Positions 1 to 44,997 of a DNA stretch of 44,997 nucleotides are shown here, piece by piece. Position 1 is the stretch's first letter; every line of letters begins with the position of its first letter. This DNA is from Planctomycetia bacterium. GTDB lineage: Bacteria > Planctomycetota > Phycisphaerae > Phycisphaerales > SM1A02. The position numbers and the translations under genes were made by a program. The notes under the pieces are model-generated. The model did no database searches. It was not told where the DNA came from and saw only the letters and a list, made by a program, of their open reading frames with translations. The stretch covers positions 1 through 44,997 of the forward strand of contig SXUI01000023.1 in NCBI GenBank assembly GCA_005790605.1, read 5' to 3'.

Positions 1-175
1 AAGCACGAAAGCGAGCGAGGCGATGCGCCTACAACATGCACCGCGAGCTGAACTCAACGCATCGCAAGTCGCGAGCGCTCAAGAAGGCTAGGAAGCACGA
101 AAGCGAGCGAGGCGATGCGCCTACAACATGCACCGCGAGCTGAACTCAACGCATCGCAAGTCGCGAGCGCTTAAG
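1..175. repeat. Tandem repeat, 92-bp period, two copies visible
   Basis: Positions 1-79 are repeated exactly at 93-171; after one mismatch (80 versus 172) three more bases match. The 13 bases between copies (80-92) are the only unit-specific part. Each unit contains an 8-bp perfect inverted repeat (20-27 with 58-65, and the same 92 bases later). The last repeated base, 171, is the first base of the complementary stop codon of the DUF192 gene, so the repeat runs exactly into that gene's 3' end. The array may continue to the left of the window. It could be a REP-like element or a decayed duplication; no protein is evident in it. Confidence 0.85.
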
Positions 176-911
176 ATTGCCGTTTGCCTTCGCAGAGCTT
201 GAGAAGCGCAACGGGGTCGTTGAGTACTTTGCGGCCGAGTGTGAGCCCGAGGGTTTCGATAGATCCCGCTGGCAGCTCAAGTGCGAAGTTCACCGGATGA
301 TTTGATGAATACTGCTTGAGACGCAGTTCGTACTTCAGGGGATCTTCGCCCTCAAGACGCGGCTGCGGTTTCATGCGTTGGAGCGCCGCAATCTTCCCGC
401 CGTAATCGATGTAGACCATGTCGATGGGGAAAGGCACATCCTTCATCCAGTAGCTGTACACCGAAGTTGCGGGGTGGATGAAGAGCATTCCGGTCCCTGC
501 TTTGAACTCCGCGCGACCGCCAAGACCGGTGCGACGCGAGTCGAAGTCGCTGGCAATCTCAACATCAAACTTCCCCTCAGACTTGGAGCCCGTCAGCGTC
601 AGTTCCATCTTTGGGAGATCGGCTTGAACGGTGAGAGGGTCGCTGTAGTTGCGCGGTGCTTCAAGCAGTGTGGGAGGTGCCAACGGGTCACGAACGACCT
701 TCTCCAGTTTGATGCCCCCAGGAAGCGTGCGCGGTGTCGGAGTTGTTGGAGCGATGGGAACTTTCGCTGGATCGATCGTTGCGGGGTTGCCCTGTCCGGG
801 CGGTACGACGGGTGGCGGTCCAACCGGTGGCGCTTTCGCCGGCGCGGCTGGCGGAGCTTGAAGCGCGAGCGAAGCGAGCGCGATCGTGCAAGAAAGGACG
901 GGCGAGAGCAT
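171..911 (-). CDS. Secreted DUF192 domain protein
   Basis: Protein of 246 residues. An N-terminal hydrophobic signal peptide (about 1-19) is followed by a Pro/Ala-rich linker (about 20-65) and a DUF192 domain in the C-terminal half, recognised by the signature WMKDVPFPIDMVYID and the preceding GMLF segment. DUF192 (COG1430) proteins are small beta-barrel proteins, usually exported, without an agreed function. It starts 6 bp after the stop of the upstream dioxygenase-like gene on the same strand, so the two are probably cotranscribed; no functional link is obvious. Its stop codon shares a base with a tandem repeat. Confidence 0.88.
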   Translation of the reverse strand: MLSPVLSCTIALASLALQAPPAAPAKAPPVGPPPVVPPGQGNPATIDPAKVPIAPTTPTPRTLPGGIKLEKVVRDPLAPPTLLEAPRNYSDPLTVQADLPKMELTLTGSKSEGKFDVEIASDFDSRRTGLGGRAEFKAGTGMLFIHPATSVYSYWMKDVPFPIDMVYIDYGGKIAALQRMKPQPRLEGEDPLKYELRLKQYSSNHPVNFALELPAGSIETLGLTLGRKVLNDPVALLKLCEGKRQS

Positions 912-917
912 GGGTGT

Positions 918-2267
918 TTACCAAGTGTTAGCGGAGGGCGATCGTTCGGGCGCGGCCGGTTTTTTCGGAGCTTTCGCGCGTCCGCTTAACTTCTTCTTCG
1001 AACCCTTCGGTTTGGTTGCGCTGGCGGTCGTTGTTCGCGCGGTCGATACGGTCGCCGCTGATCGCAGTCGCACGAGTGCCGCTTCCGGCTCCTCCTCCCA
1101 ACTCTTGGGATATGCGAGATCGTCGAGATCGAGCGCTGCTTGCGTGGGGTAGAGCGGCGCGAAGGTATCGCACATCACCGCGAGCTCGTTGGTGTGTGTT
1201 GCGCCGATCGTCGCCTCAACGGTGCCAGGGTGCGGCCCGTGCGCGATGCCTTGTGGATGGAGCGATAGTGAACCAACCTCGATCCCGCGTCGCGCTTTGT
1301 AATTGCCTTCTACATAGTAGAGCACTTCGTCGGAGTCTAAGTTCGAGTGGTTGTAGGGAACGACGATCGCTTGTGGATGAAAGTCGAGTGGACGCGGGCA
1401 GAACGAGCAGATGACGAAATTGTGCGCCTCGAACGTCTGATGGGTTGGAGGCGGCATGTGATGCTTGCCCACGATCGGGCTGAAGTCATCAATGTTGAAG
1501 CAGTAGGGGTAGTAGCACCCATCCCAGCCGACGCAGTCGAGTGGGTGATATCGATAGGTGTACGAATGCACGAAGTCGCGACTCTTGATCCGAACTTCGT
1601 ACGAGCCCTTTTTGTCAAAGGTCATCGGCAGTTGCGGCGTGCGAATATCTCGTTCGCAGTAGGGGGCGTGTTCGAGAAACTGCGCGGTCTTCTTCGACAT
1701 GTAACGCGGCGGCGGGAGGATGTGTGATCCATTCACGCTTTCCATCACGAGAAAGCGCGGTTCGGCCTCGCCATCGGCGACCTCATCAAACTGCATGCGA
1801 TAAATCGTGCCCTTTGGAATCACGATGTAATCCTTCGGACCAAACTTCAGCGCGCCGAACTGCGTGAAGACGGTTCCGCTTCCGAAGTGGACGAAGATGC
1901 ACTCGTCAGAGCTCGCATTCTTGAAGTGGTACTTCATCCCATCCGCCGGAACGCACACACTCATCTCCACATCGTTGTTCCCAAAGAGGACGACTCGACC
2001 AGTGACCGGATCTCCCTTGGGCGGAAGTGGGGCGCTCTTGACATGCCGCATGCGCATGGTCTCGCGCTCGACATACTCGACCTTGGTCCCGTACAGCGGT
2101 TTCCAACCGATCACCTGGGTCGGCGGATGAATGTGATACAGCGTTGAGGTCGGTCCAGAAAAACCCTCGGTGCCGAAGACCTCCTCGGAGTACAAGCCGC
2201 CGTCTGGGCGACGAAACTGAATGTGGCGCTTGGCGGGGAGCTTGCCGAGTTTGGTGTAGTAGGGCAT
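918..2267 (-). CDS. hmgA: Homogentisate 1,2-dioxygenase-like cupin protein
   Basis: Protein of 449 residues resembling homogentisate 1,2-dioxygenase, the iron enzyme that opens the ring of homogentisate to maleylacetoacetate in Tyr/Phe breakdown. The family pattern is seen in HIHPPTQVIGW near residue 45 and in the iron-site region: H307 and E314 in YNHSNLDSDEVLYY, and H343 or H346 in GIAHGPHPG. The spacing H-x6-E differs by one from the human enzyme (H335, E341), typical of the divergent bacterial branch. The last ~50 residues form an unusual Thr/Ala/Lys-rich basic tail. No other gene of the pathway lies in the window, so the substrate is a family-level inference. Confidence 0.8.
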   Translation of the reverse strand: MPYYTKLGKLPAKRHIQFRRPDGGLYSEEVFGTEGFSGPTSTLYHIHPPTQVIGWKPLYGTKVEYVERETMRMRHVKSAPLPPKGDPVTGRVVLFGNNDVEMSVCVPADGMKYHFKNASSDECIFVHFGSGTVFTQFGALKFGPKDYIVIPKGTIYRMQFDEVADGEAEPRFLVMESVNGSHILPPPRYMSKKTAQFLEHAPYCERDIRTPQLPMTFDKKGSYEVRIKSRDFVHSYTYRYHPLDCVGWDGCYYPYCFNIDDFSPIVGKHHMPPPTHQTFEAHNFVICSFCPRPLDFHPQAIVVPYNHSNLDSDEVLYYVEGNYKARRGIEVGSLSLHPQGIAHGPHPGTVEATIGATHTNELAVMCDTFAPLYPTQAALDLDDLAYPKSWEEEPEAALVRLRSAATVSTARTTTASATKPKGSKKKLSGRAKAPKKPAAPERSPSANTW

Positions 2268-2324
2268 AAGGAGTCACTCGTTCGAAGGCGAGCCGGCGGC
2301 TCGTAGTGTAGAGTCTGATTCCTC

Positions 2325-3002
2325 GTGACGATGGACGACGCGCGTGCCTACCCGGCGGTTCTCCCGGTGCTCCACGAGACCGAGCATTGGTTCGTGCTCG
2401 ACAAGCCTCCGCACATGCACTCGGTGTCGCAAGCTCGCGGCGGTGCGCGAAGCGTGGAAGCGTGGCTCCGTGCAAGGCGCCCGGAACTCGTGGAACTTGA
2501 AGAATGTGGTTTGGTGCATCGACTCGATTTCGAAACGAGCGGGTGCCTCCTCGTTGCAAAACACAACGCCGCGCGCGCGGCTTGGATGGCATCGTTCCGC
2601 AGCAATGATGGAAGAGTGCGCAAGGAATACCTCGCGCTTGTGCAAGGTCGGCGATGCAACGGTTCGTTCGAACTCGCGTTCTCAAGTCGGCACAAGGGAA
2701 GTCAGAAGGTCACCGTTGCAGAGGTTCGCGCGGAAACGAATCCCGCACATGTCGGGCGCTGCCGATGGATCGCCGTGCAGCACAAGCTGGGCGAAGGATC
2801 AGCACACACATTGCTTCAGGTTGAGCTCGATGGGCCAGGGCGTCGCCATCAGATTCGGGCTGGACTCGCTTCGCTGGGGATGCCGCTCGTCGGTGATGCG
2901 TTGTATTGCGGAGAACCGCATACAGACGGCCTGCATCTTCACGCGAGTGCGCTCACGATCGACGGCCAACGAGTGCATGCTTCAACGCTGCAGTGGGGTT
3001 GA
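2325..3002 (+). CDS. RluA-family RNA pseudouridine synthase
   Basis: Protein of 225 residues from a GTG start (an in-frame ATG lies 6 bases later). It isomerises uridine to pseudouridine in rRNA or tRNA. The RluA motif II VHRLDFETSG holds the catalytic Asp (D68), and the C-terminal GRRHQIRAGLASLGMPLVGD is the conserved fold-closing motif. There is no S4 RNA-binding domain, and the protein is short for the family, like RluA or TruC. The specific RNA target cannot be told from sequence. Divergent from the dioxygenase-like gene with 57 bp between starts. Confidence 0.9.
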   Translation: MTMDDARAYPAVLPVLHETEHWFVLDKPPHMHSVSQARGGARSVEAWLRARRPELVELEECGLVHRLDFETSGCLLVAKHNAARAAWMASFRSNDGRVRKEYLALVQGRRCNGSFELAFSSRHKGSQKVTVAEVRAETNPAHVGRCRWIAVQHKLGEGSAHTLLQVELDGPGRRHQIRAGLASLGMPLVGDALYCGEPHTDGLHLHASALTIDGQRVHASTLQWG

Positions 3003-3079
3003 CGGACGATGTGATGGCGCGCGTCAAATCCGCATGAATTTTCGCCTCACAGGCCGATGACTTCCGTTAGGGTAAGCAC

Positions 3080-3118
3080 GGGGCTGAGTGCCCCTCCGGT
3101 GGTTCGTCGATTTTTTTT
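3080..3118 (+). terminator. Weak hairpin plus T8 tract after the pseudouridine synthase gene
   Basis: A 5-bp GGGGC/GCCCC stem with a TGAGT loop (3080-3094) is followed 16 bases later by eight consecutive T (3111-3118), a rare tract in this GC-rich DNA. The distance between stem and T tract is longer than in textbook terminators, so termination is only plausible. Confidence 0.3.
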
Positions 3119-3130
3119 GGAACGAGAGTT

Positions 3131-3382
3131 ATGCAGCGCGATGTTGTTACAAGGCTGATTTGTCCGGCGGCGTTTACGCTTGTCGCTGGAGCGATCGCGG
3201 TGTGTTCGATGATGCAGCTCCCGTGTGATGCTGACGGTGTTCCAGAGCAAGAGGGACCATGGGCAGTGCCGTCGATCGTCGCCGCACTGTGCTGCGGTTG
3301 TGTCGGTCCAGTTTGGCTTGGATTCGGGGCGTACTACTGGTGGGTCATTCGACCTGGAAAATCGGTGATTTCCAAGGCGTAA
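3131..3382 (+). CDS. Small membrane protein, unknown
   Basis: ORF of 83 residues with two hydrophobic segments (about 9-30 and 44-68) and a short basic C-terminus (RPGKSVISKA), so probably a two-helix inner-membrane protein. A purine-rich GAGAG lies a few bases before the ATG. It ends 15 bp before the 3' end of the convergent mrp gene. No family is recognised. It may be real because it fills an otherwise empty gap and has bacterial codon use, but the evidence is modest. Confidence 0.5.
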   Translation: MQRDVVTRLICPAAFTLVAGAIAVCSMMQLPCDADGVPEQEGPWAVPSIVAALCCGCVGPVWLGFGAYYWWVIRPGKSVISKA

Positions 3383-3397
3383 CACGCTGCAACGAGT

Positions 3398-4501
3398 TCA
3401 GGATGATCGCACGCTGAGCGTGGGCATCATGTATCTCCCACCCAAGCTTGCGATGGACACTTGGCTCGCGACATTCTTCGCAAGGCGGTCGAGTTCTGCC
3501 GCGAGCGTCGGATCCTCCCAGTTTGCGAGTGGCGTTCCTGCATCGCTGTGGACTCGAAGCTGCGGGCGCAAAGGCAGCGCCCCAATGAATGGCACGCCCA
3601 TGGTTTCAGCCATGATCTGCGCACCGCCGCGACCGAACAGATCGTGCTCCCGTCCCTCATCATCGACGAAGAAACTCATGTTTTCGACGACGCCAAGCAC
3701 TTCGACTCCGAGTTGCTCGAACATGCGAATCGCTCGTCGCGCATCATCCTGCGCCACTTGTTGAGGGGTGCAGACGATGACGGCGCCGGTGAGCGGAAGG
3801 AGTTGCGAGAGCGTGAGCGGAACATCACCAGTGCCAGGAGGGAGATCAACGATCAGGTAATCGAGTTCGCCCCACTCGGTTTGCGTGGCAAGTTGCTTGA
3901 ATGCACCGTGCGCCATCGGCCCGCGCCAAATGAGTGGCTTCTCTGCATCGACGAGCTTCCCAATCGTCATCGCCTTGATGCCGTGCACTTGAAAGGGAAG
4001 AAGCAGATTGTCTCGCGTTTGTGTTCCGACTGCGGAGAGGCCGAGCATGGTCGGCGCGCTCGGGCCATAGATGTCTCCGTCAAGAAGTCCCGTGCGCGCA
4101 CCGAGGCGAGCGAGTGAGACCGCGAGATTGACCGCAATGGTTGACTTTCCGACGCCGCCCTTGCCAGCGCCCACGGCGATGATCTGTCGGACATTGGGGA
4201 GCGGATTTGATTCGCCTCGCGTCTTCTCGTTGGGTCGGCGGACATCGGCCGTGAAGAGGACATCAACCGCGGGTTCTGCGGCGCCAATCTCGCGGGCCTT
4301 GCGTTGCACAGCGAGTTCGATGTCGTTCTGAATCTTGTCTTTCATTGGACAGGCTGGCGTTGTCAATTCCACGCCGATCCGTGCAGTATTTGCATCCATG
4401 ATCGCCGACTTCACCATGCCAAGGGTCACAAGGTCTTTTCCGAGGTCGGGGTCGAGAACCGTTTTCAGGGCTTCGGTGAGGTGAGTGGAGGTCAGCGGCA
4501 T
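3398..4501 (-). CDS. mrp: Mrp/ApbC-family P-loop ATPase (Fe-S carrier type)
   Basis: Protein of 367 residues. The N-terminal 85 residues are a MIP18/DUF59 domain (CPMKDKI motif near 51-57); a ParA/MinD-type ATPase follows, with the deviant Walker A GAGKGGVGKST at 111-121 and Walker B region DYLIVDLPPGTGD. Mrp/ApbC proteins bind and transfer Fe-S clusters in the cytoplasm. The CxxC pair that bridges the cluster in many members, normally between ENMS and the [DP]IFGxGG motif, is missing: the protein reads ENMSFFVDDEGREHDLFGRGG. Some family members lack it, so the cluster role is likely but not certain. Confidence 0.9.
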   Translation of the reverse strand: MPLTSTHLTEALKTVLDPDLGKDLVTLGMVKSAIMDANTARIGVELTTPACPMKDKIQNDIELAVQRKAREIGAAEPAVDVLFTADVRRPNEKTRGESNPLPNVRQIIAVGAGKGGVGKSTIAVNLAVSLARLGARTGLLDGDIYGPSAPTMLGLSAVGTQTRDNLLLPFQVHGIKAMTIGKLVDAEKPLIWRGPMAHGAFKQLATQTEWGELDYLIVDLPPGTGDVPLTLSQLLPLTGAVIVCTPQQVAQDDARRAIRMFEQLGVEVLGVVENMSFFVDDEGREHDLFGRGGAQIMAETMGVPFIGALPLRPQLRVHSDAGTPLANWEDPTLAAELDRLAKNVASQVSIASLGGRYMMPTLSVRSS

Positions 4502-4675
4502 GATGTTTATGAACAGTGTGCGGATTCAGGTGGGCGCGAAGGGATGATCGTATGCTGATTCGTGCAGCGAGTTCGCCCCTATGGCGCAATAGAGGATCTG
4601 AAGAGTCGTTTTGATCCTGACCGCTGCGGTTTGTCTTGCACGCATGACTGCTCTATCCGAAAGGCTTGAACGCAC

Positions 4676-5572
4676 ATGTCGACTCCATCACGAAAACTCG
4701 CTTCCCCAACATCCGTGCTCGCTCGCCGATTGATTTTGATCGGTGCGGGTCTGATCGCGTCCTCGAATGTCGCGCTCGCACAGGATGCACCGAAGACGCC
4801 CAAGAGCGGTGAGACGCTGCAAGGTCCGAAGGTCCCGCCTGCAGGTCTCGAAGGCAATCGCAGTTTTGGCAAGGACGGGCAGATGAAAGGCGGGCAGGGA
4901 CAGGATGGAAAGGGGATGCAGGCGGGCAGCCGCCCGATGGTAATGCGCGCGTACATGCAAGCGGTGCAATCGCTTGACCTCGGCGAGGATCAGCGCGCGA
5001 GCATTGAGGCGATGCTGGCGGATTTCCGAACGCGCATGCAATCGTTTGAGAGCGAAGCAGCACCGAAGCTGAAGGAACTCCAAGAAGCGCGAAAGAACGC
5101 GCCAGCAGATCAGCCGATCGACCCAGCACTGAAGGCGAAGTTTCAAGAACTCGAGAAGGGACGCCCCAACTTTGAGTCGTTCATGAAGCAGGTCGATGGC
5201 GTCTTGAGTGACGAGCAACGCGGTGCGCTCAAAGTGAAAGTGGATGAGTTGAAAGCCAAGGCCGCTGCTGAGATGAAACGCCGCAACGAGGGTGGCAAGC
5301 CAGGCGGAGCCAGCGATGCCAAGAAACCAGATGGCGCAACGCAACCTTCGTCGCCGAGCGCGGGTGGAGACGGTGCGGGCAAGAGCGATTCCAAGGATGG
5401 GTCGAGCGGCAAGAAGGACGGCAAGGATGGCAAGGACGGCAAGAATGGCAAGAAGTCGAAGAAGAAGAACAGTGACGCAAAAAAGGATGGCGGGAAGGAT
5501 GGCGGGAAGGATGGGAAGGGCGGCGATCAGCCAGCCAAGGACCAGCCTTCCGATGAGCCCATGAACCCGTGA
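4676..5572 (+). CDS. Secreted Spy/LTxxQ-like protein with Lys/Gly/Asp-rich tail
   Basis: Protein of 298 residues. A long signal peptide (about 1-36, ending near ALAQ) precedes a linker and a helical region (about 95-205) with two copies of a pattern like LGEDQRASIEAML and LSDEQRGALKVKVDEL, reminiscent of LTxxQ/CpxP/Spy periplasmic proteins. The last ~95 residues are low-complexity Lys/Gly/Asp/Ser sequence, highly charged and surely disordered. The function is not known; a periplasmic chaperone-like or surface role is a guess from composition. A strong hairpin follows the gene. Confidence 0.75.
   Translation: MSTPSRKLASPTSVLARRLILIGAGLIASSNVALAQDAPKTPKSGETLQGPKVPPAGLEGNRSFGKDGQMKGGQGQDGKGMQAGSRPMVMRAYMQAVQSLDLGEDQRASIEAMLADFRTRMQSFESEAAPKLKELQEARKNAPADQPIDPALKAKFQELEKGRPNFESFMKQVDGVLSDEQRGALKVKVDELKAKAAAEMKRRNEGGKPGGASDAKKPDGATQPSSPSAGGDGAGKSDSKDGSSGKKDGKDGKDGKNGKKSKKKNSDAKKDGGKDGGKDGKGGDQPAKDQPSDEPMNP
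5408..5520 (+). repeat. Short tandem codon repeats encoding the KDG-rich tail
   Basis: Within the preceding secreted-protein gene, a roughly 9-bp unit (AAG GAC/GAT GGC) recurs from 5408 to 5455, then a 12-bp unit (AAG GAT GGC GGG) recurs from 5483 to 5520. The copies vary mainly in third codon positions, so the reading frame is kept. Such tracts are prone to slippage, so tail length may vary between strains. Confidence 0.8.
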
Positions 5573-5647
5573 TTCGGTGAGTTTCGGAAACTGTGCATCG
5601 ATCGCGCGTTGAGGTGCGGACTCTGCAGTGCGACGATTCAAGATAGA

Positions 5648-5682
5648 AACGGGCGCGACTCAATCGATGAGTCGCGCCCGTT
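5648..5682. terminator. Bidirectional terminator hairpin
   Basis: A perfect 15-bp inverted repeat (5648-5662 with 5668-5682) encloses the 5-base loop ATCGA. It lies between two convergent genes (secreted KDG-rich protein and prepilin protein), 75 bp and 54 bp from their stops, which is where a shared terminator belongs. There is no T tract on either side. A protein-binding palindrome is an alternative, but position favours termination or mRNA 3'-end protection. Confidence 0.75.
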
Positions 5683-5736
5683 GTTCATTGGTGCGTATGT
5701 CGCTCGGACCGAAGCGCGCGTCCGCAACCGTCGTGT

Positions 5737-6750
5737 TCACGAACCGGTGAAGACACGTACATCGTCATACTCATTGACGACATCTGGGCCGGTTGGATTG
5801 GATGCTGCGGTGACGATGTCGGTCTTTGGTACTGCGACCGAGCCAGGGCCATCTTGCTTTGAGAAGAAGACGCCATCTTTCCCAGCGGAGAGCAGTGCGA
5901 TAGATCCCTTCGCGGTGCCGAAGAGTGGCTGATCATTTTTCCCAAACGCGCTCGACCGGATGATCTGCGCGAGCGTTGCATCGCGTTGTGAAGCGGCGAC
6001 AGCGTTGAAGAGGCTGTTGATCTGGTTCTGCCCAGAATCTCCGAGTTCAACGGAGGCGGAGTACGGCGTGATCGGAGAGAGCGCAAACTGCGAAGTCGTG
6101 GCGACTCCAACGAGTGGACCGACATCGCGAATGCGCCGCATATAGATCACGGGGTTGCCCCATGAGTCAAGAAGATCCGGAATGCGATACACATCGGCGA
6201 TGAACGGATCTGCGTCAGCAGTGGTGAGGAACTGACCCGGTGCAGCCGCGAGCGAACCGGCTTTAGGCGAGAAGTAGGGCGGTGTGTCCACGCCGCGAAT
6301 GCGCGCGCCATATCCAACCTTGGATGGATTCACTTTGATGCGAAACGTACCCGCCGTCCCACCGTTGAAGGTGATTTCCGTCCAACCGTTCGCCGTGTTG
6401 TAGAGCGTGTCGTTGTACAGCGGATCGTCTTGCGGAATACCGCCGCCGCAGAGTTGAAGAATCGCATTTTCGGTTCCGGAGATCTTCGGATCGACGGCAA
6501 GAATCGACTCAGGGACGATCCCTGGGTAGAAGCCGTGCTGCTGCTGGAAGAGTTCACACGCCTTCGCGAACTCTTGCATGAGCGACTCTGTTTCGGTCTT
6601 CCGCGCCCGCTCTTGCACTTTGGAAAGTGCAGGCAACAGGATCGCGATGAGCAGCGCGATGATGCCGATCACCACGAGCATTTCGGTCAGCGTGAAAGCG
6701 CTCGCCGTTCGTCGGCGTTGGCTTGAAGCAGTCGAGAGTGGATTCGTCAT
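5737..6750 (-). CDS. Prepilin-type N-terminal cleavage/methylation domain protein
   Basis: Protein of 337 residues. The class III signal has an Arg-rich leader (SSQRRRTASA) and the prepilin peptidase site A|FTLTEM, with Glu at +5 of the mature protein, followed by one hydrophobic helix (VVIGIIALLIAILLPAL). The long globular remainder is of the type II pseudopilin style expanded in Planctomycetota. Expected to sit in the inner membrane/periplasm as part of a type II secretion or pilus-like fibre; no assembly genes are nearby. The start at 6750 is preceded by an AGGA box about 7 bases upstream; an open frame continues to 6924 but would put an unusual extension before the leader. Confidence 0.9.
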   Translation of the reverse strand: MTNPLSTASSQRRRTASAFTLTEMLVVIGIIALLIAILLPALSKVQERARKTETESLMQEFAKACELFQQQHGFYPGIVPESILAVDPKISGTENAILQLCGGGIPQDDPLYNDTLYNTANGWTEITFNGGTAGTFRIKVNPSKVGYGARIRGVDTPPYFSPKAGSLAAAPGQFLTTADADPFIADVYRIPDLLDSWGNPVIYMRRIRDVGPLVGVATTSQFALSPITPYSASVELGDSGQNQINSLFNAVAASQRDATLAQIIRSSAFGKNDQPLFGTAKGSIALLSAGKDGVFFSKQDGPGSVAVPKTDIVTAASNPTGPDVVNEYDDVRVFTGS

Positions 6751-6789
6751 GGTGGCGTCCTGTATCAAACTGCGCGCGGCATTCCGAGC

Positions 6790-6810
6790 CCTCAAGAAAA
6801 TGCCTTGAGG
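6790..6810 (-). other. Leader hairpin upstream of the prepilin gene
   Basis: A 7-bp perfect inverted repeat (6790-6796 with 6804-6810) with a 7-base loop lies 40 bases upstream of the prepilin start, in the probable mRNA leader. It may affect stability or translation; nothing more can be supported. Confidence 0.4.
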
Positions 6811-6836
6811 AGAAGCCTTGCGAGAGGAGCCCGTTG

Positions 6837-6864
6837 AATACAACAACAGGCGCCTCGTGGTCAA
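6837..6864 (-). promoter_or_regulatory. Candidate sigma-70-like promoter for the prepilin gene
   Basis: Read on the minus strand: TTGACC (5 of 6 to the -35 consensus, 6859-6864), a 16-base spacer, then TGTATT (4 of 6 to the -10 consensus, 6837-6842). Predicted transcription start is near 6829, giving a leader of about 80 bases that contains the hairpin at 6790-6810. Confidence 0.35.
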
Positions 6865-6966
6865 AAGCATCGCTCTTGGCCTCGTCACGCCCATCCGGTG
6901 TATGCAGGATACGGGAGCCGACACGAATTTGTTTCACGGAATCGGGAATCTTCTCTCAGGAAGGGC

Positions 6967-7461
6967 TTAGGTCGCTCCACCAAACTGGCGCAGCGCCTCA
7001 TATCCCGCGATTGCGACGACTGTGGCGAGGTTGAGGCTTCGGAGCCCGTCGGACCCTGGCATTGGGAGTGTGAGCATGTTCGACTCGCCGTGGGTCTCGC
7101 GAAACCAAGCCAGCACCGCAGGGTCGACGCCTGCAGACTCCTTTCCAAACAAGCAGTAGTCCCCGCGCTGAAACTTCGCTTCCCAGTGCGGCTTGCCATG
7201 ATGCGCCGAGTAAAGCCAAAATCGAGTCGGAGCTTCCGCTCGTAAAAACTCGCTCCAAGACGCGTGCTCGACACAGTCGACGAGGTGCCAGTAATCCAAT
7301 CCTGCTCGGCGACGCGCTTTCTCGCCCATGTCAAACCCGATGGGGTGGACGATGTGCAATCGGCAGCCCAGCGCCGCTGCGGTGCGACCGATGTTCCCCG
7401 TGTTGTTCGGGATCTCGGGCTCAAGCAGGACGAGATTGAGCATGGGCGAATCGGTTGCCAT
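6967..7461 (-). CDS. trmL: tRNA (cytidine/uridine-34 2'-O)-methyltransferase TrmL
   Basis: Protein of 164 residues from the ATG at 7461 (MATDSP; an alternative ATG at 7443 begins MLNLVLL), close to the ~157 residues of E. coli TrmL. It methylates the 2'-OH of the wobble nucleotide in certain leucine tRNAs using SAM. SPOUT-fold motifs are clear: LLEPEIPNNTGNIGRTAAALG at the N-terminus, FGKESAGV in the middle, and LPMPGSDGLRSLNLATVVAI in the trefoil-knot cofactor site. It is divergent from the tRNA-Met gene. The frame stays open upstream to 7560, but that extension would cover the tRNA promoter. Confidence 0.92.
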   Translation of the reverse strand: MATDSPMLNLVLLEPEIPNNTGNIGRTAAALGCRLHIVHPIGFDMGEKARRRAGLDYWHLVDCVEHASWSEFLRAEAPTRFWLYSAHHGKPHWEAKFQRGDYCLFGKESAGVDPAVLAWFRETHGESNMLTLPMPGSDGLRSLNLATVVAIAGYEALRQFGGAT

Positions 7462-7520
7462 GGCGCGTACGGAGGTGCGGAGCGATCGCAAGACTATCGC
7501 GAGGTGGGCTTCGGATGCCG

Positions 7521-7550
7521 CTGAATTCTCACGCCTCGAGCGGCTATACT
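7521..7550 (+). promoter_or_regulatory. Promoter of tRNA-Met
   Basis: A good -10 box TATACT at 7545-7550 lies 14 bases before the tRNA 5' end. The -35 candidate CTGAAT at 7521-7526 (18-base spacer) is weak. The same TATACT hexamer occurs 10 bases before the nearby tRNA-Arg on the other strand, which supports the assignment. Confidence 0.5.
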
Positions 7551-7564
7551 GCGCACCCACTTCT

Positions 7565-7639
7565 GCCGATGTAGCTCAGCTGGTTTAGAGCGCTGGATTC
7601 ATAACCCGGAGGTCGGCGGTTCGAGTCCGCCCATCGGCA
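7565..7639 (+). tRNA. tRNA-Met (CAT)
   Basis: A complete cloverleaf of 75 nt without encoded CCA: acceptor GCCGATG pairs with CATCGGC (7565-7571 with 7632-7638), discriminator A7639, D-arm GCTC/GAGC, anticodon loop TTCATAA (anticodon CAT), T-arm GGCGG-TTCGAGT-CCGCC. The bottom of the anticodon stem has an A-C mismatch. The fold fits elongator Met better than initiator because the first acceptor pair is intact; a CAT anticodon could also be Ile after lysidine modification. Confidence 0.95.
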
Positions 7640-7718
7640 TATCCGGATCCCTGCCTGATCGTCCGCTCCTCCGAGCTGGACCTCTGGCTTTTCGTCAGTT
7701 CACACAGGAACGCTGCTC

Positions 7719-7883
7719 ATGCTCCCAGTCCTCTTCGCGAATCTTCTCTGGATCATCGCATGCAGTCTCTACTGCATCTTGTATCTCGCACAATCCCGCG
7801 TGGACCGTGCGAAGGGAGCAGATTCGAAGAACAGCTTTCAGCGGCGTGTGACCGCAGCAGACATGGCCGCCGAGTATCAGTGA
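7719..7883 (+). CDS. Small single-helix membrane protein (54 aa), unknown
   Basis: A short ORF lies between the two tRNA genes. It starts with ATG preceded by AGGAA eight bases upstream and encodes MLPVLFANLLWIIACSLYC, continuing hydrophobic to about residue 24, then a charged, basic tail ending AADMAAEYQ. This looks like a small protein with one N-terminal membrane helix and a cytoplasmic tail. It is 79 bp downstream of tRNA-Met and could share its transcript. No family is recognised. Confidence 0.5.
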   Translation: MLPVLFANLLWIIACSLYCILYLAQSRVDRAKGADSKNSFQRRVTAADMAAEYQ

Positions 7884-7974
7884 AACGCGACATTGGAAAC
7901 GAAGGGTGAAAGGCGCGCAGAGAGAGCTAGCGCGCTCTGTCGATCCGGGTTTCGGCTTCCCAGGTTGTGCGAGA

Positions 7975-8048
7975 CGCCCCCTGCAGGGCTCGAACCTGCG
8001 GCCTGCGCTTTAGGAAAGCGCCGCTCTATCCAACTGAGCTAAGAGGGC
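7975..8048 (-). tRNA. tRNA-Arg (CCT)
   Basis: Reading the minus strand from 8048: acceptor GCCCTCT pairs with AGGGGGC (one G-U pair), discriminator G at 7975, D-arm GCTC/GAGC, anticodon stem GCGCT/AGCGC with loop TTCCTAA (anticodon CCT, reads AGG), T-arm GCAGG-TTCGAGC-CCTGC. It is 74 nt long with no encoded CCA. It faces the tRNA-Met gene convergently. Confidence 0.95.
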
Positions 8049-8058
8049 AACGATTTGA

Positions 8059-8064
8059 AGTATA
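8059..8064 (-). promoter_or_regulatory. -10 box of tRNA-Arg
   Basis: On the minus strand TATACT ends 10 bases before the tRNA 5' end at 8048. It is identical to the -10 hexamer of tRNA-Met. No convincing -35 hexamer is seen at the expected distance. Confidence 0.45.
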
Positions 8065-8160
8065 CGCTGCCGCAATAGAGATTCGCGTCGCGCGGGAGAT
8101 TCGCTTCGCGCGAGCGATGTTTTCGCGGAAGATGCCGTTGTCTACAGGAGCCATGACTCG

Positions 8161-9672
8161 ATGGAAATGTATTCCAACCTGCTCGTCGAGTACCTGCGAG
8201 GGCACGATTGGGTCGCGCTCGCGCGCCTCTTCATCGGTGCAGAAATAGCGCTGCAAGTCAGCACGATCTTGGCCGTGCTCTTGAGCCGTCGCTCGACGGG
8301 ACCTGTGTTGCTGAGCTGGTTGTTGCTTGTGATCACCGTGCCGCTCATCGGCGCACTGTTGTACTGGACATTTGGTACGCCTTGGCTCTCGGCGCGACGT
8401 CAGAAACGTTGTAAGCAAGTCGCGCGGAGACTCGCGGAGGTCCGGCGTGCTGAGCACAACGCGCAGAAGCGCGCCGCGGAACACGAGGCGGTCGAGCCAT
8501 TGCATCGCATTCTTCCGGCTTATCGATCTTTCGCCGCCCTCGCATCGAGTATCTCTGGCGCGGGTCCGCTTGGTGGAAACACGGTGAAGGCGATTCGTCG
8601 TTCGCGTGAACTCTTTGAGTGCGTTGCAGAGGACATCGATCACGCGCAGCACAGCGTGCACTTGCTCTTCTACATCGCGATTGATGATGTAACGAGCGAA
8701 AAAGTGTTTCTCGCGCTCGAACGCGCCGCTCGTCGCGGCGTCAAGTGCCGCGCCATCTTTGACGCGATTGGTTCACGCGCCTTTCTCCGATCAACCTGCT
8801 GTCAATCGCTTCGAGATGCCAAGGTCGAAGTCGTCGCCGCGCTCCCCGTCGGCATCATGCGCGCATTTTTCAATCGCATCGACCTACGGAATCACCGGAA
8901 GCTCGTCGTCATTGACTCGGCTATCGCGTTCTCCGGCAGCCACAACCTCGCCGACGGCGCGTTCAAGATCAAGCGGCGGTTTGCCCCATGGGTCGATGCG
9001 GCGGTCCGAGTTGAGGGGCCAATCGCACAGGACTTGCAGCGCATTTTCGTGGAAGACTGGTTTCTCGAAACCGGAGACGATCTTTCGCGCGGCGTGACGC
9101 CGCTCGTGGTGAGCAGGGATGCTGGAGCGCTCGTCCAGGCGCTCGCGACTGGACCGACAACCTATGCGGGCGCGATGCCGCAAGTTGTTGTGTCCATGGT
9201 GCATCTCGCGCAACATGAACTCATCGTCACAACGCCATACTTCGTTCCAGACGAGCCAACGCATGCAGCGCTCGCGACCGCGGCACGGCGCGGCGTACGC
9301 ACGGTGCTTGTCGTGCCGAAGCGCAATGACAGTTGGCTCGTGGAACATGCGAGCCGGCACTTCTTCTCTCGCCTGCTCGACGCGGGTGTGGAGATTTGGG
9401 AATTCAAAGCGGGTCTGCTCCACGCAAAGACGATCGTTGTGGACGGGCAACTCAGCCTCATGACGAGCGCGAACCTCGATCGAAGGAGTTTCGATCTGAA
9501 TCTCGAACTTGCGCTCGTGCTATACGATGCAGCTGCAAGTGCGGAGGTCCGACGATTGCAAGACGGGTACATGCACGATGCCGTGCGAATTGATCGAGAC
9601 CGATGGGCTCGCCGAGGCGCGCACCGCCGCATGGTCGAGAACCTGTGTGGGATTCTGGCCCCAATCTTGTGA
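8161..9672 (+). CDS. cls: Cardiolipin synthase (phospholipase D superfamily)
   Basis: Protein of 503 residues with the layout of bacterial cardiolipin synthases: two N-terminal membrane helices (about 20-40 and 47-65), then two PLD domains. The catalytic HKD motifs are HRKLVVID (H245, K247, D252) and HAKTIVVD (H421, K423, D428), each followed by the expected Ser-Gly/Ser-Ala-Asn segment. It joins two phosphatidylglycerol molecules (or PG and a related lipid) into cardiolipin at the inner membrane. It ends 24 bp before the sigma factor gene on the same strand. Confidence 0.92.
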   Translation: MEMYSNLLVEYLRGHDWVALARLFIGAEIALQVSTILAVLLSRRSTGPVLLSWLLLVITVPLIGALLYWTFGTPWLSARRQKRCKQVARRLAEVRRAEHNAQKRAAEHEAVEPLHRILPAYRSFAALASSISGAGPLGGNTVKAIRRSRELFECVAEDIDHAQHSVHLLFYIAIDDVTSEKVFLALERAARRGVKCRAIFDAIGSRAFLRSTCCQSLRDAKVEVVAALPVGIMRAFFNRIDLRNHRKLVVIDSAIAFSGSHNLADGAFKIKRRFAPWVDAAVRVEGPIAQDLQRIFVEDWFLETGDDLSRGVTPLVVSRDAGALVQALATGPTTYAGAMPQVVVSMVHLAQHELIVTTPYFVPDEPTHAALATAARRGVRTVLVVPKRNDSWLVEHASRHFFSRLLDAGVEIWEFKAGLLHAKTIVVDGQLSLMTSANLDRRSFDLNLELALVLYDAAASAEVRRLQDGYMHDAVRIDRDRWARRGAHRRMVENLCGILAPIL

Positions 9673-9696
9673 GTCGGTGACGCGGGTAGCAACTTC

Positions 9697-10344
9697 ATGT
9701 TGGACTTCAATCTGACAACCCTCTTGCAACGCGCGTCGAATGGCGACGGTGACGCGCGCAATGCGCTCTGGAGCCTCGTGCTGCCGGAGATTCGTTCGCT
9801 CGCCATCATGGCGTTGAGCAAGCAGCCCACAGGTGGCGCCTTCGAGCCCTCGATGATGGTGAGCGAGGTCTATATGAAGTTGCAGGGTGCGAGCGAAGTG
9901 AAGTGGGAGTCGCGGAAACACTTCTTTGGCGCGGTAAGCCGTGCCTTTGATCAGATTCTCATCGATCACGCCCGAGCGCGAAATGCAGCCAAGCGTGGGG
10001 GGACACTGGGTCAATCTCTCGGATCCCTCGCAACTTCGATGAGCGCGCCATCGGCAGAGAGCGGTACTCCGATACCTTCGGATTTGATTGATGTGGATGC
10101 GGAAGACGATTCACACCTCTGGACGCTCTTGGCGATGCCGACATTGCAGGCGGAGGCAGGGGAGGCGGCAGACGTCTTCCGGCTTCGTGTGCTCTTTGGT
10201 TTGAGCACGGAGCAGACGGCCGCCGCGCTCGAGATCACGACGATCACGGTCAAGAATCGATTGCGATTCGCGCGCGCGTTTTTTGCGGAGCGTCTCAAGC
10301 AGCGCAAGAACAACGGGCGCACTCCTGAGAGTGGGGACGCATGA
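9697..10344 (+). CDS. ECF-type sigma factor (planctomycete TIGR02999-like)
   Basis: Protein of 215 residues. Region 2 is in the first ~110 residues (MMVSEVYMKLQG; HFFGAVSRAFDQILIDHAR), and region 4 is a C-terminal helix-turn-helix (LFGLSTEQTAAALEITTITVKNRLRFAR). A Ser/Pro/Asp-rich linker of ~45 residues joins them. This style of sigma factor is typical of Planctomycetota, where it is often encoded next to a Ser/Thr kinase rather than an anti-sigma factor. Its stop overlaps the kinase start by 4 bp, so the two are translationally coupled, and the kinase is the likely regulator. Confidence 0.9.
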   Translation: MLDFNLTTLLQRASNGDGDARNALWSLVLPEIRSLAIMALSKQPTGGAFEPSMMVSEVYMKLQGASEVKWESRKHFFGAVSRAFDQILIDHARARNAAKRGGTLGQSLGSLATSMSAPSAESGTPIPSDLIDVDAEDDSHLWTLLAMPTLQAEAGEAADVFRLRVLFGLSTEQTAAALEITTITVKNRLRFARAFFAERLKQRKNNGRTPESGDA

Positions 10345-12488
10345 CGGACGGAGCCGAGCCCACGCGGTCGCTCGAGCAACTCTTCGATGAGCTCGTTTCG
10401 CTCGCCATTCCGGCGCGCGATGCGCGGCTGCTTGCCATCGGCGCGAAGGATCCATCACTCGCGGAGCGACTCAAAGGACTGCTCGACGAAGATAAGAATC
10501 TCGATGTCGGCGCGACGGTAAGCGGCGTGTTCGCGGAGTTCAAGGACTTCGCACAGGAAGCGTTCGCGGCGATGCCAGGTGGTGCGCAGCGACTCTTCAG
10601 CCCTGGGACGCTTGTTGGCGGCTTCACCATTTTGCATCTCATCGGCAGTGGGGGCTCGGGTTGGGTCTTCGAAGCAAAGCAGCGAAAGCCGTTTCGTTCC
10701 GTGGCTCTCAAGGTCTTGCGCGCTGACCTCGCGACGGAAGCACTGAAGCGGCGCTTCGAGCTTGAGGCGGAACATCTCGCGATCGTCGATCACCCAGGCA
10801 TCGCCTCGATCTATGCGTCCGGAACGGACGAAACAACTGGATCTCCGTGGATCGCGACGGAGTTTGTCGCGGGCGCGAAATCAATCACCGAGTACGCGCG
10901 ATCCTTGTCATTGCATGCGCGAGTCCAACTCTTACACGCGGCTGCGGTCGCTGTGTCTTCTGCTCATTCAAAGGGCATTCTGCATCGCGACCTGAAGCCG
11001 AGCAATATCTTGGTGTCGCAGTCGGGCCAAGTGAAGGTCATCGACTTTGGGCTTGCGCGCCTTGTGGGGACTGGTGACGCGATGAGCGTGCAAGGCGCAG
11101 CCACGATGGCGGGCGAGATTCTCGGCACGCTGATCTACATGAGTCCTGAGCAGTGTCGAGGCGAGAACAAACGCGTTGATGTGCGAAGCGATGTGTTTGC
11201 GCTTGGCGCCGTGCTGTTCGAATTGCTCGCCGAACGCTCGCCACGAGATCTCTCCGGTCAGTCGATTCACGGGGCGATCCGGATCGTCACGGAGCAGTCG
11301 ATTCCCCGTCTTCGTGAAGTCGTGCCGGAGTGCTCTCCCGACTTCGACGCGATCATTTCGATGGCTTGTGCCGACGACCCAGAGGCGAGGTATGCCAGCG
11401 CGGCGGACTTTGCATCAGACCTTGAGCGGGCGCTCGCGGCGGAACCGATTCGCGCGCGCGTCCCCAGTCGTGCCCGTCGACTCCGTGTGTGGGCGCGACA
11501 CAATCCCGTCCTCGCGACGGTGTGCGCGGCCGCTGCTGTGTTCTTTCCGGCGATCGCTGCAACTTCGCTGTTCATTGCTCTCGACGCGCAGGCCGATCGT
11601 GAGCATGGTGAGCGTGTCACTTCGCGGGTGGTGGAACAACTTGTTCCAGCGGTCAAGAAACTCGGCATGACGCAGGACGCACCTGCGGTTCGGGAAATCG
11701 AACTTGCGGCGTACGAACTCTGCGTTCTTGTGAACGGGGAGAATTCTGAGGCGAGCGCGTTCATGGCGCACAAACTCGCGCTGGATTGGTTGAAGGGGAT
11801 GGGGAAGGACTACGCGAAGGCGCTCGACTGGGCGCAGCGCGCGGAAGCGAGCGCGACGGCGAGCTTAGGTGCCGACTCTCGGCGCGCCATTGAGGCGCGG
11901 TGCGTGCAAGCATCGGCGCTGCAGCAAATGGGTGACGAAGCATCGCTCGCCCGCGCGAAGTTGATGCTGGTGGAACTTGCGGAGATCGTGGAACTCCGCG
12001 ATGAGGTGGACACGACGAGCGGTTGCCTGAGTGCGCTCGGCGAGTTTGCGCAGGCGGATGGGGACCTCACGAAAGCGCTTGAGTATTTTCAGCGAGCGGT
12101 CGATCGCTCAACGCGCATCGCCGGACCCAACATGCGAAGCACCGTCGAAGCGCGAAGTTATCTCGTCGACATTTTCAAGGCGCAAGAGCGATGGGATCGC
12201 ACGCTTCAAGAGCTCGATGAACTCCTTGTCATTCAAAGAGGGGACGGCCGAGATCATGAACCATTCACGCTCAGCTTTGAGTTGCAGCGCGGTCAAATGC
12301 TTGCGAAGTTGCAGCGCAATCCTGAGGCCGAAGCGCAACTCGTCCGAGCTGAGGGATTGATTCGAGATTTCATCGGTCCCAACTCGCCGATGCGCAATCG
12401 CGCTCGCGCGATCGTGCGGACCTTCCTTGAAGCGCAAGGCCGCGCCTCGGAAACAGCAGTGTGGGCGGAGATTCCTCCCGCACCGTGA
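10341..12488 (+). CDS. Membrane Ser/Thr protein kinase with TPR-like C-terminal region
   Basis: Protein of 715 residues. The kinase domain (about 94-365) has the Gly loop IGSGGSGWVFEA near 100, Lys in ALKVL, catalytic HRDLKPSN with D217, DFG at 235-237 and the activation segment YMSPEQ, so all catalytic residues are present. One membrane helix follows (about 388-412). The C-terminal ~300 residues are helical and TPR-like (ALEYFQRAVDRSTRIAG; repeated A-L-A patterns), probably a sensor or protein-binding module. It overlaps the sigma factor gene by ATGA. It likely phosphorylates or otherwise controls that sigma factor; this is inferred from context. Confidence 0.92.
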   Translation: MTDGAEPTRSLEQLFDELVSLAIPARDARLLAIGAKDPSLAERLKGLLDEDKNLDVGATVSGVFAEFKDFAQEAFAAMPGGAQRLFSPGTLVGGFTILHLIGSGGSGWVFEAKQRKPFRSVALKVLRADLATEALKRRFELEAEHLAIVDHPGIASIYASGTDETTGSPWIATEFVAGAKSITEYARSLSLHARVQLLHAAAVAVSSAHSKGILHRDLKPSNILVSQSGQVKVIDFGLARLVGTGDAMSVQGAATMAGEILGTLIYMSPEQCRGENKRVDVRSDVFALGAVLFELLAERSPRDLSGQSIHGAIRIVTEQSIPRLREVVPECSPDFDAIISMACADDPEARYASAADFASDLERALAAEPIRARVPSRARRLRVWARHNPVLATVCAAAAVFFPAIAATSLFIALDAQADREHGERVTSRVVEQLVPAVKKLGMTQDAPAVREIELAAYELCVLVNGENSEASAFMAHKLALDWLKGMGKDYAKALDWAQRAEASATASLGADSRRAIEARCVQASALQQMGDEASLARAKLMLVELAEIVELRDEVDTTSGCLSALGEFAQADGDLTKALEYFQRAVDRSTRIAGPNMRSTVEARSYLVDIFKAQERWDRTLQELDELLVIQRGDGRDHEPFTLSFELQRGQMLAKLQRNPEAEAQLVRAEGLIRDFIGPNSPMRNRARAIVRTFLEAQGRASETAVWAEIPPAP

Positions 12489-12495
12489 GCGCGGT

Positions 12496-13374
12496 TTACT
12501 CCCCGGGAATCGTCGTCACCACACCCTGCCAAGGGCTTGATGCGCTCGCGTGTAACTTCTTTCCGATGCGCCCAGCTCGCGCGCCGTGAAATCCACAATC
12601 GAGCGCGAGCCGCATCGCATGCGCCATCTTGATTGGGTCCTGCGCATGCGCGATGCCTGTGTTGAGGAGCACGCCGTCGGCGCCGAGTTCCATCGCGAGC
12701 GTGACATCGCTCGGAGTCCCGACGCCGGCATCCACGATCACCGGATAACTCGGATCCCCGCCGTTCTGTGGATCCTTCAGCAGTTCAAGGACGAGCTGTA
12801 TGTTGGCTGCGTTCGCAATGCCCCGTCCGCTTCCGATCGGACTGCCTGCGGGCATCACACTCGCCGCACCTGCATCGCGAAGGCGTGTGGCGAGAATCGG
12901 ATCATCGCTTGAGTAGCACAACACCGTGAAACCATCCTTCACCAATTCCTTGCACGCGTCGAGCGTTCCAACTGGATCAGGAAGCAGCGTCTTGCGGTCT
13001 CCGAGCACTTCGAGTTTCACCCATGCCGCTCCCGCATTCCCTAACTGCTCGAGGATCTCTCGGCCAAGTCGCGCGACGCGAATCGCATCCTCAGCCGTGA
13101 AGCAGCCGGCGGTATTCGGCAGAATCGTGTAGCGATTGGTGTCAATGAACTCAAGAATGTTGCGTCCATCCTTGTCGAGAAGTCGTTCGCGGCGCACCGC
13201 GACCGTGACGACATCCGCACCACTCACATCAAGAGCGCGCTGCATGGTTGCGAAGTCTGGGTACTTTCCGGTGCCGACGACCAAACGACTCTGGAGCGTG
13301 AACTTTCCAACCATGAGCGGTGGAATCGGGAACGCCTGCGAAGCGGAGACTGGCGATGGAGTGCAGTGGAGCAT
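12496..13374 (-). CDS. thiG: Thiazole synthase ThiG
   Basis: Protein of 292 residues, a TIM-barrel enzyme that builds the thiazole phosphate of thiamine from deoxyxylulose 5-phosphate, dehydroglycine and ThiS-thiocarboxylate. Family motifs are clear: [32 protein letters not shown], and WVKLEVLGD with the Schiff-base Lys K120; the phosphate-binding loops PAGSPIGSG and DAGVGTPSD follow. About 20 extra residues precede the usual family start. It lies 21 bp after thiS on the same strand, so the two form an operon. Confidence 0.95.
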
Positions 13375-13395
13375 GGGAAAGTGATGAAAGAAGAA

Positions 13396-13605
13396 TCAGC
13401 CACCGCCGACGAGCACGACGAGTTCGAGTTTGTCGCCATCTTGGAGTGCGCGTTGCGCGTGTTCGCGACGGGGGACGAGGCCTTGGTTGAGCTCAATCGC
13501 GTAGGCGTTTGATCGCGGCGCCGCCAAGCGCACCGCGTCCGCAACAGTCGCCCCTGCAGGCAGCTCGACTCGCTCGCCGTTGAGATGGATACAAATGTTT
13601 GGCAT
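13396..13605 (-). CDS. thiS: Sulfur carrier protein ThiS
   Basis: Protein of 69 residues, ubiquitin-like fold, ending in VVLVGGG. The C-terminal Gly is adenylated and turned into a thiocarboxylate that gives sulfur to ThiG. Length and the motifs LNGERVELPAGATVADAV and ALQDGDKLELV fit the family. First gene of a thiS-thiG pair; thiF, thiH/thiO are not in the window. No TPP riboswitch pattern is seen upstream. Confidence 0.93.
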   Translation of the reverse strand: MPNICIHLNGERVELPAGATVADAVRLAAPRSNAYAIELNQGLVPRREHAQRALQDGDKLELVVLVGGG

Positions 13606-13691
13606 CAGGGCAGTGCTCGTCGCCGCTCAGTGTAGGAGGTTCGTGTTCCCCGAGCGCAGCCGATGGACGACCCAAGTTGTACGCTTCCGCT

Positions 13692-14483
13692 GTGAACGAC
13701 TCCCAGCGTTGCCTCGGTTTCTTCGTCTTGCTCGCCTTCTTTTCGGCGATGCCCTTCGGCTGCGCCCAAGAGGAGTTCGATTGCTCGACCCCAGCGGCGC
13801 TTCTTGACTCGGTCGCAAAGGTCGCGAATCAAGGCAAGTTTGAGCGGCTGCCGGAGTTCATCGAGATTGGCGCGCGCGAGATCACCTACAGCGACGGTGT
13901 CACGGAGGCCAGCGCGATCGGAGATGTGAAGGGAAAGCTGAGTGAGATGCTCGGCCAACTTGGGCGAGTCGCCAAGAAAATGAAAGAGCGATATGCGATG
14001 GAGATCGCCAAGGAGTCGAAGGCGGCAACCAAGTCAGCCGATCGCTTCGGGCTCGGTCCGATGGTGCAGGGCATCGTGCTCGATCCCTTTGCGTTTCTCG
14101 CCGAGAAGCGTCAGCACCTCACAGCCGAAGATCTCGGGGACGGCACCGCTGCGCTCCTTTGGCGCAACGAACCGGCACTCGGTGGGACGATCGCGTTGGT
14201 GGAGACGGACGCAGGTTGGCGCGTGACTGTTCCGGTGGAACTTGTGCAAGGTCAAGAGTTCTGGCCGCAGACTCGCGAAGAGTGGGCGGTCGTCGCAAGC
14301 ATGATGCTTGCAGTGCAGAATTCGCTTCTTGACTTCGAACGGGAACTTGACACCGGAAAGTTCAAGACCCTGCAGCAAGCAACCGAACGCATTGGACGGC
14401 TGCTGGGCGAGAGCGTCGTCGTGCAGAGCGTGATTTACGCGTCGATGAAGCAAAATACGAAGCCTGCGTCGCCTACGGAATGA
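13692..14483 (+). CDS. Putative lipoprotein or secreted protein, unknown
   Basis: Protein of 263 residues when started at the GTG at 13692, which places a signal peptide (FFVLLAFFSAMPFGCAQ) at the N-terminus; a longer frame from 13599 would overlap the divergent thiS start. The sequence PFGC could be a lipobox. The mature part is mixed helix and strand (LLDSVAKVANQGKFERLPEFI; EFWPQTREEWAVVASMML) with no family I recognise; it resembles the small exported test-domain proteins common in Phycisphaerae. Its 3' end overlaps the convergent antiporter gene by 11 bp. Confidence 0.75.
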   Translation: MNDSQRCLGFFVLLAFFSAMPFGCAQEEFDCSTPAALLDSVAKVANQGKFERLPEFIEIGAREITYSDGVTEASAIGDVKGKLSEMLGQLGRVAKKMKERYAMEIAKESKAATKSADRFGLGPMVQGIVLDPFAFLAEKRQHLTAEDLGDGTAALLWRNEPALGGTIALVETDAGWRVTVPVELVQGQEFWPQTREEWAVVASMMLAVQNSLLDFERELDTGKFKTLQQATERIGRLLGESVVVQSVIYASMKQNTKPASPTE

Positions 14484-15951
14484 ACACGCTCGCGACGATG
14501 AAGGCTGGGATGAGGACGACGCAGGCCCATAGGGCGTAACTGAAGAAACTCGGCATTTGTACGCCGCTCGCGTGTGCGATAGACCGCACCATGAAGTTCG
14601 GCCCGTTGCCGATGTAGGTGAGTGCGCCCATAAACACGGCACCGAGACTGATCGCTGTCAACAGGTCTTCGCGCACAGACCCATGCGTCAGTGGAATCAT
14701 CACATGTGTGGCGTCAGAGGGAATCGACTTCGCGACCTCGAGGAACACAAGGTAGGTGGGCGCATTGTCGAGGAGGCTCGAGAGTGAACCGGTTGCCCAG
14801 AAGAAGTGGGATGCGTGCGTCAGCCCGAGTGCGCCTCCGTGGTGACGGAGGACTTCAAGCGGCACTTGCATCGAGATGAAGATGCCGATGAAAATGACAG
14901 CCACCTCGATGATCGCGCTCCACGAGAACCCGTTGGCCGTCCGCACGGAACGCGGGGTGCATCGCAAGCTGACACCGAGGAACGCAAGCATGATGAGTTC
15001 GCGGAGATAAAGGAACGGGCGTAGGGTTGTTCCTGGGATGTCGCGTGAAGGGTCGATGAGCACGACGGCGGCGAGAATGCCTAGCAGGAGCAGCAGATTC
15101 GGCGCGCCTTCGACATGCCATCGCGCTGGGGTTCTTGTCGGTTGTGCTTGCCGCGCCTCACGACTCCAAAGAAACCAATCGACCGCGCCGTAGATCGCGA
15201 GGACGAGCAGCGACACCGCGAGCCATTCCCTCCAGAGTGAAAGCGTCCAGAAAAAAGGCACGCCCTTGAGGTAACCCATGAACAGCGGGGGATCGCCGAT
15301 GGGGAGCAGACTGCCGCCGCAATTGCAGACGAGAAAGATGAAGAACACGACGCTGTGTGCGCGGTGGGCTCGGTCGGCGTTCGACACGAGGAGCGGGCGA
15401 ATGAGAATCATCGCTGCGCCCGTTGTGCCGAAGAAGCTCGCGGCGAGCGTGCCGACCGCGAGCAAGAGCATGTTCTGGAGTGGTGTGCCGCGCAGAGGTG
15501 TCTCGATGCGGATACTCCCCGCGATGACGAAGAGGGAAAGCAACAGCACGATGAACGGCACGAAGTCGAGCAGTACTGCATGCTCGAGGCGTGCCGCCGT
15601 CGAAGTGACGCCGTCCGTTGCGACGCCGTAGAGCAGCGCAAGCAACGCGACGAAAAGCGACACCGCGTATCGATGAAGGTTGGATTCCCACCAGTGCGAA
15701 GTCGCTCCGATGAGCGGAAGCACCGCGATGGCGAGGAGCAAGAGCACAAACGGTGCGACGCCGAGGGGCCAGTGCGCCGAGAGCGGCGCGAGGTTCGTTG
15801 GAGCGTGCGGCGTCAAAACACACGCCGCGGCGAGCATCGCGAGCAGGATTCCGCTTCCGAAAACGATGAAGGCTCGTAGCGTGCGGGATGCCTTCCCGAT
15901 CGGTGCCCCTTCGGGAGTGTGAACTGATTCAAACGAGGCTGGTTCCTGCAC
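14473..15951 (-). CDS. Sodium:proton antiporter-like membrane protein (ArsB/NhaD superfamily)
   Basis: Protein of 492 residues with about 12 hydrophobic segments. Conserved ion-transporter signatures are present: SFFGTTGAAMILIRPLL, CNCGGSLLPIGDPPLFMGYLKG and, near the C-terminus, SLSSLLDNAPTYLVF and GALTYIGNGPNFMVRSIA. These half-site motifs (GDPP, DNAP, NGPNFM) are typical of the NhaD-like branch of the ArsB/NhaD superfamily (COG1055). It probably exchanges Na+ and H+ across the inner membrane; the substrate ion is inferred from the family. It is divergent from the NHL-protein gene. Confidence 0.85.
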   Translation of the reverse strand: MQEPASFESVHTPEGAPIGKASRTLRAFIVFGSGILLAMLAAACVLTPHAPTNLAPLSAHWPLGVAPFVLLLLAIAVLPLIGATSHWWESNLHRYAVSLFVALLALLYGVATDGVTSTAARLEHAVLLDFVPFIVLLLSLFVIAGSIRIETPLRGTPLQNMLLLAVGTLAASFFGTTGAAMILIRPLLVSNADRAHRAHSVVFFIFLVCNCGGSLLPIGDPPLFMGYLKGVPFFWTLSLWREWLAVSLLVLAIYGAVDWFLWSREARQAQPTRTPARWHVEGAPNLLLLLGILAAVVLIDPSRDIPGTTLRPFLYLRELIMLAFLGVSLRCTPRSVRTANGFSWSAIIEVAVIFIGIFISMQVPLEVLRHHGGALGLTHASHFFWATGSLSSLLDNAPTYLVFLEVAKSIPSDATHVMIPLTHGSVREDLLTAISLGAVFMGALTYIGNGPNFMVRSIAHASGVQMPSFFSYALWACVVLIPAFIVASVFIP

Positions 15952-16013
15952 GCTTCTAAGGTATCGGCTTGGAGCGAACTTGCCACTCGCGTCGATGGAT
16001 ACGCTTCACACGC

Positions 16014-17906
16014 ATGCTTTGTTTCGCCACACTCCTCCTCGCCAGCGCACTTCTCTCAGCCGAGGATTGCCCGCTCCACGCTCAGCCTAGCAAACAAAGT
16101 GATCGGATTGACGGGGCGTCGGGAACGACCTGGGTGAACGACGGGTTACGAAGCGCGCTTGGCATGCATGGCAGCGGCGAAGTTCTCCTCGTCGCAAGCG
16201 GAGAACAGAACTGCGTCTTCGCGTGGATCGATGGTCGTTCGGCCGAACGCGTCGATGCAATCGGAACCTTGCAATGGCCTGTCGCGTTGGCCAGTGACGC
16301 GGAGTCGCTCTTGATTGCGGAGCGCGGCGCGGGGCGCGTCGCGATCTTTCATGGAGTGAATCGATTCATACTTGGCGAGGGAGTGCTTCGAACCCCATGC
16401 GCTGTCGCGGCAGACGGCACGCTCGTTGCAGTGGCTGATGATGGTCGTGGCGAGGTCATCGTCTTTGATCTCGCGGCTCCGAACAATGCGATTGTCGCGC
16501 GGCTTGAGGGCACTCGCCCCAGCGGCGTTGCCTTTGACGGACTCGGGAATCTCTGGTGGAGCGATGCAGCGCAGCACACACTGCATCAGGTCGCTGATCA
16601 TGGGCGCGGCGCGTCGCGGAGCTTCGGCGAGCGCGGTTCTTTCCCTGGCCAGTACACCGAGCCGCGCGCGTTGACGGCGCGAGGCGAGTGTTTGTTCGTG
16701 GCGGATCATCTCAACCACCGCATCGCGCTCGTGAACGCAAAGACCGGCGCATTCATGAGCTATTGGGGCATGCATGCCGTCGTGCCGCGACAGGGAGACG
16801 GTCGGATTCACTATCCCGACTCCATTTCGCTCAACGCGGATGGTTCGGTGGCCGCAATCGCCGAAGGATTCGAAGATCGCGTGCAACTCTTCACAACGGG
16901 CGGATCAGCGCCGTTGGATGACGGACTTGGCAGTGGGAAAGGCGCGGTTTCAAGCCACTTCGGGAGTGAAGCCGCATGCGCAGGCGGATTACTCGCGATG
17001 CACGAGCCTGAAACGGGCGCGATCATTCTCTTCGATGCACTGAACACACCGCCCTACAACATCGCGACCGTTGGTGCGAGTGGAGCGAGTCCGGGTCGAT
17101 ATCCGTCCGTCAGTGCCCTCGCGGTCGCGGAGGATGGCGCGCGATTTCTGGTGGCGGATGAATCCCGTCACTTGCTCGATCTTTGGTCGTGCACAGTCGA
17201 TCGGTCGAAGCCTCTCTTTTGGGATGCGTTTGGCGCGAGGCTGGTGCGATCTCTTGATCTGTCGCAGGTTCACAATGCGGCAGCCGGCGTAGAACCGGCG
17301 CGAATACCGCGAATCGTCGATCTCGAGTGCGGATCGAAGGCCATCTTCGCCCTTGATGCGGCGAATCGTGCCGTCCTTGTATTTGATCCCGCGCTGCGAT
17401 GCATCGAGATCAATCCGCTGCCTGACTCGGCGCGCGATGTCGTGGAGTTCGATCATGTCGGACAGTGTCTTGTTGTTGCGGATCCAGGCGCGAGTTGCCT
17501 ATGGGTTCGCGAGGCGAACGGGGAATGGCGACAAGTTGCTGCGCTTGAGACCGGTTCAGGAACAGTTCCTCTCGTTCGACCAATGGGGGTGACTGGGACC
17601 AAAGACAACGCCCTCGTCGTGAGTGACGCCTCGCGAGACTGTTTGTACCTGTGTGTCCCAGGAACAGCCGAGCGCGTGCGCACAGACCTCGCGCGGGTGA
17701 TCGGCATCCGCGGTGAACTTGACGAAGAATTCTGGTTGCCGCTGAGCATCGCGCCACTTGGTGATGGGTTTACGGTCGTCGATCGAGGCAATCACCGTTT
17801 TCAACTCTTCGACGGCGAAGGACATTGGAGTTTGACCACTTCCTTGAGCCGTTTCTACTCGCGCAAACGAACGCCGGCCACCGATACGACGGGGAACGAG
17901 TCATGA
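16014..17906 (+). CDS. Secreted NHL-repeat beta-propeller protein
   Basis: Protein of 630 residues from the ATG at 16014, giving the signal peptide MLCFATLLLASALLSAEDC; a TTG at 15969 would add 15 Arg-rich residues. NHL-like repeats are seen throughout: GVAFDGLGNLWWSDAAQHTL, PRALTARGECLFVADHLNHR, DRGNHRFQLFDGEG and others, suggesting one or two six-bladed propellers. NHL proteins are binding scaffolds; no catalytic motif is visible. The stop overlaps the next gene by 4 bp (ATGA), and the di-heme protein gene follows, so it likely works in the periplasm with those two. Confidence 0.85.
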   Translation: MLCFATLLLASALLSAEDCPLHAQPSKQSDRIDGASGTTWVNDGLRSALGMHGSGEVLLVASGEQNCVFAWIDGRSAERVDAIGTLQWPVALASDAESLLIAERGAGRVAIFHGVNRFILGEGVLRTPCAVAADGTLVAVADDGRGEVIVFDLAAPNNAIVARLEGTRPSGVAFDGLGNLWWSDAAQHTLHQVADHGRGASRSFGERGSFPGQYTEPRALTARGECLFVADHLNHRIALVNAKTGAFMSYWGMHAVVPRQGDGRIHYPDSISLNADGSVAAIAEGFEDRVQLFTTGGSAPLDDGLGSGKGAVSSHFGSEAACAGGLLAMHEPETGAIILFDALNTPPYNIATVGASGASPGRYPSVSALAVAEDGARFLVADESRHLLDLWSCTVDRSKPLFWDAFGARLVRSLDLSQVHNAAAGVEPARIPRIVDLECGSKAIFALDAANRAVLVFDPALRCIEINPLPDSARDVVEFDHVGQCLVVADPGASCLWVREANGEWRQVAALETGSGTVPLVRPMGVTGTKDNALVVSDASRDCLYLCVPGTAERVRTDLARVIGIRGELDEEFWLPLSIAPLGDGFTVVDRGNHRFQLFDGEGHWSLTTSLSRFYSRKRTPATDTTGNES

Positions 17907-18364
17907 GGAGCACAGTGCGATCATCGTTCGCCAACGGCACCGCGCTTTCCCTCGCTGTGTTCTCATTGGCGGTTCTGTGTGGATGTGACGGAAGAGTTTC
18001 GACGACACCGCCGATCGATGTACCGGTGCTCGGTCCGTGGGAGACCGCGCTGAGTGCCGATGGAACATACAGCGTTGCATGGCGAGTCGTCGGCGGCGCG
18101 ATTCCGAAGGCCGACCCATTTGATGTGGAGGTTCGCATCCTCGACGCAGGGGGAAATCCTGCTGATGTCTCGTGCATGATGGATGCGGAGATGCCCGAGC
18201 ATGGACACGGCATGAATGTCGTGCCAGTGATGGAGCCGCGTGGTCGAGGAGAGTTTCTTGCGAAGGGACTACTGCTGCACATGCCTGGCCGTTGGTCGAT
18301 CATGGTTGATGTGAAGAACGGTGCAATCACCGAGCGTGCACAGTTTCTCTACCTGATGCCATGA
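17903..18364 (+). CDS. YtkA/FixH-like lipoprotein with Met/His motif
   Basis: Protein of 153 residues starting at the ATGA overlap with the NHL gene. The N-terminal hydrophobic stretch ends LAVLCGCDG, a plausible lipobox (C28). The domain (about 48-150) resembles YtkA/FixH-like immunoglobulin-type modules: DPFDVEVRILDAGGNPA, then MPEHGHGMN and GRWSIMVDV. Residues 91-104 hold C91, M92, M93, M97, H100, H102 and M104, a possible copper or other soft-metal site. One base separates its stop from the start of the di-heme protein. Metal binding is inferred, not known. Confidence 0.8.
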   Translation: MRSTVRSSFANGTALSLAVFSLAVLCGCDGRVSTTPPIDVPVLGPWETALSADGTYSVAWRVVGGAIPKADPFDVEVRILDAGGNPADVSCMMDAEMPEHGHGMNVVPVMEPRGRGEFLAKGLLLHMPGRWSIMVDVKNGAITERAQFLYLMP

Positions 18365-18365
18365 G

Positions 18366-19679
18366 ATGCTTCCCATGACGCCGAGCGTCGCTCCGAAACG
18401 ACCCAACATTTGGCTGCGGATCCCGCTCGTGCTTTGCGGTGCAGGGATCTTTGTGTTGATCGCGCGGTACTCGCAACCTAGCGAAGAGCAACTCCAGCGA
18501 ATGCGGTTGGTGAAGTCGCTCGAGCCATTTCTTGAACGGGCTGCGGTGCCGGTCGATCACACGAATCGCTGGTCTGATGATGCGCGCGCGGCGGCGTTTG
18601 GGGAGATGCTCTTCTTCGATCCTCGATTTTCGTCTAACGGTGAAGTGAGTTGCGCGACCTGTCACGATCCAGCGCGCGCATTCACCGATGGCAAGCGCGT
18701 CGCGATCGGCGTTGGTACCGGAGCGCGCAACACTCCGACGGTCCTCGGAAGTGCGAGGCAGCGCTGGCAGACTTGGGATGGGCGTGCGGACACGCTCTGG
18801 TCGCAGGCAGCCGAGCCGATGGAAGCTGCGCCCGAGATGGACTTCGACCGGCTGAGCGCGGTGCAACTCGTGCGCCAAGACCCTGACTTGCTCGAAGCGT
18901 ATGAAGCAGCATTCGGCGCGATGCCATTAGGTTTGCCTCCGGTCGAGTTTGCTCAACGAGCTCGACCAGTGCGTGAAGGTTCGTCACCTGATGCGCTCTC
19001 AATCGCGTGGGATGCGCTCGTTCCATCGCGGCGCGAGGCGATTGATGAAGTCTTTTCACGCATGACGAAGTCGCTCGGCGCATTCCAGCGCACGCTTGAT
19101 GCCGATCGATCGCGATTCGATATCTACGCGAAGGCAGTTTGCGAGAAGGATGAGCAAGGCGAGGCTGCCTTGAGTCCCGCCGAAGCGCGAGGGTGGATCG
19201 TTTTTCACGAAGTCGCGAAGTGCGATCAATGTCATTCTGGTGTGGAGTTCACGGATGGTGAGTTTCACAACCTCGGATTGCCCGGCGCGGCTGGTCGCCT
19301 TCCTGACGACCGTGGTCGGCATGGCGCGATCGAGAAACTCAAACACGATCCCTTTAGCTCAGCGGGAGCGTTCAGTGATGATGCGGATGGGAAACAAGCG
19401 ACGCTCGTCCGAGGCTTGAAGTCCGATCCTGAAACATGGGGTCAGATGCGAACGCCGAGCCTGCGAAACGTCGGATTGACCGCCCCGTACATGCATGACG
19501 GGCGCTTCACGACGCTCGAAGAAGTCGTGCAGTTTTATGACCTCCTCGAGGGTGCGGTAGCCCTCGATCATCATCGGGAGGCGGTGCTCCGCCCACTTAG
19601 GCTGAGTGATGCGCAGAAATCTGACCTTGTCGCGTTCCTCAAGGCGCTCAACGCGACGAGCGCTGACGCCAAAGAGTGA
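18366..19679 (+). CDS. MauG/cytochrome c peroxidase family di-heme protein
   Basis: Protein of 437 residues with an N-terminal membrane anchor (about 16-34) and two c-type heme sites: CATCH (96-100) and CDQCH (286-290). The family motifs LFFDPRFS, TWDGRADTLWSQA and RNVGLTAPYMHDGRFTTLEEVV (Y375/M376 near the expected distal-ligand region) are present. Members either reduce H2O2 or oxidise protein residues, as MauG and MbnH do. It is the third gene of a tight unit with an NHL protein and a YtkA-like lipoprotein, so a protein-modification or metal-linked redox role is possible. Confidence 0.9.
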   Translation: MLPMTPSVAPKRPNIWLRIPLVLCGAGIFVLIARYSQPSEEQLQRMRLVKSLEPFLERAAVPVDHTNRWSDDARAAAFGEMLFFDPRFSSNGEVSCATCHDPARAFTDGKRVAIGVGTGARNTPTVLGSARQRWQTWDGRADTLWSQAAEPMEAAPEMDFDRLSAVQLVRQDPDLLEAYEAAFGAMPLGLPPVEFAQRARPVREGSSPDALSIAWDALVPSRREAIDEVFSRMTKSLGAFQRTLDADRSRFDIYAKAVCEKDEQGEAALSPAEARGWIVFHEVAKCDQCHSGVEFTDGEFHNLGLPGAAGRLPDDRGRHGAIEKLKHDPFSSAGAFSDDADGKQATLVRGLKSDPETWGQMRTPSLRNVGLTAPYMHDGRFTTLEEVVQFYDLLEGAVALDHHREAVLRPLRLSDAQKSDLVAFLKALNATSADAKE

Positions 19680-19686
19680 CCCATTG

Positions 19687-19704
19687 AGCAAGTGCAAACT
19701 TGCT
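19687..19704 (+). terminator. Possible terminator after the di-heme protein gene
   Basis: A 7-bp perfect stem (19687-19693 with 19698-19704) closes a GCAA tetraloop, 8 bases after the stop codon. Only a short T run follows, so it is a weak intrinsic terminator at best. Confidence 0.4.
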
Positions 19705-19757
19705 TTGGGGTCAAAAAAGGGTCAGAGAACTACCGATTTCGTTTCCATAAACAGGAG

Positions 19758-19776
19758 TGCCCGATACATTTGGGCA
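19758..19776 (+). other. Hairpin in the leader of the dockerin-protein gene
   Basis: A 7-bp inverted repeat (19758-19764 with 19770-19776, one G-T pair) with loop TACAT lies 90 bases before the start of the choice-of-anchor-B gene. It may be an operator or a leader structure; the rest of the 186-bp gap shows no clear promoter. Confidence 0.3.
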
Positions 19777-19865
19777 GTCCCTATGCATCGAGGTGAGGTT
19801 TCGTGCGCCATCGCGCTCGGAACCCGCGCACTCTCACGCTTGAACTGTCTGACTCGGAGCTATTC

Positions 19866-22124
19866 ATGAAGATTCGACCGAAGCATGCTCTCACTCTTCT
19901 CGCCGCGGCTGCCATGGTGGTGCTTCCGACCTTCGCGCATGAGGGCGATGGAAAGGCGCGCGATCGACAGAAGCCAGTCCGCGGTCCTGTCTACCGCGCG
20001 GCCGAAGGCGGCGTCGCGGGCGAGTCGTTTGCAGCCAGCGGTGTTGCACTCAAGAGTTGGTTCCCACTCAACACCCTCGATGCTGCCGCGACGAGTGGCA
20101 ACAGCTGCTGGGGATACATCTCGCCCGCAGGTCGCGAGTACGCAATCATCGGCATCTCGAGCGGTACGGCGTGGGTGGAGATCACCGATCCAGCGAACGC
20201 GCAACTGCGCGCGTTCCGAACCGGTCCAACAAGTCTTTGGCGCGATATGCGCGTCTTCGGAACGACTTGCTACTGCGCTTCGGAAGGTGGAAGCGGCATC
20301 CAGATTTTCGACATGTCGCAACTTGACGCGACTGGCAATGTCACGGTGCTTGGCACGATCAACACTCCAACGGGCACCAATGCCGCAACGCACACGCTCG
20401 CGATTGATACGGTCAGCGGCACCCTCTTCCGTGCAGGCGGTGGTTCCAACGGCATCCGTATGTACGACGTGAATACGACGCCAGGGAATCCTCCGTATGT
20501 AGGGGCGTGGTCGTCGATTTATGTCCACGAAATGACGCCCCACACCTACACGAGTGGCGTGTACGCAGGGAAGCAAATCGCATTCTGCTGCGGTGGTGGA
20601 AATGGCGGCAACGCCAACACTGGCCTTTACATCGTGGATGTCACGAACAAGGCGGCGCCAGTGCAACTTGGGTTCGTCACCTATCCCGGCGCGCGGTACT
20701 GCCATCAGGGTTGGTTGAGCGAAGACCTGAAGTACTTCTACATCAACGACGAGCTTGACGAGGGTGCGACCACGACGACCTGCGACACGATCGTTATCAA
20801 CGTGCAGTCCTTGACCGCGCCGACCTATGTAGGCAAGTTCACCAATGGAAATCCCTCCATTGGTCACAATCTGTTCACCAAGAACGGGCTCGTCTTCGAA
20901 GCGAACTATCGCTCCGGCATGCGTGTTTTCGATTTGGGTGTGAGTCAGACGAACCCCCCAGAAGTCGCCTACTTCGACACCTACCCGGCAGGCGACGCCG
21001 CGAACTTCAACGGTCTTTGGAATGTCTGGCCATACTTCCCGAGTGGCACCATCATCGGGAGCGACCTTGAGCGCGGTCTCTTCGTCTGGCGCCTGCAAGT
21101 CGATGCGGCGAACTTTGAGTTGGTTGGAACTGCACCGACCTTCGTGAGCCCGCTCGGAACCTCGACTGTTGATATGCGAGTGTTCGCGGCTGCTGGTCAG
21201 TCGATCAATCCATCCTCGGTCAAGATGAACATCACCGGTTCGACGGGAAGTTCGGTTGATGTCTCGATGACTCCCCTCGGTGGTGATGTCTATCGTGCGA
21301 TCTTCCCAGCGGATGACTGCACGACGCTCGCTTCGTACACTTTCACGGCGTCGAACAATGCCGGTGATTCGTCGACCGATCTCAACATGCGATCGACGAC
21401 CTACGCGCTCGCGTCGACAGAAGTCTCGCTCGATGCGTTTGAAACCAACCTGGGTTGGACTGGCGGCGTTGCGGGCGATACAGCGACAGCTGGCCTCTGG
21501 GTCCGCGCGGATCCCGTTGGGACGACCGCGCAGCCAGAAGACGACCATAGCACCACTGGCACGATGTGTTGGATTACGGGCAACGGCGTGGCCGGTGGCG
21601 CGGTAGGTGCTGCGGATGTCGACGGCGGATCGGCGACGCTCTTGAGTCCCGCGCTGAACCTCGCGAGTTTCGAAGAACCCATGATCGCCTATCACCGTTG
21701 GTACTCGAACAATCAAGGAGCCTCTGCAGGACTCGACTCGATGCCGGTGGAGATTTCCGCCGACAACGGCGTGACTTGGGTGCAACTCGAGCTCGTGACC
21801 GAAAACGCTGGTGCGTGGGTGCGCAAGGCATTCCGCGTCCGCGACTTCATCACGCCAACCGCACAGGTCCGCGTTCGTTTCATCGCGCGCGATCTGGATT
21901 CCGGTAGCGTCGTGGAAGCCGGACTTGATGACTTCCACATCTACAACCTTGACTGCCCCAACACGCTGATGGGCGATCTCAACAGCGACGGCGCCGTGAA
22001 CGCAGCTGATCTTACGATCATGCTCAACGCATGGGGCTCGTCGAACGCAGCGGCAGATCTCTCGGGCAACGGCATGGTTGGCGCGGAAGATATTTCCATG
22101 CTTCTCAACGGTTGGACGGGCTGA
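19866..22124 (+). CDS. Choice-of-anchor-B (LVIVD-repeat) secreted protein with dockerin-like C-terminus
   Basis: Protein of 752 residues. ATG at 19866 has GGAG six bases upstream and begins a signal peptide (LTLLAAAAMVVLPTFA). The first ~400 residues carry LVIVD-type propeller repeats (AWVEITDPANAQLRAFR; GIQIFDMSQL; GLYIVDVTNKAAPVQLG; GMRVFDLG) of the choice-of-anchor-B family. An Ig-like segment and a beta-sandwich region follow. The last 50 residues (703-752) hold two Ca-binding dockerin-like loops: GDLNSDGAVNAADL and ADLSGNGMVGAEDI. Secreted and probably surface-retained or part of a protein assembly; partner cohesins are not in the window. Confidence 0.9.
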   Translation: MKIRPKHALTLLAAAAMVVLPTFAHEGDGKARDRQKPVRGPVYRAAEGGVAGESFAASGVALKSWFPLNTLDAAATSGNSCWGYISPAGREYAIIGISSGTAWVEITDPANAQLRAFRTGPTSLWRDMRVFGTTCYCASEGGSGIQIFDMSQLDATGNVTVLGTINTPTGTNAATHTLAIDTVSGTLFRAGGGSNGIRMYDVNTTPGNPPYVGAWSSIYVHEMTPHTYTSGVYAGKQIAFCCGGGNGGNANTGLYIVDVTNKAAPVQLGFVTYPGARYCHQGWLSEDLKYFYINDELDEGATTTTCDTIVINVQSLTAPTYVGKFTNGNPSIGHNLFTKNGLVFEANYRSGMRVFDLGVSQTNPPEVAYFDTYPAGDAANFNGLWNVWPYFPSGTIIGSDLERGLFVWRLQVDAANFELVGTAPTFVSPLGTSTVDMRVFAAAGQSINPSSVKMNITGSTGSSVDVSMTPLGGDVYRAIFPADDCTTLASYTFTASNNAGDSSTDLNMRSTTYALASTEVSLDAFETNLGWTGGVAGDTATAGLWVRADPVGTTAQPEDDHSTTGTMCWITGNGVAGGAVGAADVDGGSATLLSPALNLASFEEPMIAYHRWYSNNQGASAGLDSMPVEISADNGVTWVQLELVTENAGAWVRKAFRVRDFITPTAQVRVRFIARDLDSGSVVEAGLDDFHIYNLDCPNTLMGDLNSDGAVNAADLTIMLNAWGSSNAAADLSGNGMVGAEDISMLLNGWTG

Positions 22125-22155
22125 TTCTGCACGCAACTTGCTTTAGAGTGCGCGA

Positions 22156-22965
22156 GTGAAGTACGCACACTCGAATGCATTTCGCGCCGCTCGTGCGCTT
22201 GGAGTTTCCCTCCTCGCATTAGCGGCGTTTTTCTCGGCAGCGGCACAGGATGCTCCGGGCACACCGTCCGCTTCGAAGGGATTCAAGGTGGCGATTCCAG
22301 GGTGGACTGGTGAACTCGCATTTGTTCCATTCACCGCGGGCGATGGCTCGACGAAGTATGTTTCGACCATGGAGATTCCATGGGACCTCTTCGATGTGTT
22401 CGTGTTTTCACTCGATGAGAAGTCCGCGACCGATGCCTCGAAGGCAGTGACGAAACCTACCAAGCCGTATGTCGCCGCCGACCGCGGATTCGGTCACGCA
22501 GGGTATCCAGCGATTTCATTGAGCCACAAGAACGCGACGCAGTGCGCGCAGTGGATCGGCGCGAAGGCGAGTATCGCGGCGAGACTCCCGACCGATGCAG
22601 AGTGGCAGTTGCTCTGCGCGCAGGCGAAGATTCCGAACGATGCGCTCGCCGACTACGCGTGGACGGTAGAAAACTCGCCAGACACCACGCACAAGTGCGG
22701 GAAAAAGAAAGCGGACGCGCTTGGTTGCTTCGACTTGCTCGGCAATGCCGGTGAGTGGGTCAATGACGCCGAGCACGCGCGTTTGATGGGAGGGTCGTTT
22801 CAGGACACGCGAAGTAGTGTGGGCTGCGCAAGCATGCTCACACCAACGGAGGACTGGAACGCGAGTGATCCGCAGTTTCCAAAGTCGGTGTGGTGGCTCG
22901 CGGACGGACCGTTCTGCGGCTTCCGCGTCGTCAGTGACACCGCACCGAAGAGCACGAAGCACTAA
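22156..22965 (+). CDS. SUMF1/formylglycine-enzyme-fold secreted protein
   Basis: Protein of 269 residues from a GTG start, with a signal peptide ending near AAAQDAP. The SUMF1 (FGE-sulfatase) fold is recognised by YPAISLSHKNATQCAQWIG, ARLPTDAEWQLLC, CFDLLGNAGEWVND and GPFCGFRVV. The catalytic cysteine pair of true formylglycine-generating enzymes is not convincingly present, and no sulfatase gene is nearby, so it is probably one of the many SUMF1-fold proteins with another, unknown role. It lies 36 bp upstream of the Gfo/Idh/MocA gene. Confidence 0.85.
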   Translation: MKYAHSNAFRAARALGVSLLALAAFFSAAAQDAPGTPSASKGFKVAIPGWTGELAFVPFTAGDGSTKYVSTMEIPWDLFDVFVFSLDEKSATDASKAVTKPTKPYVAADRGFGHAGYPAISLSHKNATQCAQWIGAKASIAARLPTDAEWQLLCAQAKIPNDALADYAWTVENSPDTTHKCGKKKADALGCFDLLGNAGEWVNDAEHARLMGGSFQDTRSSVGCASMLTPTEDWNASDPQFPKSVWWLADGPFCGFRVVSDTAPKSTKH

Positions 22966-23001
22966 CCGTTCGAACACCAGCGCCACACAAAGGAACGCAA
23001 G

Positions 23002-24303
23002 ATGACCATCGACAATTCCCGCCGGACATTTTTCACTTCTACCCTCGGCGTCGGACTTGCTGCGAGCCTCGCGGTTCCAGCAGCCGTCTCCTTGTTGACC
23101 CGCGGCTCGTTTGCGCAGGGCGCGAACGGCGCTGCACCGAAGTTGCGCATCGCGGTCATCGGTTGCGGAGGTCGCGGAACGGGAGCGATGTTCAACGCCA
23201 TCGAAGCAGGGCAGTCGAGTGGCTACGAGATCGAAGTCGTCGCGCTTGGTGACTTGTTCCCTGAGCGGACCGCGCGCGCGAATGAAGGACTCGTCAAGGC
23301 GGGGCACCATGAAGTTTCCGCAGCAAGCGTGTTCAACGGATTCGACGCATACAAGCAGGTCTGCGCGAGCAATTGTGATGTGGTGATTCTCGCGACTCCA
23401 CCTGGATTTCGATCCATTCATTTCGCGGCAGCCGTCGACGCTCGGAAACATGTTTTCACTGAGAAGCCAGTTGCGGTGGACGGGCCTGGGATCCGGCGGT
23501 TCCTCGCGGCAGCCGCGAAGAGCAAAGAGTTCGGTTTGAAAGTTGTCGCGGGAACACAGCGCCGTCACGAACAGTGCTACATCGACGCGATGGCGCGCAT
23601 TCACGGCGGAGACATCGGCAAGGTCATCGCCGCGCGCTGCTACTGGAACATGGGCAGTCTCTGGAATGTCGCACCGGATGCTTCGAAGTCCGATGTCGAG
23701 AATCAGGTTCGGAACTGGCTCTATCACGCGTGGCTCTCCGGTGATCACATCGTGGAGCAGCATGTGCATCAACTCGATGTGATGCAGTGGGTGATGCAAG
23801 CGGATCCGATTTTGGTGCGGGGCGTCGGAGGTCGGCAAGTGCGAACGGACACGCAACTCTTCGGACACATCTTCGATCACTTCGGGCTCGAGTATGTCTA
23901 CCCCAACGATCGATTCGTCCTCAGCATGTGTCGCCAGCAGGATGGCACCGATGGCAAGGTCGAAGAACTGATCACAGGCAGCGAAGGCACCGCGTCTTTG
24001 CAGTCGGGCGCTGCGTCGATCACTGGACCGAAGGCTTGGAGATTCGGTGGAAAGCAGACAGGACCCTATCTGCAAGAGCACATCGATTTGCAGAATGCAA
24101 TTCGCAACAACCTCCCCGTCAACGAAGGCGAGCAGGTTGCGAAGAGCACGCTCGTCGCGATCATGGGCCGTATGGCCGCGTACTCCGGCAAGGAAGTCAC
24201 ATGGGAGCAGGCGTTGCACTCGCAAGAAGAATTGATGCCAGAGTCCGTTGAGTTTGGACCTCGGCCGCAGGCGCCCGTTGCGATCCCAGGCAAGAGCGGG
24301 TAA
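23002..24303 (+). CDS. Tat-exported Gfo/Idh/MocA-family oxidoreductase
   Basis: Protein of 433 residues. A Tat signal with SRRTFF at 6-11 and a hydrophobic stretch to about 38 (GSFAQ) precedes a Rossmann fold, IAVIGCGGRGTG, and the family motif FTEKPVAVDGPG. The C-terminal part (HVHQLDVMQWVMQADP) is the substrate half. These enzymes use NAD(P) to oxidise or reduce sugars, inositols or similar; exported members are abundant in Planctomycetota and often keep a tightly bound cofactor. The sugar substrate is unknown. Expected location: periplasm. Confidence 0.92.
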   Translation: MTIDNSRRTFFTSTLGVGLAASLAVPAAVSLLTRGSFAQGANGAAPKLRIAVIGCGGRGTGAMFNAIEAGQSSGYEIEVVALGDLFPERTARANEGLVKAGHHEVSAASVFNGFDAYKQVCASNCDVVILATPPGFRSIHFAAAVDARKHVFTEKPVAVDGPGIRRFLAAAAKSKEFGLKVVAGTQRRHEQCYIDAMARIHGGDIGKVIAARCYWNMGSLWNVAPDASKSDVENQVRNWLYHAWLSGDHIVEQHVHQLDVMQWVMQADPILVRGVGGRQVRTDTQLFGHIFDHFGLEYVYPNDRFVLSMCRQQDGTDGKVEELITGSEGTASLQSGAASITGPKAWRFGGKQTGPYLQEHIDLQNAIRNNLPVNEGEQVAKSTLVAIMGRMAAYSGKEVTWEQALHSQEELMPESVEFGPRPQAPVAIPGKSG

Positions 24304-24309
24304 GCGCGG

Positions 24310-25581
24310 CTACGCCTGCGACGCTGCGTGGCCCGCGACAAATCCGCTTGCCCACGCCCATTGGAAGTTGAATCCGCCAATGCGTCCGTCGACATCGAGG
24401 ATCTCGCCAGCAAGGTAGAGCCCTCGCTGTCTTTTGGACTCCATCGTGGCGAGGTGAATCTCGTCAAGCGGAACGCCGCCGGCTGTCGCTTCGGCATAGG
24501 TGAATCCGCGGTCGCCCGTCACCTCAAGTTGCATGGCAACGAGCGCTCGCACGAGCGTCAACCGTCGTTCGCGCGGCAATTGCTGCGGCGTGATAGTCGG
24601 TTCGATGCCTACTTCATGCAGTAACGCTCGAGCAAATCGTTCGGGAAGAAGTTCGCGCAGGACGCTGAGCACGCTGACTCCCTTGCTCGCGACGAGCAGT
24701 GCGTCGAGCGTTTCTTCACGGTGCTCCGGAAGCCAGTTGACGCGAAGTGTGACGCGCGGTTCCACGACCCGCGCGTGCGTCCAATGCCGTGAGATGTCGA
24801 GTGGCGCAGGCCCGCTGAGTCCGAAGTGGGTTGCGAGCATCGCGCCGCGCACGCTGTGTGACTTCGCTTGCCCCTCAAACTTGAATGGTGCGCCATTTTC
24901 ACGGAAGAGTGTGAGTTCGACATCAAGCGCGAGGCCGCTGAGGGCGAGCAGCCAGTGTGAGGGCGAGAGCAGGAGGGGCGCGAGCGCGGGGACGATCTGT
25001 GCGGTGAGGCTGTGTCCAAGCGCAGTTGCGAAGGCGTAGCCAGCGCCATCGGAGCCGGATTTCGGTAGTGCCTTTCCTCCGGTTGCAAGCAAGAGGCGTG
25101 GCGCGCGGAACTCGTCAAGTGCTGTTCCAACAACGAACAGTTGCTCTGTGGTGTCGAATCGCACGCTCTCAACCCGCGCGGGGTTCCGAAGTGTCACGCC
25201 CGAGTTCGTGGACGCTCGCAGCAACGCATCAAGCACCGTCCTCGCGCTGTCGGTGGTGGGGAAGAGTTTTCCGGTGTCTTCCTGCTTGAGCTCAACGCCG
25301 AGCGCGGAAAAGAAACCAATCGTCTCTCGAACTGGAAAGCGCTGCAGCACCTTGCGAATCTGTTGTGGGGTCGCTCCCGCATAGTCTCGCTCGTTGACTG
25401 CAAAGTGCGTGACATTGCAACGACCTCCACCAGCCACGAGAATTTTCGCTCCGACTGTGCGCGCGCCGTCAAGCAGAAGCACGCGTTGGCCTGCGCGAGC
25501 TGCCGTGACGGCTGCCATGAGACCAGCGGCTCCTGCGCCGATGATGATGAGGTCGGTCGCAGACGCGGCAGGCGTGCTCAT
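24310..25581 (-). CDS. BaiN/HI0933-family flavoprotein
   Basis: Protein of 423 residues from the ATG at 25581, which overlaps the M14 peptidase stop (ATGA); a longer frame to 25620 exists. The N-terminal FAD site is LIIIGAGAAGLMAA, followed by AGGGRCNVTH, and the C-terminus has YAEATAGGVPLDEI and GLYLAGEILDVDGRIGGFN, all hallmarks of the HI0933/YhiN/BaiN family (NAD(P)/FAD-dependent oxidoreductases). The physiological substrate of most members is unknown. It is the last gene of a six-gene same-strand run that begins with an ABC transporter. Confidence 0.9.
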   Translation of the reverse strand: MSTPAASATDLIIIGAGAAGLMAAVTAARAGQRVLLLDGARTVGAKILVAGGGRCNVTHFAVNERDYAGATPQQIRKVLQRFPVRETIGFFSALGVELKQEDTGKLFPTTDSARTVLDALLRASTNSGVTLRNPARVESVRFDTTEQLFVVGTALDEFRAPRLLLATGGKALPKSGSDGAGYAFATALGHSLTAQIVPALAPLLLSPSHWLLALSGLALDVELTLFRENGAPFKFEGQAKSHSVRGAMLATHFGLSGPAPLDISRHWTHARVVEPRVTLRVNWLPEHREETLDALLVASKGVSVLSVLRELLPERFARALLHEVGIEPTITPQQLPRERRLTLVRALVAMQLEVTGDRGFTYAEATAGGVPLDEIHLATMESKRQRGLYLAGEILDVDGRIGGFNFQWAWASGFVAGHAASQA

Positions 25582-27356
25582 TTCGTCGCGGTCTCTCGCA
25601 ATGCGCACGCACTGCTGCAATCGGTGGCTTTCTGAGCGGTGTACTTCGCTTGAAGTGGCGAACCTTCCGCGCCTTCAACGAGGAATCTTGCGAACAAACT
25701 TCCGCGCGATGGAACTCCGCGTTCGCAGTCGAGCACGGCAGGCGTGTCAAGTTGCTCATTGAATCCGAGGTCGAAACGGCCATTTCGGAAACCGCTCGCG
25801 ACGACGCGTACCCCATCCGGGACAGAGAGCGAGAGACGGTCGGGCAAGCCAATCCGCTTGTCGGCCGCGCGAGCCGTACGCGAGGGAATGAGCGCGTCAT
25901 TCACAATTTCAAGATCAACCTGCCAAAGCGTCGGTCCAAGCCGCTTCACACTCGCCGCTCCGAAGTGCACCCTCGGCATCTCACCCGCATGATGCATCGT
26001 GAACGCGAAGTTGCGATGGCACTCTTCCTCGAGCATCCAGGATGGTGGAATGCGTGAACTCCACTTCGTGCCGCCACCAACGAGGACCTCGCCGTGGGTT
26101 GGGTGCACCGCGTTCGTGAGCGGCGTGCGGGTTTCTTCGAAGCGCAGTTTCTCTTCCCACAGCTTCGATTGCTCCCTCGACGGCGATTGACCATTCTGCA
26201 TGATGCGCTTTTCGGTCCAAAGCTCGTTCGTGAAACTCACGATGCCAAGACTCTCGGCGAGCCAGTTCACAAACCCTCCGCGCACTGGATAGAGATCAGA
26301 GTGGATCACCATCGACTTGTATCCGGGGAGGAGAAGTTCACCAGTTGCGGCAATCGATTCGTAGACCGCGCGGTCGGCTTGCGGATACTCGCTCTCGCGC
26401 GTGGCCGCACCCGGACCTCGCAAGATCATGCCGCCCGCGTTGTGATACGCCTGACCTGCGGCAATGTTAGGTCGCGTCTGAATGAACGCGCCGATCGCCC
26501 GCGTTTCGGGATAGGAGAAAGGCCAATCACCAGCGCCGTTCTGCACATGATCCGGATGCCAATCCGCAGGCCAATTGCGATTGAGGTCGTAACCTCCGCT
26601 GCTGTCTTCGTTGACGAGTCCATCGCCATCATTGTCGATGCCTTCCATGCCGGCCATCGACCAACCACCGCGCAGGATTGTCCCGTCTGCTTTCACAGTC
26701 GGCGCGACAAACTCCATTTCATTCGCGTCGAGTTCGCTTGGGCGATACGCGCCGGTGGGGTCGCGGCGCCACATCTGGCCGATGGAGCCATCGCCATTGA
26801 TGTCGTCGGGTCCATCTTCGTCGCACACGCCGTCGCGGTCGTCATCGGTTGGTGCCTGACCGGTGCGCGCAGAACTTGAAGTGTTCAACTTTTCAAACCA
26901 GTTTTGGCGACCATCTGGATTTGCGCTTGGAACAAAGTAGAAGACGCTGCGATCGACGAGTTCGGTGATCGCTGCATTCTTGCCGTAGTGCTCGAGCAGA
27001 TACCACGCTGAATACAAGACGGTCTCGGCAGCTTGAATCTCATTGCCATGAATGTTTCCATCGATGTACATCGCTGGCTTATCGAGTTCCGAGCCGGTGG
27101 CGCGCTGTTCAAGAATGCCGACAACGATGGGCAGCCCAAGTGACGATCGCCCGATCTCGACGACAGTGAAGAGTGTCGGAAATGCTTTTTCAAGCTCTTT
27201 CATTTCCGCGACCATCGTCGGCCAATCTCGGAAGTGGTCGAAACGAAGTGAGGTCTTGGATTCGACACGCTGCTGCGGGACGGCGTGCGCGTGGTTGGCG
27301 AGCGCGCAGGCGAGCAGCGCGGCAGTGAGCCTTGCGTAGAGGTGGGTGGAGTTCAT
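25578..27356 (-). CDS. Secreted M14 zinc carboxypeptidase
   Basis: Protein of 592 residues with a signal peptide (MNSTHLYARL to about AHA25). The M14 zinc site is complete: H103 and E106 in NIHGNE, H305 in AYHNAGG; substrate residues N259-R260 in YDLNRNW and catalytic E378 in FTNELW are also present. Between them sit insertions rich in Asp/Gly that look like calcium-binding loops (DDDRDGVCDEDGPDDINGDG; DNDGDGLVNED). It should trim C-terminal residues from peptides or wall fragments outside the cytoplasm. Start overlaps the stop of the degenerate paralogue by 4 bp, and its stop overlaps the flavoprotein start by 4 bp. Confidence 0.92.
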   Translation of the reverse strand: MNSTHLYARLTAALLACALANHAHAVPQQRVESKTSLRFDHFRDWPTMVAEMKELEKAFPTLFTVVEIGRSSLGLPIVVGILEQRATGSELDKPAMYIDGNIHGNEIQAAETVLYSAWYLLEHYGKNAAITELVDRSVFYFVPSANPDGRQNWFEKLNTSSSARTGQAPTDDDRDGVCDEDGPDDINGDGSIGQMWRRDPTGAYRPSELDANEMEFVAPTVKADGTILRGGWSMAGMEGIDNDGDGLVNEDSSGGYDLNRNWPADWHPDHVQNGAGDWPFSYPETRAIGAFIQTRPNIAAGQAYHNAGGMILRGPGAATRESEYPQADRAVYESIAATGELLLPGYKSMVIHSDLYPVRGGFVNWLAESLGIVSFTNELWTEKRIMQNGQSPSREQSKLWEEKLRFEETRTPLTNAVHPTHGEVLVGGGTKWSSRIPPSWMLEEECHRNFAFTMHHAGEMPRVHFGAASVKRLGPTLWQVDLEIVNDALIPSRTARAADKRIGLPDRLSLSVPDGVRVVASGFRNGRFDLGFNEQLDTPAVLDCERGVPSRGSLFARFLVEGAEGSPLQAKYTAQKATDCSSACALRETATK

Positions 27357-29047
27357 CGTGCGGCTCCTGTCGCTGCAGGAAAAGTAATCTCGCGTTGCAT
27401 CGTCGCAAGGCCTGGTCCGTCGACTCGCAGTTGCACGCTTTCCCCTGGCGTTCCGAGCATGGTGTAGGTGAGGCGCGCAGTGGAACCGGCGAGGATGCGA
27501 TCCACACGCTCGACGGGTTTGCCGTTCTGAAGTCTCGATGGTGGAACCGAGACGCGCACGAGGATCGGCGGCCGAGCCCGCGCAACCGTATCCATCTTGG
27601 TCGTTGTAGGAAGTCCGCCGTTGTTGACGAGGACCAACTCGACTTGAAGCAGGCCATCCGCGAGTGGCGTTGTCGTGAGCGACTCGATCTCGATTCGCGG
27701 CAGTTGCGCGAGCATCGCTTTGGTGGCCTCGCCTTGCGCGATCGCAGTCTTTGCCGCTTCGATCGCGGTGGGTTGTTCGCGGAAAAACGGACGCCATCCG
27801 CCAATCTCAACGGCACCGAGTTGTGGATGCTCAAACGCTTTCCACGCGATGAATCCGCTTCCAGCGAAGACGCGGTCGGAGTACTCCAGCCATGCTTGTT
27901 GGTCGGCGTCTCCTGTGGGCACAACGGCGGGTGCTCCTTCGGGAGGTTTCGGCGCATCTGGTCGCGCGAAGGCGCTCGTTGACAGTGCCGCGATGCCGCG
28001 ATGATTCGCAAGCCAGAGCACGAGCGAACCGCCTAGGTCTCCGTGGGCGATGTCGACTGCCTTCTCGCACTTACTCGCGTCTTTCCAAACCTTCGCGAGT
28101 TCCTTGTACGACGCATGATCTTCAGCGTGATAGATCGAAGGCGTGCTGCCCGAAGCATCTTTCTCCTGAGACTCGGGAAACTCGGCAAGCGTGTCTGCCA
28201 CGCCGAAGATGAGCGCCGTCGTGATCTCGGGATGCGACGCGATGAATTCCGCGAACGCCAGCGACTCCGCGGCGCTCAGCGGATACGCGCCAGCATCAGG
28301 CGCGAACTCGGGCCATCGATGCGGGAAGTTCCGATTTACATCCGTTCCGCCGACGCCGTCTTCTGCGATGCGCCCGTCGCGATCTCGGTCACGCCCCTCC
28401 ACGAGGTATTCATGCGTCGCGTGCTCGTGTTTCTTCGAGTCAGGTGCGCGGACGATGCGACCATCGACGGTATCGATCAGGTGCGTCGGTGTGTGCAGCG
28501 GCCGAGATGGGAACCGCATCATCGTGATGAGGCCGTCACCGTTCACATCTTCAGGACCATCTTCATCGGCTGCGCCGTCACGGTCATCATCGATCGGGTC
28601 CGGAGTCGTCGCGCGAGGTGTCTTGGTCGAGGCCGCGAGCGCACGCGCGTCGGGATTGAGCACGGGAATGACGATGAGGGACGCGTGCTCAAGCGCACTG
28701 CGGTCACCGGCGAGAACGGCCTCCACTGCCGCGACAGCGCACTGGGTGGACGCGAGATGCACACCGTCAAGACCCGCGACGACGAGCAGCGCGGGTTGCG
28801 CCGACGCGCCAGGTTTCGCGATGATCCAAGCATCGAGCGGAGAACCAAGTGATGACTTGCCGAAGCTCATTCGCTTCATCCATGCACTCTCCACCGACGC
28901 GAGTTTCTGCACCCGTTCAAGGAGCGCCGCGTCGGTGGGGTAGTCGGCCGGTGCAGAGATGGAGGGTTGCGTGACCGCGGGACTCGCGGGAGGCGGAGGC
29001 GCATCCTGCAGAGCAACGCACGCGACGAAAAGAGGAAGGATCAACAT
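27353..29047 (-). CDS. Degenerate M14 carboxypeptidase homologue (probable pseudo-enzyme)
   Basis: Protein of 564 residues with a signal peptide (MLILPLFVACVALQ). It has the same layout as the next gene: GKSSLGSPL, NPDAR, Ca-loop-like insertion DDDRDGAADEDGPEDVNGDG, and VNRNFPHRW with N238-R239 kept. The zinc ligands are gone: NIHGNE is replaced by GLDGVH (H to D94, E to H97), AYHN by IFGV, and catalytic Glu by Ser in ALSTSAF. It likely binds peptides without cleaving them, or helps its active partner. The frame extends to 29245, but the ATG at 29047 gives the signal peptide. Confidence 0.85.
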   Translation of the reverse strand: MLILPLFVACVALQDAPPPPASPAVTQPSISAPADYPTDAALLERVQKLASVESAWMKRMSFGKSSLGSPLDAWIIAKPGASAQPALLVVAGLDGVHLASTQCAVAAVEAVLAGDRSALEHASLIVIPVLNPDARALAASTKTPRATTPDPIDDDRDGAADEDGPEDVNGDGLITMMRFPSRPLHTPTHLIDTVDGRIVRAPDSKKHEHATHEYLVEGRDRDRDGRIAEDGVGGTDVNRNFPHRWPEFAPDAGAYPLSAAESLAFAEFIASHPEITTALIFGVADTLAEFPESQEKDASGSTPSIYHAEDHASYKELAKVWKDASKCEKAVDIAHGDLGGSLVLWLANHRGIAALSTSAFARPDAPKPPEGAPAVVPTGDADQQAWLEYSDRVFAGSGFIAWKAFEHPQLGAVEIGGWRPFFREQPTAIEAAKTAIAQGEATKAMLAQLPRIEIESLTTTPLADGLLQVELVLVNNGGLPTTTKMDTVARARPPILVRVSVPPSRLQNGKPVERVDRILAGSTARLTYTMLGTPGESVQLRVDGPGLATMQREITFPAATGAAR

Positions 29048-29078
29048 GGTGGGCGGGCCAGAGGTGAGATTCGTGAGG

Positions 29079-29921
29079 CTAGAGACCCTGTTCGACGAGA
29101 CTATGCTTGAGCATGTAGAGACCGACGAGCCATCCGTCGACGATGTATGGTTCAACTTCAAAGACCCCTTCAATCGAGCCATACGCCATCGCGTGTCGTT
29201 GGGAGCGAGGGATGGCGCTTTGTAACTGCACTTCGACGGCGTCATACGGAGTTGGTGGAACTCCGATGCAGCAACCGTCCCACTGATTGAGCATGACGAG
29301 GCACTCGGAACTGGTGGGAGCGACTAAAGGAAACGCGAGATAACCAGCAACCCGCAGGTGCTTGCCATGCAGCAGGAGAATGCGTTCAGGGAACCCATAG
29401 TCTTGCACGCGCGGCGTGTAGGTGTCGGCGGCGCTCGCGAGAAACTCCCAACTCACGCAGTAGGGGTCGTCGATCGTTCCTTTGCCAGTGATTTTCCAGA
29501 CATCGTCCGCGATGATCGTGCCGTCCGCGAGGCTCTCAAATCGCGAGGGAACGACGCGCATCTTGCCTTCCGCGATCGCGCCCGGTGCGCCGAGTGAGAG
29601 ATTCGTGAGTGGAGTGCGCGCTTGGTTCGCGATCGAGTCGGTTTCTGATGCAGATTGCGCGCCTCCTCGCGCTGCGCTCGAAGCCGCTAGTTCATCGCTG
29701 AGGGCTTGCGCGACATCCTTGACTTGCGGTGCGCTCTCGGTCTCGTTGCTCGGCGTGACTGGAACGGTCGCCGTTGCCTCGACTCCGGTAGCGGCGGATG
29801 CGAGCAATGCTTCCTCTTGGGCGCGCGCATCGGTGTTCATGCGCGACGGCGCTTCCGGTTGGAGCAGGAGGAAAAGTGCGCCAAGCACGAGCAGGAGAGC
29901 AATGGTCCAGACGAACTTCAT
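29079..29921 (-). CDS. Membrane-anchored DUF3299-like protein
   Basis: Protein of 280 residues with one N-terminal membrane helix (about 4-20), an Ala/Ser/Thr-rich spacer (about 30-105) and a C-terminal domain. The domain matches the DUF3299 pattern: PERILLLHGKHLRVAGYLAFPL, then LVMLNQWDGCCIGVPPTPYDAVEVQL, with a Cys pair before the VPPTP motif. DUF3299 proteins are often encoded beside FtsX-like ABC permeases, as here (15 bp after the permease stop). The function is unknown; a periplasmic partner of the transporter is inferred. Confidence 0.8.
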   Translation of the reverse strand: MKFVWTIALLLVLGALFLLLQPEAPSRMNTDARAQEEALLASAATGVEATATVPVTPSNETESAPQVKDVAQALSDELAASSAARGGAQSASETDSIANQARTPLTNLSLGAPGAIAEGKMRVVPSRFESLADGTIIADDVWKITGKGTIDDPYCVSWEFLASAADTYTPRVQDYGFPERILLLHGKHLRVAGYLAFPLVAPTSSECLVMLNQWDGCCIGVPPTPYDAVEVQLQSAIPRSQRHAMAYGSIEGVFEVEPYIVDGWLVGLYMLKHSLVEQGL

Positions 29922-29936
29922 GGCGCGAGGTGCAGC

Positions 29937-31229
29937 CTATCCGAGCGGCCGCAGTTGTTTGGCGACACTCGTGCGGTACGCGAGCGTCGCAGGCACGAGA
30001 CCGGCGAGTGCAGCAAGCAAGACTGCACCCGCAGCGACTAGGATGGACGCGCGTGCGTCGAAGTCTGGGGAGATGATGAGTCCGAGACTCGCGCGAATCC
30101 ATGCCGTTGCAACGCTCATTGCGATCGCGGAAAGCAGAATGCCAAGAGTCGCCCCCGCAAATCCGATGAGCATCGCTTCAGTCAGCACGATGCCAAAGAC
30201 GCGGGCACGACTCGCCCCAAGCACCCGCAGGACAGCGATCTGTCTGCGTCGCTCTGCCATGGAGTTCACCATCGAGAGAAGGATCGCCACTGCGCTTGAG
30301 CACAGCGTCGCAACGGCGAGCGCGATGAAGATTCCATCGATGTTCGAAACGATCGCGAAGAGTTTGTCGATCTGATCAGCCGGTTGTGCAACGGTGATGG
30401 AGGTGTCTCGTCGAAGCGTGTCGAAGACCTGCTGGAGTGCGCCAGAGACGCTTGAGCCGCTTCGCGTGGGAAGTCGCAGGAGCATGCCGGTGATCTTGCG
30501 GTCTTCATCGAGTAAGTCGGCGGGAACCACCTTGCCTTCGACGCCTTCGCGCTCCCGTCGATCATGCGCGTGGAGGATCCACGAGCTTTCAAGTGAGATG
30601 AAGAGTGCTCGATCGTGCGGTGATCCAGTCGCGTCGAGAATGCCCACAACCTCAAACTCATACTCGCGATGCTCATGTCCACGGTGTTCGTTCGTTGCCT
30701 CGCCGTGCTCTCGCGAGTCACCCGAGCCATGCGTCAGGACGAGCTTCGCGCCGAGTCGAAGTCCTGTTTCGCGCGCGACGGCCGCGCCGAGGACGATTTG
30801 CATGTTGCCCTCGAAGAAACCGCCTTGGGACAGTGCCCACGGTTGCGCAACGACGGGCTCAAACCGCGTGAAGAACTCTCTCGTTGTTGCGAGGACGGGG
30901 AATCCTCGATAGCTATCGCCGAGTTGGGTCTCGACGACGAACTCCCACGGGAAGAGGGATCGAATCTCGGCGACCTTGGCGCGCGAGAGCGGTGCTCGCG
31001 GTGGGTTTGCGTAAAAAAGCCCATTGAGCACGGCGACGAGCGGGCTCTGATCCGCACTCACGAGGAGATGCGCATTGCCGCTGCCTCGTTCAAATGCCGC
31101 CTTCCCCGCGCTGCGCAGTGCGAGAATCGAGAGCAGGAGTCCTGCGCTGGTGGCGACGAGGAGCGCAGTGACGACCGTGGAAAAAAATCGAAGTCGCAAA
31201 CTTCGCAGGACGATCGTGAAGTCTGTCAT
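29937..31229 (-). CDS. FtsX-like (MacB-type) ABC transporter permease with His-rich loop
   Basis: Protein of 430 residues. One N-terminal membrane helix (about 16-38), a large extracytoplasmic domain (about 45-290), and three C-terminal helices (IFIALAVATLCSSAVAILLSM; AMLIGFAGATLGILLS; AAGAVLLAALAGLVPATL) give the MacB/LolE layout. The FtsX motif RRRQIAVLRVLGASRARVFGIVL is clear. Residues 167-187 contain five histidines (H167, H175, H182, H185, H187), suggesting metal binding. Its start overlaps the ATPase stop by 4 bp. MacB-type systems use ATP to move cargo within or out of the periplasm rather than through the membrane pore. Confidence 0.9.
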   Translation of the reverse strand: MTDFTIVLRSLRLRFFSTVVTALLVATSAGLLLSILALRSAGKAAFERGSGNAHLLVSADQSPLVAVLNGLFYANPPRAPLSRAKVAEIRSLFPWEFVVETQLGDSYRGFPVLATTREFFTRFEPVVAQPWALSQGGFFEGNMQIVLGAAVARETGLRLGAKLVLTHGSGDSREHGEATNEHRGHEHREYEFEVVGILDATGSPHDRALFISLESSWILHAHDRREREGVEGKVVPADLLDEDRKITGMLLRLPTRSGSSVSGALQQVFDTLRRDTSITVAQPADQIDKLFAIVSNIDGIFIALAVATLCSSAVAILLSMVNSMAERRRQIAVLRVLGASRARVFGIVLTEAMLIGFAGATLGILLSAIAMSVATAWIRASLGLIISPDFDARASILVAAGAVLLAALAGLVPATLAYRTSVAKQLRPLG

Positions 31230-31924
31230 CGCGTTGCTCCTTCGCGCGTCAAGTCAGCAAGTTGTTCGACGCGTGCGAACAGGGGAACGAGCGACGGGTC
31301 ATGGCTCACCACGAGGAGTGCCGCGCCCTCTGCGGCGCAATGTTCTCGAAGCAACGCGATCGCGATGCGGGCGTTCTCAGGGTCGAGACTCGCCGTTGGC
31401 TCGTCAGCGAGTACGAGGGCCGGTCTGCACACCAACGAGCGCGCAATCGCGACGCGTTGCTGTTGGCCAACCGAGAGTTCTTCGACGCGTGCGTTTGGGG
31501 CATCGATGCCAAGTTTTTCGAGCAAGGAAGCGCTGCGTGCCTGCCAATCTGCCTTGGGGATCGCGCTGAACATGAGTGCGACCAGCAGATTTTCTGCCGC
31601 AGAGAATCCCTGCAGGAGGTTGAAGGTCTGGAACACAAATCCCAACTTGGCACCGCGCAACAAGTCGCGGTTCGTCGTTGGTGCGAACAGTTCAACTCCC
31701 TCAATCGCGATCGATCCATGGCTCGGTTCAAGAAGTCCAGCGACGAGTTGCAGAAAGGTGCTTTTCCCTCCACCCGAACGGCCAACGAGCAAGCACTCAC
31801 TTGCGCGGGCAAGGTCAAACGCCTCAATGCTGAGGTGAAATCCGTTCGCACGCTCTCGTGCGGGATATGAAAATGAAAGCGCTCGAATGGAAAGTGCGCT
31901 TGGCGCGCTTGCAGCAGGCGACAT
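31226..31924 (-). CDS. ABC transporter ATP-binding protein (LolD/MacB type)
   Basis: Protein of 232 residues from the ATG at 31924 (MSPAAS); the frame stays open to 32095, but that would overrun the divergent SPFH start. Walker A is GRSGGGKST, the signature is LSVGQQQRVAIARSLVC and Walker B is ALVLADEPTASLD, followed by the switch His in VVSHD. The length and signature match LolD/MacB-type ATPases that pair with FtsX-like permeases. First gene of a same-strand run of six; it overlaps the permease by ATGA. Confidence 0.93.
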   Translation of the reverse strand: MSPAASAPSALSIRALSFSYPARERANGFHLSIEAFDLARASECLLVGRSGGGKSTFLQLVAGLLEPSHGSIAIEGVELFAPTTNRDLLRGAKLGFVFQTFNLLQGFSAAENLLVALMFSAIPKADWQARSASLLEKLGIDAPNARVEELSVGQQQRVAIARSLVCRPALVLADEPTASLDPENARIAIALLREHCAAEGAALLVVSHDPSLVPLFARVEQLADLTREGATR

Positions 31925-32006
31925 GAGTCGGACATGGTAAGGGGCTTTCCGTACCTCCGCGCAGGTGCACACCGATAGAATGCCCTCGTTGTTCACGCAC
32001 TGTGAG

Positions 32007-32012
32007 AAGGAG
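32007..32012 (+). promoter_or_regulatory. Strong ribosome binding site of the SPFH gene
   Basis: AAGGAG, eight bases before the ATG at 32021, is one of the few full Shine-Dalgarno matches in the window and fixes this start. A TAGAAT hexamer at 31976-31981 may be the -10 box, but no -35 box is seen. Confidence 0.6.
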
Positions 32013-32020
32013 TCATCATC

Positions 32021-32992
32021 ATGGCCGAAGTGAGTAGCAAACATTCCGAACAGCCACTTTCCCCGATCAACGGATGGTTGGTTTTCCCTCTTCATATGAG
32101 CTTCGCGGCAGGCGCGTTCTTCCTCTTCGCAGCGGCCGCCGATGATTTCAATCGAAACGAACTTGTGCCGTTCATCGTTGGCGGCGTCCTTTGCGTGCTC
32201 GCGTGGTTGACATGCTTCCTCGGGTACTTCATCGTCGCGCCAGGCGATAGCCGCGCGATTCTCTTTTTCGGAAAGTACTGTGGCACGGCGCGGCGAGTTG
32301 GCTTCTACTGGGTCAAGCCATTCTCAAGCAAACGGCGCGTGAGTCTCCGTGTACGAACCTTCGAAACCGGCAGTTCCGTCGGTAGCGATGTCACGAATCC
32401 AGCAACCGGCCAAGTGCTCAGCAAGGGCGTCCGTACGCGCGGCCATCCGATCAAAGTGAACGATCGCGAGGGCAATCCGATCGAGATCGCAGCCGTCGTC
32501 GTATGGCAAGTCATCGACACTGCGCAAGCGCTCTTCGATGTCGACGACTACGCGGGTTTCGTGGAGATCCAAGCGGAGAGTGCCTTGCGCAATCTCGCGA
32601 GTCAGTATCACTACGACGCCCCCGATGATCACGATACGCCGAGCCTGCGCGGGAACACCGATGTGATTGGTGGCAAACTTCGCGATGAACTGCATCAACG
32701 ACTTGCGCAAGCTGGTGTGGAAGTCCTTGAGGCGCGCATCAGTAGCCTCGCGTATGCGCCAGAGATCGCGGCGGTCATGCTTCGCCGACAACAGGCGACG
32801 GCAGTCGTGGCAGCGCGAACCAAAATTGTCGAAGGCGCTGTCGGCATGGTGGAGATGGCCCTGCATCAACTTGAAGCGCGGAAGATCGCAAGTTTCAGCG
32901 ACGCAGATCGGGTTCGCATGGTTTCGAATTTGCTTGTCGTGCTTTGCGGTGAGACGAATGCGCAGCCTGTTGTGAAAGCGGGAGTGAACTGA
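32021..32992 (+). CDS. SPFH/band 7 domain membrane protein
   Basis: Protein of 323 residues. Two N-terminal membrane helices (about 19-40 and 49-70) precede an SPFH domain (about 70-250): FIVAPGDSRAILFFGKYCGTARRVGFYW, NPIEIAAVVVWQVIDTAQALFDV, and ILARISSLAYAPEIAAVMLRRQQ-like text at the end. SPFH proteins form oligomeric membrane platforms that organise proteases or lipid domains. The start is fixed by AAGGAG. It is divergent from the ABC operon and 3 bp upstream of the DUF1080-like lipoprotein gene, with which it is probably cotranscribed. Confidence 0.9.
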   Translation: MAEVSSKHSEQPLSPINGWLVFPLHMSFAAGAFFLFAAAADDFNRNELVPFIVGGVLCVLAWLTCFLGYFIVAPGDSRAILFFGKYCGTARRVGFYWVKPFSSKRRVSLRVRTFETGSSVGSDVTNPATGQVLSKGVRTRGHPIKVNDREGNPIEIAAVVVWQVIDTAQALFDVDDYAGFVEIQAESALRNLASQYHYDAPDDHDTPSLRGNTDVIGGKLRDELHQRLAQAGVEVLEARISSLAYAPEIAAVMLRRQQATAVVAARTKIVEGAVGMVEMALHQLEARKIASFSDADRVRMVSNLLVVLCGETNAQPVVKAGVN

Positions 32993-32995
32993 CGC

Positions 32996-33625
32996 ATGCG
33001 AGCGAAGCACTTGAGAGCTTTCGTTAGATGGGGCATTGCCTGCGCAGTTGTTTCGAGTGGAATCTTGGTTTCATGTACCGCGCCTCCGACCTCGGCACCT
33101 CCGCTTGAGAGTGGATATCGACCGGTGTATGACCCAGAGACGCTCATGGGAATCACGCACGCCGATGGTCGAACGCCGGAAGGCTGGGTGACCGACGGGA
33201 GCGCACTACGGCATGCTGGGGGCGCACCGATTGCGGCACCATTGGGTTCTGGTGATTTTGAACTCACCTGTCAATGGAAGTCGAGTGGAACCTCCGCACC
33301 CAATATCGATGTCCTTGTGAGTGCGGATTTGCACGCGAAAGAAGCAGCAGAGGCATCGAATCGGATTCTGAACTACGCCGAACAGTTACCCCGTGCGCCG
33401 CAGCCGCTTGCCGCGGGTTCTTGGAATGAAGTTCGAATTCGCGTGGTTGGAGGAGATGTCTCCATGTGGCTCAATGGAGTGGAGCATCCAACCACGACGA
33501 AACTCTCGCCCGGCGATCGACACTTGCGACTTGAAGGCGGACCGGATCCGGTGTGGTTTCAACGCGTTTTGATTCGCGAAGTTGCGGGCGATGATGGAAC
33601 GCCGCCGTCACCGAACGCAGGGTGA
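32996..33625 (+). CDS. DUF1080/3-keto-disaccharide hydrolase-like lipoprotein
   Basis: Protein of 209 residues. An N-terminal signal ends ILVSC, a good lipobox, so it is probably outer- or inner-membrane tethered. The rest is a beta-sandwich resembling DUF1080 (3-keto-disaccharide hydrolase, concanavalin-like): GDFELTCQWKSSG, GSWNEVRIRVVGGDVSMWLNGVE, LEGGPDPVWFQRVLIREV. Many planctomycete proteins share this fold, and the enzymatic role is proven for few. Followed by a perfect hairpin. Confidence 0.82.
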   Translation: MRAKHLRAFVRWGIACAVVSSGILVSCTAPPTSAPPLESGYRPVYDPETLMGITHADGRTPEGWVTDGSALRHAGGAPIAAPLGSGDFELTCQWKSSGTSAPNIDVLVSADLHAKEAAEASNRILNYAEQLPRAPQPLAAGSWNEVRIRVVGGDVSMWLNGVEHPTTTKLSPGDRHLRLEGGPDPVWFQRVLIREVAGDDGTPPSPNAG

Positions 33626-33631
33626 ATGACA

Positions 33632-33659
33632 ACAGGCGAACACGGGTGTGTTCGCCTGT
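33632..33659. terminator. Bidirectional terminator hairpin
   Basis: A perfect 12-bp inverted repeat (33632-33643 with 33648-33659) with loop GGGT lies 7 bp after the DUF1080-like gene and upstream of the convergent coiled-coil gene end. As with the hairpin at 5648-5682, there is no T tract. The following bases to 33829 show no gene. Confidence 0.7.
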
Positions 33660-33829
33660 CATCTGGATCGGCCCTCAATCACGGTCTCTGCCTCAAAGTC
33701 ACAGAATGGACCCGGCGTTTGGCTCTCCTCCGCGCGCCGTTGCGTGGTGGTCCCTGCGAATCTTCTCTCCTGAAGTTCTTACGGAATCTCCGGCCGAAGG
33801 CGGATGCGCAACTGCGCATGCTTGTGCGA

Positions 33830-34147
33830 TCACTCCCACTGATCGCGTGATTCTGGTCGCTCGTCGTCGCCGCGCTGGCGCTTCTCATGTTCGCGCGCGC
33901 TTGCTTCGAGCATGCGGCGAAGGTACGCGTTCTCGCGACGGGTCGCCTCGAGATCAAACACGAGGTATTTCACCGAAAGTCGCAGGTAGTCGAGCGCTTC
34001 TTGAAGTTCACCAACGGACTGCTGCACTTGTGCCCGGCGCACAGCGGTGGCGTCGTTGGGTTCAGTTGTCGTTCGCTCTGCAGCCGGGAGGTCTCGGATG
34101 CGATCGAGGATCTGGTTCATCTTCTCTTGGAATGTCATTTCGTCCAT
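33830..34147 (-). CDS. Small coiled-coil protein, unknown
   Basis: Protein of 105 residues from the ATG at 34147, which has AGGAG eight bases upstream (34156-34160); an upstream GTG at 34156 is less likely. Two thirds of it is charged helix (ELQEALDYLRLSVKYLVFDL; ENAYLRRMLEASAREHEKR), predicting a coiled coil and oligomerisation. It ends in a short disordered acidic tail. No family name is recognised, though similar small proteins occur in planctomycetes. Same strand as the DUF3553 gene 184 bp upstream. Confidence 0.75.
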   Translation of the reverse strand: MDEMTFQEKMNQILDRIRDLPAAERTTTEPNDATAVRRAQVQQSVGELQEALDYLRLSVKYLVFDLEATRRENAYLRRMLEASAREHEKRQRGDDERPESRDQWE

Positions 34148-34331
34148 GGTCTTCACTCCTGATCTTCGGTTGTGCTGGCGTTGACCGCATCATGCGGACA
34201 GGAGAACAAGTACCCCCGAATTGAGGCGAGAAAAGCGCTTGCCAAGGAGTTTGCGTCGCGAGGGGCACTTCGAGGTGGATCTGTGCGGGCGTTGTCAACT
34301 AACCCGCCACACCCAGCATTGGAAGCGGGTT

Positions 34332-34937
34332 CTAGGTCCGAATCGCACCCACGCGCACCAGCATCTTCTTCGCCGCCGGACTTGCTTGTGCGAGGATCGA
34401 GTCGATCTGAATGCCGTTCTTGCGCGCTTCGCTTAAGAGTTTCGGAAGGTGTGCGTCGCGATCCATCGCGAAGAGCTTGAAGTGTCCTTCGAGATCCGTT
34501 CGCGTAAACCGCGAGAGCGGATCATCGAGCCCACTCTGCGCAACGGCCCAGTCCATCAAGCTTGAGCCATTGGCGGAGAAGCGATAGAGGCCAAGGAGAT
34601 ACTGCAGCCTCTTTTCAAGTGGAATGAACGGATCGGTCGCCTCCGGTGGAAGTTCCGCCATCGCGGCTTCTGGCTTCTTTGTGGAAATCGCTCCAAGCCA
34701 TCCGCCATCAGCTGCATGATGCCGCGCAGCAAAGGTGTGTTCCGCAGCAGCTGCGCCTCCCATGATTTCAAGATCCGCCGCGCTTCTCAAAAGTGTCTTG
34801 AGACCCGCGTTCGGAAAGCGAATCCAGATGCGCTGATCGACGGTGCCGCTTCGCGTGAGCGTCTCGACGTGCGTGACGCTGCCTACGCCCCATTCAGGGC
34901 GCTGGCGATGGCGGATTTGCATGCCTTGACTGATCAT
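34332..34937 (-). CDS. DUF3553 domain protein
   Basis: Protein of 201 residues when started at the ATG at 34937 (MISQGMQIRHRQ); another ATG at 34922 is possible. The N-terminal ~55 residues match DUF3553: RPEWGVGSVTHVE, then QRIWIRFPNAGLKTLL. This small beta-barrel module is found at the ends of some helicases and in small proteins, and may bind nucleic acid or protein. The C-terminal part is helical (RFTRTDLEGHFKLFAMDRDAHLPKLL) without a known family. The 215-bp gap to the divergent YmdB gene holds no clear promoter. Confidence 0.75.
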   Translation of the reverse strand: MISQGMQIRHRQRPEWGVGSVTHVETLTRSGTVDQRIWIRFPNAGLKTLLRSAADLEIMGGAAAAEHTFAARHHAADGGWLGAISTKKPEAAMAELPPEATDPFIPLEKRLQYLLGLYRFSANGSSLMDWAVAQSGLDDPLSRFTRTDLEGHFKLFAMDRDAHLPKLLSEARKNGIQIDSILAQASPAAKKMLVRVGAIRT

Positions 34938-35152
34938 GGCCGACGCTGCGGCGGATGCGGTGGTGAGACTGTGCGATACACCAAATGGCGACATAGAATT
35001 GAATGGAAGAATCGTGTCGACTCTCGAAAGAGAGTTCCCGGAAGTTTCTTACGCTTCGATGCTTCGCGCTCGCGCGCCGAAGCAATCACCTGTTGCGAAC
35101 CCTCACCATCGATCATGCATGGGAGGATGGTTCTGTTGCTAGTGTACAGACT

Positions 35153-35995
35153 ATGTCCACCGGTCGCATTGTTTTTCTCGGAGATATCAACGGCGCGCCG
35201 GGGCGGATGGTCTTGGAACAGCAACTGCCTGCGATTCGCGAGAGATTTGGCGCATTTCGCCTCATTGCCAATGCCGAGAACGCGCGCAATGGATCTGGGC
35301 TGACGCCCGACCTCTACGAGACCTTTCGTCGGTTTGGGATTGACGCCATGACCCTCGGCGACCATGTCTATCGAGATGCGCGCATCGTTTCTTCGCTTGA
35401 GGATCCGCTCAAGCCGATCGCGAGACCCGCAAATCTCTCCGCCCGAGCGCAGGGGAAGCGGTTGATCCGTATTCCCGCGAGCGTCGAGTTCCCGCGTGAC
35501 CTCTTCGTGTTTACGCTGCTCGGTCGCGTGCACATGCCGAGCCTGCTCGCGAACGATCCCTTCGCTTGCGCGGACGAACTGCTGCAGTCATTGCCAGAGC
35601 GCAATCCGATTGTGCTTGTGGAAGCGCACATGGAAGCGACGAGCGAGAAGGGGGCGATCGCGCGTTACCTCGATGGCCGAGTTGCGGCGGTGCTTGGGAC
35701 GCACACGCATGTGGCAACGGCTGATGCTCGCGTGCTTCGCGGCGGCACTGCGTTTATGACGGATGTCGGTATGACAGGGCCTCACGACAGCGTCATCGGC
35801 CGCAACCCCGAACAGGTGCTTCGGCACTTCACGAGTGGCATGCATATCCCGTTTGAAATGGGAAGCGGCGGGGAAGCGGTGCAGGGTGCCGTGGTGGAAG
35901 TCAGTCTTGAAACTGGTCGTGCCATCAGTATCGAGCGCATCGATTTTCCGGCTGATTACACGCGTGCTCCGTTTCGAGCGATGCACGCGCGCTAG
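35153..35995 (+). CDS. ymdB: YmdB-family metallophosphoesterase (2',3'-cNMP phosphodiesterase type)
   Basis: Protein of 280 residues from the ATG at 35153, close to the ~264 residues of Bacillus YmdB. The TIGR00282 motifs are in order: IVFLGDINGAPGR, LIANAENARNGSGLT, MTLGDHVYRD, VLVEAHMEATSEK, VLGTHTHVATADARVLRGGTAFMTDVGMTGP. These Asp, Glu, Asn and His residues bind two metal ions. The enzyme hydrolyses 2',3'-cyclic nucleotides, and in Bacillus it affects biofilm and mRNA decay. The frame extends upstream to 35003, but no homology is seen there. Confidence 0.9.
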   Translation: MSTGRIVFLGDINGAPGRMVLEQQLPAIRERFGAFRLIANAENARNGSGLTPDLYETFRRFGIDAMTLGDHVYRDARIVSSLEDPLKPIARPANLSARAQGKRLIRIPASVEFPRDLFVFTLLGRVHMPSLLANDPFACADELLQSLPERNPIVLVEAHMEATSEKGAIARYLDGRVAAVLGTHTHVATADARVLRGGTAFMTDVGMTGPHDSVIGRNPEQVLRHFTSGMHIPFEMGSGGEAVQGAVVEVSLETGRAISIERIDFPADYTRAPFRAMHAR

Positions 35996-36003
35996 GTCTT
36001 TCT

Positions 36004-39000
36004 TCAAGCGCGTCCGTACCCGCCACCGCCTGGCGTTTCGACGGTGAACACATCGCCTGCAGTGAGGTTGAGCGCGTGCACGCCGCCTCGGAGTTCTCTT
36101 GTGACACCGTCTTGCGAAGTGTGGAGTTCGCGACCGCTCGCGGCATGATCGCCGCCGTCGCGCCCGGCGGGTGCTTGCGTTCGCATCGAACCAAAGAAGC
36201 TCAGTTCTGCTGGCGCGAGGAACTCGTAACTACGCACGAACCCATTGCCGCCTCGATGCAGTCCGGCACCTCCAGAGTTCGGCCGAATTGCATGCCGTCG
36301 AATGAGCACGCTCGCGCGCCGCTCGAGCACATCGATGTCGGTCAGCCGAGTGTTGGACATATGGACATGCACCGCATCGGCGCCATCGGCCTCTGGTCCG
36401 GCACCAGCGCCGCCGCCGAGCGTTTCGTAGACGCTGAACTCAGCATTGCCAAACAGCACATTGTTCATCGTGGTTTGACTGTCGGCGCTCAGGTCGAGCG
36501 CTTCGATCATCGCGGCGACCACATGCTGACTCGTCTCGACATTCCCAGCGACCACTGGGGGGCACTCAGAGGGGTTGGCGGTGAACGGTGGGTTGAGCAG
36601 CCCTTCCGGAACAAACAACTCGATTGCTTCCATCAGTCCCTCGTTCATGGGAACTGGCTTGTTGAGGAAAAGCCGAAGCGTGTAGAGCACGGCCGCGCGG
36701 GTCACGCACAGTGGGGCGTTGAAGTTTCCTCGGTGCACGCCGCCGGAGCCGGTGAAGTCGATTCGGAGACGACCGTCAGGGAGTTTGCCGATCGCGACTC
36801 GAATTGGAGTTCCATCATCAAGATGCCGCTCGACCCGCCGCGGGTTTTCGAACGATGGGATGTCGGCGTTCTCGAGGGCTCGACGGAGCCGTTCCGTACT
36901 GGAGGTGAGCTCAATGGCGGCTTCAAGCGTGAAGAAGTCTTGTCCTACTTCCTCGGCAATCTCGGCGATGCGCGCGACTCCGTGCGCAATGGCCGCGAAT
37001 TGCGCGCTTAGGTCGGCGAGGTTCTCATCGGGCGCGCGAGAAGGGTACGGCGCAGCAGTGAGCCGCTTCCGCACTGCCGCTTCGTCAAAGATGCCGCGTG
37101 AAATCGCCTTGAATGGCTCGAACACAACGCCCTCTTGCGCGAGGTTCATCGCATCAGGTGGAAAGGAACCCGGCCGCGTGCCGCCGAGTTCTGCATGGTG
37201 CGCGCGTACGGCAACGAATGCGATGCGACTGCCGTCGACGAAAACTGGCGCGATCGTTGTCAGATCGGGCAGATGGGATCCACCAAACGCTGGGTGATTC
37301 GTGATCGCGACATCTCCCTCACGGAGTGCGAGTGACTCCATCACGGCACGGACGCACACTCCAAGTGCGCCAAGATGCACCGGCAAGTGCGGAGCGTTCT
37401 GCACGAGCGTGCCGCCGCTCTCAAGCACCGCGCAAGAAAAATCGAGGCGGTCGCGAATGTTTGGACTGAGCGCTGTGCGCTCGAGCAACTCACCCATACT
37501 GAGCGCGATCGCCTCAAGGCGCGCGGTGAAGAGTTCGCGAGTGGCATCACTCTGGCGCAAGACGGCGGACACCGAACGATGCGCGACGAGATCGCCACTC
37601 TCATGCACGATGGCGGTCCAGTCTTTGTCTAAGACGACTGTGTCGCCTTGACTGACGATGAGCATTGGCCCATCTAGTGAATCGCCAACTCGTAGCGACT
37701 CTCGGTCTACACGCGATGCATCGCGCCATTCCCCTTGCGAGACGAAGCGCGTGGGCGTGGATGGTGTGCTCTGGGAAGTTGGCTCGTGCGCGGCCTCGTG
37801 TACCCACGCATCGTCAAGTGCGACGCGCACGCTCACGCTTTCCACCTCAAGCCCACGCGGCGGCGCTTCGTATCCGTAGCGGGCTTTGAAGGCGCGAAGG
37901 AACTCCAGCCCCATCGCAACCACGGACGCATGCATGACTGGAAGCGAGCTCTCCTGTCCTTGAAGGCGAATGAAGACCGTCGCGCGCTCTGCGCTGCAGG
38001 TGCGCGCCACACGGGTTCCCCTCAGCAGAGCCGCCTCGGCTGTGGCTGTGGCACGCGCGACGCCGTTGTCAATGCGCGCTGCATGCGCGGCGTCGAGTGG
38101 GCAAAGCAGTGGAACCGTTGCGAACTGCGCAGACGATGCTTGTGCGACGCCGAGCGCGCACAGATAACCGGCGTCCTTTGGAAAAATGATGTGAGAAATG
38201 CGAAGCCGATCGGCGATCGCGCACGCATGTTGTCCGCCGGCGCCACCGAATGCGATGAGCGTATGGGTGGCTGGATCGTGCGCGTCGCGGACAGCGAGTC
38301 GCTCCATCGCATGCGCCATTCGTGCGTCAGCGATGTCGAGAAAGGCGCACAGCGGTCCGTCGAAGTTCGAGCTCCAGGCACCGGTGGGGCCAAGTGCGTC
38401 CACCGCGCGTGCGCTCGCTTCCGCATTGAGCGCAATACTCCCAACTTGTTGAGGGAGTCGGCCGAGAAGGAGGTTCACATCAGTGAGCGTGAGCGGACCA
38501 CCGCGATCGATCGCGGCCGGACCTGGGAATGCGCCGGCGCTTTGAGGTCCCACGCACCTCGCGCCATCGATGACAGAGCAGATGGATCCACCACCGGCGG
38601 CGACCGTATCGATCGCCAAGGACGGCGCAGCGACACACGCGCCTCCGACGCGACATTCTTCCCTTCGTGCGACACGGTCGCCTTCGATGCGCACAACATC
38701 CGTGCTCGTTCCTCCCATATCAAACCCGATCGCACGGGTGAGGCGATGCCGCTTTGCGACGGCGAGCATTGCGTTCGCTCCGCCCGCTGGACCAGAGAGC
38801 AGCGTGTCTCGCGCGAGAAAACTTCCTGCCGGTTGCAACACGCCTGCGCTTGTAAAGATGTGCACACCGGCTTGGTCGATGCCTTGGGCGGCACGATCGA
38901 CAAACGCGCGAAGCACCGGTTCGATGGAAGCGTGCACCACGGCGGTTTGGGTTCGGGTGAGGAGCCTGCCGTGGCGAGCCAAGTCACTCGCCGCGAACGC

Positions 39001-39819
39001 GCGGAATCCAGCATCGCGCAGCCACGCGCACACGACTTGTTCGCGATCATGTTCGAGTGCGTGTGCAAGACTCACGACGATCGTGTGTGCGCCCTGCGCA
39101 CGAAGCGCATCCGCGGCGGACAAGACTTGCTCCTTCGTCGCGCGAAGCATTCGCGGAGAAAACCCGAGCTGCGCGCTGCGCTGCGCGATGCTTCGCTCGG
39201 GAATTGATTGCACGAGGTGCGTAAGCGTGTCGCGAGGCCGCGGCACACGGGCGAAGAGATCGTCTCGCGTCTGATCTGCGATCGCCAGGAGTCCGTCGAG
39301 TCCATCCGAAACGATCACTCCCACGGGTGCGCCCTTGCGTTCGAGAAGAGCGTTCGTCCCGCGCGTGGTCGAGAGCCTGAGTTCCATCGCTGGGAGCGGC
39401 AGGCCGCGCGGAGTTGCAGTGAGCATGCGCACGCCGAGCGCCGGTGCGTCAAGTGCGAGTCCAGTTGGCCACTCGACGCGAAGCGCGCACGGCGGAACGA
39501 GGGTTGTGCCGGGGACTCGCGAAAGCGTGATGCTGTTCGCTTCGTGGCATACGATTTCACCAAGACACTCCTGCGCGAACAGGACTCTCGCTCCCGTGAA
39601 AAATCCATCATGAATGGGCACGCCGTATCGCGTGGTGATCTCGATGCGGGCGCCTTTGTGTCCGACACATTGCACGGCAAGTGAGCCGTCCGACGGGATT
39701 TTCAACCGCAACATCTGCGCGGATGGAGTCCAAGCGACGAAGTCGGTGAAGGTGCCGCCCGTATCGAGCGCGATGCGCCACGGTTCTGGGAGAGAGGAGT
39801 GGAGTCCTGCTTGAGCCAC
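36004..39819 (-). CDS. Fused hydantoinase/5-oxoprolinase (HyuA-HyuB)
   Basis: Protein of 1271 residues, the length of full 5-oxoprolinases. The N-terminal ATP-binding half (HyuA, about 10-690) has [44 protein letters not shown] and [11 protein letters not shown]. The C-terminal half (HyuB, about 750-1270) has [40 protein letters not shown] and [11 protein letters not shown], ending with ETPGGGGYG. It uses ATP to open 5-oxoproline (giving glutamate) or a related cyclic amide such as hydantoin; the exact substrate is not determinable. Divergent from the thioredoxin-like gene (19 bp), and its end faces ymdB 8 bp away. Confidence 0.93.
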
Positions 39820-39838
39820 GGTCGACTATTCTGCACGG

Positions 39839-40453
39839 ATGCTTGCTTCTCGTGTTGCCAAGTTGTGTGCTCTTCTCCTGTGTGCTGTCGCGATCGGCGG
39901 GTTCATAGGTTGCGGGAGTGGGAGTGGAAGCGGCACACCAAGTGCGCCCGCTTCGCCTACGGCTTCAGTCGCTCCCGTCACGCCGCCTATCGCGGCTCAG
40001 CCAGAAGTCGCAATCCCCGTCGCGCCGCCAGTGAAGTCGGCCGGTGAAATGCACCAGGTCACCTTGAAGGACCTCGATGGCAAGGATGTTGCGCTTGCGC
40101 AGTACGCGGGTCGACCCATGATCATTGAGATTTGGGCGACTTGGTGCGGGCCGTGCATCAAGAACCGGGCATCGTTTCATGCGGCGAAGAAGGATGTGCC
40201 GGAGCGAGTTGTGTTGCTGGCGGCGAGCGCCGACACGACGAGCGATCTTGTCAAGAATTTCTTGAAGACGCACGACTCAACCGGGCGCGAGTTGATGGCC
40301 ACGCCCTCGCTCTACGCCGCGATCAAGGGACATGATCCGGGCAACACGATCCCCAAGACCGTGTATGTGGATAGCAAAGGGCATGTGATCGATGTTGCGC
40401 AGGGGATTCAGAGCGTGACTTGGATCAAAGCGATGTCGAAAAACCTGCGATGA
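39839..40453 (+). CDS. TlpA/thioredoxin-like lipoprotein
   Basis: Protein of 204 residues. The signal sequence ends GFIGC25, a lipobox, followed by a Gly/Ser/Pro-rich linker to about 65. The thioredoxin fold then has the active site EIWATWCGPCIKN (C103, C106) and cis-Pro region NTIPKTVYVDSKGHV. It should act as a periplasmic thiol reductase or disulfide carrier, as TlpA/ResA do in cytochrome c assembly. Its stop overlaps the Kdo transferase start by 4 bp. Confidence 0.9.
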   Translation: MLASRVAKLCALLLCAVAIGGFIGCGSGSGSGTPSAPASPTASVAPVTPPIAAQPEVAIPVAPPVKSAGEMHQVTLKDLDGKDVALAQYAGRPMIIEIWATWCGPCIKNRASFHAAKKDVPERVVLLAASADTTSDLVKNFLKTHDSTGRELMATPSLYAAIKGHDPGNTIPKTVYVDSKGHVIDVAQGIQSVTWIKAMSKNLR

Positions 40454-41715
40454 GTGCCGTGTGGTCCATGCTTGGCGCTTGGTTCGTCGATCTCTGCTAT
40501 CTCGTGGCAGCGTTGCTGTTCTCGCCTGTGTGGCTGACGCGCATGATGCGCACGGGAAAGATTCACACGGACTGGCGGGCGCGCTTTGGATTCGGCGCAA
40601 CGCTTGCTCTGCCGCGAGGCAAACGGGTGTTGCTCTACGCGGTCAGCGTCGGCGAAGTGAATGCGGTGCGTGGACTCGTCGCCCAACTTGCAGCGGGTGC
40701 GGAGCCGATGGAGATCGTCATTGCTGCCCAAACGGACACAGGGTTTCGTCGAGCGAGCGAGCTCTATGGAAGCGCGCACACGGTGGTTCGGTGGCCGTTT
40801 GACTTTTCGTGCTCGATGCGACGGTTCTACACCCGCATTCAAGCGCACGCGCTCGTGCTGGTCGAACTTGAGCTCTGGCCCAACGCGACCTCGATCGCGC
40901 AATCTCGCGGGATGCCAATCGTCGTCGTGAATGGCCGACTCTCAGAGAGGTCCTTTCGCCGGTATTCGATCGCCCGACGCCTTGTGACTCGGATGTTTGC
41001 TCGCGCAACGCGGGTCTTGCCGCAGACCGAAGCATACGCGGAGCGCTTCGAATCGCTCGGCGTTGAACGATCGCGCATCACCGTGACTGGCACGATGAAA
41101 TGGGATTCCATCGCGATTGAGGATACGGTCGCTGGCAGTGACGCGCTCGCTCTCGCGATGGGCATTGATCGAACTCGCCCACTCATTGTCGCTGGCAGCA
41201 CCGAGCCTGGCGAGGAGCTCCTGCTCCGGGATGCGCTCCCAAGCGGTGCGCAGCTCTTGATCGCGCCACGCAAGCCAGAGTGGTTTGACGGCGTAGCGCG
41301 AAATCTCTCGCCATGCGTTCGTCGGTCACAACCGAACGCGAGCAAAGAAAAGAGCGCATGCTTCGTGCTCGACACGATTGGCGAGCTTCGCATGGCGTAC
41401 TCACTCGCGGATGTCGTCGTCGTTGGTCGTTCTTTCGGCGTGTTGCATGGAAGCGATCCCATCGAACCGATCGGACTTGGGAAGGCGACGGTCATCGGGC
41501 CGCGCTGTGGCGACTTTCAGGAGTCCATGGATGCACTGCGCGCAGGGAACGGAATCGCGCAGGTCACTCGTGAGGAACTTGCAGGCGTGCTTGCGCGTTT
41601 GGTCGCTGAGTCTGACGAGCGGTCGGCGCTCGCCGCCCGCGGTCGAGCGGTCATTCGCCAACGACAAGGCGCAACCAAGGTGACCGCAGACTTGATTCGC
41701 AGCGTGCTACGCTAA
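40450..41715 (+). CDS. waaA: 3-deoxy-D-manno-octulosonic acid transferase (Kdo transferase)
   Basis: Protein of 421 residues from the ATG overlapping the previous stop (ATGA); E. coli WaaA has 425. It adds Kdo to lipid A precursor from CMP-Kdo at the cytoplasmic face of the inner membrane. One N-terminal membrane helix (about 8-27), then VLLYAVSVGEVNAVRGL, TDTGFRRA, FDFSCSMRRFY, ELELWPN, VNGRLSERSFRRY, TGTMKWD, VAGSTEPGEE and SFGVLHGSDPIEPIGLGKATVIGP are the family's motif series. Implies an LPS-type outer membrane. Confidence 0.95.
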   Translation: MSAVWSMLGAWFVDLCYLVAALLFSPVWLTRMMRTGKIHTDWRARFGFGATLALPRGKRVLLYAVSVGEVNAVRGLVAQLAAGAEPMEIVIAAQTDTGFRRASELYGSAHTVVRWPFDFSCSMRRFYTRIQAHALVLVELELWPNATSIAQSRGMPIVVVNGRLSERSFRRYSIARRLVTRMFARATRVLPQTEAYAERFESLGVERSRITVTGTMKWDSIAIEDTVAGSDALALAMGIDRTRPLIVAGSTEPGEELLLRDALPSGAQLLIAPRKPEWFDGVARNLSPCVRRSQPNASKEKSACFVLDTIGELRMAYSLADVVVVGRSFGVLHGSDPIEPIGLGKATVIGPRCGDFQESMDALRAGNGIAQVTREELAGVLARLVAESDERSALAARGRAVIRQRQGATKVTADLIRSVLR

Positions 41716-41720
41716 CGAGT

Positions 41721-43466
41721 ATGTCCACCAACGGGAAAGTCGTCGCGGCATTTGAGGAGCTTGCGGTTCTCTCGGAGATCCTCGGAGAAAACGCGTTCAA
41801 GGTCAACGCGCTTCGTCGTTCCGCGCGCACGCTTGAGGCGCTGACAAGTGATGTGTGCGCAATGGAGAAGTCCGCGCTGCTTGCGATGGATGGGATTGGC
41901 GCATCGACTGTTGCGAAGATCCAAGAGTTCGCCGCAAGTGGCACGATGCAGGAACTCGTCGATCTACGCGCGCGAGTTCCCGCCGGGTTGACGCAACTTC
42001 TCCAGATTCAGGGGCTCGGACCCAAGACAGTGCGCGCGATGTGGACCGATCTTGGCATCGAGAATCTCGCTGCGCTCAAAGCGTCGATCGACTCAGGCGC
42101 GATCGCCAAGCTGCCGCGAATGGGTCCTAAATCGGTCGAAAATTTAAAAGAAGGCATTGCGTTCCTCGAACAGTCCCGAGGTCGGATTCGCATTGGCGAA
42201 GCGCTGCCGATCGCCGAGGCACTGGTTGCCGAACTCGGTGCGCTCCCAAGCGTCCAACGCATCGCCTATGCCGGAAGTCTGCGCCGAGGACGGGAAACGA
42301 TTGGGGACATCGATGTGCTCGCCGCGAGCACCGATGCTTCCGCGCTCATGGAGAGGTTCCGGACGCGCGAGGATGTTGCGAAGGTCCTTGCGACGGGCGA
42401 AACCAAGACGAGCGTCCTCACGAAGCACGGGATCCAGATTGATCTTCGCGTCGTGCCGCTCGATCGCTTTGGTTCCGCGTGGCTCTACTTCACTGGCAGT
42501 ACCGATCACAACATTCGGCTGCGTGAGCGAGCGATTTCGCAGGGCATGCGCCTGAACGAATATGGCCTGTTTCCTGCGGGCGAAGACGGCTCGATTGCCG
42601 AAGGCACGCTTCCCGTGGCAAGCGTGGAGGAAGCGGACATTCATGCTGCGCTTGGCCTGCAATGGATACCCCCGACGATGCGCGAGGATCGAGGCGAGAT
42701 CGAGGCGTTTGCGATCGGAGTCGAGGCGCCATGCGTGATTCAACAGTCCGACATTCGCGCGGAACTCCATTGTCACACCGTCGCGAGTGACGGCGGCATG
42801 ACGATCGACGAGATCATCGCCAACGCGCAGGCGCGTGGATTTCACACCATTGCCATCACCGACCACTCGAAGGGACAAGCGCAGGCGAACGGACTCGACG
42901 AGACTCGGTTGCTCGCGCATATTGACGCGATTCACGCCGCGCGCGCGCGATTTCCTGCGATGCAGATCTGGGCGGGGAGCGAGGTGGACATCCTCTTGGA
43001 CGGCGCGCTCGATTACGACGACAAACTTCTCGCAAAGCTTGATTGGGTCGTTGCGAGTCCGCACGCAGCGCTGAAACAGGATCCTCAGCTCGCAACGGCG
43101 CGCATGCTTCGCGCCATTCGGCATCCGCTTGTTCATGTGATTGGTCATCCCACCGGACGGATCGTGAACGGCCGACCTGGGCTCGAACTCGCAATGGATG
43201 AACTCTTCGCTGCAGCAAGGGAACACAACACCGCGCTTGAAATCAACGCGCAGCATCTTCGACTTGATTTGCGAGATGCAGATGTGCGCGGCGCAGTCAA
43301 TGCTGGATGCATGATCGCGATTGACTGCGATGTGCACTCAAGCGAGGACTTCGGGGAACTTCGTTACGGAGTCCTCACCGCGCAGCGCGGCTGGTTGTCC
43401 GCATCGCAGTGCCTCAACGCGATGGATGCGAAGGCGCTCAATGCGTGGCGCATGCAGAAGCGCTAG
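41721..43466 (+). CDS. polX: DNA polymerase X family (polX) with PHP domain
   Basis: Protein of 581 residues, the usual bacterial PolX length. N-terminal helix-hairpin-helix regions (LAMDGIGASTVAKI; LQIQGLGPKTVRAMW; LPRMGPKSVENLKEG) precede the polymerase-beta palm with AYAGSLRRGRETIGDIDVL, giving the metal-binding DxD. The C-terminal PHP domain (about 350-575) has RAELHCHTVASDGGMT, TIAITDHSKG, GSEVDILLDG and AIDCDVHSSED. It fills short gaps in base excision repair and trims 3' ends. It starts 5 bp after waaA and so probably ends a three-gene unit. Confidence 0.95.
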   Translation: MSTNGKVVAAFEELAVLSEILGENAFKVNALRRSARTLEALTSDVCAMEKSALLAMDGIGASTVAKIQEFAASGTMQELVDLRARVPAGLTQLLQIQGLGPKTVRAMWTDLGIENLAALKASIDSGAIAKLPRMGPKSVENLKEGIAFLEQSRGRIRIGEALPIAEALVAELGALPSVQRIAYAGSLRRGRETIGDIDVLAASTDASALMERFRTREDVAKVLATGETKTSVLTKHGIQIDLRVVPLDRFGSAWLYFTGSTDHNIRLRERAISQGMRLNEYGLFPAGEDGSIAEGTLPVASVEEADIHAALGLQWIPPTMREDRGEIEAFAIGVEAPCVIQQSDIRAELHCHTVASDGGMTIDEIIANAQARGFHTIAITDHSKGQAQANGLDETRLLAHIDAIHAARARFPAMQIWAGSEVDILLDGALDYDDKLLAKLDWVVASPHAALKQDPQLATARMLRAIRHPLVHVIGHPTGRIVNGRPGLELAMDELFAAAREHNTALEINAQHLRLDLRDADVRGAVNAGCMIAIDCDVHSSEDFGELRYGVLTAQRGWLSASQCLNAMDAKALNAWRMQKR

Positions 43467-43478
43467 CGAGTAGCTTCG

Positions 43479-44507
43479 TCACGCAGGCTGATGGCACGAC
43501 AGGCAGTGCAGGCTTCCAAGTCCGACGACAAGCGACCGCGCGGGAATTGGCTCGATGCGCATACCGGGCATCGCGTCAGCGAGCACTTGGCATGCAGCGT
43601 CATCGCTTGCGCCCCCAAACACTGGGACGAACACAGTGCCGTTGGCGATAAGGAAGTTCGCGTGGCTCGCGGGCAGCATGTTGCGACCGCCTGGACCAAA
43701 TCTGTCAGCGGGGTAGTCGTAGAAGATTGGATCGGGAACTGGAAGCGCGATCACTTCAAATCGTTCGCCACGCTCGTCGCACGCTTGTGATAACGCGCTC
43801 CAGTTTCGCTCAAGCACCTCGTGATCCGGATGCGTCTCTGGCGCGCGCAACGCAACGATCGCGTCACGGCAGACAAAGCGCGCGATGTCATCGATGTGAC
43901 CATCCGTGTCGTCGCCCTTGATGCCACCTGGCAGCCAAACGATGTTCGAAATGCCAAGCGCGTCTCGCAAGACGCGTTCGATTTCTCCCTTTGCTGCGGT
44001 TGGATTGCGATTGTCGTTCTCGAGGCACTGCATGGTCGTCAGGACGGTGCCCGTCCCATTCACATCAATCGAGCCGCCTTCAAGCACGAAGGAGTGATGC
44101 CACATCGGCACGCGCCAGCGAGTGGAGATGTGCGAGGGAACGGCATCGTCGAGCGTGCGCGCTTCGTACTTGTCACCCCAGCCGTTGAATCGGAAGGAGT
44201 TGCCCGCGACTGCGCCGGTTGTCTGATGCTTGACGAAGATCGGCCCGAAGTCGCGAATCCAACTGTCATTCGTGGGAATGTCGAGTGCGCCGCAATCCCG
44301 CACCTCGACGACTTCTGAAAGTTTCTTGCGCCAGTGCTCCCACTCGGTTTGCGCCTGCTTCAGGCAGTTGGGCCAAGTCTCTTCGTTGTGCGGCCTCACG
44401 AGCCACACGCACGCGAGCGCATCCCACTCGGCGGGCATGCGATAGCCAAGAGCGGCAGGGGATTGCGAAAGCACGAGGGAGGCATCGGGCATGATCAGTC
44501 GTTCCAT
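43479..44507 (-). CDS. aguA: Agmatine deiminase
   Basis: Protein of 342 residues (an alternative ATG at 44492 begins MPDASL). It converts agmatine to N-carbamoylputrescine. Family motifs are in order: MPAEWDALACVWLVRPHNEETWP, NDSWIRDFGPIFV, FRFNGWGDKY, FVLEGGSIDVNGTGTVLTT, GDDTDGHIDDIARF (H204) and catalytic Cys C335 in GSLHCLSCHQ. The sequence after Cys is unusual; most family members read HCITQQ there. The gene overlaps the 3' end of the amidase gene, making an agmatine-to-putrescine operon with its enzymes in reverse pathway order. Confidence 0.93.
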   Translation of the reverse strand: MERLIMPDASLVLSQSPAALGYRMPAEWDALACVWLVRPHNEETWPNCLKQAQTEWEHWRKKLSEVVEVRDCGALDIPTNDSWIRDFGPIFVKHQTTGAVAGNSFRFNGWGDKYEARTLDDAVPSHISTRWRVPMWHHSFVLEGGSIDVNGTGTVLTTMQCLENDNRNPTAAKGEIERVLRDALGISNIVWLPGGIKGDDTDGHIDDIARFVCRDAIVALRAPETHPDHEVLERNWSALSQACDERGERFEVIALPVPDPIFYDYPADRFGPGGRNMLPASHANFLIANGTVFVPVFGGASDDAACQVLADAMPGMRIEPIPARSLVVGLGSLHCLSCHQPA

Positions 44508-44997
44508 CGCTGCAGCAGTCCTTGATAGGCATCGATGCGGCGGTCACGCAGAAAGGGCCAACCACGGCGGAGCTCCTCGATCGCGTTGAGTTGAAGTGTG
44601 CACACGAGGACTTCTTCCTTGTCAGTGCTTCCTTCGGCGATCACTTGACCGGATGGATCGCACACGATGCTCGTGCCCCAGAAGCGCAATTCGTCTTCCA
44701 CGCCCACACGATTGACTGCAATCACGAAACAGCCGTTTGCAATCGCGTGCGCCTTGTGCATCGTGATCCACGCTTCGCGCTGCGCCTTCGCGTCGCTCGG
44801 TGTTTCGCCGTGATACCAACCGATCGCGGTTGGGTAGCAAATGAGTTCCGCGCCCTTGAGCGCGGTGAGCCGCGCGGCTTCCGGGTACCACTGATCCCAG
44901 CACACGAGCATGCCACAAATGGCCTTTGTTCCCTGCACAACCTGCCAACCCAGAGCGCCGGGGGTGAAGTAGTACTTCTCGCTGAAGCGCGGATCGT
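44495..44997 (-). CDS. aguB: N-carbamoylputrescine amidase, 5' end outside window
   Basis: The last 167 residues of a nitrilase-superfamily protein; the N-terminal part lies beyond the right edge and the frame is open to 44997. Motifs fit N-carbamoylputrescine amidase: FSEKYYFTPGALGW, catalytic Cys in GMLVCWDQWYPEAARL, YPTAIGWY, AVNRVG and FWGTSIVCDPSGQVIAE. It hydrolyses N-carbamoylputrescine to putrescine, CO2 and ammonia, the step after the adjacent agmatine deiminase. Confidence 0.92.
   Translation of the reverse strand, partial: DPRFSEKYYFTPGALGWQVVQGTKAICGMLVCWDQWYPEAARLTALKGAELICYPTAIGWYHGETPSDAKAQREAWITMHKAHAIANGCFVIAVNRVGVEDELRFWGTSIVCDPSGQVIAEGSTDKEEVLVCTLQLNAIEELRRGWPFLRDRRIDAYQGLLQRWND

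Follow-up and report, generated by a model that had tools for sequence, protein, structure and literature searches.

The window, as the whole stretch of 44,997 nucleotides analysed here is called, carries six genes on the minus strand between positions 24310 and 31924, coding in order for an ABC ATPase, a permease, a DUF3299-like protein, an inactive M14 homologue (M14i), an active-type M14 peptidase (M14a) and a flavoprotein (Table 1). The junctions from the ATPase to the flavoprotein measure -4, +15, +31, -4 and -4 bp; all six genes, their strand and their spacings are as the preliminary description had claimed. The gene families it had named were also recovered, by Pfam for the ATPase, the permease, both M14 proteins and the flavoprotein and by profile comparison and fold for the DUF3299-like protein.

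Table 1. Positions of the genes and other features of the cluster within the window.
Feature	Positions	Strand	Basis or remark
ABC ATPase, ZrgC/PA4064-like, separate NBD subunit	31226..31924	-	ABC_tran 96 bits (Pfam)
FtsX/MacB-fold permease, ZrgB/PA4065-like, 430 aa	29937..31229	-	FtsX 55, MacB_PCD 30 bits (Pfam)
Permease ectodomain His cluster (H167, H185, H187, H205, D206, H220)	30570..30731	-	alignment
DUF3299/ZrgE-like OB-fold protein, 280 aa	29079..29921	-	profile comparison and fold
WDGCCIGVPP motif, residues 214-223 of the DUF3299-like protein	29253..29282	-	113-row alignment
M14 pseudo-carboxypeptidase (inactive), DxDxDG inserts retained	27353..29047	-	Peptidase_M14 44 bits
Active-type M14 zinc carboxypeptidase, DxDxDG inserts	25578..27356	-	Peptidase_M14 150 bits
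HI0933/YhiN-type flavoprotein	24310..25581	-	HI0933_like 260 bits (Pfam)
Divergent intergenic stretch between ATPase and Band_7 genes, 96 bp	31925..32020	-	without Zur box

The ATPase gene stands first in the conserved order. Its product resembles LolD, FtsE and DevA, with all scores beneath the cut-offs of those families. The AlphaFold model of the permease (pLDDT 87) was matched by Foldseek to LolCDE, MacB, YtrF, HrtBA and FtsX, and the protein as modelled has a type VII (MacB-type) fold. Membership of LolCDE was rejected (LolD, 152.9 against a cut-off of 307.75 bits; LolCE, 41.9 against 362.45 bits), as was membership of MacAB-TolC: the ATPase is a separate subunit rather than part of a fused NBD-permease and the MacB model scored far under its cut-off. 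An HlyD (MacA) adaptor was absent among the six cluster genes and the ten flanking genes scanned. For movement of peptides by the ABC module, as suggested earlier, nothing was found beyond fold-level kinship to MacB and LolCDE.

The third protein has an N-terminal hydrophobic helix, judged by eye to be a membrane anchor. Its Pfam score for DUF3299 was sub-threshold (14.9 against a cut-off of 22 bits), and a whole-genome search for the family gave no match at E ≤ 0.001, a search that also gave 0 in its 14 control genomes. In alignment A1, 32 of 36 members matched DUF3299 at E ≤ 0.1 (best, 9.6e-6); comparison with DUF3299/ZrgE proteins by hhalign gave a prob of 92.5 and an E of 4.8e-7, and the best PDB fold for the modelled protein was 4HSP, which is PA4066 (E 1.6e-4; TM 0.49 on target). 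A PDB sequence search with the single protein gave no matches, and in a PDB profile search 4HSP appeared at E 0.8 only, ranked under two low-complexity-looking matches. What supports the DUF3299 assignment is the profile comparison together with the fold, not the Pfam score. Within the motif listed in Table 1, W214, D215, G216, C217, G220, P222 and P223 were conserved at 1.00 and C218 at 0.99; PA4066-type proteins have GACIHVPP at this position.

ATPase, permease and DUF3299 protein form the central part of an ABC system that resembles Zrg/PA4064-4066 but lacks ZrgA. In Vibrio zrg, as described in an excerpt of PMC9817125, zrgE codes for a DUF3299 protein, zrgB for the permease and zrgC for the ATPase, and the resemblance to zrg named in the preliminary description therefore holds: zrg does join an ABC module with DUF3299. 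P. aeruginosa and Rhodobacterales records have the gene order ZrgA-ATPase-permease-DUF3299. ZrgA (DUF2796) was represented in the window's own genome by a 21-bit fragment only (cut-off, 27.4), and its presence in the lineage was rejected, with a single genome among 201 exceeding the cut-off; the model gave 0 in its 14 control genomes, yet detected Phaeobacter ZrgA at 169 bits. Excerpts of the papers concerned place zrg and PA4063-4066 under Zur control and report effects of both on growth in zinc shortage (PMC9817125, PMC9820375, PMC11481552), and knock-out of V. cholerae zrgE alone left growth unaffected (PMC9820375). In the same excerpts the cargo is disputed, zinc import being proposed for Vibrio (PMC9817125, PMC9820375) and export of pyochelin-cobalt being argued in 2024 for P. 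aeruginosa PA4064-PA4065 (PMC11481552).

In a 93-row alignment of the permease, the H167 column held H in 85 rows, C in 6 and gaps in 2, H185 was kept in 87 rows, and H187, H205, D206 and H220 were each present in 93/93. H167, H187 and H220 were also found in 10/10 plasmid-borne permease relatives and are common to ZrgB. None of the three was found in six other MacB-type proteins of the own genome, which had a gap or another residue there (six distinct proteins; L251 was dropped, as no frame fitted the permease profile). From these alignments, H167/H187/H220 are proposed as a defining mark of Zrg-type permeases. Because the permease histidines are conserved, the metal link gains support. A further protein, at contig C78 (L257), is likewise without the three histidines.

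A Zur box was sought in the window with a proteobacterial motif, which may not be that of the host, and 0 matches with ≤3 mismatches were obtained. No Zur box was found upstream of 31924, where the preliminary description had placed its check; the best Zur-like site upstream of the cluster had 6 mismatches and was no better than shuffled sequence. Controls were recovered in P. aeruginosa (2 mismatches), in Phaeobacter upstream of the Fur gene (1) and in SC52 (2), and missed in Sulfitobacter (6) and Aeromonas (5). Since Fur (once) and ZnuA (twice) scored above cut-off in the own genome, the usual zinc machinery exists beside the operon. The zinc- or metal-linked model first put forward thus retains the conserved permease histidines and the kinship to zrg, and is weakened by the missing Zur box and by the lack of a ZrgA above cut-off.

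The upstream M14 copy has lost its active-site residues: in 40 rows, H103 is replaced by D in 38 and H305 by G in 37, and the catalytic E378 is never E. Judged by these residues, it is a conserved pseudoenzyme without HxxE, H and catalytic E. In the active-type copy, H103, E106 and N259-R260 were present in 40/40 rows, and H305 and E378 in 39/40 each (1 gap each). The active-type protein has a signal peptide by eye, and its PDB relatives are carboxypeptidases A/B/T; secretion of the M14 proteins appears likely from signal peptides recognized in this way. In one locus (L047), M14i and M14a are fused into one gene with no internal signal peptide, which ties the two together as a pair. The flavoprotein scored 380.7 bits with TIGR00275 (cut-off, 183.8), a model that in NCBI naming we take to be of the BaiN/RdsA type. 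It is adjacent in most M14-linked loci of the window's family (f1) and is probably a housekeeping passenger.

The order ATPase-permease-DUF3299-M14i-M14a-flavoprotein was also found in other genera of f1 and is retained across ten f1 genera, with M14i identity to the window of only ~36-48% outside its genus. An in-frame start yielding a 4-bp overlap was present for ATPase/permease in 39/41 family loci, for M14i/M14a in 27/29 and for M14a/flavoprotein in 21/27, and an overlap at DUF3299/M14i is not conserved (5/30 loci); these counts record the presence of a suitable in-frame start codon, not its use. Because order and overlap starts recur in f1, the cluster is more than chance. The six genes would be read as one transcript, with the divergent intergenic stretch (Table 1) as the likely site of the promoter. 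A scan of the minus strand between 23000 and 33500 gave just one sigma-70-like match, within the cluster (29539-29512), and the stretch immediately ahead of the ATPase gene (31924) gave none; the scan may be ill suited to planctomycete promoters.

The M14 pair adjoins the ABC-DUF3299 core in 33/48 other f1 loci, and no M14 gene is adjacent in the remaining 15. In families f2 and f4, 0/58 loci were linked to M14, 2 of these loci ending just downstream. The transporter and peptidase halves do therefore separate. In a phylum sample, 18 genomes outside f1 had both types, which lay apart in 12/12 of those with listed places. The M14i tree has 3 changes of linkage, so the linkage is mostly inherited. 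Core and M14 pair are co-conserved in f1, and the free separation that the preliminary description had named as its refutation was found in f2, f4 and some f1 genera. The idea that zinc hydrolases commonly neighbour the core throughout the order was rejected, as only 1 of 15 f2/f4 neighbour proteins scanned is a metallopeptidase (M24). Seven of the 15 matched no family in Pfam at E ≤ 0.001, another gave a weak hydrolase match under cut-off, and the rest were assigned to T2SSE, PP-loop, S1, GalK-type, CoA-transferase, HlyD and the M24 peptidase.

These data could be explained by independent modules under one promoter (a Zrg-like ABC system, an M14 pair and a flavoprotein), joined in the family ancestor and since retained through vertical inheritance and coupled translation without sharing a biochemical function. 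The free separation seen beyond f1 and within several of its genera, the few linkage changes, the ordinary neighbours of the core elsewhere and two loci (L074, L081) in which the flavoprotein adjoins DUF3299 without M14 all suit this explanation. It sits less well with an order kept in ten genera despite the divergence of M14i, with the conserved overlaps and with the zinc-hydrolase neighbours that recur by permease relatives in other phyla, and we consider it somewhat unlikely.

Those relatives were collected at 24 plasmid loci, hand-picked from search matches and interrelated rather than independent draws, in which distant permease relatives lie beside PhoA (18), an M20 peptidase (1) or ZrgA (5). 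Whether the enzyme is PhoA, M20 or M14, its gene adjoins the OB-protein gene, and in Deinococcus radiodurans R1 (NC_000958.1) PhoA lies beside the ABC machine. The presence of relatives beside zinc-type enzymes suggests, without proving, that the machine serves extracytoplasmic zinc enzymes. To our knowledge, how such enzymes acquire their metal is poorly understood. In the literature searched, no report was found of ABC-DUF3299 with M14, or of alkaline phosphatase with an FtsX-like permease and zinc.

We tentatively favour (probability about 0.42) a mechanotransmission ABC of the Zrg kind, which would act on metal on the outer side of the inner membrane and serve zinc enzymes located there, in this case the M14 pair. 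In favour of it are the conserved order and overlaps, the ZrgE kinship, the permease histidines, the type VII fold and the zinc-type neighbours of the plasmid relatives; against it weigh the separable halves, the mostly inherited linkage, the unconserved DUF3299/M14i overlap, the missing Zur box and ZrgA, the presence of ZnuA, the unaffected growth of the V. cholerae zrgE knock-out and the pyochelin-cobalt proposal. The first three genes would encode a type VII machine made of the ATPase, the histidine-bearing permease and a membrane-anchored ZrgE-like OB-fold partner. As in MacB, LolCDE and FtsEX, ATP hydrolysis would probably drive motion at the outer surface of the inner membrane, and the machine need not carry a solute across the membrane. 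The conserved histidine site would handle a divalent metal, most likely zinc, and the client in the window's lineage would be the M14 carboxypeptidase, working as a pair with a pseudoenzyme twin that may be its chaperone, scaffold or activator. The identity of the metal, the direction of its transfer and the physical coupling of the ABC and M14 proteins are points that we infer.

Extended to the family as a whole, a reading that we hold to be unlikely, Zrg-type ABCs would be ATP-driven outer-face metallation machines and not plasma-membrane zinc importers, with the permease histidines and the OB-fold partner handing zinc to extracytoplasmic zinc hydrolases. The clients would be PhoA in Deinococcota and Alphaproteobacteria and an M20 peptidase in Microvirga, while one family of Phycisphaerales-type Planctomycetota would have the M14 pair in this role; in the proteobacterial systems ZrgA would serve as a soluble carrier of zinc. 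Should the family serve extracytoplasmic zinc hydrolases, the dispute over the Zrg cargo could be tested in D. radiodurans, an ordinary laboratory strain. The M14 pair also provides a bacterial system for studying an active-type enzyme retained with a dedicated pseudoenzyme.

The substrates of the linked hydrolases are unrelated (phosphate esters and peptides), which indicates metal as the shared factor. This argues against FtsEX-like activation, in which the ABC would mechanically switch on an extracytoplasmic hydrolase acting on a cell-envelope peptide, with pseudo-M14 and DUF3299 as adaptors; such activation would also leave the histidine site and the ZrgE kinship unexplained. It is improbable, even with a type VII fold that has LolCDE, MacB, YtrF and FtsX among its matches, a pseudoenzyme adjoining an active-type hydrolase and the precedent of FtsEX (excerpt of PMC11491553) on its side. 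Also improbable is export of a metal-binding compound by the core, with the M14 pair trimming or recycling a peptide-type metallophore, as suggested by functional data on P. aeruginosa PA4064-PA4065 with pyochelin-cobalt (excerpt of PMC11481552) and by HlyD/RND genes after the core in f2 genus g30 and near the Ensifer relative (adaptor nearest to CusB/CzcB models), since neither metallophore genes nor a MacA/TolC partner were found among the six genes and the scanned flanking genes and the g30 RND protein, best against a multidrug model, lay under every curated cut-off shown.

Among known systems, the type VII machines LolCDE, MacAB-TolC and FtsEX have the same permease fold as the cluster, whose six genes include no lipoprotein-release, MacA/TolC or EnvC partner. 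The M14 pseudopeptidases (vertebrate CPD domain III, CPXM1/2 and AEBP1; yeast Ecm14) are likewise inactive M14 units, and CPD carries active and inactive units on one chain, as in L047; here, in contrast, a bacterial two-gene pair with DxDxDG inserts is found, and its H-to-D and H-to-G zinc-ligand losses differ from those tabulated in the excerpt of PMC11266112. The phoA-OB protein-ATPase-FtsX permease loci on plasmids of Deinococcota and Alphaproteobacteria share the three permease histidines (6/6 aligned) and, as in the window, a small OB-like protein that adjoins a zinc-type hydrolase gene; they differ in having a single, upstream hydrolase gene, for PhoA or in one locus for M20, and their OB protein, with a CPFC motif, is only weakly related to DUF3299. 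We know of no name for these loci. Zrg/PA4063-PA4066 likewise has a separate ATPase, a MacB-type permease and a DUF3299 OB-fold protein, and shares with the window the core order of the P. aeruginosa and Rhodobacterales records, the permease histidines 167, 187 and 220 and, through PA4066, the best fold match. Relative to Zrg, the cluster is without ZrgA and a detectable Zur box; a long N-terminal extension that includes the hydrophobic helix precedes its DUF3299 domain, its permease has the additional invariant His205, and the operon also holds the M14 pair and the flavoprotein.

The assembly comprises 3.03 Mb in 80 contigs, of which the window is number 5. Presence, strand and junctions (-4, +15, +31, -4 and -4 bp) of the six genes agreed with the preliminary description. 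The ATPase, the FtsX/MacB-type permease, the two M14 proteins (M14i, inactive, and M14a, active-type) and the TIGR00275 flavoprotein were backed by Pfam and NCBIfam; the DUF3299 domain of the remaining protein scored under the Pfam cut-off (14.9 vs 22 bits).

Locations of the cluster, of related loci and of other genes in the window
Feature	Location	Strand	Content
Six-gene cluster	window, 24310-31924	minus	ATPase, permease, DUF3299-like, M14i, M14a, flavoprotein
M14i	window, 27353-29047	minus	upstream M14 protein
M14a	window, 25578-27356	minus	downstream M14 protein
M14 fusion	L047:10404-14111		M14i + M14a, one 1235-residue reading frame (one genome)
Paralogue, own genome	L137:9577-10251 (contig 6)		second DUF3299-like protein, without ATPase or permease
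Paralogues, five further loci of the window's family	L138-L142		DUF3299-like protein, without ATPase/permease
phoA-type plasmid loci	L151, L155, L156, L241-L243, L246-L249, L260-L267		PhoA, OB-like protein, ATPase, permease
Consecutive genes	window, 18366-24303	plus	MauG-type di-haem, dockerin-bearing, FGE-like and Gfo/Idh/MocA oxidoreductase proteins
Genes divergent from cluster	window, 32021-33625		Band_7/SPFH protein; 3-keto-disaccharide hydrolase-like protein
Hydantoinase frame	window, 36004-39819		hydantoinase A + B domains in one 1271-aa frame

Profile and model comparisons argue that the kinship of the DUF3299-like protein with DUF3299/ZrgE is distant but real. Among 36 sequences aligned for the DUF3299-like protein family, 32 matched PF11736 at E<=0.1 (best E 9.6e-6). 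Comparison of the family's profile with six annotated DUF3299/ZrgE proteins gave a probability of 92.5 (E 4.8e-7, 105 columns), with GCCIGVPP of the window family aligned to GACIHVPP of the annotated proteins. For the AlphaFold model (pLDDT 84.7), PDB 4HSP (PA4066, a DUF3299 protein of P. aeruginosa) was the sole Foldseek match at E<=0.001 (E 1.6e-4; TM-score 0.49 on the target and 0.27 on the query); when PDB sequences were searched with the profile alone, it ranked under two low-complexity-looking matches, at E 0.8. The paralogue at L137 matched no Pfam family at E<=0.001.

The permease model (pLDDT 87) was matched by Foldseek to LolCDE, MacB, YtrF, HrtBA, YbbAP and FtsX with E-values down to 3e-16; the TM-scores were modest, the highest on the query being 0.61. 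Across 93 aligned rows (the window and 92 orthologues), H187, H205, D206 and H220 were invariant, and the H167 column held His in 85, Cys in 6 and a gap in 2. H167, H187 and H220 were also present in 10/10 permeases from plasmid records (four adjoining DUF2796 and DUF3299, six adjoining PhoA), in which the H205 column holds V or W. Six further MacB-type proteins encoded in the genome of the window, used as controls (contigs C33, C49, C57, C66, C75 and C78), have a gap or a different residue at all three columns. We infer that the permease histidines form a putative metal site.

M14a keeps its H (40/40), E (40/40), H (39/40), N-R (40/40) and catalytic E (39/40), both misses being gaps. In M14i the first His is replaced by D in 38/40 rows and the third ligand by G in 37/40, and the catalytic E occurs in 0/40; the DxDxDG inserts are retained in both proteins. 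Judged by these residues, M14i is a conserved pseudoenzyme; passages of PMC11266112 that tabulate M14 pseudopeptidases include no bacterial entry. The second half of the L047 fusion lacks, by eye, a signal peptide of its own. Tandem M14 places were also found in genomes outside the class.

Within the order, the DUF3299-like protein was present in 107/201 genomes, and the M14i query, which also catches the active-type paralogue, was matched in 95/201. Both were found in 71 genomes, the DUF3299-like protein only in 36, an M14i-query match only in 24 and neither in 70 (Fisher p 9e-9, a statistic that ignores descent; p 0.034 inside the window's family, f1). DUF3299 loci were inspected in 106 genomes besides the window's, one per genome, with same-genome second copies excluded. 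An M14 gene adjoins the core (ATPase, permease and DUF3299-like protein) in 33/48 f1 loci, spread over ten genera. The complete six-gene order was typed in 23/48; L065, whose pseudo-M14 had been typed active, is also complete, L047 carries the fusion, and eight lack one or more end genes, mostly at contig ends. Among the 15 f1 loci with no adjoining M14, nine have the core alone, two (L074, L081) have the flavoprotein directly 3' of DUF3299, and four have fewer genes, three being cut upstream by a contig end. In-frame starts with a 4-bp overlap were found in f1 at ATPase/permease (39/41), M14i/M14a (27/29) and M14a/flavoprotein (21/27), and the DUF3299/M14i junction overlapped in just 5/30 loci. 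On a tree of 40 M14i proteins (32 linked and 8 unlinked, the latter chosen by hand), the linked state required 3 changes vs 7.5 in shuffles, so the linkage is inherited for the most part. In 21 f1 loci, including L043, L054 and L055, a same-strand gene from a single cluster (RecG-type, Pfam, one representative) ends near the start of the ATPase gene; the window is without this neighbour.

In the two other families sampled (f2 and f4), M14 stood beside the core in 0/58 loci, of which two stop just downstream. In the phylum sample, DUF3299-type proteins occurred in 60/294 genomes and the M14 type in 85/294; 18 genomes outside f1 have both, and in 12 of these the listed matches put the two on separate contigs or at a great distance from each other. 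The halves, proposed earlier as one unit, therefore behave as such in most of f1 and are separated outside it, an outcome that the preliminary description had named as refuting the proposal. In one f2 genus, the core is followed by an HlyD-type adaptor (L128 and L130-L134; 6/6 by clustering, one scanned) and also by an RND protein of ~1200 aa (cluster from six loci, one scanned).

Relatives of the permease were found by tblastn in 120 plasmid records, and in 107, largely of the same genera, with a Microvirga relative as query. Twenty-four loci, interrelated and thus not independent events, were opened non-randomly for organism variety and typed by tblastn and annotation, with Pfam for seven phosphatases and the Microvirga peptidase. 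In eighteen, the ATPase and permease are accompanied by a small OB-like protein and an alkaline phosphatase of the PhoA type (PF00245); in five the permease is flanked by ZrgA and ZrgE; in one (Microvirga, L245) PhoA is replaced by a peptidase of the M20 family, which by eye has a signal peptide. Five PhoA loci (L246-L248, L265, L267), all unannotated, were typed by tblastn alone, and so was the Aeromonas ZrgA/ZrgE locus. The OB-like protein of the PhoA loci has only a weak relationship to DUF3299 (probability by hhalign 57 vs the window family, 72 vs ZrgE). Where present, the hydrolase gene adjoins the OB-protein gene, likewise in the window. Zinc or a similar metal is the established cofactor of the PhoA, M14 and M20 enzyme families. 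In Deinococcota and Alphaproteobacteria, the order phoA, OB protein, ATPase, FtsX permease constitutes an operon type; at three of these loci (L156, L243 and L249) the gene for a PCu(A)C copper chaperone lies nearby.

The histidine site, the partner resembling ZrgE and the recurring zinc-type hydrolases are best united by reading the core as a mechanotransmission ABC system that would handle zinc or a similar metal at the inner membrane's outer face and serve zinc enzymes. The strongest evidence against this reading is that the halves separate freely and that the core has ordinary neighbours elsewhere in the order. FtsEX (PMC11491553) is a precedent for a less likely alternative, in which the ABC machine would mechanically activate an extracytoplasmic hydrolase.

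The three core genes are homologues of zrgC, zrgB and zrgE of Vibrio. Passages of the Zrg papers describe zrgE as DUF3299 and zrgA as DUF2796 in an operon repressed by Zur (PMC9817125), and ZrgB as MacB-like, with PA4066 as the ZrgE homologue and growth unaffected in a zrgE single knock-out (PMC9820375). For P. aeruginosa, excerpted accounts present PA4064-PA4065 as a MacB-type exporter with zinc-shortage phenotypes, for which pyochelin-cobalt export was proposed (PMC11481552), and PA4063 as a zinc chaperone or sensor of the periplasm, with PA4066 resembling an OB fold (PMC8561739). ZrgA and a Zur box were both looked for in the window system and neither was found, and the DUF3299 cut-off was missed; we therefore call the core a Zrg-like variant rather than a Zrg system; its ATPase, permease and DUF3299-like protein probably work like ZrgC-ZrgB-ZrgE.
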